DNA from: Bacteroidota bacterium | Lineage (GTDB): Bacteria; Bacteroidota; Bacteroidia; UKL13-3 | DNA: 64,000 nt | Assembly (NCBI GenBank): GCA_947477885.1 | Contig: CANJUD010000001.1 | Span: 296,632-360,631, forward strand | Direction: 5' to 3' | Shown here: positions 1-64,000 of the stretch, one piece after another | Layout: every line of letters begins with the position of its first letter | Numbering within the stretch: position 1 is the first letter of the stretch | The notes under the pieces: model-generated | The model's input: the letters and a program-made list of their open reading frames with translations, nothing else | Databases searched by the model: none | Told to the model about the DNA's origin: nothing | Program-made: the position numbers and the translations under genes

Positions 1-62
1 TTTCTAAAAATTTAAATATAATTATTTATGATATTAAATAAACTTGGTTTGTAATTCAATAA

Positions 63-1364
63 TTGAAATTAAAAAAAATAAAAAAGGTGCTTACAAAAAA
101 ATTTAAATTCATAGATTTATTTGCAGGACTTGGTGGTTTTCATATTGCGTTGCATGATTTAGGACATACATGTGTATTTGCCAGTGAAATAAATGAAGAC
201 TTGCGAGAATTGTATAAAGTTAACCATGGGGTTAAATGTAGTGGCGATATTAATGCAATCGAAGTTGAAAATATACCTAAGCATGACATAATTTGTGCGG
301 GGTTCCCTTGTCAACCGTTTTCAAAAGCTGGAAAGCAAAATGGGCTGGAAGATGTAACTAATGGTAATTTCTTTAACAGAATTATGGAAATAGCAGACCT
401 GCATAAACCAGAGTACATATTTTTAGAAAATGTTCCAAACCTGAAAGGGCATGATGATGGAAATACTTGGAATTATATCCATAAAAAGTTATCTGTTAAA
501 TATGAAGTTGCGGAAAAAGTTATGTCTCCTCATACATTTGGAGTTCCACAACATCGGTCAAGAATATATATAGTTTGCAGATTAAGATCAAAAGGTGGCT
601 TAAAGGATTTTGCATTTCCTGAGGGAGATTACAATGGAAAACTATCCATCAAATCTATAATAGAAAAAAAGCCAAAAGAGTATACAGCCATTAAGCCAGA
701 TTCCTTAAATCATATAAAAGTATGGCAAGAATTTTTAGATCATTTACAACCAGCAGAGGTGCCAAGATTCCCGATTTGGGCCATGGAATTTGGAGCGACC
801 TATCCTTATGAGGATTTAGCTCCTATCCAACTATCTGCGGATAATCTTAAAAAATTTAAAGGAAAATTCGGACAAAAAATTAAAGGCCATTCTTTTGATG
901 AAATATTGGAATGCCTACCTATATATTCGCAGATAGACCAAAAAGAATTTCCACATTGGAAAAAATATTATATTAGAGCTAATAGAGAATTTTATCTAAA
1001 ACATAAAAAATGGCTAGACAATTGGATTCCGAAAATTCTTGATTTCGAAAACAGTCACCAAAAATTCGAATGGAATTGCGGTAATAAAATTCCGTTGGAA
1101 ATTAATGACAAGATTTTGCAATTCAGACCTTCGGGCATTAGGGTAAAGATGCCAGATTTTTCCCCAGCCTTAGTTTTAACATCAACTCAAATCCCAATAT
1201 TCCCTTGGCTGGGTAGATATATGACACCAAGAGAAGCCTCGAAATTACAGTGTATGGATGGACTCAAAGAATTGCCAAGTACAACGGCAAAGGCATTCCG
1301 TGCATTTGGCAATGCAGTCAATGTTTGTGTTGTTAAGAACATTGCTAAAAATTTATTGAAATAA
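63..1364 (+). CDS. DNA (cytosine-5-)-methyltransferase of a restriction-modification operon
   Basis: Transfers a methyl group from S-adenosylmethionine to cytosine C5 and presumably marks host DNA as self. All hallmark C5-methylase motifs are visible: SAM-binding FAGLGG at residues 20-25, catalytic PCQPFS with Cys83, ENV near 121, QHRSR near 165, and a C-terminal FGNAV motif near residue 417. The target-recognition segment lies between the last two. Length 433 fits a stand-alone Dcm-type enzyme. An in-frame TAA at 60-62 closes the frame, so translation must begin at TTG 63 or GTG 87; no ATG precedes motif I. First of five closely spaced same-strand genes; the next starts 5 nt downstream. Family is certain; target sequence is unknown. 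Confidence 0.95.
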   Translation: MKLKKIKKVLTKKFKFIDLFAGLGGFHIALHDLGHTCVFASEINEDLRELYKVNHGVKCSGDINAIEVENIPKHDIICAGFPCQPFSKAGKQNGLEDVTNGNFFNRIMEIADLHKPEYIFLENVPNLKGHDDGNTWNYIHKKLSVKYEVAEKVMSPHTFGVPQHRSRIYIVCRLRSKGGLKDFAFPEGDYNGKLSIKSIIEKKPKEYTAIKPDSLNHIKVWQEFLDHLQPAEVPRFPIWAMEFGATYPYEDLAPIQLSADNLKKFKGKFGQKIKGHSFDEILECLPIYSQIDQKEFPHWKKYYIRANREFYLKHKKWLDNWIPKILDFENSHQKFEWNCGNKIPLEINDKILQFRPSGIRVKMPDFSPALVLTSTQIPIFPWLGRYMTPREASKLQCMDGLKELPSTTAKAFRAFGNAVNVCVVKNIAKNLLK

Positions 1365-1369
1365 ATACC

Positions 1370-2905
1370 ATGGAAAAAATAAATACAATATCAATAAAAT
1401 TCAAGCCCGATTTTTATGGTCAATTTGAAAACTTTAGCAATAAGGTCTGGAATGTCATTGGCGAGTATGTTGATAATGCTTGGCAAAGCTATGATAGTAA
1501 TAAATCATTGCTGAAAAAGGCTCATAATGGAAAATACACATTAGAGGTTTACATTACTCTTGATAAAGAAAATGATCTAATTACAATCTCTGATAATGCG
1601 GCAGGTATAGATTATATAAATATCGTTCGTGCTTTAGAAGTAGCAAATACGCATTCAGATGTAAGTGGGTTAAATGAGTTTGGGATGGGGTTGAAGACTT
1701 CCTCAAATTGGCTTTCAAAATCATGGAACTTAAGAACGAAATCATTGGGCGAAAAAATAGAACGATATGTAGAGTTTGATCTAAAAAATGTAAAGGAAAA
1801 TAAATTAGAAGAATTACCAATAACGAGTAAAACTGCTGATGTTAATTCGCATTACACTATTATAACACTTACTAAACTTACTAAAAATGCACCATCAATC
1901 TATCAACTAGATAAAATCAAAAAACACCTAGCAAGTATATATAGAAAGTTCATTCGAAAGGGTGAAATGAAACTATATATTAATGACGAACTATTAATTT
2001 ATGATGAGCCAGAAATTTTAAAAGCCCCTTTTTATACCGAACCCAATGGCAAACCAATTGAATGGAAAAAAGAGATTAATTTTTCATCAGGAATTTATAA
2101 AGTAAAGGGCTTTATTGGATTATTAAATACAATGAGTACAAGCGAAGTAAATGGATTATCTTTATTTCGTAGAGGAAGGGTAATAGAGGGAAGCTACGAT
2201 GAAAAGTATAGGCCGAAAGTTCTTTGTGGGCAAGCAGGTTCTCCAAGACACAAAAGGATTTTTGGCGAATTGGAATTAGAAGGATTCTCTGTAAGTTTTA
2301 ATAAAGGTAGTTTTCAAGAGCAAGAAGATTTAGAGGCTTTAATGGAGGCACTTCATTCAGAAATTTCTGCAAAAGATTTTGATCTTTATACTCAAGCTGA
2401 AAAATATACACTGCCAAAAACACAAGAAAATAACAAACAGGTTGCTAAGAAAATTATAAGCAATTTGAAGAAATCAAAAAAAGAGTTCAATTTAAAGGCT
2501 AATGTCGAAGTATCTCTTAAAGAGATTAACAGTAAAAATATAGCTACGCTGAATGACCGAATATTAAAAAAAGCAATAGCAATTGAATCATATGAGGATT
2601 TTTTTGAATTTGACAATGAAAAGTACAAACTTAAATTAGAACTTATTACAGAACCAAATTTACCCGTTTTGTATTCTATGGAGCAAGAAGAAGATGAATT
2701 ATTTACAAAGAAAATATTATATAGAATAAATCTTGCCCACCCCTTTTTCATGCGTTTTGACCGATTCAAAAAAGATGGCGATTACCAGCCGATTATTTCT
2801 ATTATCCGTTCATTAGTCCTGGCTGAACTAAAAGCTCCCTCACAAGGAACCAAAAATGCTGGAAATGTCAGAATCAATTTTAATCATTTCCTAAGAAATA
2901 TTTAA
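1370..2905 (+). CDS. MORC/MutL-like GHKL ATPase of the restriction operon
   Basis: A GHKL-fold ATPase (HATPase_c_3 type) related to Hsp90, MutL and MORC. The Bergerat ATP site is complete: N-box E32..D35-N36, the G1 motif D75-x3-G79, and GMGLK at residues 105-109. Family knowledge says such domains dimerise on ATP and clamp DNA. Prokaryotic MORC-like ATPases are known from predicted restriction operons beside a C5 methylase and a Z1 ATPase, as here. The C-terminal half (about 260-511) has no motif I recognise. ATG at 1370 follows the methylase stop by 5 nt, and the next gene starts 3 nt after the stop. Probable role: ATP-driven DNA sensing or loading in restriction (inference). Confidence 0.88.
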   Translation: MEKINTISIKFKPDFYGQFENFSNKVWNVIGEYVDNAWQSYDSNKSLLKKAHNGKYTLEVYITLDKENDLITISDNAAGIDYINIVRALEVANTHSDVSGLNEFGMGLKTSSNWLSKSWNLRTKSLGEKIERYVEFDLKNVKENKLEELPITSKTADVNSHYTIITLTKLTKNAPSIYQLDKIKKHLASIYRKFIRKGEMKLYINDELLIYDEPEILKAPFYTEPNGKPIEWKKEINFSSGIYKVKGFIGLLNTMSTSEVNGLSLFRRGRVIEGSYDEKYRPKVLCGQAGSPRHKRIFGELELEGFSVSFNKGSFQEQEDLEALMEALHSEISAKDFDLYTQAEKYTLPKTQENNKQVAKKIISNLKKSKKEFNLKANVEVSLKEINSKNIATLNDRILKKAIAIESYEDFFEFDNEKYKLKLELITEPNLPVLYSMEQEEDELFTKKILYRINLAHPFFMRFDRFKKDGDYQPIISIIRSLVLAELKAPSQGTKNAGNVRINFNHFLRNI

Positions 2906-2908
2906 CTT

Positions 2909-5086
2909 ATGAGTGAAACTATAAAAATAATTCAACCAACAGTTCCAAATTTTCCAATCGTTGAAGGTCTAAGAACAAGGGATTTAATCAGTCGCTTGAC
3001 GAAGCTAGATTCTGAAGAAATAGATAACTTAAAAAATGAAACAACAGCCATCCTTTCACAATGTGTGAACCCTGTAAATACTGTCGGTAGCACAACTGGG
3101 ATTGCAATTGGTTATGTGCAGAGTGGTAAAACAATGTCATTTACTACATTAACTGCCCTAGCCCTTGACAATGGTTTTCGGATTGTAATTTATTTTGCGG
3201 GTATAAAAGTGAATTTATTAGAGCAGACTACAAAGCGCTTAAAGAAGGACTTGCATACTGAAGGTGATAATGCTAGATTTTTCAAGGTTTACCAAAGCCC
3301 AACTATGGCAGATAATGTTCATGGTAAAATTCAAAGTGCATTACAGTTGAAGCATAAGCCAGCTATTTTAATAACTGTGTTAAAGCACTACAAGCATATA
3401 GATGAACTTACTAAAATATTTAACACGCCAGAAGTAAGGGAAGAATTAGGAAACAATGGTGTTTTAATAATTGATGATGAAGCAGACCAAGCCAGTTTAA
3501 ATACTTACGCTAGAAAAAATAGTAAATCAGAGGATTGGGAGGATGATGAATTTAGTTCTACATATTCCAGTATATTAAAATTAAGAGCCACACTTTCTAA
3601 CCATTCGTATATCCAATACACAGCAACTCCTCAAGGTCCTTTATTAATAAATATTATGGATTTGCTATCCCCCAAATTTCATGTAGTATTAACTCCAGGG
3701 AAATCATACACTGGAGGAAAAACATTTTTTGAGGAAAATACAGATTTAATTTTCACAATACCGGATGCTGAGGTTTATCATCACAAACACAACCAACTAA
3801 GTGATTGCCCTCAAAGCTTAATCGATGCTTTGCAATTGTTTCTAATAGGTGTGGCTATTACTGTAAATATTGAACAAAAGGAAAATTTCCTTTCTATGAT
3901 GATTCATGCAGATAGGGAGCAAGATGCAAGTAAGCAGTTTTATGATTGGGTGAAAAAGCTGAGGGGAAGCTGGGCAGAAAGACTAAATTTACCTGATACA
4001 GACCCTAGTAAAATGGAACTTGTAAAAGAACTAAGAGAGAACTATATTGAAGCAATTCGAAGGATGGATAGCCCCCCAGACTTTGAATTAGTAATTGAGG
4101 AAGTGTTACAAGTAATTCTAGATACTAATATGGAATTAGTAATTCAAGGTTCAAAAGAAATCGACTGGAGCAACGCATCTTCGCATATTTTAGTTGGTGC
4201 TGATATGCTCAATAGAGGTTATACAGTTGAAGGTTTAACGGTATCCTATATGCCACGATACAGCATTGGAAAATCTAATGCTGATACTATACAGCAACGA
4301 TGTAGGTTTTTTGGTTATAAACTAAATTATTTTGAAAATTGCAGGGTGTTTCTTCCAAATGACTCTATTATTGAGTACAGAGACTATGTACAGCACGAAG
4401 AAATCATGAGAACAATGCTAAAAGAAAACACACTTAATCAACTAGAGCAACTGTTAATTCTAAGTCCAGAAATGAATCCAACAAGAAATAATATTTTATC
4501 TAAGGATGTTATACAACATAAGTTATCTGGATGGAGACAGATGAATGCTTTGCAACATATAGAATCAAATATTATATATGTTGAGGGATTTATTTCAAAA
4601 CAAAATTTTATCAATTACAATGACTATAAGACCCCAGCAAGAAATCATCGATATGTTAAGCTCGATATTACTAAGGTGATTGAGTTCTTAAAAGATTTCA
4701 AAATTATGAACATGCCTGATGCATTGCGTAAATCCTCCACTATTCAATATTTAAGATATCTAGCAGACAAGAAACATCTTAATTATGCGTACATTTTTGA
4801 GATGGGATATAATTACAAAGTCGAAGATAAAAAAGGTACTGAATTACTAAGAGATAATGGAGCAATAAAATTGAATAACATATTTGCCGGTCCATCAAAC
4901 TCTGGAACCACGCCATATCCAGGGGATAGAAGAATACGTTTTGAAGATTCAATTTGTATTCAACTGCATCACATTAAAATTAAAGATGATTCATCATCAA
5001 TTTTGTGGGGAAACAAAAAACTTTATACACTTGGTATTTATTACCCTGAAGATTTTGCTCATTCATTTGTGGGAATAGATAGTTAA
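2909..5086 (+). CDS. Z1 domain-containing superfamily-II helicase-like ATPase
   Basis: A 725-residue helicase-like protein. The Walker A motif GYVQSGKT lies near residue 70, the Walker B variant IIDDEAD near 190, a motif III-like YTATPQG near 238, and a motif VI-like QQRCRFFGY near 470. The helicase core with the degenerate second lobe followed by a conserved segment (roughly 400-620) matches the Z1 superfamily known from MORC-type restriction operons. It likely translocates on, or remodels, unmodified or invading DNA to license cleavage by the nuclease encoded next (inference). It sits third in the operon, 3 nt after the GHKL ATPase gene and 1 nt before the nuclease gene, so coupled translation is likely. 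Confidence 0.88.
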   Translation: MSETIKIIQPTVPNFPIVEGLRTRDLISRLTKLDSEEIDNLKNETTAILSQCVNPVNTVGSTTGIAIGYVQSGKTMSFTTLTALALDNGFRIVIYFAGIKVNLLEQTTKRLKKDLHTEGDNARFFKVYQSPTMADNVHGKIQSALQLKHKPAILITVLKHYKHIDELTKIFNTPEVREELGNNGVLIIDDEADQASLNTYARKNSKSEDWEDDEFSSTYSSILKLRATLSNHSYIQYTATPQGPLLINIMDLLSPKFHVVLTPGKSYTGGKTFFEENTDLIFTIPDAEVYHHKHNQLSDCPQSLIDALQLFLIGVAITVNIEQKENFLSMMIHADREQDASKQFYDWVKKLRGSWAERLNLPDTDPSKMELVKELRENYIEAIRRMDSPPDFELVIEEVLQVILDTNMELVIQGSKEIDWSNASSHILVGADMLNRGYTVEGLTVSYMPRYSIGKSNADTIQQRCRFFGYKLNYFENCRVFLPNDSIIEYRDYVQHEEIMRTMLKENTLNQLEQLLILSPEMNPTRNNILSKDVIQHKLSGWRQMNALQHIESNIIYVEGFISKQNFINYNDYKTPARNHRYVKLDITKVIEFLKDFKIMNMPDALRKSSTIQYLRYLADKKHLNYAYIFEMGYNYKVEDKKGTELLRDNGAIKLNNIFAGPSNSGTTPYPGDRRIRFEDSICIQLHHIKIKDDSSSILWGNKKLYTLGIYYPEDFAHSFVGIDS

Positions 5087-5087
5087 T

Positions 5088-6071
5088 ATGCAGTCAATGT
5101 TTAACATATTTCAAGAACTAAAAAAAACTTCATCAGCCCATGCTGATAGTTATAATATTGCGGCATTACCATTCATTAAGAATCATAAAATTGGTATATC
5201 TCAGAATGAATACCCGATTTTCTTTATTAAGTGTGAGGATTCGGAAAATGTAAAATCGATTGATTGTAATCTAGAATTTATATCAGTTCAATTCAATCGT
5301 TCTTGCCAACTTAATAATAAAAAGAAAGTTGAGGAAGGCATTTATACAATTATCTCATTAAAGACAGGTTCCGCTGACCTTCAAGAATATTTTTTGGAAG
5401 TTGTTTATTTAGTAGTTAAAAAACTTTCACAGACGCCAAATCATAAGGAACTAAAAATTGAGGTTGAAAAGTTGATTAATCTATTTAGCAAATTTTCACA
5501 GCCTCCTGTTAAAACTATACAGGGACTATGGGCAGAGCTATTAGTTATTGAACAGTCTGCCGATATTGACTATATGATACAAGCATGGCACATTTCTACT
5601 ACAGATAAATTTGATTTTAATGATGGAAAAGATAAGATTGAAGTTAAAAGCACTACAAAAAGCAGAAGAATTCATAGTTTTTCTATTGAGCAACTTAATC
5701 CAAATAAGAATTCCTTGTTAATTATTGCATCTGTTTTTGCTATTGAAACAGGAGTAGGTAAAAATATTTTTGGATTAGTTGATTTAATCGAGAAAAAATT
5801 AATGGATAAGAATTTAAGTTTTCGCATTAATGAAATTATTGCTCAAACTCTAGGTAAAGACTTTGAAAAATCTTTTGATGTATTTTATGATTATCAACTA
5901 GCAATTGATTCGATTGCATATTTTGACAGTATGGATATCCCGTCATTAAATTCAAAGGATATCCCAGAAGAAATAAGTAATGTGCGGTTTGATAGTGATC
6001 TAAGCAATATTCAGAATATTATTAAATGTAAAAACGAGTCAACTCTTCATAACTCATTATTTCAAAAATAA
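5088..6071 (+). CDS. PD-(D/E)XK motif nuclease (DUF4420-like)
   Basis: Probable restriction nuclease of the operon. The catalytic core is readable: an acidic Asp176 in KFDF followed by IEVKS with Glu185 and Lys187, preceded by a helix containing GLWAELLVIE (about 149-158) that supplies the usual upstream Glu. This arrangement and the 327-residue length match the PD-(D/E)XK family labelled DUF4420, which co-occurs with Z1 ATPases. The first 120 residues are beta-rich and may form an accessory or DNA-binding domain. The start ATG is 1 nt after the Z1 stop; gene 5 starts 9 nt downstream. Cleavage specificity and dependence on the two ATPases cannot be told from sequence. Confidence 0.82.
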   Translation: MQSMFNIFQELKKTSSAHADSYNIAALPFIKNHKIGISQNEYPIFFIKCEDSENVKSIDCNLEFISVQFNRSCQLNNKKKVEEGIYTIISLKTGSADLQEYFLEVVYLVVKKLSQTPNHKELKIEVEKLINLFSKFSQPPVKTIQGLWAELLVIEQSADIDYMIQAWHISTTDKFDFNDGKDKIEVKSTTKSRRIHSFSIEQLNPNKNSLLIIASVFAIETGVGKNIFGLVDLIEKKLMDKNLSFRINEIIAQTLGKDFEKSFDVFYDYQLAIDSIAYFDSMDIPSLNSKDIPEEISNVRFDSDLSNIQNIIKCKNESTLHNSLFQK

Positions 6072-6080
6072 AACATTTGT

Positions 6081-6806
6081 ATGGGAAAAGTATTAGCAAA
6101 GGAACTCAAAATAAAGTTCATTGAAATTTTAAGTGACCTAGAGAATTTTAGTTACGAAGAAGGCAATCCTTTTTTAATAAAAATTAAGACTAAGCAATAT
6201 TATATATTTTTAAAGAATCTATCTCCTGCTTATTTCAAAAACTCGCCTGACATAACTAGAGTTCAATTACCATATAGTCCACATTTTTCTAAAATTTTTA
6301 AAGCGGCAATTCCTTTTATTATCCTTGGGTATGATGTAGATAATGATACTGTTGTCTGCTGGAATCCTAAAAAGGTCAAAGAAAGATTAAACGCCAAAAG
6401 CAACGTTTCATTGTATTCTCGTGAATCGTTGCAAACAAAAGTAGGACTGAATGAATTCAAAGTTGGTTACCTTTCAAATGGTGAAAAAATAATAACATTT
6501 AAACGTGAGACATTGATTAGTTTTTTTGATAATGTTTCTACACTTTTTAGAGAAAAAAAAGAACAAATTGACGATAATGAAATAAGTGTTGTAAAAGAAC
6601 CTATTGTGGAATTTGTTTCTGATAAGCTAGTTGAATTGACAGATAGATTTCTATTACAGGAAATAAAACCTTTATTAAAAAAGAACAAGGTTCTCCAAGC
6701 TGTTGAGGTTTGTATTAAGTTTTACAAGGGAAAGTATAAAGGAATGTCTATTAAAGATTGGTTTAACCTTGTAAACAAACAATATCAAAAAGTCAATAAT
6801 ACATAA
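6081..6806 (+). CDS. Unrecognised fifth protein of the MORC/Z1 restriction operon
   Basis: I do not recognise a family. The 241-residue protein has no signal peptide or membrane segment, so it is probably cytosolic. Residues about 15-130 read as a compact alpha/beta domain with a central strand pair ending in ILGYD and CWNP, then a segment rich in Asn, Ser and Arg. Residues 160-241 are helical and charged, ending in a lysine-rich tail (KGKYKGMSIKDW). It is 9 nt behind the nuclease gene in the same orientation and equally AT-rich, so it belongs to the operon. It could be a specificity or DNA-reading subunit, a second nuclease or a regulator; none is shown. Confidence 0.75.
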   Translation: MGKVLAKELKIKFIEILSDLENFSYEEGNPFLIKIKTKQYYIFLKNLSPAYFKNSPDITRVQLPYSPHFSKIFKAAIPFIILGYDVDNDTVVCWNPKKVKERLNAKSNVSLYSRESLQTKVGLNEFKVGYLSNGEKIITFKRETLISFFDNVSTLFREKKEQIDDNEISVVKEPIVEFVSDKLVELTDRFLLQEIKPLLKKNKVLQAVEVCIKFYKGKYKGMSIKDWFNLVNKQYQKVNNT

Positions 6807-6821
6807 TAGAATAATTTTTAT

Positions 6822-6829
6822 AAAGGAGG
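6822..6829 (+). promoter_or_regulatory. Strong Shine-Dalgarno for the RAYT gene
   Basis: AAAGGAGG lies 9 nt before ATG 6839. Bacteroidota genes usually lack strong Shine-Dalgarno sequences, and I see none this good at neighbouring genes. It fixes the start of the transposase gene. Confidence 0.6.
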
Positions 6830-6838
6830 TTCATCATC

Positions 6839-7342
6839 ATGCATACAATCCGCAAACCCAACCGCCTCCAAGGCTACGATTACGCCACCAATAATCTGTA
6901 TGTTGTAACCTCCTGTGTAGAAGACAGGGTGTGTTGTTTCGGTGAAATAAATAATGGCGAAATGATTTTGAATGAATACGGCACCATCGCCCAACAGCAA
7001 TGGCATTGGCTGGGAGAACAATATTCATATATTATATTACATGCTTTCGTGGTGATGCCGAATCATATTCATGGTATTATTGAAATTAACGGTCCTTCTG
7101 TAGGGGCAGGTCGCGACCTGCCCCTACAGAAGGAATCCATTGTCAAAATAAAATCGTTATCCGAAATTATGGGTGCCTATAAAACAACCACGTCCAAGAA
7201 AATACATTTGTTGGGTTTGCAAGAATTCAGATGGCAACGTTCATTTCACGATCATATTATTCGTGATTTGAATTCGTATGAGAATATTACCAATTATATA
7301 AAAAACAATCCCAAGAAATGGGATGAAGATGATTTGAAATAA
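6839..7342 (+). CDS. REP-associated tyrosine transposase (RAYT, IS200/Y1 family)
   Basis: Single-strand DNA transposase of the Y1 HUH type. The HUH motif is seen in MPNHIHGII (about residues 75-83) and the catalytic tyrosine region in SYENITNYIKNNP near the C-terminus. The N-terminus (RLQGYDYATNNLYVVTSCV) is typical of RAYTs. Family knowledge: RAYTs are domesticated, non-autonomous relatives of IS200 that act on palindromic REP sequences. This gene contains a 42-bp perfect palindrome in its own coding region (7093-7134), translated as GAGRDLPLQKE and nearby residues. No IS ends are visible. It lies between the defence operon and the lytic transglycosylase gene, with a terminator directly after it. 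Confidence 0.9.
   Translation: MHTIRKPNRLQGYDYATNNLYVVTSCVEDRVCCFGEINNGEMILNEYGTIAQQQWHWLGEQYSYIILHAFVVMPNHIHGIIEINGPSVGAGRDLPLQKESIVKIKSLSEIMGAYKTTTSKKIHLLGLQEFRWQRSFHDHIIRDLNSYENITNYIKNNPKKWDEDDLK
7093..7134. repeat. 42-bp perfect palindrome inside the RAYT gene
   Basis: Two 21-bp arms meet at TCGCGA with no loop. The core of one arm reads GTAGGGGCAGGTCG. It is much more GC-rich than the surrounding gene and looks like an inserted REP-type repeat. The reading frame stays open through it. I see no second copy in the window. Confidence 0.85.
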
Positions 7343-7350
7343 CCACAAAA

Positions 7351-7378
7351 AAACCCGTCTCATTTACGAGACGGGTTT
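7351..7378. terminator. Bidirectional terminator between RAYT and lytic transglycosylase
   Basis: An 11-bp perfect stem (AAACCCGTCTC / GAGACGGGTTT) with a 6-nt loop, flanked by A-rich and T-rich tracts. It lies between two convergent genes and can serve both. Confidence 0.8.
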
Positions 7379-7398
7379 CTATTATAATACAATGTTCT

Positions 7399-8697
7399 TT
7401 ATTTCCTAGCCCAGATGCTTAAATTTTGCCCTGGGTATATATAATTATTCTTTAGTCCGTTCCAACGTTTAATCTCGGCCATGGTTACGCCGTAGCGGTT
7501 GGCTATATTATACAGGCCTTCTCCATTTTTTACGCGGTGGTACACATTGCCATTCTTTTTGGCCGGGGCTTTATACGCTGCAGGTTTTACACGCGGAGCA
7601 ACAGGTGGTGTATAATATCCGTAGTTGGGTGTGCTTTGTATTTCGCTGGCAAATATATTTTCTTTAAGGTCGGCAAACGAGATGGCCTTATCGTAAGGCA
7701 AACGGATGACATGGGTTTTTTCGTTGGTGGTAAAGGGTACCATATTTTGCTTGTACGACGGGTTTAGCATCATCAACTGCTCTTGGGTCATGTCTAATGA
7801 TTTGCTGAGCTGTGCGAATGAAACCTTGCTATCTACATGCACGGTGTCAGTTACAAAATCGACCGGTTGTGCAAAGGGGAATATATTATGTTCTTTGTGA
7901 TAGTTGAGCACATAGGTAGCACCAATGAAAGCGGGCACATAGCCACGGGTTTCCATTGGTAGGTAATTCATAATTGTCCAAAAATTGTGAGAACCGCCAC
8001 TCATACGCACCGCACGATCCACATTGCCTGGGCCACAGTTGTAGGCAGCTATTACCAGCAACCAATCGCCATAGCGGGCATACATATCTTTAAAGTATTG
8101 GCAAGCCGCATAGGTAGCTTTAATGGGGTCTTTACGTTCGTCCACATAGCCATTTATTTTCAACCCATACATCAAGCCAGTGCCATACATAAACTGCCAT
8201 AAGCCGGTAGCACCGCACCACGATTGGGCGTGGGGGTTCAAAGCTGATTCAATTACGGCTAAGTATTTAAACTCCAAAGGCAGGCCTTGTTGATCGAGAA
8301 TTTGCTCGAACATGGGGAAATAATAGCTTGACCAAGTAAGAATATGTTGGGTTAGTTTTTTCTTTTTCACCGCATACAAATCTATATAACCTTTTACATA
8401 CTGGTTATAGGTTAAAGGTATGGGCGATTCAAGCATATCAAGGCGGTACGAGATTACATCCGATGAATAGGTAGGCACATCGGTGGTGTCAAAACCATAA
8501 ATGTTTAGCTTCTCAATATCGTCTTTAAATGAATAATGTTTGTCGTGGAAAACGGCCATTGCACTGTCCAAATGCCCCATTACTACATCGCTATTAGGGC
8601 GGGTGGTAAGAGAAGCAACTGGTGCCTGAGCGTCTGCGGTGCTTACAAGCAGGCTAAGGCCAAAGCTTGCGGCAAGGAGTCTCATTGTTTTTGTCAT
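7399..8697 (-). CDS. Membrane-bound lytic murein transglycosylase, MltD-like, with LysM
   Basis: Cleaves peptidoglycan glycan strands by the non-hydrolytic lytic reaction in the periplasm. A signal peptide spans about residues 1-23 (cleavage after ADA). The SLT domain carries the catalytic Glu150 in LAVIESALNP followed by GATGLWQFM, and a later AAYNCGPGNV motif. One LysM domain occupies about 387-431 (YHRVKNGEGLYNIA). Length 432 with one LysM is normal for Bacteroidota MltD relatives. A convincing promoter lies upstream at 8769-8800. The gene is convergent with the RAYT gene. The family is secure; the exact Mlt subclass is inferred. Confidence 0.92.
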   Translation of the reverse strand: MTKTMRLLAASFGLSLLVSTADAQAPVASLTTRPNSDVVMGHLDSAMAVFHDKHYSFKDDIEKLNIYGFDTTDVPTYSSDVISYRLDMLESPIPLTYNQYVKGYIDLYAVKKKKLTQHILTWSSYYFPMFEQILDQQGLPLEFKYLAVIESALNPHAQSWCGATGLWQFMYGTGLMYGLKINGYVDERKDPIKATYAACQYFKDMYARYGDWLLVIAAYNCGPGNVDRAVRMSGGSHNFWTIMNYLPMETRGYVPAFIGATYVLNYHKEHNIFPFAQPVDFVTDTVHVDSKVSFAQLSKSLDMTQEQLMMLNPSYKQNMVPFTTNEKTHVIRLPYDKAISFADLKENIFASEIQSTPNYGYYTPPVAPRVKPAAYKAPAKKNGNVYHRVKNGEGLYNIANRYGVTMAEIKRWNGLKNNYIYPGQNLSIWARK

Positions 8698-8768
8698 GCG
8701 TTTTTAGGTTAGTAGCAATAGTATTAACGATAATAAATTAATAATATTGCTTTTTAAAAATTGGAACG

Positions 8769-8800
8769 CAAAGATATTTTGTTTGCCTCCAAAAAACAAA
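8769..8800 (-). promoter_or_regulatory. Bacteroidota-type promoter of the lytic transglycosylase gene
   Basis: On the minus strand, TTTG (8797-8800) and TATCTTTG (8769-8776) are separated by 20 nt, matching the TTTG / TAnnTTTG consensus. It lies about 70 nt upstream of the start codon. Confidence 0.6.
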
Positions 8801-8906
8801 CCAGCCCCCAAACCCTATCCACAATAGCTTCGGTAATTGTGTTAAAATGTGGACAAGTTGTGGATTTTAAGAATCGATTTGATAACTTCAAACATCAGAC
8901 TGTCAG

Positions 8907-8914
8907 TACTTTTG
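8907..8914 (+). promoter_or_regulatory. -7 box just before the SIMPL gene
   Basis: TACTTTTG matches TAnnTTTG and ends 4 nt before ATG 8919. Transcription would start at or next to the ATG. A clear -33 TTTG at the usual distance is not obvious. Confidence 0.45.
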
Positions 8915-8918
8915 AAAC

Positions 8919-9662
8919 ATGAAAAAGCCGCTCCTTAAACTGCTCCCGTATTTACTGATATCCTTGTCATTTTTATTTTCGTGCATGTATTTGGGCAGTT
9001 CGTGGCTCAATAGCAAAAAGCAGCACCTTGGTATTAGCGTAACGGGCCTTGCCAACAAAGACTTTGTGAGTGATCTTGTTACCTGGACTGCCACGTTTAC
9101 CCGCAAAGACATGACCATGCAAAGTGCTTTTGCACAATTAAAAAAGGATGCTGAAACCATAAAAGCCTGGTTGGTGGCGCACGAAATTAAACCCGAGGAA
9201 ATTGTATTTAGTGCAGTAGATATGACCAAAGAATACGACTATGTGCCCACCGGAAATGGAAACCAAACCCGCCAGGTGTTTTCGGGCTATAGCCTAAGAC
9301 AAACGGTAACTATTGAATCTAAAAATTTGCAAAACGTGGTAACGGCTAGTAGGGAGGTGACCAGCCTTATAGAACAAGGATTGGAGCTAAGCTCTAACGC
9401 CCCAGATTTTTATTATACCAAGCTCAGCGATCTTAAAATTGAAATGCTGGCACAAGCCACCAAAGATGGACGGGTGCGAGCCGAGCAAATTGCCAAAAAT
9501 GCCGGCAACGGATTGGGCAAACTCAAGTCGGCCGATATGGGCATTTTTCAAATAACAGGTCGCAACAGCAACGAGAATTATTCGTGGGGCGGCACGTTCA
9601 ATACCTCCAGTAAAGAAAAAACCGCCACGATTACGGTGAAGTTGGAATTTGAAATAGACTAA
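8919..9662 (+). CDS. SIMPL (DUF541) domain protein
   Basis: A 247-residue envelope protein with one N-terminal membrane anchor or signal (about 8-26) followed by a SIMPL domain. Visible family features are the strand GISVTGLANKDFVSDLVTWTA, the helix with repeated Lys/Asp/Glu, and the late segment RAEQIAKNAGNGLGKL. SIMPL proteins are periplasmic or outer-membrane-associated proteins of largely unknown function; the name comes from a mammalian signalling protein. ATG 8919 is preceded by a -7 box only 4 nt away. The gene stands alone, divergent from the transglycosylase gene. Confidence 0.85.
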   Translation: MKKPLLKLLPYLLISLSFLFSCMYLGSSWLNSKKQHLGISVTGLANKDFVSDLVTWTATFTRKDMTMQSAFAQLKKDAETIKAWLVAHEIKPEEIVFSAVDMTKEYDYVPTGNGNQTRQVFSGYSLRQTVTIESKNLQNVVTASREVTSLIEQGLELSSNAPDFYYTKLSDLKIEMLAQATKDGRVRAEQIAKNAGNGLGKLKSADMGIFQITGRNSNENYSWGGTFNTSSKEKTATITVKLEFEID

Positions 9663-10016
9663 TGCAGAATTTACGATTGCGGATGTGCGATTTACGATTG
9701 CTCAATAAGTCGATTAATTCTATTATAAACACGATCTAATTTCTAAAAAAATATGGCGGTAGCATGGTTCGACTCCACTTCGGCTTTCGCTCAGTGCAGG
9801 CAGCTCACCATGGCATCCGGTATTAAAAAATCAGGCGTCAGCAATCCTAAATCCCATATCCTATCCGCCGCGGCGAACTAAATCCCGAAGGGATGTCACT
9901 TATTTATAAAAAAGTAGCAACGCTTGCAAAAACCCCGAAGGGGTGGCATTATACATAAATCAGGCGTCAACCAAATCGTAAATCGTAAATCCTGCTCGCC
10001 GCGGCGGGGTAAATCT
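9663..10016. repeat. Repeat-filled intergenic region
   Basis: No gene is seen. The region holds an ATTTACGATTG short repeat near 9668-9702, one copy of a dispersed 80-bp repeat (9764-9842) and two direct copies of a CCCGAAGGG-RTG type unit (9881-9910 and 9931-9960). Two GC-rich CCGCGGCG patches lie near 9867 and 10000. This looks like an accumulation site for Bacteroidota intergenic repeats. Confidence 0.7.
9764..9842 (+). repeat. Dispersed repeat copy A
   Basis: Shares ATGGTTCGACT, CACTTCGGCTTTCGCTCAGT, GCAGG and a terminal TCAGGCGTCAGC with copy B at 40749-40830. The middle is less conserved. Both copies lie between genes. Confidence 0.75.
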
Positions 10017-10766
10017 CTAAATCCCCTTCGATGCTTCCTCCGTCTTCACCGAATTCTCAATCAATATATATATATCCTCTAGTTCTTCTTTGGTAAAATT
10101 TCGCCATTGACCTATTGGTAAATTTGCTAATGCGATATGCATAATGCGAACACGTTTAAGTTTCACCACTTCATATTCTAAATAGTCGCACATCCTACGT
10201 ATTTGACGGTTCAGCCCTTGGGTTAGTATAATACGAAACACATATTTGCTCTCTTGTATCACCAAACATTTCTTAGTAATCGTATCTAATATCGGAATGC
10301 CATTTCCCATTTGTTGTATAAAATCAGAAGTAATAGGTTTGTTCACCGTAACTATATATTCTTTCTCATGTTTATTGCCTGCCCGCAATATTTTATTGAC
10401 AATATTTCCATCACTGGTCAAAAATATCAATCCTTCCGAATCCTTGTCCAGTCGGCCAATAGGGAAAATACGTTGCGAGTGGTTTATATAATCAATTATA
10501 TTTTTTTCTATATGTTTTTCCGTAGTGCAAGTAATTCCTTTAGGTTTGTTAAATGCAATATATATAGTTTTTTGAGGTTCGTTAAGTGGAGTATTATCTA
10601 CTTTTATTATATCATCTTTGGTAACTCTATCGCCCAAAACACCGGTTCTATCATTAATAGTAACGCGTCCTTGCTCAATAATTTTATCCGCTTCTCGCCT
10701 AGAGCAGAAGCCCGTGTCGCTGATGGCTTTATTTAATCGAACGGTATTGTTTTCGTTTTCTGACAT
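10017..10766 (-). CDS. rluF: 23S rRNA pseudouridine synthase, RluF-like
   Basis: Converts a uridine in 23S rRNA to pseudouridine. An S4 RNA-binding domain spans about residues 8-55 ([20 protein letters not shown]). The catalytic domain follows, with the nucleophile Asp107 in GRLDKDSEG. The later [13 protein letters not shown] motif is typical of the RsuA/RluB/RluE/RluF branch and closest to RluF. Length 249 is slightly short of E. coli RluF. It lies 3 nt downstream of the PqqB-like lipoprotein gene on the same strand, so the two are probably cotranscribed, though no shared function is evident. Confidence 0.88.
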
Positions 10767-10769
10767 ATA

Positions 10770-11735
10770 TTATAATTCGACAATGGTATTAACTTGTGCT
10801 ATATGAAATCCATTTTTAATCACCGTTTTTGATTGCTCACTTTCTATATTCAATAATGGATTGGTATGGTTGAAATGTATAAAATATATTTTATCTTTTT
10901 CTGCTTTTGGTAAATCTTTAAATGCCTCCATGCTCTCTATTGCAAAGGGATGCGGGATTTCTGATATATTTCTGTTTTTAATTTCATTGCTATCATAAAA
11001 AGTAGCATCCACAAAAGCATAATCTACATTTTTAATTTGTTCTATAATATTTTTCTCCCATTTGCTCCACTTGTCAATATCAGGAATAAACAATGCTTTT
11101 TTGTGCGGACCTTGTATCATATATCCAACAGTCTCCGAATATTCATCCCGGTGCGGAACCTTGATGGGCGTGATTTTGATGTTGGATGATATACTAATTT
11201 CCGAATCATTCTGCAATGCTTTTATAGCAATATTCTCCAACTTCACCAACTGACTCCAAGGCCCATTCTCTTCCAAAAATGTTTTCATCCTTGGCATCGC
11301 ATATACGGGAACTTTCCTAGCACTAATAGCTTCTCTCCCCAAATACATCAACCCGGCATAATGCCCAATATGTGCATGGGTTAGGAAAATCCCATTTGGC
11401 ATTTCACTGGTAGAAAATTTACTATAGTTTTTTAGCATTTTCAATTGCCTAGTAATATCAGGTGTAGCTTCAAATAGCCAGTTCATTTTATTTTCAGGAT
11501 CAACCAAACCCAATGAAACTACCATCCTGTTTTTATCTGGATTTTGGAATAAATCTTTGCAACAATCCTTTGCACAACCTATATGTGGTGAGCCTGCATC
11601 TTGCGCCGTGCCGAGGATGATGAGGGAGGGTGTCGTGATTTCTTTCTGTTGGGGAATAGCAGTTTTGTTTTCAGATTTGCATGAAATTATGCAAGTATAC
11701 ATCAAGATAGTTATATATATAATATAGGTTTTCAA
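10770..11735 (-). CDS. Lipoprotein MBL-fold hydrolase, PqqB-like
   Basis: A metallo-beta-lactamase-fold protein related to PqqB. The N-terminus is a short lipoprotein signal with lipobox IISC and Cys19. The domain starts with LGTAQDAGSP (41-50) and a Cys cluster (Cys54, 58, 59). The metal motif is THAHIGHYAG (119-128), where the Asp of HxHxDH is Gly. Later histidines (PHRDEYSETVG, FNHTNPL) fit metal binding. The start appears to be TTG at 11735, because a later ATG would destroy the signal peptide. No other pqq gene is near, so a PQQ role is unlikely; the substrate is unknown. Confidence 0.8.
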   Translation of the reverse strand: MKTYIIYITILMYTCIISCKSENKTAIPQQKEITTPSLIILGTAQDAGSPHIGCAKDCCKDLFQNPDKNRMVVSLGLVDPENKMNWLFEATPDITRQLKMLKNYSKFSTSEMPNGIFLTHAHIGHYAGLMYLGREAISARKVPVYAMPRMKTFLEENGPWSQLVKLENIAIKALQNDSEISISSNIKITPIKVPHRDEYSETVGYMIQGPHKKALFIPDIDKWSKWEKNIIEQIKNVDYAFVDATFYDSNEIKNRNISEIPHPFAIESMEAFKDLPKAEKDKIYFIHFNHTNPLLNIESEQSKTVIKNGFHIAQVNTIVEL

Positions 11736-12059
11736 AGTTATTGTTTTTATTATTATATATTGAGCATATATGTTTCGTCCCTAAAGGGACTTAAGCTGGG
11801 AGGGGGACTTTCTCTTTTTACCAATGTTGTGTCCCTAAAGGGACTCAAGGTAGCGAAGGTCGGATTTTTTACCAATGCTCCGTCCCTCTGGGACTTCTCT
11901 TTATCTATATTATATGTTTGCTTAAAACAATTTCTATAAGTATGCACGCTAAAAGTCCCTTTAGGGACGGAATATTGGTAAAAAGGAAATGCACACAAAC
12001 CAAAAGTCCCTTTAGGGACGAGATATTGTTTTACTATCTCTTCATGCATATACTCTAAC
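11736..12059. repeat. Cluster of five GTCCCTAAAGGGAC palindromes
   Basis: The palindrome occurs at 11777-11790 and 11831-11844 (AAA form), at 11882-11894 as a 13-nt variant, and inverted (TTT form) at 11955-11968 and 12006-12019. Three copies carry an adjoining TTTTTACCAAT / ATTGGTAAAAA flank, so the repeat unit is larger than the palindrome. Short open frames translate the repeats as SPFRD or VPKGTF peptides; I regard them as non-coding. Confidence 0.8.
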
Positions 12060-13316
12060 TCACCCATTTGCAATCTCTTTCAAAGCCGCCACAAACTTAT
12101 CCAACTCCTCCGTGGTTATATATACATGTGGTGTAACCCTTACCCCATGCACATTTGCAGTGTCAATAGCTACCGTCCATATCTTATATTTATCCAATAA
12201 TACTTTGGCTAAATCTCCAGGTTTTATACCTTCAATTCCCACATTGGCAATGCCACATTTGCGATTATCATCTTCGGGTGTATTTATATATACTTTGCTA
12301 ATTCCTTTTACTTTGCTGGTCCAATAATTTTGAAGAAAACGTAAGCGTTCTTCCTTGCGTTTAATTCCTATTTTATTATGATAATCTATGGCATGATGTA
12401 TTGCAATATCGGTTGCTACAGGGTGCGTGCCTGTATGGTTTAGTTTACGTATATCGTCGTCGGGATATCCTGATTCTCCGTATATAGGCCACAAGTTTTT
12501 TATTTTGTCTTTTCTCACATATAATATACCTGCTCCCATGGGGGTGCCTAGCCACTTATGCGTACTGCTGCCATAATAATCGCAACCCAAATCACTTATT
12601 TTAAAATCGATATGGGCTATAGCATGGGCCCCGTCCACCATTACTTCCACACCTTTACTATGTGCCATATCACATATTTTTTTCACAGGTAATATTTGTC
12701 CAGTTATATTAATCATGTGGCAAATCATCAACAATCTGGTTTTAGGTGTGATGGCTTTTTCATATAATTCTACAATCTCTTCATCACTTGATGGATTCAA
12801 TGGGATAGATACTTTTTTATTTACGATTCCATAACGTTTGGCTTGTTGCTTGAACATGTCCAGCATGCTGCCATAATCTTGTTCTGCCATCACAGCTTCA
12901 TCGCTAGCTTTCCAATCAAATCCAGATATAATAGTATCTAATGATTCGGTAGTATTTCTTGTTATAATAAGTTCCTCTTTACTACAACCTAATAATTCTG
13001 CAAGTCGGTCTTTTATTTTTTGTTTGTTGTCAAATTGTATGGTACGCATATAATAAGATGCTTCTGTATTCACCATTCTGATTTCGTTGAGATATCCGTC
13101 CAATACAGGTCTCGCCATCATACTAAAATATCCGTTTTCCAGATTTATATAATCTTTTTTTAATATATATTCACTTCGAACCTGTTGCCAAAAATCGTCA
13201 AACTTTTGTGCAGTGAATTCTTCAGGCATTTCATCTATAATACTTTTTGCTTTGGCAGTAAAAGGTATTGCAGATGCCAGTAATAATGATTTAATAAAAT
13301 TTCTTTTGGTAAACAT
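12060..13316 (-). CDS. Secreted class V aminotransferase-fold PLP enzyme
   Basis: A PLP-dependent enzyme of the class V (IscS/isopenicillin-N-epimerase-like) group. The PLP lysine lies in STHKWLGTPMGAG (about residue 254) and the PLP-contacting Asp in VMVDGAHA (about 228). I choose ATG 13316 (MFTKRNF) over an upstream TTG at 13322: it leaves a 2-nt gap to the previous gene instead of an overlap and starts directly with a signal-like stretch (KRNFIKSLLLASAIPFTAKA). An RN-hydrophobic start of this kind suggests export, possibly by the Tat route as for other folded PLP proteins. It follows the SRPBCC gene as a two-gene unit. The substrate is unknown. Confidence 0.85.
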   Translation of the reverse strand: MFTKRNFIKSLLLASAIPFTAKAKSIIDEMPEEFTAQKFDDFWQQVRSEYILKKDYINLENGYFSMMARPVLDGYLNEIRMVNTEASYYMRTIQFDNKQKIKDRLAELLGCSKEELIITRNTTESLDTIISGFDWKASDEAVMAEQDYGSMLDMFKQQAKRYGIVNKKVSIPLNPSSDEEIVELYEKAITPKTRLLMICHMINITGQILPVKKICDMAHSKGVEVMVDGAHAIAHIDFKISDLGCDYYGSSTHKWLGTPMGAGILYVRKDKIKNLWPIYGESGYPDDDIRKLNHTGTHPVATDIAIHHAIDYHNKIGIKRKEERLRFLQNYWTSKVKGISKVYINTPEDDNRKCGIANVGIEGIKPGDLAKVLLDKYKIWTVAIDTANVHGVRVTPHVYITTEELDKFVAALKEIANG

Positions 13317-13318
13317 AA

Positions 13319-13765
13319 TCAAGTTTTTTCTATCATAATTTTAGCCAGTTTCATAGCTGTAATAAGTTGACTCAAATATATATTTTTATATAATGGAAAC
13401 ATTAACGAATTCCACAAACTATTTTTGAGAACTATATTATTTGTTTGCGTCCATAAAGTTCCTTCGTCCTGCTTTTCGTAAGTCCAAGAACCACCAGCAG
13501 CTTGGATGAGGGATGATTGTATATCTTTGGCTTGCAGCGAAGTTTTATTCGGTCTTTGTTCAAGTTTGTATTCCAGTGTCATGGTAGTGCTGCCTTTCAT
13601 TTTTAACTTCACCATTCTTTTGGGTTTGGTTTGCAATACTTCTGCTTTCACCACGGTTTTATCCCATTTTTTTCTGTTATCATAGTTTTGGGTATAGTCC
13701 CACACTTGTTCAGGACTTCTTTTAATAAAAATGGAATGTTTGATATTGATGGTATTGGACTTCAT
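13319..13765 (-). CDS. SRPBCC-fold (START/polyketide-cyclase-like) protein
   Basis: A 148-residue protein of the SRPBCC helix-grip fold. Recognition rests on the N-terminal strand IKHSIFIKRSPEQVWDYTQN, the WDKTVV turn and the C-terminal long helix (SQLITAMKLAKIMIEK). These proteins bind hydrophobic ligands; nothing indicates which one. It is upstream of, and nearly abuts, the class V aminotransferase gene (stop TGA at 13319-13321, next ATG at 13316), so the two are likely cotranscribed. It is divergent from another SRPBCC gene at 13876, suggesting an old duplication. Confidence 0.8.
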   Translation of the reverse strand: MKSNTINIKHSIFIKRSPEQVWDYTQNYDNRKKWDKTVVKAEVLQTKPKRMVKLKMKGSTTMTLEYKLEQRPNKTSLQAKDIQSSLIQAAGGSWTYEKQDEGTLWTQTNNIVLKNSLWNSLMFPLYKNIYLSQLITAMKLAKIMIEKT

Positions 13766-13875
13766 TGGTGAATCTGTATTTGCTTGGGCAAAAGTACTCT
13801 TTTTTAGGAAAGGGCTTTGTTTAGTTTTGAAAATTATCCTTTTACTTCGCAGTTCACTTTTTAACCCAAAAAATT

Positions 13876-14412
13876 ATGCAAATACTCAAAAAAATTATCA
13901 TTGGGCTTGTCACAGTTATCTTGTTGTTGATACTGATAGCTTACTTGTTGCCCAACAGCTGCATAGTTACACGCACTGTTGAAATTAATGCCCCAGTGGA
14001 AGTGGTGTATGCCCAAGTAGCTGATTTTAATCATTGGAACAGCTGGAGCCCGTGGTACAGGAAAGACACTACAATGAAACAAACAATTATTGGAACAGCA
14101 GGTATGGGTAAACATTTGATGAAGTGGGAAAGTGATAAAAAAGAAGTAGGGCATGGGAGTATAGAATTTGACAAAGTGGTACAAAATAACAGTATTGATG
14201 CCACACTTGCTTTCGATGAAATGAAAATGCAGTCGACTATGATGTACCGATTTGAGCCTACTGCTGCAGGTACCAAAATTACCTGGAGTGATTCTCTTAA
14301 TTTAGGCTATAACCCCATGATGCGTTGGGCAGGTTTGTTTATGGATAAAATGATGGGTCCTGATTTTGAGGCAGGTCTTAAAAATATGAAAGAAGTTTCG
14401 GAGAAAAAGTAA
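13876..14412 (+). CDS. Membrane-anchored SRPBCC family protein
   Basis: A single N-terminal transmembrane helix (about residues 5-26) precedes an SRPBCC domain. Family features are RTVEINAPVEVVYAQVADFNHWNSWSPW near the start and the sequence TKITWSDSLNLG later, as in polyketide-cyclase/dehydrase-like Bacteroidota proteins. The domain is most likely periplasmic or facing the membrane; the ligand is unknown. The gene is monocistronic, divergent from the SRPBCC/aminotransferase pair, and followed by a terminator at 14467. Confidence 0.85.
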   Translation: MQILKKIIIGLVTVILLLILIAYLLPNSCIVTRTVEINAPVEVVYAQVADFNHWNSWSPWYRKDTTMKQTIIGTAGMGKHLMKWESDKKEVGHGSIEFDKVVQNNSIDATLAFDEMKMQSTMMYRFEPTAAGTKITWSDSLNLGYNPMMRWAGLFMDKMMGPDFEAGLKNMKEVSEKK

Positions 14413-14466
14413 ATCCTAATAAGATTTAACCAATAATTACAACTATATAAGTTGTGATTTTTCATT

Positions 14467-14494
14467 AGCCCTTACAATTTGTATGGGCTTTTTT
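14467..14494 (+). terminator. Terminator after the SRPBCC gene
   Basis: AGCCC / GGGCT stem continued by TACA / TGTA, followed by six T residues. It lies about 55 nt after the stop codon. Confidence 0.65.
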
Positions 14495-14615
14495 ATTTAC
14501 CCGCTTTTTTTAATGTATAAATAATTTAAATAAACATTCTACTTTTGAACCGTACTGAGATTGGGATGGCTACAACTCCACAATTCTCAGTAAGAAAATC
14601 TCATGGCTCTAAGTT

Positions 14616-15578
14616 TTGCTGTTTTCTTTAGTGTTCGGCCTTCTATTTTTGTTTACCTCTCATCAGTTATTTAAGAAAAATCAAAGTTTAATTGTTGAAT
14701 CCAAAAAACCTTTAAACCCCTTTATCTGCGATCAGCCCTTTATTAACCCCGTCTTATCATGTGTTGGCGAACTCCATGAATTGAAACCTTTCAAGTCCAA
14801 AATTCAAAATATTGTTGATGCGGCCAAAGCACAAGGCAAGGCAAAGGAAATATCTGTTTTTTTTAGATCTATGACTAACGGGTATTTGTTCGGTATTAAT
14901 AGAAGAGAAAAGTATTATCCAGCTAGTTTGTTGAAAGTACCTGTTATGATGGCCTATCTCAAGCAAACTGCTATGGTTCCTGGCTTGATGGACAAAAAAA
15001 TCAAATTTGAAAAACCATTTACCGGCGTTCCACCCAATATGGTCGCTAATAAAATTGAACTTGGTAAAGAATATACCATTAAGGAGCTTATCGAAAAAAT
15101 GGTGGTTGTTTCTGACAACGATGCCACACTATTACTGAATGACAATATAGATCCATCAGCATATAGTAACACACTTAAGGAGCTGGGACTATCTATTCCT
15201 GAACGAAGTACCCCTGACAATAACTTTATGGGTGTTGAGGATTATGGCAGGATATTACGTATTTTATATAATTCATCTTATCTTAACAGGGATTTAAGCA
15301 ATTTTGCTTTAATACTTTTAAGTAAAGCCCAATATGGAGATGGAATAGTATCAGGTACTGGAAGCAAACAAGTGGCTCATAAGTTTGGGGAATGGATGTA
15401 TAATGGAGAATATCAGCTTCATGATTGCGGAATAATATATGATGCTGACCAGCCCTATATGCTATGTGTAATGACCAAAGGTAAAGATATTAAAGTTTTA
15501 GCAAGTGTAATAGCTGAAATTTCAAAGACCGTAAGTGAATTAGTAATTAACAATAATATCCCATTATTAGAAAAATAA
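14616..15578 (+). CDS. Secreted class A beta-lactamase-fold serine hydrolase
   Basis: A serine hydrolase of the beta-lactamase/transpeptidase fold. The SxxK motif is SLLK (Ser104, Lys107) and the SDN motif is Ser166-Asn168. The third motif, usually KTG, reads KFG (256-258). I see no clear Glu166-type omega-loop motif, so true beta-lactamase activity is doubtful and a role on cell-wall peptides is as likely. The start is TTG 14616, after an in-frame TAA at 14610-14612. It gives a good hydrophobic signal (LLFSLVFGLLFLF-like). An ATG at 14603 is in another frame, so a small frameshift near the start is possible. A bidirectional terminator follows. Confidence 0.8.
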   Translation: MLFSLVFGLLFLFTSHQLFKKNQSLIVESKKPLNPFICDQPFINPVLSCVGELHELKPFKSKIQNIVDAAKAQGKAKEISVFFRSMTNGYLFGINRREKYYPASLLKVPVMMAYLKQTAMVPGLMDKKIKFEKPFTGVPPNMVANKIELGKEYTIKELIEKMVVVSDNDATLLLNDNIDPSAYSNTLKELGLSIPERSTPDNNFMGVEDYGRILRILYNSSYLNRDLSNFALILLSKAQYGDGIVSGTGSKQVAHKFGEWMYNGEYQLHDCGIIYDADQPYMLCVMTKGKDIKVLASVIAEISKTVSELVINNNIPLLEK

Positions 15579-15581
15579 AAA

Positions 15582-15604
15582 AACGGCCACTTTTGATGGC
15601 CGTT
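15582..15604. terminator. Bidirectional terminator between serine hydrolase and ssb
   Basis: An 8-bp perfect stem AACGGCCA / TGGCCGTT with a 7-nt loop, preceded by A-rich sequence, between two convergent genes. Confidence 0.65.
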
Positions 15605-15628
15605 GCTAAAATTAATCTATTATAATGC

Positions 15629-15973
15629 TTAGGCTGCGGGTTTGTGACCAAGCAATAATATATCGTTTACTACAATTTCAGTAACATAACGTTTTTGACC
15701 TGTTTTGTCTTCATAATTGCGGGTTACAATTTTACCTTCAACTGCAATTTCTTTTCCTTTTTCAAGGGTTTTGCTCAAAGACTTGGCTTTGTTGTTCCAC
15801 ACTACCAAGTTGTGCCATTGGGTTTCCTGCACATACTTGCCTTCTGCATTTTTGTAGCTTTCGTTCGTGGCTAAAGAAAAACGCATAAGCATTTTGTCTT
15901 GTCCGAATTCTTTGATTTCTGGTGCTTGTCCGATGTTGCCGATCAATTGCACGGTGTTTTTTAAATTACGCAT
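15629..15973 (-). CDS. ssb: Single-stranded DNA-binding protein, short form
   Basis: An OB-fold ssDNA-binding protein acting in replication and repair. Family features are NTVQLIGNIGQAPEIKEF at the N-terminus, the aromatic motif TQWHNLVVWNNKA, and VEGKIVTRNYEDKTGQKRYVTEIVV. At 114 residues it lacks the usual long glycine/proline-rich linker and the acidic DDIPF-type tail that recruits partner proteins. It is therefore probably a secondary SSB, and the housekeeping copy may be elsewhere. It stands alone and is convergent with the serine hydrolase gene. Confidence 0.92.
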   Translation of the reverse strand: MRNLKNTVQLIGNIGQAPEIKEFGQDKMLMRFSLATNESYKNAEGKYVQETQWHNLVVWNNKAKSLSKTLEKGKEIAVEGKIVTRNYEDKTGQKRYVTEIVVNDILLLGHKPAA

Positions 15974-16142
15974 AGTAAATTGTTAATTAAATTGTTTAAT
16001 AAATATGTAAATTGTTTTGTCGTTTTGTTGACGGTGCAAAATTGTAGGATCCCAAAATACTTTGTCGGTAAGCAAGCAATTACTTTCGGATAAAAATGTT
16101 TGTAAGCGTTTGCAAACGGGAATTTTTTCGTACTATTGTGGC

Positions 16143-16496
16143 ATGGAAATGCAATGCCAAGAGTGTGGTACCGCCCTAAAAGGTCGTGCCGACAAAAAAT
16201 TTTGCGACGATGCCTGCCGCAATTTATTTAACAATAAAAAAAATAGCGATACCTCCGCTTATATGAAAAAAGTAAATAATATTCTGCGAAAAAACCGATT
16301 GGCTCTGGTAAAATTAAACCCAGAAGGGAAAGCAAAAGCCAGTAAAAAGCAACTCACCAATCTAGGTTTTAATTTTGATTATTATACTTCAACCTTTACC
16401 AATAAAGATGGCAAGACTTATTTCTTTTGTTATGAGCATGGTTATTTGCCCATAGAAAATGAATATTATTTTTTGGTGGTGAAGAAAGGGGAGTAA
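16143..16496 (+). CDS. Small zinc-ribbon protein, conserved hypothetical
   Basis: A 117-residue cytosolic protein. A zinc ribbon is visible at the start: CQECG and CDDAC form a four-cysteine site, as in DUF2116-like ribbons. A basic helical region follows (MKKVNNILRKNRLALVKLNP), then an aromatic C-terminal domain (FNFDYYTSTFTNKDGKTYFFCYEHGYLPI). I choose ATG 16143 rather than a TTG at 16062, because the 27 extra residues are unlike the conserved start MEMQCQECG. It may bind nucleic acid; the function is unknown. It is divergent from ssb. Confidence 0.75.
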   Translation: MEMQCQECGTALKGRADKKFCDDACRNLFNNKKNSDTSAYMKKVNNILRKNRLALVKLNPEGKAKASKKQLTNLGFNFDYYTSTFTNKDGKTYFFCYEHGYLPIENEYYFLVVKKGE

Positions 16497-16598
16497 AATA
16501 GTTGTGAGGTGAAATTCCCACAGAAACTGTGGAATTTTGTACTTGCATAGATTGATTTTAGTGTTTTCATTTGCTTCCGATTAGACAAAACATACAAA

Positions 16599-16802
16599 TT
16601 GGTTATGAAGAAGATACTTATTTTATTAATTATGCTTTTTACACTAGGGATGAAGATGAATGCACAGTATTGGATTCCTTCAAATAATTTAACAACCTCA
16701 ACTAGCAGCCTAGTAAATTTTACGATTCCAACAAGGAACACCAATTCTACCCCCGCATATATATATATATATACTCCCACAAGGACTGCGGCGAAACTGT
16801 AA
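16599..16802 (+). CDS. Possible small secreted peptide or truncated gene
   Basis: A 67-residue frame whose first 23 residues form a credible signal peptide (MKKILILLIMLFTLG core, cleavage near NAQ), followed by a Thr/Ser/Asn-rich stretch. The last ~15 residues are encoded by the AT dinucleotide tract (IYIYTP) and the start of the duplicated segment. I read it as the 5' end of a secreted-protein gene cut off by that segment; it may not be translated. Low confidence. Confidence 0.3.
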   Translation: MVMKKILILLIMLFTLGMKMNAQYWIPSNNLTTSTSSLVNFTIPTRNTNSTPAYIYIYTPTRTAAKL

Positions 16803-17106
16803 AGTTTCTTTCATATCATCCTTTCACGCCACAAAAAATTCATCTTTCGTCCCATCAGAAGATGGTTCTGATGGTAAACCCCCTTTCTCGTCAAAAAACC
16901 TTCATCTTTCAGCGATGTTCTATGGTGTAGATGGTGCATTAAGCTGGAACCTGGCCAAGATATATATATATTGTAGTAAAAAGCCAATCCAATAATTAAA
17001 CCTATACAAAACAACACATAACTAGAAAGGAGAAAAAATGCAAAAATGAAAATCCTTTGGAAAAACACTCTTCTAGCTTTATCTTCGTTTTATAAGAATG
17101 GGCAAA
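16756..17106 (+). repeat. Duplicated upstream segment, copy 1
   Basis: Aligns by eye, with indels, to the reverse complement of 46769-47010. Shared landmarks are an AT tract then CCCACAAGG-CTGCGG, TTCTTTCA..TCCTTTC, AACTAGAAAGGAGA versus AACAAGAAAGGAGA, ATGAAAATC-TTTGG, and GTTTTATAAGAATGGGCAAA versus GTTTTATAAGAATTGGCAAA. It ends about 40 nt before the lipoprotein start at 17147; copy 2 ends about 40 nt before the small secreted protein start at 46729. Confidence 0.7.
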
Positions 17107-17150
17107 GATTACTTTTTAGATTCGATAACGATTTTAATAAAAAAAAATGA
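17046..17150 (+). CDS. Possible 34-residue leader peptide overlapping the lipoprotein start
   Basis: A frame MKILWKNTLLALSSFYKNG... ends in TGA that overlaps the next ATG as ATGA (17147-17150), the classic coupling arrangement. In the paralogous copy 2 the equivalent frame stops after nine codons (MKIIWRTLY), so coding is not conserved. Probably fortuitous. Confidence 0.2.
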   Translation: MKILWKNTLLALSSFYKNGQRLLFRFDNDFNKKK

Positions 17151-17749
17151 AAAAGATACAAATATTAGTAATACTAGGAATACTTTTGTCAATCACAAGA
17201 TTGTTTAGTGGTTGTCAAGATAAACCACCAGCTTCACCCACACCAAATCCTGCAACTGCCGGCTCTCCAGTCTCACCAATAAATGTTACTCTTACTGAAT
17301 TCAGTCAAGCTGACTTGCCCAATATGTGTCAATGGGATGCGTCAATTGCTGCAGATATTTTCGTTAATGTATGCACATATACTTGGGACGCAAACGCAAA
17401 CCCTGCTGCATGGGTGCCTCAAGTGGTAAGTACAATTCAAAAGTCAAATACAAATATAGTTAATGCAAATGGCGTAATGACATTGAGTAATTTGAATCTA
17501 CCTGTGGGCTGTGATTATTTTTTATATGTTGAAATTAGGTATAAAGACTGTAGTACCTGCTGCGGACGTACTAACCTTCAAGCTTTTAATAACCAATGGA
17601 CGGCGATCGGTTGTCCTTTGCTATGGAATCAAAATGTCGAACAGGGCAAGCCATCAATTTTTCTCAGTACAGCTGTTCTCCGCCCGGGCACTGGCACTAC
17701 TTCTATCGCTGTCTCATTTGACCATCTCACATGCAATTGTAATTGTTAA
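17147..17749 (+). CDS. Small Cys-rich lipoprotein, unknown function
   Basis: Not recognised. A lipoprotein signal with lipobox LFSGC ends at Cys23, followed by a Pro/Ser/Thr linker (KPPASPTPNPATAGSP). The remaining ~160 residues hold many cysteines (MCQW, VCTY, GCDY, CSTCCGR, IGCP, CNCNC), suggesting a disulfide-rich or metal-binding domain outside the cell or on the outer membrane. It starts 6 nt upstream of a second lipoprotein gene with only a short gap between the two, so they are probably one transcript. The promoter region is the duplicated segment at 16756-17106. Confidence 0.7.
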   Translation: MKKIQILVILGILLSITRLFSGCQDKPPASPTPNPATAGSPVSPINVTLTEFSQADLPNMCQWDASIAADIFVNVCTYTWDANANPAAWVPQVVSTIQKSNTNIVNANGVMTLSNLNLPVGCDYFLYVEIRYKDCSTCCGRTNLQAFNNQWTAIGCPLLWNQNVEQGKPSIFLSTAVLRPGTGTTSIAVSFDHLTCNCNC

Positions 17750-17755
17750 AACATC

Positions 17756-18547
17756 ATGAAAAACACAACAAAAATATACACATTGGTTGCTTCATTTGCT
17801 TTGCTAATAATGTCGTGCAGCCACACAAATACTAATTTGTCCGATGATTTACAATCAATGGATGAATCAACTCTTTTTTCAAACGAAATTCTAGATGGCT
17901 ATATCAGAATAAATGCTTCCAACATAGCTTTGAACAATATTGACCGGTTTCATATCGATATGTTCTTTCTCGATCCTTCTAATAAGAAAACACTTCATGC
18001 AGGTAAAGTTTCATTGGGCAATTTAAATTTTGAGCCCAATAAGAATTCGGATTACCCATCGCCTTTTTATCCATCCAAAAGTGACAATTTTGAAACTTAT
18101 TGGGGCAAACCCTTAGACATTAAAATTGAAGGGAATATTGCAAATGGCTTTGAACCTGCTAAAGCTACTTATAAAATGCCTGAGTTAATTAAAATAACCA
18201 TACCCCACAACGCTTTTGCCAGTCGCAGTGCCGCAACAATAGTAAAATGGAACCCAGGTTCCGAAAAGAATGAAAAGGTATATTTACGAATCGAATACCC
18301 ACACCCCCCTTTTGGTAATAAAGAAAATGTAGATATAATGAAGGGGAAAGATCAGGTATGGAGCAAATTAGTTCCTGACAACGGAGAATTTTCAATTTCA
18401 CCAGAAATTATAAAAAAATTCCCCGCAAAGGGTACTCTTACTATTAAGGTAGCACGATTTGAAGCAGATGAAATTAAATCAGGAACAAAGAGAATAGGGG
18501 TGTATTTTTATACCCTTGCATCAAGTTCTTTAACTATTGCAGAATAG
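17756..18547 (+). CDS. Lipoprotein of unknown function
   Basis: A 263-residue protein with a lipoprotein signal (lipobox LIMSC, Cys21). I do not recognise a domain. The body is beta-rich with segments such as YIRINASNIALNNIDRFHI and KVYLRIEYPHPPFGN, which suggests an immunoglobulin-like or jelly-roll fold. It starts 6 nt after the Cys-rich lipoprotein gene, so the two are probably cotranscribed and may act together at the outer membrane. A terminator follows at 18569. Confidence 0.75.
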   Translation: MKNTTKIYTLVASFALLIMSCSHTNTNLSDDLQSMDESTLFSNEILDGYIRINASNIALNNIDRFHIDMFFLDPSNKKTLHAGKVSLGNLNFEPNKNSDYPSPFYPSKSDNFETYWGKPLDIKIEGNIANGFEPAKATYKMPELIKITIPHNAFASRSAATIVKWNPGSEKNEKVYLRIEYPHPPFGNKENVDIMKGKDQVWSKLVPDNGEFSISPEIIKKFPAKGTLTIKVARFEADEIKSGTKRIGVYFYTLASSSLTIAE

Positions 18548-18568
18548 TTTTTATATTTCTTAATAAAA

Positions 18569-18599
18569 AAAGCAGTGTACTCAAAAGGTACGCTGCTTT
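18569..18599 (+). terminator. Terminator after the lipoprotein pair
   Basis: A 12-bp stem (AAAGCAGTGTAC / GTACGCTGCTTT, one G-T pair) with a 7-nt loop, flanked by an A-run and a T-rich side, 20 nt after the stop. Confidence 0.7.
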
Positions 18600-18660
18600 C
18601 TCATATTAAAAACTCCTTAATCTTCCTCGCCACCTCAGCCAACTCTTCTTGGCTCATAAA

Positions 18661-18696
18661 AAAAAGCCCCAAAGTATTGCTACCTTGGGGCTTTTT
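18661..18696 (-). terminator. Terminator of ald
   Basis: A 12-bp stem AAAAAGCCCCAA / TTGGGGCTTTTT, extended by three more pairs, followed on the minus strand by T-rich sequence. It lies about 20 nt after the ald stop codon. Confidence 0.75.
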
Positions 18697-18715
18697 ATTA
18701 TAATAGTTTTTTTAA

Positions 18716-19849
18716 TTAAGCGTATGTTTCGGTAGTTGCTGCAAGAAAGCTATTCACATCAGCCAAGGGTAATCCAAAAGCTTCGGCTACTCCTTGATAA
18801 ACCACTTGTCCATCGATAATATTCAATCCCAATTTTAAATCGGGCATGTCTTTGCAGGCTTGTTTCCATCCTTTGTTTGCAAGTTGCAATGCATAAGGAA
18901 GCGTAGCATTAGTTAATGCTAGTGTAGAAGTGTAAGGAACTGCACCAGGCATATTCGCAACGCAATAATGTATTACATTATCTATTACATAAGTAGGCTC
19001 GGCATGGGTAGTAGGTTTCGAGGTTTCAAAACAACCACCTTGGTCAATTGCTACGTCTACGATTACAGCACCAGGTTTCATTGTAGGCAACATGGCACGG
19101 GTAATCAAATGAGGAGCTTTGGCACCCGGAATCAATACACCACCAATTACTAAGTCGGCAGTTTTAATGGCACGACGAATATTGTACTCATTGCTATATT
19201 CTGTTTGCACATTAGCTGGCATGGTATCATCCAATTGTCTCAAACGGTTCAAGCTAATATCCATAATAGTTACATGTGCACCTAGTCCGGCAGCCATTTT
19301 AGCAGCTTGTGTACCAACGATTCCACCACCAAGCACAATTACTTCAGCAGGTTTAACACCAGGAACGCCACCTAATAAGATACCGCGACCGCCCATTGGT
19401 TTTTCTAAATATTTGGCACCTTCTTGTATACTCATCCTCCCTGCTACCTCGCTCATTGGAACTAGAAGTGGAAGTGCACGGTCACGTTCTACGGTTTCGT
19501 AAGCAAGACACACGGCACCACGTTCAATCATGGCGTGCAATAATGGTTCGTAACTGGCAAAGTGGAAATAAGTAAACAGCAATTGGTCTTTCTTAATCAG
19601 GCTATATTCTGATGCGATAGGCTCTTTAACTTTAATTATCATTTCGGCAATGGCATATACTTCCTCGATAGTAGGAAGAATTTTTGCTCCGGCCTGCACA
19701 TATTCTTCGTCGCTAAACCCGCTGCCGATACCAGCAGTAGCTTGTATGTATACAGTGTGATTGTGTTTTACAAATTCAGCGGTGCCTGCGGGTGTAAGTG
19801 CCACGCGGTTTTCGTTGTTTTTAATTTCTTTAGGTACTCCAATAATCAT
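18716..19849 (-). CDS. ald: Alanine dehydrogenase
   Basis: Catalyses NAD-dependent reversible conversion of L-alanine to pyruvate and ammonia, linking amino-acid and carbon metabolism. Residues expected of the family are present at the expected positions: Arg15 in NENRVALTP, Lys75 in KVKEP, His96 in FTYFHFA, and the NAD-binding VIVLGGGIVGTQAA near 170. Length 377 is normal. A TAnnTTTG box (19874-19881) lies 24 nt upstream and a strong terminator downstream, so it is monocistronic. Confidence 0.96.
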   Translation of the reverse strand: MIIGVPKEIKNNENRVALTPAGTAEFVKHNHTVYIQATAGIGSGFSDEEYVQAGAKILPTIEEVYAIAEMIIKVKEPIASEYSLIKKDQLLFTYFHFASYEPLLHAMIERGAVCLAYETVERDRALPLLVPMSEVAGRMSIQEGAKYLEKPMGGRGILLGGVPGVKPAEVIVLGGGIVGTQAAKMAAGLGAHVTIMDISLNRLRQLDDTMPANVQTEYSNEYNIRRAIKTADLVIGGVLIPGAKAPHLITRAMLPTMKPGAVIVDVAIDQGGCFETSKPTTHAEPTYVIDNVIHYCVANMPGAVPYTSTLALTNATLPYALQLANKGWKQACKDMPDLKLGLNIIDGQVVYQGVAEAFGLPLADVNSFLAATTETYA

Positions 19850-19873
19850 ATTATATTTATTTATTTAAGGGTG

Positions 19874-19881
19874 CAAAATTA
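19874..19881 (-). promoter_or_regulatory. -7 box upstream of ald
   Basis: TAATTTTG on the minus strand matches TAnnTTTG, 24 nt before the ald start codon. No clear -33 TTTG was identified. Confidence 0.4.
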
Positions 19882-20030
19882 GGGAGCAATGGGCTTATTC
19901 GATAAAGAAAAATGGATTCGCGAATCAGGATTTAGGGTTTTGGAATATGCATTTTGGATATTATTATTATTGAAGCGAGGGTATCTTGGCGTAAGCCCCC
20001 GAATCCTCCATCCCGAATCCTGATTCCTCC

Positions 20031-20402
20031 TTAATTCTTCGGTAAAATAATTCCTTTTAAGTAAATGGTATGGGGTTGGCTAATAGCATTGCTATATACC
20101 AAAAAACTTTTTATAGTGCTGCCCTGAGGCCTGCCTTTTGAAGTAAACTTTACCGTAATTGTGCCTTCACCTCCGGGTGGAATAGGGTCTTTAGAAAATG
20201 ATGATACCAAACAGAAACACTGGGGAGGTACTTTATTGATGATAAGCGGCTGGTCGCCCGTATTTTTAAAAGTAAAAGTATGGGTAACAACCGTTCCCTC
20301 TTTGATGGAGCCAAAGTCGTATTTCTCAGAATCGAATTGAATATTCGGCCCGCTCAATTCAACAATTGCAGCAAATAATAATATGGCTAATCCTTTGAAC
20401 AT
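20031..20402 (-). CDS. DUF1573 domain protein
   Basis: A secreted single-domain protein. After a hydrophobic signal (MFKGLAILLFAAIVELSG) comes a typical DUF1573 sequence: FDFGSIKEGTVVTHTFTFKN-like strand pattern, then GDQPLIINKVPPQCFC and GGEGTITVKFTSKGRPQGSTIKSFLVYSN. DUF1573 is an ASH/Ig-like fold common in Bacteroidota periplasmic proteins with no established role. ATG 20402 is preferred over 20450, because the 16 extra residues precede the signal peptide. It lies downstream of the PhoD-like gene's end on the same strand, 73 nt away, as a separate unit. Confidence 0.85.
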   Translation of the reverse strand: MFKGLAILLFAAIVELSGPNIQFDSEKYDFGSIKEGTVVTHTFTFKNTGDQPLIINKVPPQCFCLVSSFSKDPIPPGGEGTITVKFTSKGRPQGSTIKSFLVYSNAISQPHTIYLKGIILPKN

Positions 20403-20475
20403 TATATAATAGAGGTGCTTTGCAGGCAAAGATAAACCTAGGTACACCAATTTTCCTAATTTAGCAACCCTTTTG

Positions 20476-21948
20476 TTATTGAAGCTCCTGTTGGTTAATG
20501 GTAAATTCCCATTTTAGTTCGCCTTTGGTATTATAACATTTAATCAGAAGATTCCTGTTATTCTTAGCTCCTGATACAGTGAGTTGACAATAGTTAGGTT
20601 CGGTAACTAGGGTTTGTTGTATTCGCAATGGGTTTGCTGCTTCTTTGGTTTTTAATACATTGCTTCCTTTACTGGTCATAGGTGAGCAGGTGAGCTCATA
20701 ATATATTTTCCCATGGGGAGCTTCAGGTTCGTCTTCTTCAGAATTTACTGTAGTGTTCTTTTCGTTGGTTTTGTTTTTCTTTTCTTTTTTCTTTTTTTCT
20801 TTAATAGGTGTAGGCCCGGCATTTTTTTGAGAACTGTCTCCCACTTCAAGTTTTAATATTTCGGTATGATGCCTGTCTCCAGTCATAAAAATAACCCCTT
20901 TAATATTCATATTGGTAATAAAATCCAACAATTCTTTTCGTTCCTTTAAATATTGTACATATGACTCTTGCTCAGTATTTGAATTGAGAAATTGACCACC
21001 CATTACTATAAATTTAAACGAAGCACGCGATGATATCAATGACTGTTTTAACCAATCTAATTGTTTGCAGCCCAACTGTGTTTTATGCGGTAACAAGCTA
21101 TCGGGCATGTCGTCGTCGTCTCGGAAATAACGATTATCTAGCAAAAAGAAATCACAATCACTCCATTGCATTTTACTGTATATGCCTTCTCCATCTTGGC
21201 CATAAGTTTTGTTGCCCCAATATTCTTTAAAAGTTTGCAGTGTTGTATTTTTTAGTTCGTATGTTTTGCAAGAATTATTGGGTCCGTAATCATGGTCGTC
21301 CCATATGGCATAATTGTTTTTTGTTGCCAAAAGTTTCTGCAAGTCTTTCTGTTTTCGGGTATGATAATATCTATATTTAATTCCGCTCTCACTGCTCATA
21401 TCCACTTCTCTTAGATAAGTGTTATCGCCCAACCATAGCATAAACTGGCCTGGGGTTTCGGCCATGCTTTTAAATATTTGTGGGCTTTGGCCGTAAGGTT
21501 CGCCTGGGCGGTCATATATAGAATCGTTAATATAGGCACAACTGCCCGTAACAAAACTAAATGTGGGTGCATCTTTACGAAACTCCCACAGTTCCTTGGT
21601 TTTGAATTTGAGTGGGATATCTGTTTTATAATGAGCTTCGTCCAAAGTCAATTTGTACCTATATGTTTTGCCGGGTTCAAGGTTAGGTATAATAATCTTA
21701 GTGATATTATGGTCGCAGATTTCATTGCTTTTCGTATAATAAGATACCTCGCCTTTTATTAAAGTATCCGATTCGCAGCTATAATTCAATTTAATTTTTT
21801 TAGCACATTTTGTCATTACCCATACCAAGCATTCGCGATGCTCAGCGTAGCCAAGCATGGGGCCTGCCAATACACGGGGAGTTTGTGCAAATGCAAACCG
21901 ACTAAGAATGAGAAAAATTGGTAGTGTCATGAGTAGCCTTTTCTTCAT
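20476..21948 (-). CDS. PhoD-like phosphatase/phosphodiesterase
   Basis: A secreted metallophosphoesterase of the alkaline phosphatase D type. The signal peptide ends near FAFA-Q (residue 22). An N-terminal Ig-like domain (PRVLAGPMLGY...VWVMT) precedes the catalytic domain with GSCAY, WLGDNTYLRE, WDDHDYGPN, MGGQFLNS and MTGDRHHTE, all normal metal-site segments. Just after the last motif is an unusual low-complexity Lys/Glu/Asn-rich insertion of about 40 residues (KEKKKKEKKNK), probably a disordered loop. It presumably hydrolyses phosphodiesters or phosphomonoesters outside the cytoplasm. Confidence 0.9.
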   Translation of the reverse strand: MKKRLLMTLPIFLILSRFAFAQTPRVLAGPMLGYAEHRECLVWVMTKCAKKIKLNYSCESDTLIKGEVSYYTKSNEICDHNITKIIIPNLEPGKTYRYKLTLDEAHYKTDIPLKFKTKELWEFRKDAPTFSFVTGSCAYINDSIYDRPGEPYGQSPQIFKSMAETPGQFMLWLGDNTYLREVDMSSESGIKYRYYHTRKQKDLQKLLATKNNYAIWDDHDYGPNNSCKTYELKNTTLQTFKEYWGNKTYGQDGEGIYSKMQWSDCDFFLLDNRYFRDDDDMPDSLLPHKTQLGCKQLDWLKQSLISSRASFKFIVMGGQFLNSNTEQESYVQYLKERKELLDFITNMNIKGVIFMTGDRHHTEILKLEVGDSSQKNAGPTPIKEKKKKEKKNKTNEKNTTVNSEEDEPEAPHGKIYYELTCSPMTSKGSNVLKTKEAANPLRIQQTLVTEPNYCQLTVSGAKNNRNLLIKCYNTKGELKWEFTINQQELQ

Positions 21949-22084
21949 ACTGCAATAATAAATATAAAGAGGTTAATAAACGGTTGCTGTTTTATTGTCA
22001 CTTTGCGGATAGTCAGTAATCATTGGGCATTAAACTATAGTCAATAGTGTTAACATATATTGTGACGGAAGTTAACAATGGTAA

Positions 22085-23086
22085 TTATATATTCTTTACC
22101 TCGATCGTAATCTTACCCAATAAAGGTAAAAGTACAAAAGCACCTAAGCCTGCCCAAGCGCCAAAGAATATATAAACTATTATAGAAATTAATATACAAT
22201 ATATAGGATACGCAATTAATAGCATTCCAAATAGCACGGAGTCGTAGAATACAGAATTTTTTGTAAATTTTTTGGCCAAACTCTTTACAGGAAAAAAAAT
22301 GGGACCATTCAAGATAAAACCAATAAACGCAGGGATCCCCAATAATATACAATAAAGTACTTTGTTAACTCCTTTTACTGCTTTAAACATTTCAAAATCT
22401 CCATGATGGAATTGTTGTTCAAATGATTCAACAGATACCTCATCGGGTTTTATAATTATATTTGGATGCAACTGGGCATATAATAGTTTGTTAAATTCTA
22501 GAATATTTTTTCCGTTCAATTCGGTACTTGCAAATTGGTCAGCGGTGATCGGTTCACCAAATTTGAGTACCAATCTTTTGCCAAATTTTTTGTACGAACT
22601 AATACTGATACCCACAGGCTGCACTACTAGTTGGTGGCCAATCTGCGGATGGTTCCATCCCTGAAATGCCAGGCGTGCTGTACCTTTCTTAAGTGAACGC
22701 AATTTCCATTCATTCTCGCTACTGCCCTCTGAAAATATCAGTACCGCTTCTTTGTCAATCATTACCTTTTTACTAATATTGAAAGTCTCATCATTCAAAC
22801 TCAGGTTTTCTTTTCCTTCGCTCAACCTATATATAGGAATTGCATAGATGCCTTCCAATATTTTCTTAGCTCGAGGTTTTTTAAACGCATCTCCTCGGGT
22901 AAGTATGTGTACGGGCACATCAAACAAAGTGCACAAGGTAACCCCATCTATAAATGCATCAGGATGTGTGCATGCCAGTATTATAGGGCCAGGATGTTTT
23001 AATACCTCTGGCTTGTTTATATATATTTTCCTGTAGAAAAACATACGGGTCAATGCCGCCATAAATCTTGCAAACCTATATAACAT
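22085..23086 (-). CDS. PlsC-like acyltransferase
   Basis: A membrane-associated lysophospholipid/glycerophosphate acyltransferase. The acceptor-site motif is HPDAFID (His41, Asp47; the H-x5-D spacing of the NHPSxxxD subgroup) and the second motif is IFSEGSS (about 118-123). Two C-terminal hydrophobic stretches (about 245-265 and 285-325) anchor it in the inner membrane. ATG 23086 lies only 4 nt after a TAnnTTTG box, so either the mRNA is leaderless or translation starts at Met9 or Met15. It acts in phospholipid or lipid A-related synthesis (family inference). Confidence 0.85.
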   Translation of the reverse strand: MLYRFARFMAALTRMFFYRKIYINKPEVLKHPGPIILACTHPDAFIDGVTLCTLFDVPVHILTRGDAFKKPRAKKILEGIYAIPIYRLSEGKENLSLNDETFNISKKVMIDKEAVLIFSEGSSENEWKLRSLKKGTARLAFQGWNHPQIGHQLVVQPVGISISSYKKFGKRLVLKFGEPITADQFASTELNGKNILEFNKLLYAQLHPNIIIKPDEVSVESFEQQFHHGDFEMFKAVKGVNKVLYCILLGIPAFIGFILNGPIFFPVKSLAKKFTKNSVFYDSVLFGMLLIAYPIYCILISIIVYIFFGAWAGLGAFVLLPLLGKITIEVKNI

Positions 23087-23090
23087 GGTG

Positions 23091-23098
23091 CAAAGGTA
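23091..23098 (-). promoter_or_regulatory. -7 box abutting the PlsC-like gene
   Basis: TACCTTTG on the minus strand ends 4 nt before ATG 23086, so transcription would begin at the start codon. Confidence 0.45.
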
Positions 23099-23531
23099 GT
23101 TTGGGAAATTTGGATTCGGGGGTCGGGATTCAGGATTCGGGGAAAATGCTTTTGTGTATGGAAGAAAATCCTGAGGAATGAAATTATTCTATCGCCATTT
23201 TAAGGTTTGGGTCTCAAATGCTTCTTTTGTATCATAATTTCATTCCTTCGGGATTTGGGGTGCTTATGGGATGAAAATATGTAAAATAGATTATAAAAGC
23301 ATTTTTATATTAGCATAATAACCAAAAATATCCCAGAATCCCGAATCCCGAATCCCGAATTGTACATCATTTTTCCTAATTTTCATTTTTCGGACAAAAA
23401 TATCTTCCATTTTATGAAAATATTAAAGAATCATCTTTAATATTTAACATTTCAGCTATTATTTTACAAAATTTAGCTCAAAATTATCCAATTATTATTC
23501 ACATTTGAATATTTGAAAGGCTAAAACTTGC

Positions 23532-23539
23532 TATCTTTG
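23532..23539 (+). promoter_or_regulatory. -7 box upstream of glutamine synthetase III
   Basis: TATCTTTG, with TTTG upstream at 23512-23515 (16-nt spacer, short) or 23504-23507 (24 nt, long). It sits about 31 nt before the start codon. Confidence 0.5.
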
Positions 23540-23570
23540 CCAACAATATAAAAAAATCAAAACAACAATT

Positions 23571-25754
23571 ATGCGTTTCAAAGCCCTAGAACTTATCGAG
23601 AGTCGTAAGCCTCTTGAAGTAAAACCCCCTCAACGCCTTAGCGATATATACGGTATCAATGTATTTGGCTACGAGAATATGAAAGCTCACTTAAGCAAAG
23701 AAGCTTTCAATGCTATTCAAGATTCTATCAAACACGGTTCGTCAGTGGACCGCAAGCATGCCGACCAGATTGCTACTGCTATGAAACAATGGGCAATATC
23801 AATGGGCTGCACACACTATACCCACTGGTTCCAACCACTAACAGGAACTACTGCTGAGAAACACGATGCATTTTTTGAACCTGATGGAAATGGAAAAGGC
23901 ATGGAGAAATTTAGTGGCAATTCCTTGGTGCAACAGGAACCTGATGCTTCTAGTTTTCCGAACGGTGGAATTCGCAATACATTTGAAGCCCGCGGTTACT
24001 CGGCCTGGGATCCTTCATCGCCTGCTTTTTTAATTGACAATCCCAGCGGTAAAACATTATGTATTCCAACCATATTTGTAAGTTATACGGGCGAGGCTCT
24101 CGACTATAAAGCACCTTTGTTAAAAGCATTAAATGCCATGGAAGAAGCAACGGTTGATATTTGCCGCAGCTATTTCGACCGTGATGTGCGAAGGGCTCAT
24201 GCATCATTAGGTATAGAACAAGAATATTTTTTGGTAGATGAAGCGTTGCACAATGCCCGCCCAGATTTGGTAATGACAGGCCGCACCCTATTGGGCCACG
24301 CCCCTGCCAAAGGGCAACAATTGGAAGATCATTATTTTGGTTCAATCCCTGAGCGTATACATAGTTATATGGTGGATGTAGAATGCGAAGCTATTAAGTT
24401 GGGAATACCTTTAAAAACTCGCCACAACGAAGTTGCTCCTGCACAGTATGAATGTGCTCCCATGTATGAAGAAGTAAATTTAGCGATTGACCATAACCAA
24501 TTGCTGATGGACTTGATGGAACGTATAGCCAAAAAACACAGCTTGAAAGTATTGCTTCATGAAAAACCTTATGCTGGCGTAAATGGTTCAGGCAAACATA
24601 ACAATTGGAGTATTATAACAGATACCGGAGTGAACTTGTTATCGCCTGGCAAAACTCCCAAAAACAATTTACAGTTTCTTACTTTCTTTATCAATACCAT
24701 TAAAGCTGTTCACGACCACGCCGATTTGCTTCGTGCATCCATCGCCCATGCAGGTAACGACCACCGCCTTGGAGCAAACGAGGCTCCGCCCGCCATCATG
24801 TCCGTATTTATTGGTACGCAACTTACAAAAGTATTGAACGACTTTAAAAAAGAATATAATAAAATAGGTCGCCCACGTTTGGAGCAAGACTTAAAATTAC
24901 AGATAAAAAAGATACCCGAAATATTATTGGACAATACTGATAGAAACCGCACCAGCCCTTTTGCATTTACAGGAAATAAATTTGAATTTAGAGCCGTAGG
25001 TAGCAGTGCCAATTGTGCCAATTGTATGATAGTATTAAACACCATTGTTGCACAACAGCTTAAAGAATTTAAATCAGAAGTAGAGCAATTGATGAAGGAT
25101 GGGGAAACTAACCAGAACAATGCGATTATAACCGTATTGCGCAAGTACCAAACCAAAAGTAAACGCATATTATTTGAAGGAAACGGATATAGTGATGAAT
25201 GGGTGAAAGAAGCTGAAGAGCGTGGACTGAGCAATATAAAAACTACACCCAAAGCATTGAATGCATATATGAGCAAAGCCTCTAAAAAATTATTTACAAG
25301 TTTAGGTATATTTAATGAACGCGAATTAGAAGCACGTCATGAAATTATGCTAGAAACGTATGTGAAAAAGATACAAATTGAAAGTCGTGTGTTGGGCGAA
25401 ATGGCCACCACGCAAGTAATTCCTGTTGCATTAAAATACCAAACCGAGCTTGCCAAAAATATAGATTCACTTAAAAATGCGGGACTAAAAGCAGAACATT
25501 ATAAAACACAAATGGACTTAGTGATAGAAATTAGCAATCATATAAAAGCTATTAAAACAGGCGTAGATAATATGACCGAAGCTCGCCGTGTAGCCAATAA
25601 TATAGAAGACATGCACAAACGTGCCATAGACTATTGCGATAAAGTAAAACCCTATTTGGACCTGATACGTGAACATGCCGATGAATTGGAGTTTATGGTT
25701 GAAGACCAAATGTGGGTATTGCCTAAGTATAGGGAGTTGATGTTTGCGAGGTAG
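23571..25754 (+). CDS. glnN: Glutamine synthetase type III
   Basis: ATP-dependent synthesis of glutamine from glutamate and ammonia. Length 727 and the internal order fit class III (GlnN), the long form typical of Bacteroidota. Diagnostic segments are GCTHYTHWFQPLTG near 85-98, LGIEQEYFLVD (about 215), KTRHNEVAPAQYECAPMYE (about 285), HEKPYAGVNGSGKHNNWS (about 335) and NRTSPFAFTGNKFEFRAVGS (about 460). The long helical C-terminus is also class III-like. It stands alone with a TAnnTTTG promoter, and a terminator follows at 25777. No GlnB-type gene is adjacent. Confidence 0.97.
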   Translation: MRFKALELIESRKPLEVKPPQRLSDIYGINVFGYENMKAHLSKEAFNAIQDSIKHGSSVDRKHADQIATAMKQWAISMGCTHYTHWFQPLTGTTAEKHDAFFEPDGNGKGMEKFSGNSLVQQEPDASSFPNGGIRNTFEARGYSAWDPSSPAFLIDNPSGKTLCIPTIFVSYTGEALDYKAPLLKALNAMEEATVDICRSYFDRDVRRAHASLGIEQEYFLVDEALHNARPDLVMTGRTLLGHAPAKGQQLEDHYFGSIPERIHSYMVDVECEAIKLGIPLKTRHNEVAPAQYECAPMYEEVNLAIDHNQLLMDLMERIAKKHSLKVLLHEKPYAGVNGSGKHNNWSIITDTGVNLLSPGKTPKNNLQFLTFFINTIKAVHDHADLLRASIAHAGNDHRLGANEAPPAIMSVFIGTQLTKVLNDFKKEYNKIGRPRLEQDLKLQIKKIPEILLDNTDRNRTSPFAFTGNKFEFRAVGSSANCANCMIVLNTIVAQQLKEFKSEVEQLMKDGETNQNNAIITVLRKYQTKSKRILFEGNGYSDEWVKEAEERGLSNIKTTPKALNAYMSKASKKLFTSLGIFNERELEARHEIMLETYVKKIQIESRVLGEMATTQVIPVALKYQTELAKNIDSLKNAGLKAEHYKTQMDLVIEISNHIKAIKTGVDNMTEARRVANNIEDMHKRAIDYCDKVKPYLDLIREHADELEFMVEDQMWVLPKYRELMFAR

Positions 25755-25776
25755 TATATCTATAATATTAGAAAAT

Positions 25777-25810
25777 AAAAAAGACAGTGCCAAAAAAGTA
25801 CTGTCTTTTT
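25777..25810 (+). terminator. Terminator after glutamine synthetase III
   Basis: Stem AAAAAGACAGTGC / GTACTGTCTTTTT with one mismatch and a 7-nt loop; it carries T-runs on the right. Confidence 0.7.
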
Positions 25811-25893
25811 AGTAAAATTGGATCTATATAGTATTGAAATAAAATTGTGGATACATTTGCAAAACTCCACAAAAACTTCATACCATATTAACA

Positions 25894-25901
25894 TACCTTT
25901 G
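25894..25901 (+). promoter_or_regulatory. -7 box upstream of pyrG
   Basis: TACCTTTG matches TAnnTTTG, 43 nt before the pyrG ATG. Confidence 0.45.
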
Positions 25902-25944
25902 CATCCCATAAAGTACGCAACATTAGCGTTGGCGTGGTTTTTTT

Positions 25945-27564
25945 ATGGACAAAGTAAAATACATTTTTGTAACCGGTGGTGTTACCTCTTCTCTTGGCAA
26001 AGGCATCATTTCAGCCTCATTAGCTAAACTTCTTCAAGCTCGTGGTTATTCTGTAACCATACAAAAGTTTGATCCTTATATCAATCTCGACCCTGGAACT
26101 TTAAATCCTTACGAGCACGGCGAATGCTATGTAACCGATGACGGTGCCGAAACCGATTTGGACTTGGGCCATTACGAAAGATTTCTAAATGTTCCTACCA
26201 GTCAGGCAAACAATGTTACTACCGGGCGTATATATCAATATGTGATAGACCAAGAACGCCAAGGTGCTTATTTGGGTAAAACAGTTCAGGTAATTCCGCA
26301 TATTACCGATGAGATAAAACGCCGCATGCAATTGCTTGGAGAAACAGGGCAGTTCCAAATTATTATAACAGAAATAGGAGGCACGGTGGGCGATATAGAA
26401 AGCTTACCCTATATAGAAGCGGTGCGTCAGTTAAAGTGGGAAATGGGTCATGATGATTGTATGGTTATTCATCTCACACTAGTTCCATACCTGGCAGCAG
26501 CGGGCGAGTTAAAAACCAAACCTACACAGCACTCTGTAAAATTATTATTGGAATCGGGAATACAACCGGATGTACTGGTATGTCGCACTGAACATTCATT
26601 GAGTGATGATATCAGGAAAAAGATTGCCCTGTTTTGTAATGTGAATCGCAATGCAGTAATTGAAAGTTTGGACGTGGAAACTATATATGATGTGCCCATT
26701 AAAATGCTGAAGGAAAAACTGGACCGTACAGTTTTGGCAAAAATGAAATTACCTTTAAAAAATGAACCCGAACTTGAGCATTGGAAAGACTTTTTGTGGA
26801 AACTTAAAAACCCCAAAATGGAAGTTGATATTGGGTTGGTAGGTAAATACGTAGAACTGCCAGATGCGTATAAATCTATAATAGAAGCTTTCATACATGC
26901 AGGTGCACAGCGCGAGTGCAAAGTGAAGCTGCATTATATACACAGCGAAAGCATATCGGAAGAAAGTGCGAAATATAGATTGGGTAACTTGGATGGAATA
27001 TTAGTAGCACCAGGTTTTGGCGACCGAGGTATAGAGGGAAAGATAGAAGCGATAAGATATGTACGCGAACATAATATTCCATTCTTTGGTATATGCTTAG
27101 GTATGCAGTGTGCGGTAATTGAATTTGCCCGCAATGTATTAAAAATGAAAGACGCCCACAGTACCGAGATGAATGCCAAAACCAAGCACGCGGTAATAGA
27201 TATGATGGAAGAGCAAAAAAAGATTTCACAAAAAGGTGGCACCATGCGTTTGGGCAGCTACCCTTGCAATTTGGCTAAGGGGTCAAAGGCACTTACTGCT
27301 TATGGCAAGGCACATATTACCGAGCGTCACCGTCACCGTTACGAGTTTAATAATAAATTTCAACAAGAATTTATGGATGCGGGCATGTCGTTCACGGGTG
27401 TAAATCCTGATACCAATTTGGTAGAGATTATAGAATTGAATAAACATCCGTATTTCTTAGCAGTGCAATATCACCCTGAGTTGAAGAGTACGGTAGAAGC
27501 TCCACATCCTTTGTTTGTGCGTTTTATTAAAGCTGCACAAGAGCATAAGTTGGCAGAGAAATAA
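25945..27564 (+). CDS. pyrG: CTP synthase
   Basis: Aminates UTP to CTP using glutamine and ATP, the last step of pyrimidine nucleotide synthesis. The N-terminal synthase domain starts with [14 protein letters not shown]. The C-terminal class I glutaminase domain carries the nucleophile Cys384 in GICLGMQCA and the His510-Pro-Glu512 pair in YHPELKS. Length 539 is normal. It is monocistronic with its own -7 box; no terminator hairpin is obvious before the convergent barrel gene 79 nt away. Confidence 0.97.
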
Positions 27565-27643
27565 CACCGTTTTTGCGTGTCCGAGACCCCATCATAATCG
27601 TACAAGTATTACATTTATTTTGCCCAACTGCAAAAGATTGCTT

Positions 27644-28357
27644 CTAAAGTTTATAATATATACCTGTATTCAATCCTACCGAATATAAAAATTCATTAAC
27701 TGATGCGACTTTAATTGGTGCTAAAGAACGTCTATATGTTGGTTCAAGTTTTATATATATGTTTTTTCTGAGTTTGTATATTTGACCAATGCCGAAAACA
27801 ACAGCCGTGTTCACTTTGTTAAATCCATTGCTTAACAGATTACCCGCATGCCTACTTCTGTGTCCATCATTATAGTGACTGATTGAAGTAGTTTTTTGTG
27901 CTATAAAAAAATTTGGGGATAGCCCTGCAATAAGATAGAGTTTCCTTTTAGGTATTATAAAATAATTTAGTTTAATAGGAACATCAAGATACAGATAATG
28001 ATAATTAAAATCTACAGAAATGGGACTTGTTGGATTAGAAGGGGAATATCCGCCAGTGAAGGTTGCAATTTCACCTTTGTCAGTATACAACAATCCAATT
28101 TCTATGTTGACCCTTTTATTTATATACATAGAAAAGTTAAATCCTGATGCAGAGCCTAGCTTTGGATGCTCTATTTGATTTCTGCTTTTTATCAAATCTG
28201 TTACTGTTGGTGTTGGTAAATCTGTGTTTAGTTTTCTATAAGAAAAATCGGGTGAAAATGTAAAGCCGACGGAATACTTTTTTATATTAACCTTTTTAGG
28301 GTCTTGGCAAAAAACAGTCATAGGGATAAATGCCAGAAATAATAATATCTTTTGCAT
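27644..28357 (-). CDS. Outer-membrane beta-barrel protein, PorT-like
   Basis: A 237-residue protein with a signal peptide (about 1-17, ending VFC-Q) followed by amphipathic strands of an 8-10 strand barrel: VGFTFSPDFSYRKL, INIEIGLLYTDKGEIA-like, YHYLYLDVPIKLNYFIIP, KLYLIAGLSPNFFIAQK, and a final SVGLNTGIYYKL. The motif 'LDVPIKLNYF' is characteristic of Bacteroidota PorT/OMP_b-brl_2 proteins. It is last in a four-gene minus-strand operon, 9 nt after a large secreted protein gene, and may dock or present the upstream products (inference). Confidence 0.8.
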   Translation of the reverse strand: MQKILLFLAFIPMTVFCQDPKKVNIKKYSVGFTFSPDFSYRKLNTDLPTPTVTDLIKSRNQIEHPKLGSASGFNFSMYINKRVNIEIGLLYTDKGEIATFTGGYSPSNPTSPISVDFNYHYLYLDVPIKLNYFIIPKRKLYLIAGLSPNFFIAQKTTSISHYNDGHRSRHAGNLLSNGFNKVNTAVVFGIGQIYKLRKNIYIKLEPTYRRSLAPIKVASVNEFLYSVGLNTGIYYKL

Positions 28358-28366
28358 AATGGTATT

Positions 28367-31159
28367 TTATCTTAAGATGGTAACCTCAATCCAAGGGTTT
28401 TTTATAGGGCCATATCCGCCACTGCACACTCTTTTAAACTTTGCCCAACTCCATTTCCATTTCAAACACCCATTTTGGGGATCATTTGCATATTCAATAT
28501 CTTCCCAATCATGCCCACATTTCTTAACCTGAAGTTTTATATAATATACACCTTGCCACAAAGGTCTTTCATCACCACCACTATAATAGGTTCCTTTCCA
28601 ATAAATATCCCCATTTCTAATTCCATATACAGGATCGCCATATCCATGTGCCGCATATAAATCAGGCTGCCTCTTTCCAGCTATCCATGAAAAAACACTT
28701 CCCCAGCCTCCCAATACCATTATCCTCCATTCTGTTGCATGGCCGAATGTAAAAGAGTCGCCTATGTTTTTGTGTTTTTCATATATTACCAATGAATCTA
28801 CATTTGTTCCAATTGCATTGCCACATATTAAGGTGTCACCACTTACATAACCTTTATTCCCAAGTGCAAATGAATCTACTATACTTCCGCAGGGGTTTGA
28901 TATTGTATATTTCACTTTTGCGTAATGTCCATCTACTGGATTATATCTAAGTGTGTCACCAACAAATGTCTTGGTTTGTTTTAGTGAGTTTGAAATAGTG
29001 ATGTCGCTTATATTCCAAGTAATCTGTGAATATGTAGTATTAGCACAGTCGAAAAATATTTTATTAGCACAACCACTTGTGTCAAAAATAATACTGCATG
29101 CTATAGGGTCACAGAAAACGCGAACAGTATCAGTCGACTGGCAAGAACCAGCATTAACGGTAAGATAATAAGTGAGAGGGTACACGACGGCTCCTGTAGG
29201 AATACAAAGGGTAACATAAGAGGAAGGGCTTTGTAAAAATGTAGTTGGTGACCAACTATAGGTATATCCTGACCTGGAACTGTCGCCCAAATAAATTGGT
29301 GGAGGATCACAACATCTGTCTGGACCTGCCAATGCTTTGGCGGGGCATGTTATAGAAAACACATTGCTATCCAAAGCCCAAGGAGTGCATTCATTACCAA
29401 CTGCTAGTATTAGTTTATAATACTGACCACATTCCCACTTTATATTATCAATATTGGCCATTGTATCATTTATCAAGGCGGATAAGTTATAATGTCCTAC
29501 CTGTTTTCCTACATATAGTTGGGTTGCCGTTTTTGTTGTGTCTATATGACCCAGTGAATCGCAAGCCATCAGGTTTACCTTATACATTGTTTCTTTAAGA
29601 CTGCTATCAGCGTCAAACCATACACTATCATTTATGCAAAATGAACTAGGCATATTTATGTTTGCGGAGGGGGTATTGTCAGTACAAAAATCAAAATAAG
29701 CATAGCCAAAATGAGCACCTGGCGAACAATCTGAAACAGTAGCTTCCATTATCATACTTTGACCATATCGGGGACTTAAATCATAACTTCTGCAAGCCCA
29801 GTCCCGATAATACACTCCGCTTGTTACAGTTTGACTAAAAAACGGGTCTTTATTTGATACCACCCTTCTAAAATAATCTACAGCATCCCAATCGCTATAT
29901 AATTTACCTCTATACAACCTGTATGTTGCAAAAGGCTGTATGTTGGCAGCGTGACCTCCATCTTCCATTACTATGGCATAGTTGAAGTATAGCAATCCAT
30001 TATTACTGTCAACGGGATACGCATATCTAAATCGGTCTGCATTGAATATAGAGCCAATAGTCCCCAAACTATCACCCACTTTACCACTATGAGTACCTCC
30101 ATTACTGCATAGTTTTTTAAATCCATTGCCTACAATATTATCATTCACATTTGTTGTTGTGGCAAATTTCACTGGAGTATAGGAAGTTTCAAGCACATTG
30201 TCCATAAGATATGAAGACTGGTAAAAATTAAAGCCCTCAAAATTGTTCAACTCAAAATCATTGAATCTGCACCACCCAGACATTCCTTGTCGTACGGTTG
30301 CATTGTCATCAGTAGAAACATTGGTTACATAAAGCCTAAATATTTCCGATTGCCCCTTGTTATTTCCTACTGGTGTGTTGGGACCCGATTTTTTGGTCAG
30401 TACACGCCATAAAAAAGTCTTTCCTTGGGGAAACTTCCATAAATCACCTCCACCAATCCTTCTAGGGCTAGTGGTGTTAGAATATGTTATTATAGCAGGG
30501 TTTGTTGCCCACGCCTGCTCTTCGGTTTGCCCTGCTAGCATTTCTTTAAATACCAAACTATAATTTACGGTCCCACCACTATAGGTAGGGTACACGCTTT
30601 TCCATACAAAATCTATATTCCCCAATATATTGCTATATATCTTGGCATTGTTAAAGGGGGCAGTTGGTCCAGCGGACTGGTAGGGGTCTACATCAAACTG
30701 GGTTGAAAAGGAATCTATGGGCACTAAAGTAAGAGTATCTCTAGTATATACTTTAAAGGTATAAGTTCCAGCGGGCAGCCTGCCCGCATCGTAAAAATCG
30801 TCTGACATGGTTCCTGGCACCACATCAGAAATGGCATTGCTAAAAAACTGATTAAGAGAAACGGTGTATTGGCTAATATTAGGTGCAATCTTCGGTGCCA
30901 ATGAAGAGTCGGTATTTATTATATTTGTCGAACTTATATAAAGGTGTCCTGTAACTACACGTTTTTTTGTTTGCATGTTCACTAGTTTTATGGAAAGTAT
31001 ATTGTACTTGTCCCAATCACCGATAAAACAGGGCATCACAGCATCTTTAATTATCTGCACACTGTCTTGTGCTCTTGCTGTTTTGTGGGCAAGTAATAAA
31101 ATGGTTATAACCATTCCGGCATGCATACCTTTAAGGGTTGTTTGTAATAGTTTTTTCAT
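28367..31159 (-). CDS. Large secreted protein with Cys-bearing PKD-like segment
   Basis: A 930-residue exported protein; signal peptide about residues 1-30. I do not recognise an enzyme domain. Residues about 590-690 read as the AGPD...YSWSPTTFLQSP...YYLTVNAGSCQSTDTVRV domain that is frequent in Bacteroidota gliding and surface proteins. Repeated CxxC-like and isolated cysteines occur afterwards. The C-terminus (SWAKFKRVCSGGYGPIKNPWIEVTI) does not look like a T9SS sorting domain, unlike its two upstream neighbours. It lies third in a four-gene operon, gaps 20 and 9 nt. Probably a surface or secreted structural protein. Confidence 0.7.
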   Translation of the reverse strand: MKKLLQTTLKGMHAGMVITILLLAHKTARAQDSVQIIKDAVMPCFIGDWDKYNILSIKLVNMQTKKRVVTGHLYISSTNIINTDSSLAPKIAPNISQYTVSLNQFFSNAISDVVPGTMSDDFYDAGRLPAGTYTFKVYTRDTLTLVPIDSFSTQFDVDPYQSAGPTAPFNNAKIYSNILGNIDFVWKSVYPTYSGGTVNYSLVFKEMLAGQTEEQAWATNPAIITYSNTTSPRRIGGGDLWKFPQGKTFLWRVLTKKSGPNTPVGNNKGQSEIFRLYVTNVSTDDNATVRQGMSGWCRFNDFELNNFEGFNFYQSSYLMDNVLETSYTPVKFATTTNVNDNIVGNGFKKLCSNGGTHSGKVGDSLGTIGSIFNADRFRYAYPVDSNNGLLYFNYAIVMEDGGHAANIQPFATYRLYRGKLYSDWDAVDYFRRVVSNKDPFFSQTVTSGVYYRDWACRSYDLSPRYGQSMIMEATVSDCSPGAHFGYAYFDFCTDNTPSANINMPSSFCINDSVWFDADSSLKETMYKVNLMACDSLGHIDTTKTATQLYVGKQVGHYNLSALINDTMANIDNIKWECGQYYKLILAVGNECTPWALDSNVFSITCPAKALAGPDRCCDPPPIYLGDSSRSGYTYSWSPTTFLQSPSSYVTLCIPTGAVVYPLTYYLTVNAGSCQSTDTVRVFCDPIACSIIFDTSGCANKIFFDCANTTYSQITWNISDITISNSLKQTKTFVGDTLRYNPVDGHYAKVKYTISNPCGSIVDSFALGNKGYVSGDTLICGNAIGTNVDSLVIYEKHKNIGDSFTFGHATEWRIMVLGGWGSVFSWIAGKRQPDLYAAHGYGDPVYGIRNGDIYWKGTYYSGGDERPLWQGVYYIKLQVKKCGHDWEDIEYANDPQNGCLKWKWSWAKFKRVCSGGYGPIKNPWIEVTILR

Positions 31160-31179
31160 AAATATCCGTTTTATTAGGT

Positions 31180-32088
31180 TTATTTTATAAATTTTTGGGT
31201 AGCGAAACTGCCATCGCTATATCCTACGTATAATATGTACATTCCAGGTGTTAGATTAGCCGTGCTAAGTCTATTATTGGCAGGCTTTGCACTGTTTATC
31301 AATTTGCCTGCAATATCCCATACCTGCATATTTATTACTTGTGCATCGTTTGCTGTGTTTATATGCAGTTCATCACCCACAGGGTTTGGGCTTATGCTTA
31401 TTGTCCTTCTGCTTTCTGCCGCTAATATATTGGTGTATAGTCCCCAATCTGTAGAGAAGCTAACCAGTATTCTGTTAGGATTTAGTACCTTTATCGCCTC
31501 CTCTGTTTCAGACACTTCAGTGTCCCATACTCTATATTTGTATATGTGAGTTCCATAAGATTGTTTTGCGATATAGATACCCATTTCATGTCCATTGCAG
31601 CGACACAAAAATGAATCAGTTGGAGATAACCATATCCAACCTTTATGATCTACTGTCCCGTATATATTGAAACTTGCAAAAGTATATATTACTTGGTTTA
31701 TCTTATCACTATCAGCCTTAGTGTCAGACAATATAGTATCCAGTTTCCATACATTCAAAACTTTTAGGTCATGGTTCATCAATGCCGCTACATATATTGA
31801 TGGTGTATCAGGTTGCAGAAGCTGGCCATCCAAATAAGCACCTTTAGGGTCAGATGTAAAGTACCCAATAAATTGGGTGTCATTTACTATATGCACTTCA
31901 TTAAGACTAAAGGATACATTGTCTGTAGCATGTATCTGTTTTACTATATTAAAATTGCTATCTAAAATAGCAATTACATGGTTTTTGCCCCAGTTCGTTT
32001 GGGCTTTAGAAAGGTTGCTATAACACATACTTAAAAGCAGCATGAAGAAAAGAAACCGTCTTGATTTGGGTTGTTTTTTATTGTTCAT
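31180..32088 (-). CDS. T9SS type A sorting-domain protein, unknown body
   Basis: A 302-residue protein with a signal peptide (about 1-30, ending SKA-Q) and a C-terminal T9SS sorting domain over the last 75 residues: ISPNPVGDELHINT, MQVWDIAGKLI, LTPGMYILYVGYSDGSFATQKFIK. The middle section lacks a recognised domain, but strands such as IYVAALMNHDLKVLNVWKLD suggest a beta-propeller-like sheet. It is second in the four-gene operon, 15 nt after the LamG gene. It is presumably exported through T9SS and attached to the cell surface. Confidence 0.8.
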   Translation of the reverse strand: MNNKKQPKSRRFLFFMLLLSMCYSNLSKAQTNWGKNHVIAILDSNFNIVKQIHATDNVSFSLNEVHIVNDTQFIGYFTSDPKGAYLDGQLLQPDTPSIYVAALMNHDLKVLNVWKLDTILSDTKADSDKINQVIYTFASFNIYGTVDHKGWIWLSPTDSFLCRCNGHEMGIYIAKQSYGTHIYKYRVWDTEVSETEEAIKVLNPNRILVSFSTDWGLYTNILAAESRRTISISPNPVGDELHINTANDAQVINMQVWDIAGKLINSAKPANNRLSTANLTPGMYILYVGYSDGSFATQKFIK

Positions 32089-32103
32089 AATATATTTTAA
32101 TTT

Positions 32104-33075
32104 TTATTCTGTCATTATCTTTTTTGCTACGTCACCAAGCCTTATGATATATATTCCTTTAGGGAAACTAGACAAATCAATACTCTTCTGCGTTTGACCA
32201 ATTAACCATATATCTTTATATATTTGCTCCCCTAATATATTATATATTATAAGCGGTTCTTTTTGTTGAGTTTTGTATTCGATAGTTATTATATTATTTG
32301 CAGGGTTCGGAAAAACAACAATCCGGCTTTCCAATATTGTTTCCAACTTGGTATCCTGTATTCTAACTGCCTCACACGAACCTCGCAATTGGAATAACTG
32401 ATGAACTTCTTTTACCGCTAATTCACAGTTGTAAAATCGAATATCATCTATTTTACCCGTAAAGCCTCTTCCTATATTAATATTTCCTGTCGATTGCAAG
32501 ATTATATACGTCTGCGTCACATCAGAGACTCTCAATGTATCGTCTTCATATAAATACCATTTTTTGTTATTATACGTGCCAACTAAATGATGCCAAACAG
32601 TGTCAGGAATTGGAGGTCTTATAGTTGAAAAAATAGTATTATCATATTCACTGCCGAGCATTGCAAAATTGTCATCGTACAGTAATAAATGATAATCTGA
32701 AGGTAAGGGGCTTTGCGTATAATGTTTTTTGTTAAATAGCATTTCTAAATCACTTGGGTCGGTTGACCCTCCTGCATACCACAAACTAATGCTAAGTGCT
32801 TCTGTAGAGTCAATATCAAAATCCTTAGAATAATTAACCTCTATATAAGAAGCCGTATCGCCCTTGAATTTATAGGCACAGTTTGCAGTTCCATTGCGGT
32901 CTGTTGTTAATGTTACTGTACCTTTAACTGTTCCATTATTATTATAACCACTAATATCATTTGCATTCCCACCAAATGGGTAATAGGCTTTCAGCCCATT
33001 AAACACTTGCCCGTAAACAGAATTTAGCATGAATAATGCGGTTATCATAAAAAGTAATTTTTTTGCTTTTTTCAT
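32104..33075 (-). CDS. LamG-fold T9SS surface protein
   Basis: Signal peptide about 1-22. Residues 24-235 form a LamG/concanavalin-A-like jelly roll (LKAYYPFGGNANDISGYNNNG start; WHHLVGTYNNKKWYLYEDD; GKIDDIRFYNCELAVKEVHQLF end). The last ~75 residues form a T9SS type A sorting domain (VVFPNPANNIITIEY, IYNILGEQIYKD, FPKGIYIIRLG). LamG domains often bind glycans or matrix. First gene of the operon 33075-27644; a TATATTTG box is 50 nt upstream. Confidence 0.88.
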   Translation of the reverse strand: MKKAKKLLFMITALFMLNSVYGQVFNGLKAYYPFGGNANDISGYNNNGTVKGTVTLTTDRNGTANCAYKFKGDTASYIEVNYSKDFDIDSTEALSISLWYAGGSTDPSDLEMLFNKKHYTQSPLPSDYHLLLYDDNFAMLGSEYDNTIFSTIRPPIPDTVWHHLVGTYNNKKWYLYEDDTLRVSDVTQTYIILQSTGNINIGRGFTGKIDDIRFYNCELAVKEVHQLFQLRGSCEAVRIQDTKLETILESRIVVFPNPANNIITIEYKTQQKEPLIIYNILGEQIYKDIWLIGQTQKSIDLSSFPKGIYIIRLGDVAKKIMTE

Positions 33076-33124
33076 CGCGTTTTATATATTTTGTCATTAA
33101 ATCCATATTAATTAAATGTTCCGT

Positions 33125-33132
33125 CAAATATA
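33125..33132 (-). promoter_or_regulatory. -7 box of the four-gene secreted-protein operon
   Basis: TATATTTG on the minus strand, about 50 nt before the LamG gene start codon at 33075. Confidence 0.4.
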
Positions 33133-33759
33133 AAATATGTTTTTGTACCTACAGTTTATTTATATGCTCCCCACCTTTCTTAATAAAAAAAGAGGTGTGA
33201 ACTTTCCGACAGTTCCCTCAGAAGCAGGTACGAGAATACCCAAACACGAAAGAATTGAAGAAAAGAACACACCCCTAGGCGGGGTGCATCCCATTCAACA
33301 AAAAGTCATGTTTTGCAAATTTCTCGTTTAGCTTCTGACCGTTTTGTTTAAATGAATGCTATATATATTTTATGTATTTTAAATTTCTTAGCTGACAAAG
33401 CTAACCCCAAAAATAATACCTACCAAATTGTTAACTTTTGTCAAAAAAACCACGGGGTTTTCTACTACGTCCTAATCCTTATTTATCAATATCTTACAAA
33501 AAAACTACCATTTTTAGGCACTAAAAATGTCGTATTTCCGCCACTTTTACTCAGTTCAAATAGCATTAACCTAATTCATTTGCCCATGGTTGGTGTTTTC
33601 ACCAATCACAATAAACCCACCATCCACTTTTTTCATACCGCTTGCAAGCTTTTTTTCAAAAAAAGGCGTCTAACAAAATAACCTTTCAAAACAAACCTTA
33701 AACCTTCATCTCTCAATGCACAGTGAACTAACACACCTGCATAATCATACATTAGACCT

Positions 33760-33963
33760 GTATTCTATACATACACTACCGTATTCCATACCTTCACGCT
33801 TATATTCCGAGCAAGTATACCTGTATTCCATACCATCACACCCATATTCCAAGCAATCACTACCACATTCCACACCTTCACACTTATATTCCGAGCAAGC
33901 ACACCTGTATTCCATACCATCACATCTATATTCCAAGCATACACTATCGTATTCCATACCTTT
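33760..33963. repeat. 42-bp tandem array with 21-bp half period
   Basis: A 21-bp half unit (33760-33780) is followed by four 42-bp units (33781, 33823, 33865, 33907) and a partial unit. Alternating halves carry GTATTCCATACC and ATATTCC-GAGCAAG / CCAAGCAA cores. Because 42 is divisible by three, both strands stay open; the translated repeats are LYSIPSHLYSEQ-like (+) and GMEYRC-CLEYR-like (-). Confidence 0.85.
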
Positions 33964-34068
33964 CAATCTTCCCAATGTAAATCCCTACTCGTTTATCCTT
34001 ACTAATCTTTTTTTATCCCTAGTAACACATCATTCCCAATCTCCGTCTCAAATCCAATATTTTAACCC

Positions 34069-34076
34069 TATATTTG
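34069..34076 (+). promoter_or_regulatory. -7 box just before the BatA gene
   Basis: TATATTTG ends 8 nt before ATG 34085, leaving at most a very short leader. Confidence 0.5.
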
Positions 34077-34084
34077 CACTTTAA

Positions 34085-36106
34085 ATGCAGTTCGTCAATC
34101 CCGGTTTCTTGTGGGCCATGCTGGCGGTGTCGATTCCGATACTTATTCATTTGTTTAATTTCAGGAGGTTCAAGCGGGTGATGTTCACCAATATCAGCTT
34201 GCTGCGGAATATACAAATTGAAACCAAAAACCGTCAACGGGTCAAAAATCTTCTTATACTGATAGCACGCTGTTTGGCTATTATATGTTTGGTGCTAGCA
34301 TTTGCCCAACCGTTTATCCCTGCTAACAATCAAAACAATGATAACCGCCGCAGGGCAGTAAGTGTATATATAGATAATTCCTATAGCATGAATGCCACAG
34401 GCAGCAGTGGCGACCTTCTGCAAACTGCGAAGAACCGTGCAAGGGAGTTGGTAAAAAGCATGAGGGAGACCGATCGTTTTCAAATATTGAGCAACGATTT
34501 TACAGGCAAAGGTCAGCACCTCTTGGGCAAAGACGAAGCACTATTAGCCATTGATGAAGTGAAGTTGAGTCCGGTGAGTAGATATATGTCGGCTATTATG
34601 GAGCGACAAAAAGAAGCCTTAAGTCGTGCCACGGGCATCCGTAAAATGGCTATCATAGTGAGCGATTTTCAAAAAACCACCTCCGATATTTCGGCACTAA
34701 AACCCGATAGTAATGTACAAACGTTGTTGGTGCCACTTAAAGCAAATGCGATACAAAATGTAGCAATAGATTCATGCTGGTTCGAAACACCATTTATACA
34801 ATTGAACGGACCTAATAAGTTAATGGTCTCTATCAAAAATTATGGGGAACAAAATATAGAAAATGGCTCTATTAGCTTGAAATTAAATGGTAAGCAAAAA
34901 GCAGTTTCAGGATTTAATTGCGGCAAACATAACAGCGCTACTGCGGTATTATCTTTCACATTAGACCAAGCAGGTTGGCAAAGCGGGGAGCTTGCCATTG
35001 TAGACAATCCTATTACCTTCGACGATAAGTTTTATATAGCTTTTGAGTCGGCAAAAAACTATAATATATTATGTGTTAATGGCGGCAACGAATCGCCCGC
35101 CATTAACAGTGTTTTTGCAACCGAACCTATGTGCAGTCTCACCAATTTGCCAGAAACAAGAATCGATTATCAGCAACTTGCCAAAAGTGATTTGGTGATA
35201 CTTAATGGCTGCAATGAAATTAGCAGCGGCACTATTGACGAGCTCAATAAGTACTTGAATAAAGGCGGCGATTTGGTGGTGTTCCCAGGTGTGAAAGGCG
35301 TGGACAAGCTAAACAATTTATTGGCAACCCGTCAATTAAAATATATAGAAAAGCCATCCGGTATTATAACAGAAGTAGAGCAGCTGAACGAGCAAAGTGC
35401 CTTGTTTGCGGGTGTATATGAAAAGAAATCGCAGCAGGATGAATTGCCTAGTGTTAAAAATTTTTATACTATTGATGCTGGAAACTCATCAGGATTTGAA
35501 CCCGTGATGAAACTTAAAAATGGAGGTTGGTTTGCTATTCAAACAAAAGCAGGCAAGGGAAAAATATTGATGGTGGCATCGCCGCTGCTGCCCGATTGGT
35601 GTGGCCTTGCCCAAAGTCCATATTTCATACCCATGATGTTGAAAGCTGCATTTATGAGCAAACCTGTCGGTAATTTATTTAATAGAATTGGCGGAAATGG
35701 ATTGGTACCTTTGGGTGTGGAAGTATTAAAAACCGAGAAAGGTGTAAAACTATATAAAGACAAATTGGAATTGGTTCCCGAATTATTGAATAGAAATGGT
35801 GAAACTTTTTTATATACTGCCGATATGATGAAAGAGGCGGGAAATTATATATTGGCAGCCAATAATACAAATCCTGCAATAGCATATAACTATAATAATT
35901 TGGAAAGTGATATGAGTTGCTATGAAGCAGCAGATATTGAAAAACAAATAGCAAATACTTCTATCAAACTTATAAGCAACAGCGACCAAAAACTAAACGA
36001 CGGACTGAGCCAACTGGCGCTGGGCACGCAGCTTTGGAAGATGTTTATGTGGCTGGCATTGCTGATGGTTATTATAGAAATCGCACTCATTAAATTTTTG
36101 AAATGA
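34085..36106 (+). CDS. BatA/VWA-like membrane protein
   Basis: The first ~90 residues match the BatA (aerotolerance regulator) N-terminal domain: FLWAMLAVSIPILIHLFNFRRFKRVMFTNISLL followed by a second transmembrane helix (LLILIARCLAIICLVLAFAQPF). A von Willebrand A-like region follows with the DxSxS metal motif as DNSYSM (about 98-103). The later half resembles a glutamine-amidotransferase-like fold (SGFEPVMKLKNGGWFAIQTKAGKGKILMV). A third helix ends the protein (about 650-670). It overlaps the next gene by 4 nt (ATGA). Role: inner-membrane envelope stress or assembly factor by family; substrate unknown. Confidence 0.85.
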   Translation: MQFVNPGFLWAMLAVSIPILIHLFNFRRFKRVMFTNISLLRNIQIETKNRQRVKNLLILIARCLAIICLVLAFAQPFIPANNQNNDNRRRAVSVYIDNSYSMNATGSSGDLLQTAKNRARELVKSMRETDRFQILSNDFTGKGQHLLGKDEALLAIDEVKLSPVSRYMSAIMERQKEALSRATGIRKMAIIVSDFQKTTSDISALKPDSNVQTLLVPLKANAIQNVAIDSCWFETPFIQLNGPNKLMVSIKNYGEQNIENGSISLKLNGKQKAVSGFNCGKHNSATAVLSFTLDQAGWQSGELAIVDNPITFDDKFYIAFESAKNYNILCVNGGNESPAINSVFATEPMCSLTNLPETRIDYQQLAKSDLVILNGCNEISSGTIDELNKYLNKGGDLVVFPGVKGVDKLNNLLATRQLKYIEKPSGIITEVEQLNEQSALFAGVYEKKSQQDELPSVKNFYTIDAGNSSGFEPVMKLKNGGWFAIQTKAGKGKILMVASPLLPDWCGLAQSPYFIPMMLKAAFMSKPVGNLFNRIGGNGLVPLGVEVLKTEKGVKLYKDKLELVPELLNRNGETFLYTADMMKEAGNYILAANNTNPAIAYNYNNLESDMSCYEAADIEKQIANTSIKLISNSDQKLNDGLSQLALGTQLWKMFMWLALLMVIIEIALIKFLK

Positions 36107-37350
36107 AAGCATATATGATACATTTAAAAAACTGCACGCTACACCATGTGGGACATCCTTTGCACAGCAAAAATATAAGCATGGAGGTGCACGATGGAAT
36201 CATTTCGCAAATTGGCGGAAGTATTATATCGTCAGCAACAGAAGTAATAGAAAATGCACACATATCTGCTGGTTGGTTCGATATGCGTGTAAGTTTTTGC
36301 GACCCGGGAAATGAGCATAAAGAAGATTTAACAAGCGGTGCAAATGCTGCTGCTGCTGGCGGTTTTACGGGTGTGGCAACGTTACCCAATTCGTTACCCG
36401 TTGCTGATAATAAATCGCTGATTGAATATCAGAAAAGTAAGTCGCCCAATCTCCCTGTTGATATATATCCGATGGGTGCATTAAGTGTGGGATTGGTGGG
36501 TAAAGATATGGCTGAACTATATGATATGTTTCAAAGTGGAGCCATCGCATTTACCGATGGCGACAAAGCACATACCGACAGCGGATTACTGATGCGTTGC
36601 TTACAATATGCCAAAGTTTTTGGAGCACCTATTATAGTAATGGCCAACGATGAAGAACTAAGCCGTGGAGGTAAAATGCACGAAGGGGTGGTGAGTGTAA
36701 ACTTGGGATTAAAAGGAATACCCGATATTGCAGAAACCGCACAGATACAAAAGTGTTTGGAGATATTAAGATATACTGAAGGTAAGTTGCATTTCAGTAA
36801 AGTATCTACGCCGCAAGGTATACAATTAATTGCAGCAGCTAAAGCAGAAGGATTGCATGTTACTGCAGATATATCCATACAACATTTAATACATACCGAT
36901 GGGGCCTTAGAGAGTTTCGATACACATTATAAGCTTTTGCCGCCGCTTCGTCCGCAATCCTATATAGATGCGATGATAGCTGCGATTAATGATGGAACGA
37001 TTGATTGTATAGTATCAGACCACAAGCCAGAGAATATAGAAAATAAAGCTGTAGAATTTGACTATGCCGCAACAGGATGTATAGGTACCCAAACATTATA
37101 TACTGCTTACCAAACATACTTGGCCGATAAGATAAGTTTGAACACCTTTATCAAGGCAGTTTCTAATAACCCCAGAAGTATATTGAATCTTCCCAGTATA
37201 CAAATAGAACAAGGAGCCCCCGCCAATCTTACTATTTTTGATCCAACAAAAAAATGGATATATAATAAAGATAGCAATCTCTCTAAATCATATAACACGC
37301 CGTTCGATAATGTTGAATTTAATGGGCAGGTTTTGAAGGTGATAAAATAG
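36103..37350 (+). CDS. Dihydroorotase-like protein, probably non-catalytic
   Basis: An amidohydrolase-superfamily protein of the PyrC/dihydroorotase group (415 residues). The metal site is lost: the DxHxH strand reads DMRVSFCDPG, with Arg62 and Ser64 replacing the two zinc histidines and Cys66 replacing the substrate-binding Arg. The next site reads ISIQHL instead of a His-His pair, and the final loop reads SDHKPEN instead of DHAPH. By analogy with known inactive PyrC' subunits, it may be a structural partner of aspartate transcarbamoylase; no pyrB is in the window. Translationally coupled to the BatA gene (ATGA overlap). Confidence 0.82.
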   Translation: MKAYMIHLKNCTLHHVGHPLHSKNISMEVHDGIISQIGGSIISSATEVIENAHISAGWFDMRVSFCDPGNEHKEDLTSGANAAAAGGFTGVATLPNSLPVADNKSLIEYQKSKSPNLPVDIYPMGALSVGLVGKDMAELYDMFQSGAIAFTDGDKAHTDSGLLMRCLQYAKVFGAPIIVMANDEELSRGGKMHEGVVSVNLGLKGIPDIAETAQIQKCLEILRYTEGKLHFSKVSTPQGIQLIAAAKAEGLHVTADISIQHLIHTDGALESFDTHYKLLPPLRPQSYIDAMIAAINDGTIDCIVSDHKPENIENKAVEFDYAATGCIGTQTLYTAYQTYLADKISLNTFIKAVSNNPRSILNLPSIQIEQGAPANLTIFDPTKKWIYNKDSNLSKSYNTPFDNVEFNGQVLKVIK

Positions 37351-37369
37351 CTTTAAATAAGGTTGTTCA

Positions 37370-37400
37370 AAAAATTCATAATTCATAATTCATAATTTAT
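37370..37400. repeat. Short AATTCATAAT tandem repeat
   Basis: Three consecutive copies of an AATTCATAAT-like decamer between the dihydroorotase-like gene and dcd. It makes a short AT-rich spacer with no other content seen. Confidence 0.6.
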
Positions 37401-37432
37401 CTTGCATATTTGCATCCCCAAAACCCCAAAAA

Positions 37433-37969
37433 ATGATTCTTACCGACAAACAAATTCTCGACGAAATATCTAAAGGCACTATCCTCATCGAACCTTTCAG
37501 ACCCGATTGCATGGGCACCAATAGTTACGATGTGCATTTGGGCCGCTACTTGGCTACTTATCAGAATCGAGTTCTCGATGCCAAACAGCATAATAAAATT
37601 GATGAGTTTACAATACCCGAAGATGGATTTATTTTGCAGCCCGGAACTTTGTATCTGGGCGTAACGGAAGAATATACCGAGACCCATGCCCACGTGCCAT
37701 TTTTGGAAGGTAAGTCAAGCACCGGCAGGTTAGGTATTGATATACATGCCACAGCGGGCAAAGGCGATGTGGGCTTTTGCAATACCTGGACTCTTGAGAT
37801 ATCAGTAGCACAACCTGTGAAAGTATATGCAGGCATGCCCATCGGGCAATTAATATATTTTGTAATAGGTGGCGAAGTAGAGAACTATTATAATAAAAAG
37901 CGTGATGCAAAATACAGCACTCGCACGGTAAAGCCTGTTGAGTCCATGATGTGGAAGAACAAGTTTTAA
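37433..37969 (+). CDS. dcd: dCTP deaminase
   Basis: Deaminates dCTP to dUTP for thymidylate synthesis. The family signature EGKSSTGRLGIDIHATAG (about 98-115) is present with the GDVGFCNTWTLEI segment right after it. The N-terminus MILTDKQILDEISKG and the SYDVHLG motif also fit. Length 178 is normal for a monofunctional Dcd trimer. ATG 37433 is the obvious start. It stands between the BatA/dihydroorotase-like pair and a membrane protein gene, all on the + strand. Confidence 0.93.
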   Translation: MILTDKQILDEISKGTILIEPFRPDCMGTNSYDVHLGRYLATYQNRVLDAKQHNKIDEFTIPEDGFILQPGTLYLGVTEEYTETHAHVPFLEGKSSTGRLGIDIHATAGKGDVGFCNTWTLEISVAQPVKVYAGMPIGQLIYFVIGGEVENYYNKKRDAKYSTRTVKPVESMMWKNKF

Positions 37970-38003
37970 GTTATCATCTTAATAGTTAATTTATTATAGA
38001 CCT

Positions 38004-39263
38004 GTGAAAAAATATTATATTATAGCAGGTATATTAATATATAGTTTAATGCTTTTGTTTGCATTAAACCGACACAGCAGGACAGGTATTCATAATTTTC
38101 GCAGCGAGCTATGGGCTGATAAGGCAGGCTACTATGTGTACTTGCCAGCTACTTTTATATATAATTGGGATGAATCAAAAATTCAATTGGGGACGGATAC
38201 CTTATTGGGGAATGGATTTAAGTTAGATACCTTAAATCATAAAATAAATACAAAATATCCTTATTGTGTAGCATTGCTGCAAGCACCATTTTGGCTAGTT
38301 GCACACATGTTGTCGCCTGAGAAAGATGGGTTCAGTATATATTATTATAAGGCAACAAATTTTTCAGCAGTATTTTATTTTTTAATTGGGATAGGGTTTG
38401 TATTTTTCTTTTTACGACGAAGATATAATATAATAACTTCTGCCATCACTTGCATGTTTCTCACTTTCGGAACGGGATTGTTATACTATACCTGTATTGA
38501 AGGTGCCATGTCGCATGTGTATTCATTTGCGGCATTTGCGGCGTTGTTATATTATGTAACTTTGAACAAATTTGATAGCAAAAAGTATTATGTAGTTGTT
38601 GGGTTATTGGCAGGGCTTATATTTATGCTCCGACCCATTAATATAATTTTCTTAGGACTCATATTGCTGATGGTAGGAGTGGGCAACGAAGGCATAGCAG
38701 GCCGCTTGAAGAATTTATTGGATAAACGAATGTTCTTGTTTGGTTTGCCATTGGCAGTCCTTATTATTATTCCTCAGTTGTGTTATAATTATTATTTAAC
38801 AGGTAGTATTACTTTAGATACCTATAATAATGAAAAATTTATATATTTAAGTTCTCCCAAGTTAGCTGAGGTGAGCTTTGCTCCGAATAATGGATTGTTT
38901 TTATATTATCCAATGATTTTCTTCGTTTTTTTAATTGCAGTTTTTAAATTTAGGAAAAACAAAAATGAGCTTATTATTCCAATTGCTTTCACATTAATAT
39001 ATATATTCCTATATGCATCATGGTGGGCTTATGCCTTGGGATGTGGGCTGGGGCAGAGAGCATTTGTAGATATACTTCCATTTTTTGCATTGCCCATTGC
39101 TATGTCGCTACAGGGGAAATACAAATATCTCAGTGGAGCAATATTTGTGCTCTGTATGTTACATACTTTTAAATTAAGTTTTGCTTTATGTGGATGTTAT
39201 TTTGGAAGTGGAGATTGGGACTGGGTATGGTTTAGTCAGTTAATTATAAACCCGCTACATTAA
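38004..39263 (+). CDS. Polytopic membrane protein, unknown
   Basis: A 419-residue protein with about nine hydrophobic helices. The N-terminal ADKAGYYVYLPATFIYNWDES loop after the first helix looks like the extracytoplasmic loop of polytopic glycosyltransferase-like (GT39/GT87-type) proteins, but I see no decisive motif. The start is GTG 38004 (no ATG fits before the first helix). The stop TAA at 39261-39263 directly abuts the crcB stop on the other strand at 39264, with no room for a terminator, so convergent transcripts must overlap. Confidence 0.7.
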   Translation: MKKYYIIAGILIYSLMLLFALNRHSRTGIHNFRSELWADKAGYYVYLPATFIYNWDESKIQLGTDTLLGNGFKLDTLNHKINTKYPYCVALLQAPFWLVAHMLSPEKDGFSIYYYKATNFSAVFYFLIGIGFVFFFLRRRYNIITSAITCMFLTFGTGLLYYTCIEGAMSHVYSFAAFAALLYYVTLNKFDSKKYYVVVGLLAGLIFMLRPINIIFLGLILLMVGVGNEGIAGRLKNLLDKRMFLFGLPLAVLIIIPQLCYNYYLTGSITLDTYNNEKFIYLSSPKLAEVSFAPNNGLFLYYPMIFFVFLIAVFKFRKNKNELIIPIAFTLIYIFLYASWWAYALGCGLGQRAFVDILPFFALPIAMSLQGKYKYLSGAIFVLCMLHTFKLSFALCGCYFGSGDWDWVWFSQLIINPLH

Positions 39264-39632
39264 TTATTTACTCCCTAACCACCACCCACCAATTACAGCT
39301 ATTACTGACAGAATTACCGACAACAATATATATAATACTCCCATAGTCCACTTGCCTTGATTTATATATTGTAGTATCTCTAGCGAGAATGCTGAAAAAG
39401 TAGTGAACCCTCCCATAAAGCCTGTGATAGCTAATAAGTACCAATCGTTTGTGAGTTCTTGTTTTTTGATAATAGCAGCGGCAACCCCTGCTAAAAAGCA
39501 CCCAATTATATTTACGGTAAATGTAGGCCAAGGGATAGAATTGATATTAAATGCGGGCAGTAATTTTCCGCATACAAACCTGAGCAAACTTCCAATTGCC
39601 CCACCAATCATTACCAATATATAAGGCCTCAT
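39264..39632 (-). CDS. crcB: Fluoride ion exporter CrcB
   Basis: A 122-residue, four-helix protein of the CrcB/Fluc family, which expels fluoride as a dual-topology dimer. Signature segments are GGAIGSLLRF at the start, TFTVNIIGCFLAG in helix 2, and GFMGGFTTFSAFSLE in helix 3 with the conserved Thr/Phe residues that line the pore. It lies 12 nt downstream of the epimerase gene and is probably cotranscribed. I see no fluoride riboswitch in the short gap. Confidence 0.93.
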   Translation of the reverse strand: MRPYILVMIGGAIGSLLRFVCGKLLPAFNINSIPWPTFTVNIIGCFLAGVAAAIIKKQELTNDWYLLAITGFMGGFTTFSAFSLEILQYINQGKWTMGVLYILLSVILSVIAVIGGWWLGSK

Positions 39633-39644
39633 TATATATATTAA

Positions 39645-40658
39645 TTAATTTTTTTGTGATGCTAAAAAAGCATCTGCACAATATTTTATAGACTCACTCA
39701 TGGGCGTAAATTGAAATCCCAATTCGCGTTTTATTTTTTCTGATGAATACATACTGTGCAAATGGGCAGTTCGTGCAAGTTCTTTGGTAACAATAGGCTC
39801 CTTGCCCATCAAATAACTATATACCCCAAATATTCGCCACCCAATTTCCGACAAAAAAGGACCAATATATATAGTAGGTCTTTTCTTCTTTAAAGCATCA
39901 GCTATCCTATTAAAACAATCTAGGATAGTTAGGTTTTCTCCCACCAATACATAGCGTTGTGCAGTGATATCGCTTTCCATTAATTGTATCATTGCATTTA
40001 CTACATCACGCACATCCACATAACCGCCACTGCCTTTGGTATAAAATGGTAAACCCTTATATATATTATAATACATTCTGCCATTGCTACGCTGCCAGGT
40101 ACCGGGACCATTTATAATACCCGGGTTTACCATCGCAGCGGGTAATCCTTCTTCAATGCCACGCCACACTTCCATCTCAGCTTTGTATTTACTAATAGCA
40201 TAATTAGAATTATTCCCTGACGCTTCCCATTTGGTATCTTCATCGATAGCCTCCATTCCCGATTGTTTTCTTCCCAACGCAGCTACGGAACTTGCATATA
40301 TTAATTTTTTTACACCTAATGCAATTGCCGTGTTTACTACATTGGCAGTGCCCTCCACATTCACTTCCATCATCAAGTCGCGATCTGCTTGTTTAAATGA
40401 AACCAAGGCCGCACAATGATATATATAATCGCAACCCCGCATCGCATTTTCTAAAGAAACTATATCATTGATATCTGCATTTACCCATTGTAGTTTTTGT
40501 AAATGTTCTGGTGTTATACTATTGAGTTTACACACCATCTCAAAATCCGACAAATCAGTTTTCTCCCGCTTAATGGCACGAAGTTCTTTTCCCTGCAAAA
40601 GTAATTTACATATAAGCCATGTGCCTACTAAGCCGCTACCGCCGGTTACTAATATCAT
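39645..40658 (-). CDS. NAD(P)-dependent epimerase/reductase, extended SDR
   Basis: An extended short-chain dehydrogenase/reductase of 337 residues. The nucleotide-binding motif is VTGGSGLVGTWL near residue 4; the catalytic pair is Tyr-x3-Lys in YAISKYKAE (about 152) after a Ser (YASSVAALG). The sequence YHCAALVSFKQADRDLMMEVNVEGTANVVN fits dihydroflavonol-reductase or sugar epimerase relatives. The substrate is unknown. ATG 40658 lies 5 nt after a -7 box. Upstream of crcB in a two-gene unit. Confidence 0.88.
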   Translation of the reverse strand: MILVTGGSGLVGTWLICKLLLQGKELRAIKREKTDLSDFEMVCKLNSITPEHLQKLQWVNADINDIVSLENAMRGCDYIYHCAALVSFKQADRDLMMEVNVEGTANVVNTAIALGVKKLIYASSVAALGRKQSGMEAIDEDTKWEASGNNSNYAISKYKAEMEVWRGIEEGLPAAMVNPGIINGPGTWQRSNGRMYYNIYKGLPFYTKGSGGYVDVRDVVNAMIQLMESDITAQRYVLVGENLTILDCFNRIADALKKKRPTIYIGPFLSEIGWRIFGVYSYLMGKEPIVTKELARTAHLHSMYSSEKIKRELGFQFTPMSESIKYCADAFLASQKN

Positions 40659-40663
40659 AGGTG

Positions 40664-40671
40664 CAAATATA
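40664..40671 (-). promoter_or_regulatory. -7 box abutting the epimerase gene
   Basis: TATATTTG on the minus strand ends 5 nt before ATG 40658. A CCCGAAT-CTT-ATTCGGG hairpin (40674-40690) sits just upstream. Confidence 0.5.
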
Positions 40672-40748
40672 GTCCCGAATCTTATTCGGGAGGGATTTAA
40701 GAATTGGGTAATGGGGTTTGGGGGGGAGGACTGGAAAAATGGTTGGCG

Positions 40749-40830
40749 ATGGTTCGACTACACTTCGGCTTTCGCTCAGTGCAGGCTGCTCAACACACAA
40801 CCACATGCTGTGTGTATATCAGGCGTCAGC
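40749..40830 (+). repeat. Dispersed repeat copy B
   Basis: Matches copy A (9764-9842) in ATGGTTCGACT, CACTTCGGCTTTCGCTCAGT and the terminal TCAGGCGTCAGC, with a variable middle. It is followed by tandem AAATCGT motifs and lies between the epimerase gene and ftsK. Confidence 0.75.
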
Positions 40831-40865
40831 AAAATCGTAAATCGTAAATCGTAAATCATTCAATG

Positions 40866-43406
40866 TTACACTCCCATATCCTTCAAATGCTGCTCCAAAT
40901 GGAACTCGTCGGGAATTAACACATCGCGGGCTTTACTTCCTGTAAACGGACCTACAATGCCAGCTTTTTCTAGTTGGTCCATTAATCGGCCAGCTCTATT
41001 ATATCCTAGTTTTAATCGGCGTTGTAATAGTGAGGTGGAACCTTGCTGGTGTAGCACGATCATTCGTGCGGCATCGGCAAACATGGCATCCATATCACTT
41101 GTATCCAAATCTTCAAATCCTCCCTCAGCATCTGGGTCTTTTACTTCAGGTAAACGGAAAGGCTCGTTGCCACGTTGATTGCCTATAAACTCTGCCACAC
41201 GCTCTACTTCGGGTGTGTCCACAAATGCACATTGTACGCGAACTACATCATTGCCATTTAATATAAGCATATCGCCCTTGCCAATTAATTGATCGGCTCC
41301 ATTGCCGTCTAATATAGTTCGGCTATCAATTTTACTTGAAACTTTAAATGCTGCCCGTGCTGGAAAATTTGCTTTGATAGTTCCTGTGATTACATTGACA
41401 CTTGGTCTTTGCGTAGCTAAAATTAGATGTATGCCAATGGCACGAGCAAGCTGGGCAAGGCGTCCAACGGGGTATTCCACTTCTTTGCCAGCGGTCATCA
41501 TCAGGTCGGCGAGCTCATCTATAATAACAACTATATAAGGCATAAAGTGATGACCTTGCTCTGGATTTAATTGGCGTTCGAGGAACTTGGCATTATATTC
41601 TTTTAGGTTTCTCACGCCTGCATCTTTCAGCAAATCATATCGTGTATCCATTAATACACAAAGGCTATTTAGTGTATTTACAACAAGTTTTGTATCTGTT
41701 ATAATTGCATCTTGGTCACCCGGAATTTTGGCTAAGAAATGGCGTTCAATAGTTTTATATAATGATAACTCGACCTTCTTTGGATCGACCAAAACAAACT
41801 TAAGTTGCGAGGGATGTTTCTTATATAATAGTGATGTTATAATAACATTGATACCTACTGATTTTCCTTGACCCGTAGCACCTGCCATTAATAAGTGGGG
41901 CATTTTTGCGAGGTCGGCAACATATACATCGTTGCTAATAGTTTTACCAAAACATATAGGCAAGTCCGCATCCGATTGTTGGAATTTTGCACTGGCCAAT
42001 AACATTTTCATTGGCACCATTTCTGGATTTTGATTCGGTACTTCTATACCAATAGTTCCTTTTCCGGGAATAGGAGCAATAATACGAATACCCAGTGCAG
42101 CAAGACTTAAGGCAATATCATCTTCCAGATTTTTAATTTTAGAAATACGTACTCCAGCGGCAGGAACTATTTCATATAAGGTAACTGTTGGCCCAATCGT
42201 GGCTTTAATTTTATCTATTCCTATATTATAGTTTTTGAGTGTTTCAACAATCAGTTTTTTATTTGCTTCCAGCTCATCCATGCTCACTTTGGTTTTGGTA
42301 TCATCAAAGTCTTTCAGCAAATCGAGCGTTGGTAATTTGTAGTTACTATATTCTAATGTTGGGTCGTAAGGTGTGCCGATTTTAAAATGCTCAGGACCCG
42401 CAGCATGAGGGATTTCAGTAGCTTCTTCAATCTCTAATAAAGTATCATCCGTTTTTTTTTCTATTAAATCCATTACAGTTGGATCTAAAGTTACTTCCGG
42501 TTCTGGCATTGCAGGCTCATCAGTAACTGAAAACGGATCGTCTTTTATTATAAGCTTAAAATCGTTGGGGTCAAGAGGTGGTTCTTCATCTTCAATTTCT
42601 GGATGGAAAATATCTTCTTTGTGGGTATAATAGTCGTGGTTTTCGGGCTCTGCATTTTCTAAATCTGATATTGGTGGAACCGCAGTACCATCAGGCATTA
42701 CAGCGATTGGTCGTGGACGATAGAATTCAATATTCCAAACCAATACACAAAACACCAAAGCATAAAAAGTTAAGAATAATACTGCACCTATCATGCCTAA
42801 TAATCCTTGCAAATATTTGAAACCATGATACCCAAAAGCACCACTTAAAAAATACCAGTCGCTAACAGCAGTGCATAAAAATCCGAATGTGAGACTGGCC
42901 CAGATCACGGTGAAAAAACTATATTTTAATGTTTTCACAATTGGCAAAAACCAATGTTTGAAAAGCATGCGGCCACCCAATAAAAAGAATAGTAATACAA
43001 ATGCATAAGAGGCAATACCGAACCATTGGTGAACGAATACATGTGATATAATTGCTCCTAATTTCCCCAGCCAATTATGTGCAGCTTCCGGATTATAAGT
43101 TACAAACACATCCCAGCCTGAGCCGAGCACCATGCTTTGGTCGCTTTTCCAGGTAAATAAAAATGAAGTGAAAGCCAAAGCCAAATAAGCAGCAGTGAGA
43201 ATAAAGAGCAATCCAACTATTTTATGAAATCGAGGGTCGAACAGAAACTCCCACCATGCTTGCTTTGCGGGTGCGGCCTCAGGCTTTTCTTTCTCGAATT
43301 CTTCGGAGGGAACAGTATTTTCTAATTTCTTTTTGGCCAATGCGTGATTGCTTAATCCTTGCAAAAATAAATTGTTAGCATTCAGTAATAGTTTTGTTTT
43401 ATGCAC
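40866..43406 (-). CDS. ftsK: DNA translocase FtsK
   Basis: A membrane-anchored motor that pumps chromosomal DNA during division. Four N-terminal helices lie between about 55 and 235, followed by an acidic linker (about 240-355). The motor domain starts with LYEIVPAAGVRISKIKNLEDD and has Walker A GATGQGKS at 509-516 and Walker B VVIIDELADLM (about 630). The C-terminal gamma winged helix (RRLKLGYNRAGRLMDQLEKAG) recognises polarity sequences. Length 846 is normal for Bacteroidota. It follows lolA on the minus strand after 183 nt of repeats. Confidence 0.96.
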   Translation of the reverse strand: MHKTKLLLNANNLFLQGLSNHALAKKKLENTVPSEEFEKEKPEAAPAKQAWWEFLFDPRFHKIVGLLFILTAAYLALAFTSFLFTWKSDQSMVLGSGWDVFVTYNPEAAHNWLGKLGAIISHVFVHQWFGIASYAFVLLFFLLGGRMLFKHWFLPIVKTLKYSFFTVIWASLTFGFLCTAVSDWYFLSGAFGYHGFKYLQGLLGMIGAVLFLTFYALVFCVLVWNIEFYRPRPIAVMPDGTAVPPISDLENAEPENHDYYTHKEDIFHPEIEDEEPPLDPNDFKLIIKDDPFSVTDEPAMPEPEVTLDPTVMDLIEKKTDDTLLEIEEATEIPHAAGPEHFKIGTPYDPTLEYSNYKLPTLDLLKDFDDTKTKVSMDELEANKKLIVETLKNYNIGIDKIKATIGPTVTLYEIVPAAGVRISKIKNLEDDIALSLAALGIRIIAPIPGKGTIGIEVPNQNPEMVPMKMLLASAKFQQSDADLPICFGKTISNDVYVADLAKMPHLLMAGATGQGKSVGINVIITSLLYKKHPSQLKFVLVDPKKVELSLYKTIERHFLAKIPGDQDAIITDTKLVVNTLNSLCVLMDTRYDLLKDAGVRNLKEYNAKFLERQLNPEQGHHFMPYIVVIIDELADLMMTAGKEVEYPVGRLAQLARAIGIHLILATQRPSVNVITGTIKANFPARAAFKVSSKIDSRTILDGNGADQLIGKGDMLILNGNDVVRVQCAFVDTPEVERVAEFIGNQRGNEPFRLPEVKDPDAEGGFEDLDTSDMDAMFADAARMIVLHQQGSTSLLQRRLKLGYNRAGRLMDQLEKAGIVGPFTGSKARDVLIPDEFHLEQHLKDMGV

Positions 43407-43589
43407 AGAGGGGCGAAATAGTGGACAGTCCTTCGACTTCGCTCAGGATGGCAGAGAGTATCAAGTATAAAGTTCCGAATGGTCGGAACAGGTATCAAGT
43501 GCTTTGTCGCTGCTTCCGCTGCATAGGATGAAGATTATCTATTGTCGTCGGTTTCAACCGACGGATCAAGTGACTATCTAATCAAGAGA
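43407..43589. repeat. Repeat-rich spacer between lolA and ftsK
   Basis: Contains a CCTTCGACTTCGCTCAGG motif (43432-43449) that resembles the 9764/40749 repeats, and a perfect hairpin CGTCGGTT / AACCGACG (43546-43563) inside GTCGTCGGTTTCAACCGACG, similar in form to the hairpin at 55455-55496. Confidence 0.55.
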
Positions 43590-44312
43590 TTATCTTATTA
43601 TACTATAAGCCAAATGCTTATTCAATTTGACTTTATGTGCAACAGGCTTAGCTTTATATAAAGTCCTGAGGCTTCTTAAATCATTCTCTGTTACACCAGG
43701 ATGAGCCTTCTTGTTGAATACAAAAAAGTTGTCTAATATTTTTATATGTGCCTGAAATTTTGGGATTTCGTAAGTATAGATATCACCAAACTTGCCGTAC
43801 AGTTTTGAGCGGACAATTATTTTTCCTTGCTTCTGTACAAATAGTTTTACGGTATGTATATTTTTTGTTTTGTCGATAGGTGTAAGCCTTATCTGTTGAA
43901 CTATTACGCCATTTTCCATTTTCTCTTCTATAAACTCACTGATATATCCTTTTTCATAAGTATTCAATATCTTTTGTGGGCTTAAATCATTCTTTGCAGC
44001 ATTGAAAGTATTGATTTCTACTTCATTATCTTCTTTGTTATATTTCCATATTGTTTTGCCGTCGCAGAATATTTCGAGGTTACCCATTTCAATTTTAAAC
44101 TTGAGGCCCTTTACATAGATAGTCCCCTTTTTGGTGATATTGATTTTATCTTTTTTGTTCTCCAAATTGTAAGCAAAACTGGCCTTATAGGTTTTGAATG
44201 ATTTGTATTTGGCAGAAACAGCTTTTAGGATGGAGTCGGACTTGTTATCCATGGCAAAGGTTTTGCCCAATGTTATCAAGGTAAGTGCGACTATTAGAAA
44301 GTATTTTTTCAT
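43590..44312 (-). CDS. lolA: Outer-membrane lipoprotein carrier protein LolA-like
   Basis: A periplasmic chaperone of 240 residues that shuttles lipoproteins to the outer membrane. The signal peptide ends near FA-M (about residue 20). The LolA pattern is visible: ILKAVSAKYKSFKTYKASFAYNLE, KGTIYVKGLKFKIEMGNLEIFCDGKTIWKYNKEDNEVEIN. A TATTTTTG box (44330-44337) lies 18 nt upstream. The gene precedes ftsK. Confidence 0.88.
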   Translation of the reverse strand: MKKYFLIVALTLITLGKTFAMDNKSDSILKAVSAKYKSFKTYKASFAYNLENKKDKINITKKGTIYVKGLKFKIEMGNLEIFCDGKTIWKYNKEDNEVEINTFNAAKNDLSPQKILNTYEKGYISEFIEEKMENGVIVQQIRLTPIDKTKNIHTVKLFVQKQGKIIVRSKLYGKFGDIYTYEIPKFQAHIKILDNFFVFNKKAHPGVTENDLRSLRTLYKAKPVAHKVKLNKHLAYSIIR

Positions 44313-44329
44313 GTATTTTAATTGGTTTG

Positions 44330-44337
44330 CAAAAATA
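44330..44337 (-). promoter_or_regulatory. -7 box upstream of lolA
   Basis: TATTTTTG on the minus strand, 18 nt before the lolA ATG. Confidence 0.4.
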
Positions 44338-44424
44338 TAAACTTTTGAGGCAAAGTAGGTTTCAAATATTCAGCCAAAAAAACTTTTTGTAAAACTGAAT
44401 AAAATCATTTTTTATAGTACTTGC

Positions 44425-44444
44425 GGGGTTAAATTTGCAACCCC
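44425..44444. promoter_or_regulatory. pckA -7 box inside an inverted repeat
   Basis: TAAATTTG (44430-44437) fits TAnnTTTG and is flanked by GGGGTT and AACCCC (44425-44430 and 44439-44444). The repeat overlaps the box and could be an operator, or a chance palindrome. Confidence 0.4.
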
Positions 44445-44462
44445 AAATTCAACTAATAAAGA

Positions 44463-46079
44463 ATGAATACTAAAGCATCAAACGAACACAACAGCCGCTT
44501 GTTGGAACAAGTAGTTGCCGTTGTTGGCAAAATCAACAACAATCTTTCACCCTCACAGCTAGTAGAAAAAGCCCTTGAACGTAAAGAAGGCGTATTGGCC
44601 GACAGCGGAGCCTTATGTGCTGATACTGGCGAATTTACAGGTCGCTCGCCCAAAGATAAATTCTCGGTATGCGACAGTACCACCGAAAATGTAGTGTGGT
44701 GGGGCGATGTGAATTTTAAGTTCACTCCCGATCAATTCGATTCTCTTTTGGCAAAAATGCTTGACTATATAAAAGGCAAAGAAATGTTTGCCCGCGATTG
44801 TTATGCTTGTGCCGATCCCAAATATCGTTTGAATGTGAAAGTAATTACTGAAACTGCATATTCAAATATATTTGCTCATAATTTATTTCTACGCCCAGAA
44901 GCTTCTGAGCTAGACTCATTGACCAGTGATTGGGTTATTTTAAATGTACCTAGTTTCCACGCCATACCAGCATTTGATGGCACACGCCAACACAATTTCT
45001 CTATCATCAATTTCACCAAAAAAATATATATAATTGGTGGCAGTGGTTATACTGGCGAAATTAAAAAAGGTATATTCACGGTATTGAATTATAGCATGCC
45101 ACATGAGCATAATGTATTATCGATGCACTGCTCGGCAAATACTGGTAAAGCAGGTGATACCGCAATTTTCTTTGGCTTATCAGGAACAGGCAAAACCACT
45201 TTAAGTGCTGACCCTAATCGTGAATTAATTGGAGATGATGAACATGGCTGGAGCGAAAATACCGTGTTCAATTTTGAAGGTGGTTGCTATGCAAAATGTG
45301 TAGACTTAACCCACGAAAAAGAACCCGAAATTTTTGAAGCTATTAAAGAAGGAGCATTATTAGAAAATACCCGTTTCATTGATGGAACAAATACGCCCGA
45401 TTATACGAATATAACAGTAACAGAAAATACCCGTGCTGCTTATCCAATATATAATCTTAAAAACTTTGCTAAACCCAGCATAGGAAATACACCTAAAAAT
45501 ATATTCTTTTTAACTGCCGATGCATTTGGTGTATTGCCTCCAATATCTCGTTTAGATGTGGGACAAGCCATGTATAGTTTCATCAGTGGATATACTGCTA
45601 AAGTAGCAGGAACCGAAGCTGGAGTTACCGAGCCCCAAGCAACTTTCTCTGCTTGTTTTGGAAAAGCATTTTTACCCTTACACCCAGGTCGCTATGCAAA
45701 ATTATTGGGCGAAAAATTGAAACAAAATCCCGATATCAAAGTGTGGTTAATAAACACTGGCTGGACAGGCGGACCTTACGGAGTAGGCTCACGTATGAAA
45801 TTGAGTTTTACACGCCGTATGATAACTGCAGCACTTAATGGAGAATTAGATAACGTATCTTATGAGAACCATCCAGTATTTGGTTTTGCGATGCCAACTA
45901 CTTGTCCTGAAGTTCCAGTAGAAATATTAAATCCACGCAATACTTGGAGCGATAAAGAAGCCTACGATCAAAAAGCCAATCACCTTGCTGAATTGTTTGT
46001 TAAAAATTTCAAACAATATGAAGATGGTGTGAGTGAAGAAATACTTGCCGCTGCTCCTAAGAGTGCGGTGAATGTATAA
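44463..46079 (+). CDS. pckA: Phosphoenolpyruvate carboxykinase (ATP)
   Basis: Interconverts oxaloacetate plus ATP and phosphoenolpyruvate plus CO2 and ADP; in Bacteroidota it often runs in the CO2-fixing direction during fermentation, or in gluconeogenesis. The kinase 1a P-loop is GLSGTGKTTLSAD with Lys244, and the metal-binding region GDDEHGW follows (about 259). GRSPKDKF (about 60) and PHEHNVLSMHCSAN (about 213) are also family hallmarks. Length 538 is normal. Own promoter box and a strong terminator show it to be monocistronic. Confidence 0.97.
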   Translation: MNTKASNEHNSRLLEQVVAVVGKINNNLSPSQLVEKALERKEGVLADSGALCADTGEFTGRSPKDKFSVCDSTTENVVWWGDVNFKFTPDQFDSLLAKMLDYIKGKEMFARDCYACADPKYRLNVKVITETAYSNIFAHNLFLRPEASELDSLTSDWVILNVPSFHAIPAFDGTRQHNFSIINFTKKIYIIGGSGYTGEIKKGIFTVLNYSMPHEHNVLSMHCSANTGKAGDTAIFFGLSGTGKTTLSADPNRELIGDDEHGWSENTVFNFEGGCYAKCVDLTHEKEPEIFEAIKEGALLENTRFIDGTNTPDYTNITVTENTRAAYPIYNLKNFAKPSIGNTPKNIFFLTADAFGVLPPISRLDVGQAMYSFISGYTAKVAGTEAGVTEPQATFSACFGKAFLPLHPGRYAKLLGEKLKQNPDIKVWLINTGWTGGPYGVGSRMKLSFTRRMITAALNGELDNVSYENHPVFGFAMPTTCPEVPVEILNPRNTWSDKEAYDQKANHLAELFVKNFKQYEDGVSEEILAAAPKSAVNV

Positions 46080-46096
46080 TACTATTATAATATAAT

Positions 46097-46131
46097 AAAA
46101 AATCCCGATAACTTCTTATCGGGATTTTTTT
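46097..46131 (+). terminator. Terminator of pckA
   Basis: A 14-bp stem AAAAAATCCCGATA / TATCGGGATTTTTT with a short 6-nt loop, ending in a T-run. It lies about 18 nt after the stop codon. Confidence 0.8.
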
Positions 46132-46138
46132 ATGGCTG

Positions 46139-46288
46139 CCTCTGGTTGGTGTGGTGAGCGGAGTCGAACCATCACCGACCAGAACCCTGTTCATTAAAGT
46201 ATCATATAAATATTCTGCATCGAGGCTGCAATAGATAGCACCGGCATCTCGTCTCCGAAATGTGGTTGGTGAAAACACCAACCACAGG
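46139..46288. mobile_element. 150-bp MITE-like repeat element with inverted ends
   Basis: Ends CCTCTGGTTGGTGT (46139-46152) and its inverse (46275-46288) match at 13 of 14 positions. The right end carries a perfect hairpin, TGTGGTTGGTG / CACCAACCACA with an AAAA loop (46261-46286). An internal part reads GGTTCGACTCCGCTCACC on the minus strand and relates to the 9764 and 40749 repeats. It encodes the last 28 residues of the gene at 46202. No transposase. Confidence 0.65.
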
Positions 46289-46729
46289 CAAAAAATCATA
46301 TGCATCAGTGCAAGGATTTGCACTTGTATACCCAAAATTGCAACTAAAAGAAAAAGTCCCTTCGCCCATTGGAACACATATAGTGGTGCATGTAGTGATC
46401 GGATCAACGCCTGTTAAGATAATTGGAGGCATATCTGGTCTCGTTGTCCATGTAAATGGACCAGTTCCACTTCTCTGCATTATTGTTATCTTAGCTGGAA
46501 ATGATGCCGGTATAGCAGTCACACAAAAAGTTATCGGCACTTTTTTAATTTGACCATTCACAGAACACAGATCAATCGTATTGACACCTGAACAGCCATT
46601 CTTAGTTAAAGACCATCCGCCAATATTGACAGATACATAGGCTGGGCAAACTCCCTGAGAGAAGACAGAATTTGAAGCTATTAATAGGATAAAAATAGAA
46701 ATGACTCTAAAAGTTAATATTTTTTTCAT
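46202..46729 (-). CDS. Small secreted Cys-rich protein with repeat-encoded C-terminus
   Basis: Not recognised. The signal peptide is about 1-24 (NSVFS-Q). The body to about residue 147 contains eight or so cysteines (GVCPAY, NGCSGVNTIDLC, FCVTAI, TTCTTICVP, SFSCNF). From residue 148 on (LPVVGVFTN... to CRIFI) the sequence is encoded by the 150-bp repeat element at 46139-46288, so the natural C-terminus is probably lost and replaced. Upstream lies the duplicated segment (46769-47010). It may be secreted and may be damaged; function unknown. Confidence 0.6.
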   Translation of the reverse strand: MKKILTFRVISIFILLIASNSVFSQGVCPAYVSVNIGGWSLTKNGCSGVNTIDLCSVNGQIKKVPITFCVTAIPASFPAKITIMQRSGTGPFTWTTRPDMPPIILTGVDPITTCTTICVPMGEGTFSFSCNFGYTSANPCTDAYDFLPVVGVFTNHISETRCRCYLLQPRCRIFI

Positions 46730-47203
46730 TTTTGTTATTTTTTAATTGATATTGAAACAAGATTTTTTTTTGCCAATTCTTATAAAACAAAGTTAGAGCT
46801 AGTAGAGTGTTCTCCAAATGATTTTCATTTCTTTGTGTTATCTCCTTTCTTGTTAAGTTGATTTATTTGTGACGGAAAGGATGGCCTTGAACTAAAACAT
46901 GCCATTGCCAAGGCAAAAATGAATGTTCTGTTGCCGTAAAGAAAGGAGTGAAAGAAGATTTAGATATTGCCCGCAGCCCTTGTGGCAGTATATATATAAT
47001 ATATATATATGGGTGAGGGGTTGAGGTCTAATGTTCATAATAGAGTTGTAATATAGAACAATTTAGGGGTTATGCAAATTTATTCTTTTTCAAAAAAGTA
47101 GTTCTAAAATTACATGACCACTAAAATGCAAAAAAGGTTGCATAGGGCTAAAATATTTTTTAAGACATGCTAAAAAATTAGTAATAATACAAAATAACTA
47201 CAC
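46730..47203. other. 474-nt region holding the duplicated segment, copy 2
   Basis: No gene is seen. It contains the diverged inverted copy (46769-47010) of 16756-17106, with an AT dinucleotide tract at 46988-47010. The rest (47011-47203) is AT-rich with nothing recognised. Confidence 0.55.
46769..47010 (-). repeat. Duplicated upstream segment, copy 2
   Basis: Read on the minus strand, it starts with an AT tract, then CTGCCACAAGGGCTGCGGGC, and ends with TTTTATAAGAATTGGCAAA about 40 nt before the ATG at 46729. Landmarks and order match copy 1 at 16756-17106 with many small differences and indels. Confidence 0.7.
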
Positions 47204-49936
47204 TCACTCCTTCACCATCCTCAAAACCTCCCGCTTCTCCGCCAAATCAATCTTTATCATATAATTCCCGGGCGGCCAAGTGGCACAAGGTATTTGCGTG
47301 TTTTGTTGCAATGTAGTTCCTGTCCAAATTCGTTGGCCTTGTATATTATATATATCTATGGGTATATATTTATTTGGAGGATTTTGTAGTTCTATAGTTA
47401 TATATTCTTGTGCAGGATTGGGATATAGTTTTATAATACTTGTAGTTTTATTTTCTACACCTGTTAGCTGCCAATCGTGGTCGAAATTGCAGGCGAATAA
47501 TCCACTGCCATGCGATGCAACTATTACCAATCCATCACTTTCACGCACATCTATCATGGTACATATATTATTATTTATCACATCATAAGCTTGTAATACC
47601 CATTTTGTATTTGCTCCTTTCAGGCTATCGGTAACATATAGTCCCGTACTTGTTGCCATAAAATAGGCGATGAAACCATTGCGTCGCATCATGGTAATCC
47701 AACGGCATGAAGGGCCATTGCCGCCGCCGCCTGCAAACTGTTCTAGGTTGCCACTGATGGCATTAAAAGTTTGTCCACCATCATTACTATAAAATACACT
47801 TTCTATATTATAATTGCTAAAAACCACAAATATTCTTGAGGTATCTAAAGGGTCAACAGTTATACAATTTATATAGGCATCTGTTGGGAAATTTGCACTT
47901 GTTATTTCTATTGAAATAGGATTTGAAGCATCCGCATTTAATACTTTATATAATCGCCCTTTGGTGGTTCCATATAATAATACATTGGCACTTTGTTTTG
48001 AAATTGTGATTGCAGAAATCCTTAAATTACTATCGGCAGTACTATCTATGATCTCCCATCCAAGCATGGTTCTTACTGAGTCGAGAACAGATTTAAGAGG
48101 TACTTGATTTACATCATGGTTACGCCAAACCTTACTTCCTCCAGCCACATACATTCTGTTTTGTTTATTGGGGTCGCATATAAAAGGATTGATAAAACCA
48201 TAGCCTCTTCCATCGCCCGGGTCTATGCGTGCATACTTGCTTGAATTTCCATTTGCATCCACTTGTATATGATATACTTTTCCTTCTTGTTTGCTCACAT
48301 ATAAATCGTTAGCACCATCGGGAACATAGCAGTAAGAGCCATCTCCGCCGAATGGCATAGTCCAGTTTAACATATTGTTGGTTACATCATTTCCCCACCA
48401 TGTGCCATTATCTTGCAAGCCACCTATTATAGTTTTTCCATTGGCTGCATGGTCCATACTTACTGTATAATATTGTGTAGTTATATATCCATTATTCAAA
48501 GGTTGCCATGTCAAATTTGTTGCAGCACAATCATCAGTTCTAAATATTCCACCATCGTTACTACATATCGCTTTTTTAGGATCCGATTTCAGGAATACCC
48601 AATTATGTTGGTCGGGGTGGTGATTGGGATAAAGTTTATAATCGGGCAAGGTAGATTTTATATCATAGCCACCCACTAGCGATGTATTGTTTGCAGTTTT
48701 AAAACCATCTGAACTTCGCCATAAATTATTACAACCAATAAAAACCATATTCGGGTCATCGGGTTTTACGCGAACATACAAATCGTAACCGCCTTGTGTA
48801 TTAAAGTTACCGAATGCTCCACCCACATCGGGCAAGTTGGATGAGCGGTCTTCCCACACACCTCCAGCACCTGTGCCATCGCCACTTACATAATTGTATT
48901 TCCAGAAACCATTATACTCCGCTCTACCTCTAAAGTCCATAGTCTTTTTACCTTCTTTATCCGTATTCATTACAAAATATATTTGGTTTTCATCCGATGG
49001 CGAAATGCCGATCGCAATTCTATTATATTGATTATAAAAAGATACAGGTGTGATATTGGCCCATGTTTTTCCATTATCAATACTACGCCACATACCTTTC
49101 TGCGGGCCATCGCTGCTTAGCACTGCATATATAATACCTTTTGATGTAATAGCGATATCAGTATATTCAGAAGTGCCATTATTAGTTCCTGTTCCGCCCC
49201 GCATAAAACTAAAGTTTTTACCTCCATTTGTAGTTCTGTATATATTACCATAAGTGGCTACAAATACATTATCCGAAGTATCTGTTGGGTTGTGCACCAC
49301 ATTTAATATCATATCCATATTCTTGTCGAAAATGTTTGGCGTATTTGATGCACTTGCGCTAACAGTCTGCCAACTCTCGCCATTATCAGTACTTTTGTAT
49401 AGTCCATTTCCTAAAAAAAAAGCATTGCCCCCTGATGCACTGTTGCCAATATATTCGCCTGTGCCTGCCCACCAAGTGTTTGGTTTTTGAGGATTTTGTG
49501 ATATGCAAGTCACATTAGGTAGTTGGTCCGATTTTGTTTTGCGTGTCCATGTTTTTCCAGCATCGGTACTTTTCCATATACCGCCACTAACTCCTGCTGC
49601 CATTATAATACTTTCATTTTTAATATCAACGGCAAGTGCTCGTGTTCTGCCACCCACATTCCATGGGCCTATATTTTGCCAATTATTTCCACCGGTTTTG
49701 TAGGAAGTATTTGCGATAGGCAATGTGGCAGCAAATGCGAGTTCTTTATTGCGTATGCCATCGGGAATTCTTCCGGTGGCGGGGTCAGCCAACATTTCCA
49801 GCATCCATTTATTACGGACATTTTGGTCTTCCTCCATACCTTCTGAGCTGGAGAAATTAATTTTATTTATAGGAAATTTTGCAAGGCCAAATACAATAGC
49901 CGCCGCTGTACCCATCAAAAACAACTTGATTTTCAT
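47204..49936 (-). CDS. T9SS BNR/Asp-box repeat (sortilin-like propeller) protein
   Basis: A 910-residue exported protein; the N-terminal hydrophobic stretch (about 4-24) is the signal. Asp-box repeats are numerous: GGIWKSTDAGKTWTRK (about 120), GLYKSTDNGESWQTV, IYRTTNGGKNFSF, MWRSIDNGKTWANI, and later SVFYSNDGGQTFNAI. They form a sortilin/exo-alpha-sialidase-like propeller. No catalytic sialidase residues were recognised. The last ~80 residues are a T9SS type A sorting domain (IKLYPNPAQEYITIEL, YNIQGQRIWT, PPGNYMIKID). A -7 box lies 4 nt before ATG 49936. Likely secreted and surface attached. Confidence 0.88.
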   Translation of the reverse strand: MKIKLFLMGTAAAIVFGLAKFPINKINFSSSEGMEEDQNVRNKWMLEMLADPATGRIPDGIRNKELAFAATLPIANTSYKTGGNNWQNIGPWNVGGRTRALAVDIKNESIIMAAGVSGGIWKSTDAGKTWTRKTKSDQLPNVTCISQNPQKPNTWWAGTGEYIGNSASGGNAFFLGNGLYKSTDNGESWQTVSASASNTPNIFDKNMDMILNVVHNPTDTSDNVFVATYGNIYRTTNGGKNFSFMRGGTGTNNGTSEYTDIAITSKGIIYAVLSSDGPQKGMWRSIDNGKTWANITPVSFYNQYNRIAIGISPSDENQIYFVMNTDKEGKKTMDFRGRAEYNGFWKYNYVSGDGTGAGGVWEDRSSNLPDVGGAFGNFNTQGGYDLYVRVKPDDPNMVFIGCNNLWRSSDGFKTANNTSLVGGYDIKSTLPDYKLYPNHHPDQHNWVFLKSDPKKAICSNDGGIFRTDDCAATNLTWQPLNNGYITTQYYTVSMDHAANGKTIIGGLQDNGTWWGNDVTNNMLNWTMPFGGDGSYCYVPDGANDLYVSKQEGKVYHIQVDANGNSSKYARIDPGDGRGYGFINPFICDPNKQNRMYVAGGSKVWRNHDVNQVPLKSVLDSVRTMLGWEIIDSTADSNLRISAITISKQSANVLLYGTTKGRLYKVLNADASNPISIEITSANFPTDAYINCITVDPLDTSRIFVVFSNYNIESVFYSNDGGQTFNAISGNLEQFAGGGGNGPSCRWITMMRRNGFIAYFMATSTGLYVTDSLKGANTKWVLQAYDVINNNICTMIDVRESDGLVIVASHGSGLFACNFDHDWQLTGVENKTTSIIKLYPNPAQEYITIELQNPPNKYIPIDIYNIQGQRIWTGTTLQQNTQIPCATWPPGNYMIKIDLAEKREVLRMVKE

Positions 49937-49940
49937 GTGC

Positions 49941-49948
49941 CAAATATA
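49941..49948 (-). promoter_or_regulatory. -7 box abutting the BNR-repeat gene
   Basis: TATATTTG on the minus strand ends 4 nt before ATG 49936, so transcription would start at the start codon. Confidence 0.45.
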
Positions 49949-50066
49949 AGGGATTTAGGAGTAAGTAGTAAGGGGTAAGAAATAAGGAGCTAGCGCTTCG
50001 TTGCTTCCGCTGGTTGGCGTCAGCCTCCTTACTCCTTATCCCTTGCTCCTTACAACTTTTTTTTAT

Positions 50067-50096
50067 TTTGAAAATATGTCATATTGCTTACCTTTG
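50067..50096 (+). promoter_or_regulatory. Promoter of the Bax-inhibitor gene
   Basis: TTTG (50067-50070) and TACCTTTG (50089-50096) with an 18-nt spacer match the Bacteroidota consensus, 49 nt before ATG 50146. Confidence 0.55.
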
Positions 50097-50145
50097 GCGG
50101 CAGATTTGTATCGCTTAATTCAAACAACAAAATCAAACTATAAAA

Positions 50146-50859
50146 ATGGAAAATCAAATTCAATTTAACAAAAATTTATCAGGAGCAGAAGCTATTCCAA
50201 AAACTTTTGTTGCAAATGTATTTTCATGGATGGCATTCGCATTGGGCATTTCGGGAGCTATTGCGTATCTTTTTGGTACCGATATGTCACTAATGAGTTA
50301 CCTGGTTTCAGAAACCGGTCTCACGGGATTGGGTTATATAGTAATGTTTGCCCCAATTGGATTAGTATTAGTAATGAACATGGCCCGCGAACGTTTATCA
50401 TTTTCAATACTATTAGTCCTTTTTACTTTGTTTTCAGTAGCAATGGGCATGAGTCTGAGTTTTGTATTTTTGGTATATAAACTCGGAAGTATATTCCAAA
50501 TATTTTTGATTAGTGCGGGGATGTTTGGAGCGATGGCCGTAGTGGGTTATACTACCAAAACAGATTTAACCAAACTGGGTTCTTTATTAATTATGGCTTT
50601 GTTCGGAATTATTATAGCATCAGTTATAAATATATTTGTGGGAAGTCATGGAATGAGTCTCGTTATTAGTTTTATTTCTGTAATTGTATTTACTGGACTT
50701 ACCGCTTACGATGTACAAAAAATAAAAGAACTGGGCATGAAGGTAGAGGCTGGTACTGAGTCTACAGCCAAATTATCTATACTAGCTTCAATGAATATTT
50801 ATCTCGACTTTATCAATATATTCTTGGCCTTGCTTAATTTATTCGGCGACAGGAAATAA
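50146..50859 (+). CDS. Bax inhibitor-1/YccA family membrane protein
   Basis: A 237-residue integral membrane protein with seven hydrophobic helices. Family marks are the N-terminal FVANVFSWMAFALGISGAIAY helix, the GMFGAMAVVGYTTKTDLTKLG segment and the C-terminal TAYDVQKIKELG, followed by NIYLDFINIFLALLNLFG. BI-1/YccA proteins are calcium-leak or protease-modulating membrane proteins; the bacterial role is unclear. It has its own consensus promoter and a terminator at 50875, so it stands alone. Confidence 0.93.
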   Translation: MENQIQFNKNLSGAEAIPKTFVANVFSWMAFALGISGAIAYLFGTDMSLMSYLVSETGLTGLGYIVMFAPIGLVLVMNMARERLSFSILLVLFTLFSVAMGMSLSFVFLVYKLGSIFQIFLISAGMFGAMAVVGYTTKTDLTKLGSLLIMALFGIIIASVINIFVGSHGMSLVISFISVIVFTGLTAYDVQKIKELGMKVEAGTESTAKLSILASMNIYLDFINIFLALLNLFGDRK

Positions 50860-50874
50860 ACAATATAATATTAT

Positions 50875-50904
50875 AAAAGCTATCCATTTTGGGTAGCTTT
50901 TTTT
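50875..50904 (+). terminator. Terminator after the Bax-inhibitor gene
   Basis: Stem AAAAGCTATCC / GGGTAGCTTTT (one G-T pair) around a short ATTTT loop, followed by eight or more T residues. Confidence 0.75.
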
Positions 50905-51060
50905 TTGAATAAACAGACTTATAATGGTTATTTATATATATTAGGGATATTTGCTAAACTTTTACGGTTTTTTTAATTGTATCAATTTAAAAATTAAATA
51001 GTTGCGAATTAAGAAAAAAGGTTTAATATTGAAAACTTTTAAAAAAACCCTAATCCAAAA

Positions 51061-54000
51061 ATGAAAAAAAATAATTTAAAAAACGTCCTCACGCTATTGA
51101 TGGCGATTCTTCTGTATTCAAGTGCAAATGCACAAATCGAATACCAAGCCTCCAATTCCTATAATCGAGCCTCTACTTGGTCTAGTATCGACACCTTGGG
51201 TACCGCCATTTCATTTTCATCATTTGATGATGAAAGCTCGGCCCCTGTTGATTTTGGTTTTAACTTTACTTTTAATGGGCAATCGTATAATCGTTTTATT
51301 ATAAACACCAACGGGTTTATTAAGCTCGATTCATTTGCACCCTCTTCAGCAAATATATATTATAATGGTGGGCAATCTACCACAGGAGGGGTTTTTAATA
51401 ATACCACCGCTGGCGACTCGTGCATTTTAGCAGTATTTAATACTGATTTAACTGGAGGTTTGGATACACCCAAGATTTTTGTGTACACCTATGGTAGTTC
51501 AGGAAGCAGGATTTGCATTATTCAGTGGAAAAATTTTAAGGACAAACATGTCAATGGAACTCCTAAAACCCAATTTGATAATATCTCTTTTCAAATAAAA
51601 TTATATGAAGGAAGCAATAGAATTGATTATGTGTATGGACCCTTTTCTCCGTCAAGCAATAATGCCGACCGATTCACTGTGGCAGTAGGTATACGAGGGG
51701 CAAGTGCCGCAAATCAAAATATATTATCAGTTACTAAACCTTCTACAACAAGTTGGGATCAAGCTGTGATTCAAAATGGCAATTATCCAAGTGGTGGAGG
51801 TGGACCCACTACCCATAATACAAGAAATAACATTTTGCCTGATTCAGGTAGAACCTACATTTTCTTGCCAGTTTTTAAACGTGATATCGACATCAAACCT
51901 ATCTATTCCTATGGTAAGGTGCCTTATTTTTTTTCTGATACACAAATGGTAGGAGCCTCATTGGTTAATAATGGTTCTGACACTATTTCTAATTTTCAGG
52001 TGATTCTAAATATTCATGGGGCCAATCAGCATGCTGATACGCTTTATGTTTCAAGCGTTTTAAATCCAGGTGATATTTATAGTTTTAATTTTGATAAACC
52101 GCATATACCAACTAATTTGGGTATGGATACTTTCGATTTTACTGTGGCCGATGATAATGATTTTAATAACAATTCATGGCACCAAAATGTGAATGCCCTG
52201 CAATACTCTTATGCTGACTGGACACAACCTGCAGATGGCGGATTTAGTTTTAATGGGTTTGGTGCAACTGGTGATGTACTTACCAAATTCACAGCCACAA
52301 AACCCGGAATTATCAATAAAGTAAAGCTCAGTTTTACCACTAATAATGTGAATTGTAAAGTGGGAATTTGGGATGTAGACACTACTACTGGCTTGCCCGC
52401 AAGTTCATTATATGTAACATTGTCCAATGTTAAAACTTCTTCAAATGTTACGGTTAATATTCCCAATATATCAGTGGGTAAAACTTACTTTGTGGGAGTG
52501 CGTCAGCAAGGCGGATTCGGTAGTGGAGCTATAGGACTTTCTTATCAAAGCGAAGACCCTATTCGCGATAGCACCTTTTATACTACCACGCCATCAAATT
52601 CTGCCAATTGGAAAGACTTTTCGCTTTCAAAATATAATGATCGTTTAATGGTTGAAGCCAATTATGTGGTGCCAAGAGATCTCAATCTATCTAGTTTATA
52701 TGCCCCTGCCGTTGATACCTGCACAGGCGGAAGAAAAATAGCATTAAAATATATGATTGCAAACTCAGGAAGCGATACGATGGACTTTTACAAAGATAGT
52801 ATTGCTTTGTATGCTAAAGTAGTTTATCCAAGTGGGAACACCATTAATTATGGCCCTACATACATTTCAACTGGCATGTTAAATCCAGGTGACTCATTCC
52901 CATATACGGTCACAAACCAAATGGATATGAGTGATTCGGGTTGGTACCAGGTGAGTGGGTATTTCACTTATAATAATGATATGGATTATTCCAACGATTC
53001 CCTGCCGCTAACTATTCGTGCCAGTTCTGGTGCTAATTCCGTGGCAGTGCCTTTGGGAAGTACCAATCTTTGCGGTGGCGATACCCTAACCATGAATGCG
53101 GCTTCGAGCAAATTGGCGAAAAGTTTTCTGTGGTATAAAGATGGCAATTATATTAGTAATGCAACAGATACCATTTATAGAACCAATGTAGCTGGTGATT
53201 ATTTTGTTGAAACAGTAAACGCACTTGGTTGCTCAGCATACTCAGATACCATTACAGTAACCGTAAATTCCATTCCTTCATTTTCTGTTAAGTATATTTC
53301 AAATTCATTTTGCCCTGGCGATTCTATGTTGCTAACGGCTTCTACTAATGATACAATTTATAGTTTTGAATGGACTAGAAATGGAACTATTATAAGTGGG
53401 AAAACGGATTCAATATATTATGCAAATCAATCGGGAGATTATGTGGTGAATGTGAAGAATAAAATATCTGGCTGTGTTTCATCATCAAATACAATAACAT
53501 TAAATTTGCTTGGTTACCCTGATACGACCTTATTTAGCTCTAAAGCTATTATATGCTCTGGCGACAGTGTGGAGTTGTCAGCTAGCAACGCGAGTGTATA
53601 TGCTTATCTGTGGATGATGAACAACAAAACTATACAAAACGCAACAGATAGTTTTATATATGTTTCTACTACCGGCACTTATAGTATAGAATTAACTTCA
53701 TCTGCTGGCTGTAAAGCATCGAGTAGTGGATTATATATATATGTTGATTCTTTGCCAACAGCAGTTGCTTATTCACCTAATGGTTTATATAGTTTCTGCG
53801 ATAAAGATACTTTGGTATTACAAGCATATACAGTGGCAGGAAATACTTATCAGTGGAGTGACAATTCAGGTGCCATTAATGGGGCTACCAACTCAAGTTA
53901 TAAAGCAACCACAAGTGGTGATTACTCCGTTGAAGTAACCAATAGCAACGGATGTAAATCGGTTTCATCGAGTGTAAAAGTTACCGTAAAATCACTACCT

Positions 54001-55446
54001 ACGCCCTCTTTGAAAAACGTATCAGCTACTTCATTTTGTGCAGGCGATAGTATTATATTAGAAGCAAACTATACTTCAGGAAATACCTATCAGTGGATTT
54101 TAAACGGGAACAATTTGCAAGGGAAAACAGATACACTAATATATGTATTATCAGCGGGTAATTATGCCATACGTGAATATATGAATGGTTGTACCGATAC
54201 CACATCAAGTGTGAGTATTTCTGCATTGCCTTCTCCAGCCCCAACCATAACAGCATCGGGCAGTACGTCATTTTGCCAAGGCGGTCAAGTAGTGCTTAAA
54301 GTTAGTTCGTCGTTAACACTTTCTGCTATACTATGGAGAAAAGATGGTAACGTTATTTCAGGTGCTACCACTGATTCTTTAGTAGTAAATTCAACAGGCG
54401 ATTATAATGTATATGTTACTTCAACCAATGGTTGTTCAGATACGGCTAGTGTTGTTACAACTGTTTCGGTTATTTCTACACCAACCGCGAATGTTACTGC
54501 AAATGGGTCAACCACATTTTGCAGTAATGATAGTGTTAAACTTTCAGTAAAAGCAAATGGCTCTATTACTTCAATTCAATGGCGTAAAAACGGAAGTAAT
54601 ATTACTGGAGCAAATAGTGATAGCATATATATAAATACACCTGGAGATTATGATGCATATGTAGTTTTATCAGGAGGCTGCTCTGCTACTTCAAATAAAA
54701 TTACAATAACTGTTAATCCACTTGCTTCTCCGGTACTGTCAGCTTCAGGAAATACAACCAAATGCGAAGGAGATAGTATACAATTAAATTTGACCGCAAC
54801 GGGTAGTTTATCAGCTACTATATGGCAGAATAATAGCAGTACAATTTCTGGTGCCAATGGCAATTCATATTATGCAAAAGTTTCTGGATCATATACGGTA
54901 AATACCACGTCGACCAAAGGATGTGTGGAAAATTCAAATGCTGTTAATCTCACATTTAATCCGCTTCCTACTGCCACCATTTCATATACAAAACCAATTT
55001 TAAGTGTAAATGCTGTTGCAGGAAATACCTATCAGTGGTATTTGAATGGAACAAAAATTACAGGAGCCACTTCAGCAAGTTATACAAGAACTACTAACGG
55101 AAATTATACCATAGAAATAACTTCATCACTGGGTTGTAAAAGTACTTCAGCCATCTATAAAGTTATTGATTTAAGTATTGATGCTTCTATTATCAACCAA
55201 AGTATCAATATATTTCCCAACCCTTCAACGGGATTATTTATGATAGACCTATCAACTTTTGGAAGCGGACAAGCAGTATTATATATTACCGATATCAATG
55301 GAAAAATGATTAAACAAGATAAAGTAACTATTTCAGCAAATAGTGGTTTGCATGAAGTAAATCTTAGTAATGAAGACGCAGGAATATATATACTGCATTT
55401 GATGGTGGCAGAAGGAAAGGCAGTAGCGAGAATTATCAAGAAGTAA
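51061..55446 (+). CDS. Giant T9SS adhesin-like protein with nine Ig-like repeats
   Basis: A 1461-residue surface protein. The signal peptide ends near ANA-Q (about 25). Residues 30-280 form a beta-sandwich (FGFNFTFNGQSYNRFIINTNG...). From about residue 655 to 1375 there are nine related ~75-residue Ig-like repeats; each begins with FCxGDSVxL-like, contains YQW or LWRKDG, and ends GDYxVEVTxxxGCxxxSxxVxV. The last ~75 residues are a T9SS type A sorting domain (INIFPNPSTGLFMIDL, YITDINGKMI, EDAGIYILHL). It is probably a cell-surface adhesin or biofilm protein (inference), alone on its strand. Confidence 0.9.
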   Translation: MKKNNLKNVLTLLMAILLYSSANAQIEYQASNSYNRASTWSSIDTLGTAISFSSFDDESSAPVDFGFNFTFNGQSYNRFIINTNGFIKLDSFAPSSANIYYNGGQSTTGGVFNNTTAGDSCILAVFNTDLTGGLDTPKIFVYTYGSSGSRICIIQWKNFKDKHVNGTPKTQFDNISFQIKLYEGSNRIDYVYGPFSPSSNNADRFTVAVGIRGASAANQNILSVTKPSTTSWDQAVIQNGNYPSGGGGPTTHNTRNNILPDSGRTYIFLPVFKRDIDIKPIYSYGKVPYFFSDTQMVGASLVNNGSDTISNFQVILNIHGANQHADTLYVSSVLNPGDIYSFNFDKPHIPTNLGMDTFDFTVADDNDFNNNSWHQNVNALQYSYADWTQPADGGFSFNGFGATGDVLTKFTATKPGIINKVKLSFTTNNVNCKVGIWDVDTTTGLPASSLYVTLSNVKTSSNVTVNIPNISVGKTYFVGVRQQGGFGSGAIGLSYQSEDPIRDSTFYTTTPSNSANWKDFSLSKYNDRLMVEANYVVPRDLNLSSLYAPAVDTCTGGRKIALKYMIANSGSDTMDFYKDSIALYAKVVYPSGNTINYGPTYISTGMLNPGDSFPYTVTNQMDMSDSGWYQVSGYFTYNNDMDYSNDSLPLTIRASSGANSVAVPLGSTNLCGGDTLTMNAASSKLAKSFLWYKDGNYISNATDTIYRTNVAGDYFVETVNALGCSAYSDTITVTVNSIPSFSVKYISNSFCPGDSMLLTASTNDTIYSFEWTRNGTIISGKTDSIYYANQSGDYVVNVKNKISGCVSSSNTITLNLLGYPDTTLFSSKAIICSGDSVELSASNASVYAYLWMMNNKTIQNATDSFIYVSTTGTYSIELTSSAGCKASSSGLYIYVDSLPTAVAYSPNGLYSFCDKDTLVLQAYTVAGNTYQWSDNSGAINGATNSSYKATTSGDYSVEVTNSNGCKSVSSSVKVTVKSLPTPSLKNVSATSFCAGDSIILEANYTSGNTYQWILNGNNLQGKTDTLIYVLSAGNYAIREYMNGCTDTTSSVSISALPSPAPTITASGSTSFCQGGQVVLKVSSSLTLSAILWRKDGNVISGATTDSLVVNSTGDYNVYVTSTNGCSDTASVVTTVSVISTPTANVTANGSTTFCSNDSVKLSVKANGSITSIQWRKNGSNITGANSDSIYINTPGDYDAYVVLSGGCSATSNKITITVNPLASPVLSASGNTTKCEGDSIQLNLTATGSLSATIWQNNSSTISGANGNSYYAKVSGSYTVNTTSTKGCVENSNAVNLTFNPLPTATISYTKPILSVNAVAGNTYQWYLNGTKITGATSASYTRTTNGNYTIEITSSLGCKSTSAIYKVIDLSIDASIINQSINIFPNPSTGLFMIDLSTFGSGQAVLYITDINGKMIKQDKVTISANSGLHEVNLSNEDAGIYILHLMVAEGKAVARIIKK

Positions 55447-55454
55447 AGGATAGT

Positions 55455-55496
55455 TCATCATAGTCGTCAGGTGTTTCCACCTGACGACTATGATGA
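55455..55496. terminator. 19-bp perfect hairpin after the Ig-repeat gene
   Basis: Perfect 19-bp stem (TCATCATAGTCGTCAGGTG with its complement) and TTTC loop, 9 nt after the stop codon. It lacks a long T-tail and shares the GTCGTC..GACGAC form with the 43546 hairpin, so it may be a dispersed repeat used as a terminator. Confidence 0.55.
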
Positions 55497-55734
55497 TTAC
55501 CTTAATATAATTTTTTCTATTTTAACGGGAGCATTATTTTTCAGAACCTGTAAAAAATATAATCCTGAAGAAAAATCTGCTACGGATATCTTATAAGTTG
55601 CACTATTGATATAACCATGTTTTATAGTAGCTCTAGATATATATGCCTATTAGTTAATCATTCATTCATTCAATTATTACAATTTCATATCGAAAAGGAA
55701 AGAATGATATAATATTAAATTCGCTAATTGCACT

Positions 55735-56565
55735 ATGCCTCATAAAAGCAAACGAGCGGTAGAGATTGTAGTAATATCGGATATACACTTGGGCACCTTT
55801 GGTTGTCATGCCAAAGAACTCAACAAATATTTAAAAAGTATTGAGCCCCAGATTTTAATTTTAAATGGCGACATCATCGATTTTTGGCAATTGAGCAAAT
55901 GGTATTGGCCACAAAGCCATACCAAGATTTTAAAACGTTTGTTAAAATTATCAACTCAGGGAACCACTATATATTATTTGACAGGAAATCACGATGAAAT
56001 CCTTCGAAAATATTGCGATATGAATCTGGGTAATATTTTTATCAGGAACAAAGTTGAAATGTTATTGGATGGTAAAAGTGTTCTTTTCTTTCACGGTGAT
56101 GTATTTGATTTTTCCGTACAACATTCTAAATGGTTGGCGAAGATTGGCGGTTATAGTTATGATATGTTAATTTTGTTAAACAGATTAATTAATTATTTTT
56201 TGGTATTGTTCGGCAGAGAAAAATATTCATTATCGAAAAAAATAAAAGATAATTTTAAAAGTGCATTAAAATATATTGGTTCGTTTGAACAGTTGGCAAT
56301 TGAAAGTGCAATTACCAAAGGTTGCGATGCTGTGGTGTGCGGCCATATCCATAAACCAACGATATCAGTAAAAGAGAAAATAACCTATATGAACAGTGGC
56401 GACTGGATTGAAAACTTAACTTCACTTGAATATAATAATAGTAGTTGGGCATTATATAAATATAACGATGAAGAATTCGGAAAAAACACATTGGCCGCGG
56501 AAGAAGACATCAGTATAAATATGCCCGCTGCAGAGGAAATTATAAGATCGATATTTGGTAAATAA
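55735..56565 (+). CDS. UDP-2,3-diacylglucosamine pyrophosphatase-like (LpxH-type) metallophosphatase
   Basis: A calcineurin-like phosphoesterase of 276 residues. The dimetal motifs are all present: SDIHLG (Asp16, His18), NGDIIDFW, TGNHDE, FHGDVFD and CGHIHKP. The DFW and HGDVFD wording and the C-terminal GDWIEN segment match LpxH-like UDP-2,3-diacylglucosamine hydrolases of Bacteroidota lipid A synthesis. It is longer than classical LpxH (about 240), with an extra C-terminal acidic tail. The ATG follows 35 nt of AT-rich sequence; the gene is alone. Confidence 0.85.
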   Translation: MPHKSKRAVEIVVISDIHLGTFGCHAKELNKYLKSIEPQILILNGDIIDFWQLSKWYWPQSHTKILKRLLKLSTQGTTIYYLTGNHDEILRKYCDMNLGNIFIRNKVEMLLDGKSVLFFHGDVFDFSVQHSKWLAKIGGYSYDMLILLNRLINYFLVLFGREKYSLSKKIKDNFKSALKYIGSFEQLAIESAITKGCDAVVCGHIHKPTISVKEKITYMNSGDWIENLTSLEYNNSSWALYKYNDEEFGKNTLAAEEDISINMPAAEEIIRSIFGK

Positions 56566-56569
56566 AAAC

Positions 56570-56749
56570 TTATAAACGAAATAGAAGGACAAATATAATT
56601 CTGTTTTCTGATTTTACTAAATCGGGTCTCCAACTGGGATATAAAACCGAAGTTGTATAATCTGTTTGAGAGGTCACACCCCCAGCTCCCGCAAAATAAC
56701 ATACACTAGCTTGCCGGTGAACATATTCTATTCTAAATGTAAGGGTCAT
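56570..56749 (-). pseudogene. C-terminal remnant of a second porin gene
   Basis: A 59-codon minus-strand frame reads RIEYVHRQASVCYFAGAGG..., then YPSWRPDLVKSENRIIFVLLF. This pattern, remembered from family members, fits the C-terminal strands of the BBP2_2-type Bacteroidota porin family to which the intact neighbour (56885-57985) belongs. No upstream part of such a gene precedes it, only the neighbour's terminator. I read it as a truncated duplicate, but a short real peptide is not excluded. Confidence 0.4.
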
Positions 56750-56769
56750 TACTTAGATGATTAGTACAA

Positions 56770-56801
56770 AAAAATCCGCCCCTCAATGTAAACGGATTTT
56801 T
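56770..56801 (-). terminator. Terminator of the porin gene
   Basis: Stem AAAAATCCG / CGGATTTTT with T-runs on both sides, about 85 nt after the porin stop codon. Confidence 0.6.
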
Positions 56802-56884
56802 AATTTGAATATTTAGTACGCTGTTTTTTTGGATTTTTCTTTTCGTAGGCTATGCATGTTATACATTTGCTTTTTTATCTGTCA

Positions 56885-57985
56885 TTAAAAGGAGATTGCC
56901 AAACTTGAAGTTGTAAAGTAATTTATATTAGATGGATTGTTGTTTAATGTAAATATTTTGTTTTTGCTAATGAAAACCCTTCCCTCAATCCGCCATAAAA
57001 CATTTTCTCGAATGGCATAATCAAAGTTTAATGAATAGCCAAAGGTCTGAAATCCGTTTTGTGTTTTGGTAGAAATAATTACCCCATTTGCATCGCTATA
57101 ATACTCTCCTCTTGCGGCAATGTTTATTTTATCGGTGGGGCTTGCTTTCAAAATCAAAACAGGCGAATACCAAATGTTGTAAGTACTACTGCCTTTTGAA
57201 TTTTGTTCAGCACCAAAATCAAAACCGATTGTGGCAGCAAATTTTTTGTACAGTTGAAACACGCCATAAAAATTATGGAAGTATCGCATTTGCTTCACAC
57301 TATCGGGTTTGTCATTTCCCACAAACGAACTGCTATTAAGCGTAACTTTTAAACTGGGTTTGAAAGTGAGTTGGTGTCCGAATGCAGGTGTGTTGTTTCC
57401 GTTCACTCTGCGTATTCGTTGCCAGCCATTCAGTAACAAACCACTGAGAAACCATTTCTCATTAGCAGATGAGTAGGATATTTTTAGCCCGCTTTCGTAG
57501 TATGGAGAGTTGTCAGCTAAAATACTTCTTGTCAAATTCCAACAATCTTTTCCTACAGCACCTTCAAAACCAATGTGCGAAGCAAAAATTCCCGCATCAA
57601 CCCATACATGTTTCTTTTTTGAAATTTTGACTCCGGCATTTGCTTCAAAAATATTTTTCATCACTTCGGGTTCTGCTGCAAGGTTAGCATTGCTGTATGT
57701 TCCTGCCATAAGAGCAATGTTGGATCTCACTTTGTTTGTGTTGTAATTCAATTTCACAAAACCTAAATTCAAATTAAATTCGTTGTGGCGGTTGAATGAA
57801 TAGATAAACGGCTGACGGATATGATTGCCCGGCTTTGCAAAATCATAACTGTAATAGGTTTCAATGTAGCCACTGAAAGAGAGAGGAGATTTTGTGCTGT
57901 CGGTTTGTGCATTTACTGAATTGACAATTAATAGTTGACAATTGGTGATTGAGAGTAGCAATATCACTTTGAATGTATTTTTCAT
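56885..57985 (-). CDS. Outer-membrane porin, BBP2_2-like beta-barrel
   Basis: A 366-residue outer-membrane barrel. Signal peptide about 1-26 (NSVNA-Q). The N-terminal motif FSGYIETYYSYDFAKPGNHIRQPFIYSFNRHNEFNLN and the loop WVDAGIFASHIGFEGAVGKDCWNLTRSILADNSPYYESGLKISY are typical of this Bacteroidota porin family. The chain ends in a strand with terminal aromatic (SLAISF). It sits downstream of the TonB receptor group on the same strand (200 nt gap) and next to a remnant of a similar gene; substrate unknown. Confidence 0.85.
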   Translation of the reverse strand: MKNTFKVILLLSITNCQLLIVNSVNAQTDSTKSPLSFSGYIETYYSYDFAKPGNHIRQPFIYSFNRHNEFNLNLGFVKLNYNTNKVRSNIALMAGTYSNANLAAEPEVMKNIFEANAGVKISKKKHVWVDAGIFASHIGFEGAVGKDCWNLTRSILADNSPYYESGLKISYSSANEKWFLSGLLLNGWQRIRRVNGNNTPAFGHQLTFKPSLKVTLNSSSFVGNDKPDSVKQMRYFHNFYGVFQLYKKFAATIGFDFGAEQNSKGSSTYNIWYSPVLILKASPTDKINIAARGEYYSDANGVIISTKTQNGFQTFGYSLNFDYAIRENVLWRIEGRVFISKNKIFTLNNNPSNINYFTTSSLAISF

Positions 57986-58184
57986 TTTTGGTTTAAAATA
58001 TGCTCGGCCAATTAAAGTGCAAATTTAGTATTATAAACGGGTGCGTGGGTAAAAAAAGTAGCACACTGTAGGCTGGCTTAAAATTGGTTAAAAAAAATGC
58101 GGGTCGACAAATAAAATAAAAACACAAAGAATTGGGCTGCCGTGCTGTCAACAAAGACCGCCGTTAAGTTTATATATTGTCCGC

Positions 58185-60416
58185 TTACTTCACCTTCCAC
58201 CTTACACCCACATATATTTCCCTACCACGAGTAGGTCCCCAAACAGATGAAGTATCGAAATACTTTCCAAATGGGTCTTGCCAACCTACAATGGGTTTAC
58301 GCTGCCTGAAATCAAAAATATTTTCGCAGCCTACGTAAATTTCGGTCCGTTTAGCTTTGTAGGTCACCTGTATATTTACTAATGAATAGGCTCTTGAAAA
58401 ATTAGTATTCCTATATTCCGCAGGATTTGAATTGGTGTTCGGCAGTCGTTGTTTATCATACCAATGTATATTCATATCAATATACCATCTCGATTTTTTT
58501 GGGCGGTAGGAAAAAGCTGTCATTGCTCTATTCTTCGGGGTAAAAGGAAGTACATATTTTTCACCATTAACAATACGATACACATCCAAAAAATTATATC
58601 CAAATTTCATTTCAAAGCCATTTAAAAATATAAAACTGGCATCAATCTGAAGTGCATTTGAAATGGATTTTCCTGTAAAATTTCTAATGAATGCTTTGGT
58701 AGGATCACTATCATAGTCAGGGAAAAACTGATTGATGAACCGTGTCTGATAAAAATCAGCACTTAAGGTTCCAAAAACTTTTTTGAGGGTAAGTATATAA
58801 GTATAATTTATGCCCCAATTCATAGCCTGCTCAGGTCTAAGAATTTCTTGATATATAACATTTCTAGAACTCGCCAAAAGATTATTATTCTCACTAAAAA
58901 GAAATACCTGCCGCCAGCCCTTACCCGAAGAGATGCGGACAGTATGTTTGCTGCGATAAACATATTTGAGCAATGATCTTGGTGTAAAAAAGTAACCGAA
59001 TTGCTGATGGTGGTCAAGCCTTGCTCCAAATATTAAAGTTAGTTTTTCATCCATCCATTTAAAAGTATTCTCTGCAAAAAAACCGGGTACCACTAGTTTA
59101 GTATTATATAGTCCACTATAGGTTCGGGTAATAGTAGTATCAGTAAATGCAATTTGTTCATCCAAATTATGATAGCGAAAACTTGCCCCACATTTTAATT
59201 GATGTTTCCCCCGCCATATATACTCGTGTTGCAAATTTGCATAATTGCTTATTTGCTCTGCATCATATTTCAAGGTCCCAAAATAGGAATTCTGTTTATG
59301 GTATACCGAAGATAAAGCGAACACTATATTGCTTGCAGCATTAAACCGATACCCAGTTTTTGCATATACTTCGTATTGGTTAAAGTTTACCGTTTGACCA
59401 TATGTTGTAGTACTTCCTTTTTGCGTAGCTTGGTCAAAATTGGTTTGCCCGCCTATACGTTGTTCATTGATAAACCTAAGCCCGATGTTGGTATATAATC
59501 CTTTTTTGTTTTCATTTCCATATTTCCATTTATTGAAAAACATATAGCGGGTAAGCATGGGCAAATCAAGAAATTTATCATGGTCACGGTCAAATTTGCC
59601 TGAAGGTTGTACTGAATGTACTGCTAATAAGGTACTCCATTTTTTGTTTTTACCTATTGTAGCAGCATAAGTAATATTGAAATGTTTTTCCCCAAAACTA
59701 TTCATATATATATTCGCAAAAAACTTATCGGTTTTATCGGGTTGTTTTGGGATTAGGTTTATTTGCCCACTGATGCTTTCAAAACCTTGTAATACTGAGT
59801 TGGCTCCTTTGGCCACGAAAATATTGTCAATCAAAGAACCCGGATAACCGGTGATTCCATAAGTATAAGTAATGCCTATAATAAGTGGCATGCCGTCAAT
59901 AAGAAGCTGATTATATACACCTGATAGTCCCAAGATGCGGAGTTCTTTGGAATTGGTTATTACATTGGTGGTCTGAGGTTGCACCGTAGCCTGTGTTTCA
60001 AAACATCCGGCCATATCGCAGCAGGCAGATTTGGTGATTTCCTTTTGGCCTATCACCTCCGTCTTCGCTGCGGAATTAGAACGTGTGCTACTAACAGTAA
60101 CACCGCCAAGTATATTGTTATCGTGCTTAAGTATGATACTAACATAGGTTTTATCATCGACCGAAAAGGTATCTGTAGTAAAACCTGCAAAGGATATAAT
60201 AAGTCGTTTGTCTTTCACATCTTGCGTAGTGAGTTCAAACACGCCATTCTCATTTGCCAACACTATAATACTTCCATTAATCCAACCGACTGATGCTCCG
60301 GGAAGAATTTCCTTGCCATTTTCTGATGCACCAAACACTTTTCCTTTTATAGTTTGTGCGTGAACAAAACTTATTGAAACAGCAAGAAAAATTAAGTTGA
60401 AAAATAATAACTTCAT
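58185..60416 (-). CDS. TonB-dependent receptor with carboxypeptidase-regulatory-like domain
   Basis: A 743-residue outer-membrane receptor. Signal peptide about 1-20; residues 22-100 are a CarboxypepD-reg-like domain (IKGKVFGASENGKEILPGASV); the plug spans about 115-230 with LRILGLSGVYNQLLIDGMP and SISGQINLIPKQ; the rest is the 22-strand barrel ending GREIYVGVRWKVK. The plug start carries a Cys-rich ACCDMAGCFE motif, unusual and possibly metal-contacting. Overlaps the HMA gene by 4 nt (ATGA), so a metal (copper-like) substrate is plausible but inferred from context only. Confidence 0.92.
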   Translation of the reverse strand: MKLLFFNLIFLAVSISFVHAQTIKGKVFGASENGKEILPGASVGWINGSIIVLANENGVFELTTQDVKDKRLIISFAGFTTDTFSVDDKTYVSIILKHDNNILGGVTVSSTRSNSAAKTEVIGQKEITKSACCDMAGCFETQATVQPQTTNVITNSKELRILGLSGVYNQLLIDGMPLIIGITYTYGITGYPGSLIDNIFVAKGANSVLQGFESISGQINLIPKQPDKTDKFFANIYMNSFGEKHFNITYAATIGKNKKWSTLLAVHSVQPSGKFDRDHDKFLDLPMLTRYMFFNKWKYGNENKKGLYTNIGLRFINEQRIGGQTNFDQATQKGSTTTYGQTVNFNQYEVYAKTGYRFNAASNIVFALSSVYHKQNSYFGTLKYDAEQISNYANLQHEYIWRGKHQLKCGASFRYHNLDEQIAFTDTTITRTYSGLYNTKLVVPGFFAENTFKWMDEKLTLIFGARLDHHQQFGYFFTPRSLLKYVYRSKHTVRISSGKGWRQVFLFSENNNLLASSRNVIYQEILRPEQAMNWGINYTYILTLKKVFGTLSADFYQTRFINQFFPDYDSDPTKAFIRNFTGKSISNALQIDASFIFLNGFEMKFGYNFLDVYRIVNGEKYVLPFTPKNRAMTAFSYRPKKSRWYIDMNIHWYDKQRLPNTNSNPAEYRNTNFSRAYSLVNIQVTYKAKRTEIYVGCENIFDFRQRKPIVGWQDPFGKYFDTSSVWGPTRGREIYVGVRWKVK

Positions 60417-60778
60417 TTTAGTTTCTTTGTTTGTTTCGGTTTCACGGTTTTGGCCTTGTAGGGAAACTCATTGGGATTGTCGCAGCATGGAGCAGACTCT
60501 ATCAATTCGTGGATCTTTTTTTCGGTAATAATTGCTGGATGATATGTAATAGAAAACGTAGAGGCTTCGTTCTTCTTGTCGGTGAATGTTACCTCATCTA
60601 TTCCTTCTTGGTTTATTAGTTTTTTCTTGATGATGGTCATATCTCCATCGCAGCCAATACCGCCTACTTTTATCACTACAGTATTCACCGAGTCATGACT
60701 TATTTGTGCCGATGCAGAATTATCTACAGCAATGAGTACCATAGCTAAAAGCATGGAATAATATATATATTTGTTCAT
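60413..60778 (-). CDS. Secreted heavy-metal-associated (HMA) domain protein
   Basis: A 121-residue protein with a signal peptide (about 1-24, ending ASA-Q) and an HMA-type ferredoxin fold (TVVIKVGGIGCDGDMTIIKKKLINQEGIDEV). The metal loop is CDGDM: only one of the usual two CxxC cysteines is there. A second pair (APCC) occurs later at about 97-98. HMA proteins next to TonB receptors are common in Bacteroidota. The stop overlaps the receptor ATG, so translation is coupled. A copper or similar metal role is inferred. Confidence 0.82.
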   Translation of the reverse strand: MNKYIYYSMLLAMVLIAVDNSASAQISHDSVNTVVIKVGGIGCDGDMTIIKKKLINQEGIDEVTFTDKKNEASTFSITYHPAIITEKKIHELIESAPCCDNPNEFPYKAKTVKPKQTKKLK

Positions 60779-60885
60779 ATAATTTGGTATAAAAATTTGT
60801 TAATAAAAGAAAATATAAAAGAAAGTATTTGTAATATACAAACACTTATAGTCATCAAAATAATGAAGACATTTTTATTGAAATA

Positions 60886-61278
60886 TCAAATGCGAAAAAC
60901 TTGATTGCTCAAGTACAAAGGTTTTTCATGACCACAACTAGGCGGATGCATATAATTACTATAAAAGTTTACTGCAGATAAAGGTTTATTGTAATGTTTT
61001 GTTACTATACAAACAGGAATTTGTTTTCCCGCATCTTTCAAATAGTTAATAGCTAAGGGTGCTGTTATATGTTTATTGTCATTCGAATTGATAATAATCG
61101 TAACATCTTTGCAACAGTCATTGTCAACTGACTCAAGTTCGCAAGGGCAGTCTTGTTCATCAATATTGCCCAAAGTAATTGAGTCCAGTTCATCTTCGCA
61201 ATAATGAGCAGATACCGATACGCCGATACAGGGTATCAGGTAGGTTATAATAAGTAATACAGCAAAATACCTTCTCAT
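60886..61278 (-). CDS. Small Cys-rich HYC/CC/PP-type protein
   Basis: A 130-residue exported protein. It has a signal peptide (RRYFAVLLIITYLIPCIGVSVSA) and then the residues for which Bacteroidota 'HYC_CC_PP' proteins are named: AHYC, DCC and HPPSC. Cys-rich acid stretch DEQDCPCELESVDNDCCKD. ATG 61278 is preferred over GTG 61287, which only adds three residues. It precedes HMA and the TonB receptor in the same direction (gap 107 nt). The motif content suggests metal binding; function is not established. Confidence 0.78.
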   Translation of the reverse strand: MRRYFAVLLIITYLIPCIGVSVSAHYCEDELDSITLGNIDEQDCPCELESVDNDCCKDVTIIINSNDNKHITAPLAINYLKDAGKQIPVCIVTKHYNKPLSAVNFYSNYMHPPSCGHEKPLYLSNQVFRI

Positions 61279-61425
61279 TTCAAACACGAAGATAAGGAGT
61301 TTTGATAATATTGTTTCGTATTAATAATTCTATTGATGATGAATTGCTGCACTTTAGTGCTTAAAAACTAGGAGGCACAATATAGCAAGCAACCGGTATA
61401 AATACGCTATAAAAATTCACATAAA

Positions 61426-61464
61426 AAAAAGCGGTATGACACTTAATAGGTCATACCACTTTTT
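61426..61464 (-). terminator. Terminator of the T9SS gene at the window end
   Basis: A 15-bp stem (AAAAAGCGGTATGAC / GTCATACCACTTTTT, one mismatch) with a 9-nt loop and a T-run on the minus strand, about 40 nt after the stop codon. Confidence 0.75.
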
Positions 61465-61503
61465 AAATAATGTTCTATCGGCAGAAGCGACTTTACATTA
61501 CTA

Positions 61504-64000
61504 TCAATTCTTCACAAATCTTTGCCCTTGTAATAGTTCTCCAGCAGTTCCATATATTGCTATATGGTATATACCTGTTGGCAAATGAGCCACATCCAAA
61601 TTCAACATGTTTTTTCCACTGGTGCTCTGTTCCATTATTACAGAGCCAGTCATGTCAGTTATCTTTATTTTACTTGTTGTTGTTGTAATGCTTCCCAATA
61701 AAATATTTAAGTTATTGTTTGCAGGATTTGGGAATAATTGTATAGGCATATTTACAGTATGATTATTACCTTTATTCTCTAAAGCTAGCTGGCCTAACAT
61801 GCGTGTTGATCCATTTGCTTGCGTAGCCCAAAGTTGATAATAATTAATTCCCATATAAGGCGAGCTGTGCATTAACTCATACGAAGCTGATTCACCATTT
61901 GCAAGTGCAGCTTCCGAGCCAATTAGATTTGTATTATATATATCATTACCATGTTTTATCTCGTAAGTACTATTCAAATCTTCATTTGCAGCTATCCAAT
62001 TAATTACAGCAATACCATTTAGCATATGTCCTTTCAAGCTTACCAATTCCACAGGCAGCGCACTTGCATTACTACTAAAGCTCCAAGTAGAGAAATGTGA
62101 AACAGGATATTTTGGGTCATTCTTTATAGTGTTGCTGCTGGTATTTACCACCAATCTTCCACCTAAGTCTTTCCAACTTCCGTTGGTGTAAGGATCAACG
62201 TGGGTGTAGATACGTAAGTTGCCTTCATTAATACCATTTAGCTCACCATCTCTATAAAAGAAAATAACTTGTGCCGATAATCCAGTATTGGTAGTTGGGG
62301 TAATAGTGTAATATCTTTTTATTCCTTGGTTGCCACTAAATGCACCGGGGTTGCCACTGCTTATAGGTGTGCCTGTCATGCGTATAACCGCATAACTATT
62401 TGTTGTTTGTGTCGATTCTGTGATACTTAGTCCAAGTCCGCCAAATGTGTTTGCCGTGTTTTGTAAAACAGTTCTAGTGGTTAATAATCGGCCTACCACA
62501 TTCGAACTATTACTTTCGCTTATAGTAGCCGAGCTGTCAAGTATGATACCATCACTACTTCCAGTGCTGGTATTTAGCAAGCCCGAAGAACAGGTCATTG
62601 TTCCTGTTATGGTTTGATTATAGCCACTTGCTAAGGTAACCCCGCTGCTGTTATTAATTGTTAATGAAGTTATAACCCCTGTTCCAATAATCTTTTGGGC
62701 TGATGAACCAGACATGATAATAGTTCCACTAATAGTGTCTGTATTTGTTAAAGTATCGGTTACATTTAATGAGGATGGAAGAGTAATACCAGCAGTACCG
62801 CTCACGCTCAATTTAGCAACACTTCCCGTAAAAGTACTACTAGGAATACTTAAAGTACTTGAATTTAAAAATACAATTTTGCCAGTAGATACATCTATAT
62901 TACCCGATGTGCGAGTTAATGTTCCTGTATCAGTTAATGTGTTACTGCCCACACTTAGTGTGCCTCCATTCAATGTAATAGTTGATGAAACATTTAATGA
63001 AGAATTAAGGGTAATATTTTTGTTTACGATAAGTTTGTTACAACCAGTTCTTGGAATTTTTACAGCAGTAGTTCCAGCATTTGGATTCACTGTATTATTA
63101 GCATTCCATATACCATTTGATGAAGTAACTGCATATACTGAATTACCTGTGCTGTCTATAAATTCAACTCTCCTAATTCCATTGCTTAAGCCAGAGTTTG
63201 GGATAATAGTTCCCCAAGCACTTGAGGTCGCTTCCACATTGCTATTATAAAACGATGCATAACTATTGGCAGTTGTATTAGCTGTTCCATCACTTTCAAC
63301 AAAGCAACTTGATATCGGTCTGCCCGTTCCATTTTCATTATCATATATCATTACCAGGTTTTTTGCAGTTGCATGTGATACTCCATATAATCCACTTCCA
63401 TCGATTGATGTTTGTGTGGTTTTAAGATCTAATACAACTACTGAGTCTGGAGTTCTTATATAAGATTGTGCAGAAGTTCCGCCATTGCCATTGTTCAGTA
63501 TCACATTCATATATACTTTATTGCCTGGAACAAATCGGGTAGCATTGCCTGTAGGTTCTGTAATGAACCAACCCGTAAAGCTTCCCACAGCATTTGAAGT
63601 AAAAGTACCATAATTGCCAGCACTGGTCAATGACACTGCGGCGCTGCGGGTAAACCCATTCGTGCTGTCAACAAATATTGCATTACCAGCACCGCTGGTA
63701 GTTGCTGCGTCGCTAGCAATTACTACTTGGTTAATATAACGATAGGTAGCAAATGGTGTTAAACTATCTATTTTAACTCTGTATACATAAGGTATGCGGT
63801 TGGTATTTGTACCACTGGTACCTTGCATGTATTGTGGTAAATATATTTCTGTCAATACAGGTTGTTTGTAGGACGATGAGGTTACATCTGCGGTACCTGA
63901 AGTCCATGCAGTATCCCAACGTGTATATATTTTAAATGAATAAGTGGTGCCATTTGTAAGGCCTGTTATTATTTGTGGCGATGTGCTACCTTTATATACT
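61504..64000 (-). CDS. T9SS surface protein with Fn3 and repeat domains, N-terminus outside window
   Basis: The frame stays open to the window end, so the N-terminus is missing; an apparent TTG start at 63855 is not the real start. The visible upstream part is fibronectin-III-like (ITGLTNGTTYSFKIYTRWD). Residues of the middle section form beta-helix-like Ser/Thr-rich repeats (TLTDTGTLTRTSGNIDVST). The last ~75 residues carry a T9SS type A sorting domain (IQLFPNPANNNLNILLG, ITDMTGSVIME, LPTGIYHIAIYG). At least 830 residues. Probably a surface-anchored adhesin; a terminator follows at 61426. Confidence 0.88.
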   Translation of the reverse strand, partial: VYKGSTSPQIITGLTNGTTYSFKIYTRWDTAWTSGTADVTSSSYKQPVLTEIYLPQYMQGTSGTNTNRIPYVYRVKIDSLTPFATYRYINQVVIASDAATTSGAGNAIFVDSTNGFTRSAAVSLTSAGNYGTFTSNAVGSFTGWFITEPTGNATRFVPGNKVYMNVILNNGNGGTSAQSYIRTPDSVVVLDLKTTQTSIDGSGLYGVSHATAKNLVMIYDNENGTGRPISSCFVESDGTANTTANSYASFYNSNVEATSSAWGTIIPNSGLSNGIRRVEFIDSTGNSVYAVTSSNGIWNANNTVNPNAGTTAVKIPRTGCNKLIVNKNITLNSSLNVSSTITLNGGTLSVGSNTLTDTGTLTRTSGNIDVSTGKIVFLNSSTLSIPSSTFTGSVAKLSVSGTAGITLPSSLNVTDTLTNTDTISGTIIMSGSSAQKIIGTGVITSLTINNSSGVTLASGYNQTITGTMTCSSGLLNTSTGSSDGIILDSSATISESNSSNVVGRLLTTRTVLQNTANTFGGLGLSITESTQTTNSYAVIRMTGTPISSGNPGAFSGNQGIKRYYTITPTTNTGLSAQVIFFYRDGELNGINEGNLRIYTHVDPYTNGSWKDLGGRLVVNTSSNTIKNDPKYPVSHFSTWSFSSNASALPVELVSLKGHMLNGIAVINWIAANEDLNSTYEIKHGNDIYNTNLIGSEAALANGESASYELMHSSPYMGINYYQLWATQANGSTRMLGQLALENKGNNHTVNMPIQLFPNPANNNLNILLGSITTTTSKIKITDMTGSVIMEQSTSGKNMLNLDVAHLPTGIYHIAIYGTAGELLQGQRFVKN

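What the first reader, a model, noticed from the sequence alone, without database searches (positions are those of the whole stretch)
63..6806. Five-gene MORC/Z1-type restriction operon
C5 methylase, MORC/MutL-like GHKL ATPase, Z1 ATPase and PD-(D/E)XK nuclease are packed with gaps of 5, 3, 1 and 9 nt. Iyer, Abhiman and Aravind (2008) predicted such restriction-modification systems, and their mechanism, with two ATPases feeding one nuclease, is little described. All catalytic motifs of the four known parts are intact here.
Basis: partly seen in the sequence, partly recalled or inferred. Interest (0 to 1): 0.75.

Follow-up and report, generated by a model that had tools for sequence, protein, structure and literature searches.

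The report
MORC–Z1 restriction-modification operon
This is a compact bacterial DNA-defence operon of a kind predicted in 2008; its four core genes travel together between distant bacteria, its methylase seems tied to one DNA target, and its fifth protein looks like a dead nuclease that may read DNA.

Summary
They encode a C5-cytosine methylase (M), MORC-family GHKL ATPase, SF2 helicase with Z1 domain, DUF4420 PD-(D/E)XK nuclease (NRE), and MTaX1, a named Pfam family, so the fifth gene is not wholly unknown. The operon fits the third MORC operon type of Iyer et al. 2008. It is a cousin of the phage-defence system MZA, not a member.

New here:
(1) Of 80 genome loci kept from 383 MORC relatives, Z1 follows in 80, M precedes in 76, DUF4420 follows Z1 in 69 (8 more end at contig edges), MTaX1 follows in 33. 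MTaX1 marks nearly one clade.
(2) The methylase's target-recognition region stays alike in the 83 full-length M compared (minimum 29% identity); in 21 other C5 methylases of related genomes it falls to 5%. This suggests one shared target. Two loci have other methylases instead.
(3) MTaX1 is predicted to have a PD-(D/E)XK-like fold without the usual conserved catalytic acids.

Most likely function: ATP-dependent restriction-modification. The clamp and translocase roles are inferred from MutL/MORC and CglI. Nothing was tested experimentally.

The parts
63..1364 (+). C5-cytosine DNA methylase (M), 433 aa, TTG start (a GTG eight codons later is possible)
   Evidence: PF00145 215.6 bits; closest solved relative M.HhaI, but only residues 12-188 and 385-431 align, not the region between; PCQ and ENV in 83 of 83 family members
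632..1216 (+). Target-recognition region of M (aa 191-384)
   Evidence: Minimum pairwise identity 29% over 3403 pairs in the cassette family, against 5% over 210 pairs of other C5 methylases
1370..2905 (+). MORC-family GHKL ATPase, 511 aa
   Evidence: PF13589 46.2 bits; ATP-binding motifs; MORC motif at 2153-2185, matched in 85 of 93 relatives and in 9 of 1860 shuffles
2909..5086 (+). SF2 helicase-like ATPase with Z1 domain, 725 aa
   Evidence: PF10593 119 bits; Walker A 3110-3133, motif DTIQQRCRFFG 4283-4315; pattern DT..Q.[GASC]R.FG in 81 of 85 relatives
5088..6071 (+). DUF4420 nuclease (NRE), 327 aa: N-terminal beta-rich domain plus PD-(D/E)XK domain
   Evidence: PF14390 118 bits; E150 50 of 50, D176 50 of 50, E185 47 of 50 plus 3 D, K187 50 of 50; model pLDDT 93.7; aa 140-313 align to NhoI at Z 6.8
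6081..6806 (+). MTaX1 protein, 241 aa; MTaX1 domain at 6192-6527
   Evidence: PF20296 74.3 bits; model pLDDT 89.9; best structural matches RecU, I-Ssp6803I and Hjc at Z 8.6-7.8; R60 and Q62 in 32 of 32

Best explanation
An ATP-dependent restriction-modification system. M puts 5-methylcytosine on a short site that is probably the same across the whole cassette family (inferred from conserved recognition region). On unmethylated invading DNA the restriction complex binds the site. Recognition most likely lies in the core proteins, NRE's N-terminal domain or M, because about half of the cassettes lack MTaX1. Where present, MTaX1, a nuclease-like fold without the usual catalytic acids, acts as an extra reader of the site or its methylation. 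The Z1 ATPase then moves the complex along DNA, as the Z1-type ATPase of CglI does. MORC dimerises with ATP as a clamp or looping device that holds DNA and couples complexes, as Iyer et al. proposed from MutL and topoisomerases. NRE cuts when complexes meet. Shown here: gene content, order, intact motifs, co-inheritance, conserved recognition region. Inferred: every biochemical step.
For: Intact active sites. Core order M-MORC-Z1-NRE conserved: of 80 loci M 76, Z1 80, NRE 69; also on a Rathayibacter plasmid and in IMG/VR contigs, M 8 of 9, Z1 8 of 9, NRE 8 of 9. The recognition region of M is conserved family-wide, with controls, and M is exchanged between sublineages without leaving the family (L079), as expected if the target is shared. 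In a class sample, 9 M share the recognition region and 6 of them sit beside MORC, against 0 of 21 other C5 methylases within 1.5 kb. CglI: Z1-domain ATPase, C5 methylase, ATP-driven translocation and cleavage (passages of PMC4267653 and PMC5737866). Vsr beside M in two cassettes, L009 and L049, fits stable 5mC. MTaX1 in another context follows an N6/N4 methylase as an MTaX1-HNH fusion (L162).
Against: No experiment. L055 keeps intact MORC, Z1 and NRE without a family M; two unrelated C5 methylases lie downstream. That is odd for a system needing its own M, unless M is itself needed for cutting or lies elsewhere. Three loci (L086, L090, L092) have M, MORC and Z1 but no recognised NRE. MTaX1 is missing from 29 of 80 loci, so it is not essential. 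The correlation test did not single out NRE as recognition part: Z1 C-terminus did as well. The NRE fold match is weak: no Foldseek hit below E 0.001, best Z 6.8.
Confidence: 0.65

Rival explanations
1. Abortive-infection system like MZA: the core senses phage DNA and the fifth protein, in the place of AIPR (MzaE), is an effector that stops the cell rather than a DNA reader.
For: Same layout GHKL-Z1-DUF4420-fifth gene in MZA-like loci, where the fifth is AIPR/MzaE (L166, L169, L171). The MTaX1 C-terminal part is fast-evolving and varies in length, 223 to 762 aa.
Against: MTaX1 shows no conserved catalytic set in its fold and is absent from 29 of 80 cassettes. In L162 and L163 it is a domain joined to another nuclease domain, which fits a reader better than an effector.
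Confidence: 0.12
2. MORC and Z1 compact or silence foreign DNA, as eukaryotic MORCs do, and cutting by NRE is secondary.
For: MORC membership by motif; listed abstracts say C. elegans MORC-1 entraps and condenses DNA (PMC8277788). Three cassettes lack a recognised NRE.
Against: NRE's catalytic residues are nearly invariant in 50 of 50 sequences, which argues that cutting is selected.
Confidence: 0.1
3. A methyl-directed repair module (MutL/MutH/Vsr-like) rather than defence.
For: MutL-like ATPase and, in some loci, a Vsr gene.
Against: Sporadic distribution: cassette in 3 of 395 Bacteroidota genomes including the own one; found in viral contigs and plasmids; M is always, or nearly always, included.
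Confidence: 0.05

Closest known systems
Third MORC operon type of Iyer, Abhiman and Aravind 2008 (PMC2292703; text parts 1-3 of 4 read)
   Same: MORC GHKL+S5 ATPase, SF2 helicase with C-terminal DThhQXuRhFG (Z1) domain, new restriction-endonuclease-fold protein with E-D-ExK, often a cytosine methylase; figure legend also names an uncharacterised X1 domain.
   Different: The paper gives no experiment; I saw its figure legend but not the figure, so I cannot say whether this exact five-gene order is drawn there.
MZA (mzaABCDE) and the Z1/DUF4420/C5-methylase putative defence system of Miller et al. 2022 (PMC9523054, section 11 read)
   Same: GHKL ATPase, Z1 protein and DUF4420 in the same order, with a C5 methylase upstream in L166-L169 and L172.
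   Different: Scores far below NCBIfam cut-offs: MzaB 17.6 of 850 bits, MzaC 125.9 of 1500, MzaD 32.8 of 420. The fifth gene is MTaX1 instead of AIPR; no AIPR in the whole genome.
CglI / NgoAVII (PMC4267653, PMC5737866; passages)
   Same: C5 methylase plus Z1-domain SF2 ATPase; shown to hydrolyse ATP and translocate before cleavage.
   Different: CglI has a PLD-type nuclease with a B3-like domain and no MORC; here the nuclease is DUF4420 PD-(D/E)XK and a MORC is present.
MTaX1 domain proteins of other restriction systems (PMC10853773, one passage)
   Same: Same Pfam family, described there as potentially discriminating modified DNA.
   Different: Fold and loss of catalytic acids are not mentioned in the passage seen; here it is a separate protein at the end of a MORC-Z1 operon.

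Membership tests
MORC operon type 3 (Iyer 2008) | GHKL protein with the MORC motif GhXhhpXXRhl in the S5 domain | tested here: met
   GLSLFRRGRVI at aa 262; pattern in 85 of 93 relatives, 9 of 1860 shuffles. It is not exclusive: 6 of 6 MZA-like GHKL proteins match too.
MORC operon type 3 (Iyer 2008) | SF2 helicase with DThhQXuRhFG in a C-terminal domain | tested here: met
   DTIQQRCRFFG at aa 459; the fourth letter, Q, is not hydrophobic, the rest fits. Looser pattern in 81 of 85.
MORC operon type 3 (Iyer 2008) | Additional protein with E-D-ExK of the restriction-endonuclease fold | tested here: met
   E150, D176, E185-x-K187, nearly invariant in 50 sequences; PF14390.
MZA (mzaABCDE) | MzaB, MzaC and MzaD at NCBIfam cut-offs | tested here: not met
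   17.6, 125.9 and 32.8 bits against 850, 1500 and 420.
MZA (mzaABCDE) | AIPR protein (MzaE) | tested here: not met
   Fifth gene is MTaX1; 0 AIPR matches in the own genome.
CglI-type restriction-modification | R protein with PLD nuclease and B3-like domains | tested here: not met
   No PLD or B3 family among the Pfam matches of the six proteins scanned.
CglI-type restriction-modification | C5 methylase with Z1-domain SF2 ATPase | tested here: met
   PF00145 and PF10593, motifs.
Active PD-(D/E)XK nuclease (MTaX1 protein) | PD-(D/E)XK fold | tested here: inconclusive
   Z 8.6 to RecU-type 1y1o over 125 residues, rmsd 3.2; Foldseek best E 2.2e-4 to SPARDA, TM 0.33. Agreement of the top rows is strong, the scores are middling.
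Active PD-(D/E)XK nuclease (MTaX1 protein) | Conserved acids and lysine in strands 2 and 3 | tested here: not met
   In residues 1-64 no column is 80% acidic; D57 is acidic in 69%; R60 and Q62 are in 32 of 32; D85 and D89 (94% and 88% acidic) lie after the next helix. Mapping onto the fold was by secondary structure only.
Restriction-modification or phage defence by function | Methylation of a site and restriction of unmethylated DNA | not testable with these tools
   Needs methylome and challenge experiments.

The most novel reading that the evidence does not exclude
It would be a bacterial setting in which the basic action of a MORC ATPase, still debated in eukaryotes, can be assayed with defined DNA.
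Probability: 0.3. Interest if true: 0.7.

Novelty: new member of a known kind. Interest (0 to 1): 0.45.

Why it matters
The system type has been predicted since 2008 and I found no experiment on it in the papers searched. If the whole family methylates one target, a single methylome from any member would give the site for all, and that would make restriction, the role of MTaX1 and the action of a bacterial MORC directly testable. A dead nuclease fold as a methylation reader would add a way in which restriction systems acquire recognition parts.

Tried and rejected
NOV_C gene upstream as a sixth member: rejected, no homologue in 95 relative loci, although it lies 55 bases away. MZA membership: rejected on scores and on the fifth gene. 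PADLOC had no hit for the MORC protein at E up to 1, nor for three other family MORCs at E up to 1e-5 in L097, L101, L092 and L008 (four proteins in all); its best Z1 model is Helicase_II.

Which part reads the target: pairwise-divergence correlation on 62 loci gave residual correlations with the M recognition region of 0.208 (NRE N-terminus), 0.214 (NRE C-terminus), 0.195 (Z1 C-terminus), each p about 0.001, and -0.065 (MORC C-terminus, p 0.88). It does not separate NRE from Z1; left undecided. I first thought the Z1 C-terminus might be the recognition part because it is replaced between close pairs (L060-L062: 0.95 in the N-part, 0.60 in the C-part; window-L014: 0.91 and 0.62), but M stays constant in these pairs, so this is not supported.

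MTaX1 needed for function: rejected, 29 of 80 loci lack it. In the 395-genome sample MTaX1 occurs in 5 genomes, and in the four others (L162-L165) no cassette gene was found; the two other cassettes of that sample (G104, G109) lack MTaX1. So MTaX1 is a shared module, not a mark of this system.

Sequence searches of the PDB: no useful match for the Z1 protein or MORC as single sequences, and none for the NRE profile. The MORC profile hits HtpG and MutL weakly. The MTaX1 profile has only chance-level rows. The full Gao 2020 paper is not held.

Bias to keep in mind: the 80 loci are the best of 383 relatives, found with a profile of five cassette MORCs. Two weaker MORC relatives (L012, L013) have no cassette. 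Six adjacent M shorter than 380 aa were left out of the identity counts (L026, L028, L037, L084, L094, L096). L030 and L055 have no family M at all and do not enter the count of 83. The 21 control methylases are those for which one search gave loci, thus nearest to the window M in the catalytic part.
Full report
Observation. The five ORFs, their strand and the gaps of 5, 3, 1 and 9 nt are as stated. Pfam gives C5 methylase, GHKL ATPase (HATPase_c_3), Z1, DUF4420 and MTaX1, all above cut-off. All motifs that I looked for are present. The region is AT-rich: GC is 0.296-0.349 over the first 7 kb and 0.405 in the next.

Surroundings. The window is G000:C1:296632-360631. To the left, outside the window, lie a NOV_C-domain ORF ending 55 bases before M, a DUF1016/YhcG nuclease ORF, and an ORF that reads as Rho (Rho named by eye). 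To the right lies a REP-associated tyrosine transposase-like ORF (57.1 bits, below the NCBIfam cut-off of 80) and then an ORF that I take for a lytic transglycosylase (named by eye). In a genome of the same genus, a fetched 16 kb stretch aligns from the transglycosylase rightwards and holds no cassette gene; the rest of that genome was not searched. This fits a variable locus.

Family. The MORC protein matched 5 of 395 Bacteroidota genomes. Three hold the cassette (the own one, G104, G109) and two (L012, L013) hold a distant MORC-like protein without it. Two plasmids hold it: Rathayibacter festucae with the complete core dcm-MORC-Z1-DUF4420, and Hymenobacter with MORC and Z1 in pieces. A scan of one genome per species with a five-MORC profile gave 383 relatives, of which 80 were kept. 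Of these 80, M is immediately upstream on the same strand in 76 (2 contig edges; 2 exceptions, L030 and L055), Z1 is next in 80, DUF4420 is next after Z1 in 69 (8 contig ends; 3 without: L086, L090, L092), and MTaX1 follows in 33 (32 on the same strand, 1 opposite), is absent in 29 and undecidable in 7. Median gaps are -8, 3, -4 and -4 nt. Of 9 viral contigs M is present in 8, Z1 in 8, DUF4420 in 8, MTaX1 in 1. The record titles name Bacteroidota, Ignavibacteriota, Planctomycetota, Acidobacteriota, Chloroflexota, Pseudomonadota and Parcubacteria; many are metagenome bins, where misplaced contigs are possible. Isolates outside Bacteroidota are Devosia, Bradyrhizobium (without DUF4420) and Rathayibacter.

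MTaX1 as a clade mark. On a quick maximum-likelihood tree of 93 MORC proteins, 34 MTaX1-bearing rows lie in one set of 40 (support 99), with 4 undecidable and 2 MTaX1-free rows, both on long branches. The label needs 7 changes against a shuffled mean of 27.9, as low in 0 of 500 shuffles. The program warns of long branches. In G404 (L133) and L021, MTaX1 lies on the opposite strand. A decayed copy in G538 keeps pieces of M and MTaX1 only.

Methylase target. The part of M between its catalytic halves (aa 191-384) aligns throughout the family. Over 3403 pairs of 83 M proteins, mean identity is 0.45 and the minimum 0.29; for 3279 pairs with catalytic identity of at least 0.45 the median is 0.41. 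In 21 other C5 methylases of the same class of bacteria, 209 pairs pass the same limit with a median of 0.17, minimum 0.05 and maximum 0.95; in 8 methylases of MZA-like loci the minimum is 0.10 over 28 pairs, although the 6 closest pairs are at 0.53-0.67. Against the window M the other methylases reach at most 0.10 in this part. In a class sample of 295 genomes 9 M (own included) share this part. MORC is adjacent in 6; one more ends with its contig, one is a remnant with a stop and one is a lone M with a stop. Of 21 other methylases 0 have MORC within the 1.5 kb flanks. M has also been exchanged within the family: L079 has MORC, Z1 and NRE of the L062/L068 line (85-95% identity) but its closest M is from L076 (71%). 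The simplest reading is a shared target. The exceptions are L030, where two different C5 methylases and an extra 333-aa ORF precede a divergent MORC, and L055, where MORC, Z1 and NRE are intact, no family M is found, and two unrelated methylases lie downstream.

Nuclease and fifth protein. NRE: model pLDDT 93.7. The catalytic E-D-ExK set is nearly invariant in 50 sequences. Structure matches to PD-(D/E)XK enzymes are modest, best Z 6.8 to NhoI over aa 140-313, with no Foldseek match below 0.001. MTaX1: model pLDDT 89.9, pTM 0.66. VIA-align gives RecU-type 1y1o at Z 8.6, then I-Ssp6803I, Hjc and SPARDA nucleases; the first 28 rows are nucleases which, from recall, belong to the PD-(D/E)XK superfamily. 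Foldseek puts SPARDA first, E 2.2e-4 with a low TM-score of 0.33. The tool warns that Z under 8 may be only a common arrangement; two chains are above 8. In 32 sequences no column of residues 1-64 is 80% acidic; R60 and Q62 are invariant; D85 and D89 are conserved acids further on. I read it as a dead nuclease fold, by secondary structure and not by coordinates, so a rearranged active site using D85 and D89 is not excluded.

MTaX1 elsewhere. In a 395-genome sample 5 genomes have MTaX1. Of the four others, L162 has an N6/N4 methylase overlapping an MTaX1-HNH fusion, L163 an MTaX1-GmrSD_N fusion, L165 MTaX1 after an Eco57I-type methylase and a SNF2/PLD helicase, and L164 a broken copy in which the one neighbour scanned is a subtilase. 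A reader module placed beside methylases or joined to nucleases fits the suggestion of modified-DNA discrimination in PMC10853773 (one passage seen).

Comparison with known systems. Iyer et al. 2008 (PMC2292703; parts 1 to 3 of 4 read) describe the third MORC operon type with this helicase motif and a new nuclease with E-D-ExK, and propose DNA looping by MORC. Miller et al. 2022 (PMC9523054, section 11 read) describe a putative defence system of Z1, DUF4420 (printed DUF4220) and a cytosine methylase, one type with AIPR and associated MORC, related to the validated mzaABCDE. MZA-like loci in Bacteroidota (L166-L169, L171, L172) have the same order GHKL-Z1-DUF4420 and a further large gene; in the three scanned (L166, L169, L171) that gene is MzaE-like, below the curated cut-off. 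The window system scores far below the MZA cut-offs. CglI shows what a Z1 ATPase can do: dimerise by Z1, hydrolyse ATP on unmethylated sites, translocate and activate cleavage on collision (passages).

Mechanism and judgement. The restriction-modification reading rests on content, intact active sites and co-inheritance; translocation, clamping and reading are by analogy. In the listings that I saw I found no experiment on a MORC-Z1-DUF4420 cassette (lists capped at 15 to 30 papers, subscription papers missing). The finding is a good member of a predicted kind, with two fresh and testable points: the conserved recognition region and the predicted nuclease-like fold of MTaX1.

Noticed in passing
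window 7093-7134: A perfect 42-base palindrome (19-pair stem, 4-base loop) lies inside the REP-associated transposase-like ORF 6839-7342; its 22-base core occurs only here in the own genome at up to 2 mismatches.
   Followed up: partly
window 33773-33962: Tandem array of an 84-base unit (2.3 copies, with 42- and 21-base sub-periods) in a stretch with GC skew -0.39, outside the three ORFs of 150 aa or more listed around it.
   Followed up: no
L002:11183-12007 (left of the window; last 7 bases at window 1-7): NOV_C-domain ORF directly upstream of the operon, with a DUF1016/YhcG nuclease ORF before it: a small cluster of nuclease-like genes. YhcG-type ORFs also lie near the cassette in L025, L026, L057, L065, L074 and L087.
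   Followed up: partly
L055:9932-17358: MORC, Z1 and DUF4420 intact but without a family methylase; two unrelated C5 methylases follow. How the host is protected is unexplained.
   Followed up: partly
L162:9252-11160: Two-gene unit of an N6/N4 methylase and an MTaX1-HNH fusion, which looks like a minimal restriction-modification pair.
   Followed up: no
L063:6527-8530, L074: A primase-like DUF3987/PriCT_2 ORF lies just upstream of the cassette, suggesting carriage on a mobile element.
   Followed up: no

Follow-up and report, generated by a model that had tools for sequence, protein, structure and literature searches.

The window analysed here, a stretch of 64,000 nucleotides, contains two inverted copies of a segment that is, in our judgement, rather probably a diverged promoter and 5′-leader module. 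It would belong to the type IX secretion regulon and have been placed before unrelated lineage-specific genes by duplication or recombination, rather than being what remains of a gene family. In its full form, this module would begin with the promoter of an ECF sigma factor of type IX secretion (SigP-like), followed by a housekeeping -7 box, then by a TA tract and a conserved core. After the core would come about 170-370 nt of leader, then, for five copies out of seven, an extended Shine-Dalgarno sequence and a mini-ORF; the downstream gene would start some 100-120 nt further on.

Homology, in inverted orientation, links 16756-17106 (+) to 46769-47010 (-), with 75-81% identity over three blocks. 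A repeat search of the window aligned 16764-16847 with 46915-46998 (84 nt, 75%), 17050-17106 with 46769-46825 (57 nt, 81%) and 17016-17064 with 46810-46858 (49 nt, 80%). The similarity proposed in the original prediction is therefore real, as witnessed when region 16740-17146 was compared with the whole source genome (3.1 Mb in 25 contigs): the matches comprised the second place in the window (E 1.3e-18 and 5.2e-11) as well as a further copy, the third, on another contig (E 1.6e-20). The segments had been said to end about 40 nt before start codons, and this is correct, with ATGs at 17147 and 46729 and a distance of 40 nt. The homology of the leaders runs on to the ATG of the downstream gene and ends at this start codon. 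Counted from the core, the leader of copy 1 is homologous at offsets -16..74 and 243..385 to that of copy 2, and at offsets 205..449 to that of copy C2a, on another contig. At copy 2, homology also covers a further 170 bp or so of upstream sequence, reaching a promoter region absent from copy 1. With more copies, a leader that extends to the ATG and a promoter at copy 2, the finding goes beyond what had first been described. A coding three-base periodicity does not explain the similarity, because the frame downstream of the TA tract differs among copies; a peptide encoded upstream and read through the tract was discarded on the same ground.

Seven copies of the module were identified among three genomes of the genus, five of them in the genome of the window and two in a sister species (G001). 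In the former, the core (TA)n-CT[CG]CCA[CT]AA marks copy 1 (W1, window 16764, +), copy 2 (W2, window 46998, -), C2a (C2:7064, +), C2b (C2:297353, -) and a copy on contig C10 (C10:84452, -); in the latter, the copies are G001:C174 and G001:C5, the core of which has diverged. In G002, one contig ends at the same TATACTG and this may be a cut copy of the module. The sample is small, seven copies in all, several of which are related by descent. The genome of the window has five TA tracts of 8 units or more, and the core is found at four of them. A scan of 84,980 species with the exact pattern returned a single match, unrelated to the module, which therefore appears to be restricted to the genus at that stringency. 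Viral contigs gave no match to the pattern, and collections of phages and plasmids none to the module.

When complete, the module comprises a promoter-like pair, a -7 box, a (TA)n tract followed by the core CT[CG]CCACAAGG, and an extended Shine-Dalgarno sequence with its mini-ORF. W2, C2a and G001:C5 have in common the full order of landmarks, namely TGCAACC-N17-GTCATG, TAnnTTTG, TTATG, tract, core, leader, GAAAGGAGA and the ATG of the gene, located 259-319 nt 3′ of the core. C2b and C10 display only the part that goes from the -7 box to the core, with neither the ECF-like motif nor the Shine-Dalgarno block. W1 and G001:C174 keep the core and the Shine-Dalgarno block, and neither promoter element was found within 260 nt upstream of their tract. 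In copy 2, all on the reverse strand, an interrupted (TA)n tract (46989..47010) precedes the core CTGCCACAAGGGCTGCGG (46971..46988), and the leader extends over 259 nt from core to start codon (46730..46988). In copy 1, on the forward strand, the (AT)n tract (16757..16773) is followed by the core CTCCCACAAGGACTGCGG (16774..16791) and by a leader that reaches the start codon (16774..17146), as delimited by homology with copy 2 and C2a. There, the tract runs into the 3′ part of a short exported ORF (MKKILILLIMLFTLGMKMNAQ...NSTPA, 16605..16802, +), creating an abrupt left boundary, and the sequence to the left of the tract has no homology to the other copies. This ORF is probably a truncated gene, and W1 starts at the tract within it as if recombination had removed the promoter.

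The promoter-like element TGCAACC-N17-GTCAT of copy 2 (47114..47142, -) is the only match in the window, where 0.17 would be expected, and the -7 box TAAATTTG (47075..47082, -) is found 72 nt before the TA tract. A box of the form TAnnTTTG is present 47-74 nt before the tract in five copies out of seven; the -7 box of Bacteroidota has been published as TANNTTTG (PMC6847099). The upstream motif TGCAACC-N17-GTC is present in three of the seven copies, W2, C2a and G001:C5, which are its only exact matches in the three genomes, together with a weaker one at G001:C184. A sequence profile of the module, run on 23 genomes, produced weak additional matches with the common part TGCAACC-N17-GGTCTT. Some of them precede ruvA, with sprA behind it (in G000 and in G002), or porQ (in G002), genes named with NCBIfam equivalog models, at an individual E of 0.0009 to 0.06, so that the module and genes of the type IX machinery have a promoter motif in common, for ruvA-sprA in two species and for porQ in one. 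SigP of Porphyromonas gingivalis has been found to bind at the promoter of ruvA and to control sov/sprA (PMC4800418). The module resembles this regulon in the motif that it has in common with ruvA-sprA(sov) and porQ, and in the export of the products. It differs from it in its motif, TGCAACC-N17-GTC, which, compared by eye, does not match the published P. gingivalis SigP motif, while a long leader with TA tract and Shine-Dalgarno block is not described in that work (PMC4800418). As the motifs differ, we infer, rather than read directly, that W2, C2a and G001:C5 belong to a regulon corresponding to that of SigP and type IX secretion, with a putative SigP-like ECF sigma factor.

Shine-Dalgarno sequences are rarely used in Bacteroidota, and the known exception is rpsU, with an extended sequence pairing below -13 kcal/mol that is read by ribosomes free of bS21 (PMC9976891). 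In five of the seven copies, an extended Shine-Dalgarno sequence with a mini-ORF is found about 100-120 nt upstream of the real gene. The block is conserved above its surroundings, GAAAGGAGA being the longest invariant run across four leaders (column-shuffle p 0.0008). Assuming a 16S tail of the Bacteroidia type, the predicted pairing of the five leaders with the anti-Shine-Dalgarno sequence amounts to -13.4, -13.4, -13.3, -12.9 and -8.1 kcal/mol, including -13.3 for AGAAAGGAG in leader 1 (17024..17032, +) and -13.4 for AGAAAGGAG in leader 2 (46842..46850, -). The same AGAAAGGAG occurs three times in the window against 0.25 expected, always within the two leaders, once in antisense. Among 38 genes of the window the median predicted value is -0.55 kcal/mol, with one other strong case, a transposase-like gene: this ORF (6839-7342, +), REP-associated or IS200-like by eye, has the Shine-Dalgarno sequence AAAGGAGG at -13.2 kcal/mol, unlike all other window genes examined. 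The pattern of the block was also followed outside the module, where five of nine matches were read besides C2a and G001:C5; four were coding, and one was in an upstream position without other module parts.

This sequence is located 99-121 nt upstream of the main ATG and not directly before the regulated start codon. In four of the five leaders it is followed by a start codon that opens an ORF of 3-7 codons; these mini-ORFs differ among copies, and the leader without a well-placed start codon is that of copy 2. In copy 1, the stop of the mini-ORF MQK* (17038..17049, +) overlaps the start of a second small ORF of 34 aa (17046..17150, +), the TGA of which overlaps the ATG of the main gene (ATGA), an arrangement met in this copy only. 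A likeness to rpsU would lie in the predicted pairing, at about -13 kcal/mol with the assumed 16S tail in the four leaders that carry GAAAGGAGA and -8.1 in the fifth, in a phylum where Shine-Dalgarno sequences are otherwise rare. The module differs in that its sequence, located some 100-120 nt upstream of the main gene, would serve at most a mini-ORF, and in that the genes are not ribosomal. Transcription would proceed through the leader, and the Shine-Dalgarno sequence and mini-ORF would exert translational control. That the leaders form a small regulon beyond rpsU, with mRNAs carrying extended Shine-Dalgarno sequences and mini-ORFs that are preferred by bS21-free ribosomes and coupled to the type IX sigma factor, the module being copied before new genes as a ready-made control of export, is a proposal to which we give little credence.

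Each of the seven copies precedes an ORF beginning with ATGAAA, and six of the seven products have an export signal (signal peptide or lipoprotein signal, by eye). The W1 gene (17147..17749, +) codes for an exported lipoprotein-like protein of 200 aa, the W2 gene (46202..46729, -) for an exported protein of 175 aa, and both products, without family, contain 11 Cys. The two had been described as Cys-rich exported proteins without clear similarity, and the description holds for this pair: BLASTP detected no similarity between them, nor among the other products, and Pfam and NCBIfam gave no family where tested. The expectation that copies throughout the genome would precede short exported genes of this kind stands for the presence of an ORF and, in most cases, for export, but fails for length and Cys content. 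Products range from 89 to 790 aa, with 0 to 16 Cys, two of them having none; that of C2a is a small membrane protein of 89 aa without Cys, that of G001:C5 a protein of 790 aa with a type IX-like tail. At its 3′ end, the W2 gene extends into a repeat with a GGTTGGTG palindrome. Palindromes GGTTGGTGTTTTCACCAAYC are present in the window at 33588-33607 and 46264-46283, and the second, in the 3′ end of this gene, may have altered the C terminus of the product. The C2b copy and its gene are located directly after rpsC (L031 2115-3917); in the standard ribosomal protein operon, rplP is the gene expected there.

Comparison with the sister species indicates that both sites in the window are variable slots. 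Regions 12500-16499 and 18693-23130 are collinear in G001, which has a restriction-type island between these flanks in place of the W1 insert. At W2, the flanks end at 46133 and restart at 47206, and G001 has 5.4 kb of other DNA in between. An ortholog of the C2a gene exists at G001:C184 (78% over residues 11-88), non-syntenic, between other genes. The promoter region is retained there; some 390 bp, beginning shortly before the tract and ending close to the gene start, are missing, a difference that would reflect either gain of the leader in one species or its loss in the other. Beside the W1 insert, the window retains the last part of a HIT-family gene together with the terminator of that gene (18568-18654), a remnant of the 3′ end whose intact counterpart is present at G001:C184; a terminator apparently common to W1, C2b and G001:C184 was dismissed, as this remnant partly explains it at W1. 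Other traces of accessory DNA were noted. The ORF at window 5088-6071 resembles an ORF of the G001:C228 (L149) island that fills the W1 slot, hence one accessory module would be found in different slots. A motif GTTCGACTCC...GCTCACCA is repeated, with 94% identity, at window 9764-9810 and 40749-40795, near other short repeats (9956-9991 and 40815-40850).

Of the readings that had been offered for the repeated segment, a shared regulatory region is the best supported, with homology that stops at the ATG, unrelated genes, and a promoter-like motif in common with ruvA-sprA and porQ. A resemblance by chance between AT-rich upstream sequences, named at the outset as a possible refutation, is excluded for all practical purposes: TA tracts are of low complexity and weak matches with them abound, but the bulk of the alignment between copies 1 and 2 lies outside the tract, blocks outside it match between loci at E 1e-12 to 1e-25, and the core pattern was found 4 times versus 0 in the reversed control. 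The lack of relationship between the proteins leaves a paralogous family of cassettes, understood as one with homologous genes, without support. One could still imagine an old family of exported proteins, in which the regulatory region was retained and the coding parts drifted too far apart to be recognised. Export signals in six products out of seven, several Cys-rich proteins and the fact that all products are lineage-restricted or without family would fit this scenario, which we nevertheless find unlikely, with leaders still 65-80% identical before proteins that have no similarity, differ in length as widely as 89 and 790 aa, and include a membrane protein without Cys (C2a) and a large one with a type IX-like tail (G001:C5).

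The idea of a mobile unit with a swapped gene fares better in part, as copies are dispersed, the slots are variable and the C2a gene lies elsewhere in the sister species with its promoter, without the 390-bp leader. A DNA element or cassette with defined ends, carrying or capturing genes, would also accord with copy 1, which stops abruptly on its left at the TA tract, and with the IS200/IS605-family transposase gene (L032 2742-3185) that adjoins, in divergent orientation, the C10 copy. Yet this transposase is near one copy only, no dedicated recombinase was found, left boundaries vary among copies, neither the aligned copies nor the comparison with the sister species revealed terminal inverted repeats or target duplications (one empty site being uncertain), and the phage, plasmid and viral collections searched gave no match, so that such an element seems to us improbable. 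We favour unspecific duplication and recombination, because boundaries differ and no ends were found, among few copies. The closest precedent is that of mobile promoters, or promoter propagation, similar promoter regions before non-homologous genes within or between genomes (Matus-Garcia et al., 2012; van Passel et al., 2014), as summarised in PMC8049555. The module likewise places a homologous, putative promoter region before unrelated genes; compared with that summary, it differs in having copies that are 65-80% alike, with a leader of 250-450 nt that bears its own landmarks, and in favouring genes of exported proteins. Recent, near-identical copies of the module were not found, identity per block being 64-94%, the highest values over short core stretches only. 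Finally, the leaders are long and their UA repeats fold into a hairpin in every copy, as would suit a riboswitch or thermometer built around the TA tract, but we hold such a structured regulatory RNA to be very unlikely: the sequences on either side of the tract pair no better within a copy than across copies (permutation 46%), which led us to reject a conserved hairpin around the tract, sequestration of the Shine-Dalgarno sequence exceeds that of shuffles in copy 2 only (a helix of 10 bp), and Rfam gave no match at gathering score, with sub-threshold matches at chance level. The tract also recalls phase variation by simple sequence repeats, as a slippage-prone dinucleotide tract located upstream, with lengths that differ between loci, but it lies in the leader rather than between promoter boxes; tuning by its slippage is speculative.

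What is read from sequence comprises the homology and number of the copies, the order of their landmarks, the conservation of the Shine-Dalgarno block, the lack of relationship between products, the variability of the slots and the motif of ruvA-sprA and porQ; statements about mechanism have the same basis. A regulatory promoter and leader module common to unrelated genes is the simplest account. Duplication and recombination in variable slots would join the module to unrelated lineage-specific genes, which would thereby share a regulator with sprA and porQ, the long leader probably controlling their translation. The leaders would provide candidate mRNAs, beyond rpsU, for the use of Shine-Dalgarno sequences in a phylum where ribosomes normally hide the anti-Shine-Dalgarno sequence. 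In this genus, genes without relatives may thus join an existing secretion regulon via a complete promoter and leader placed before them.
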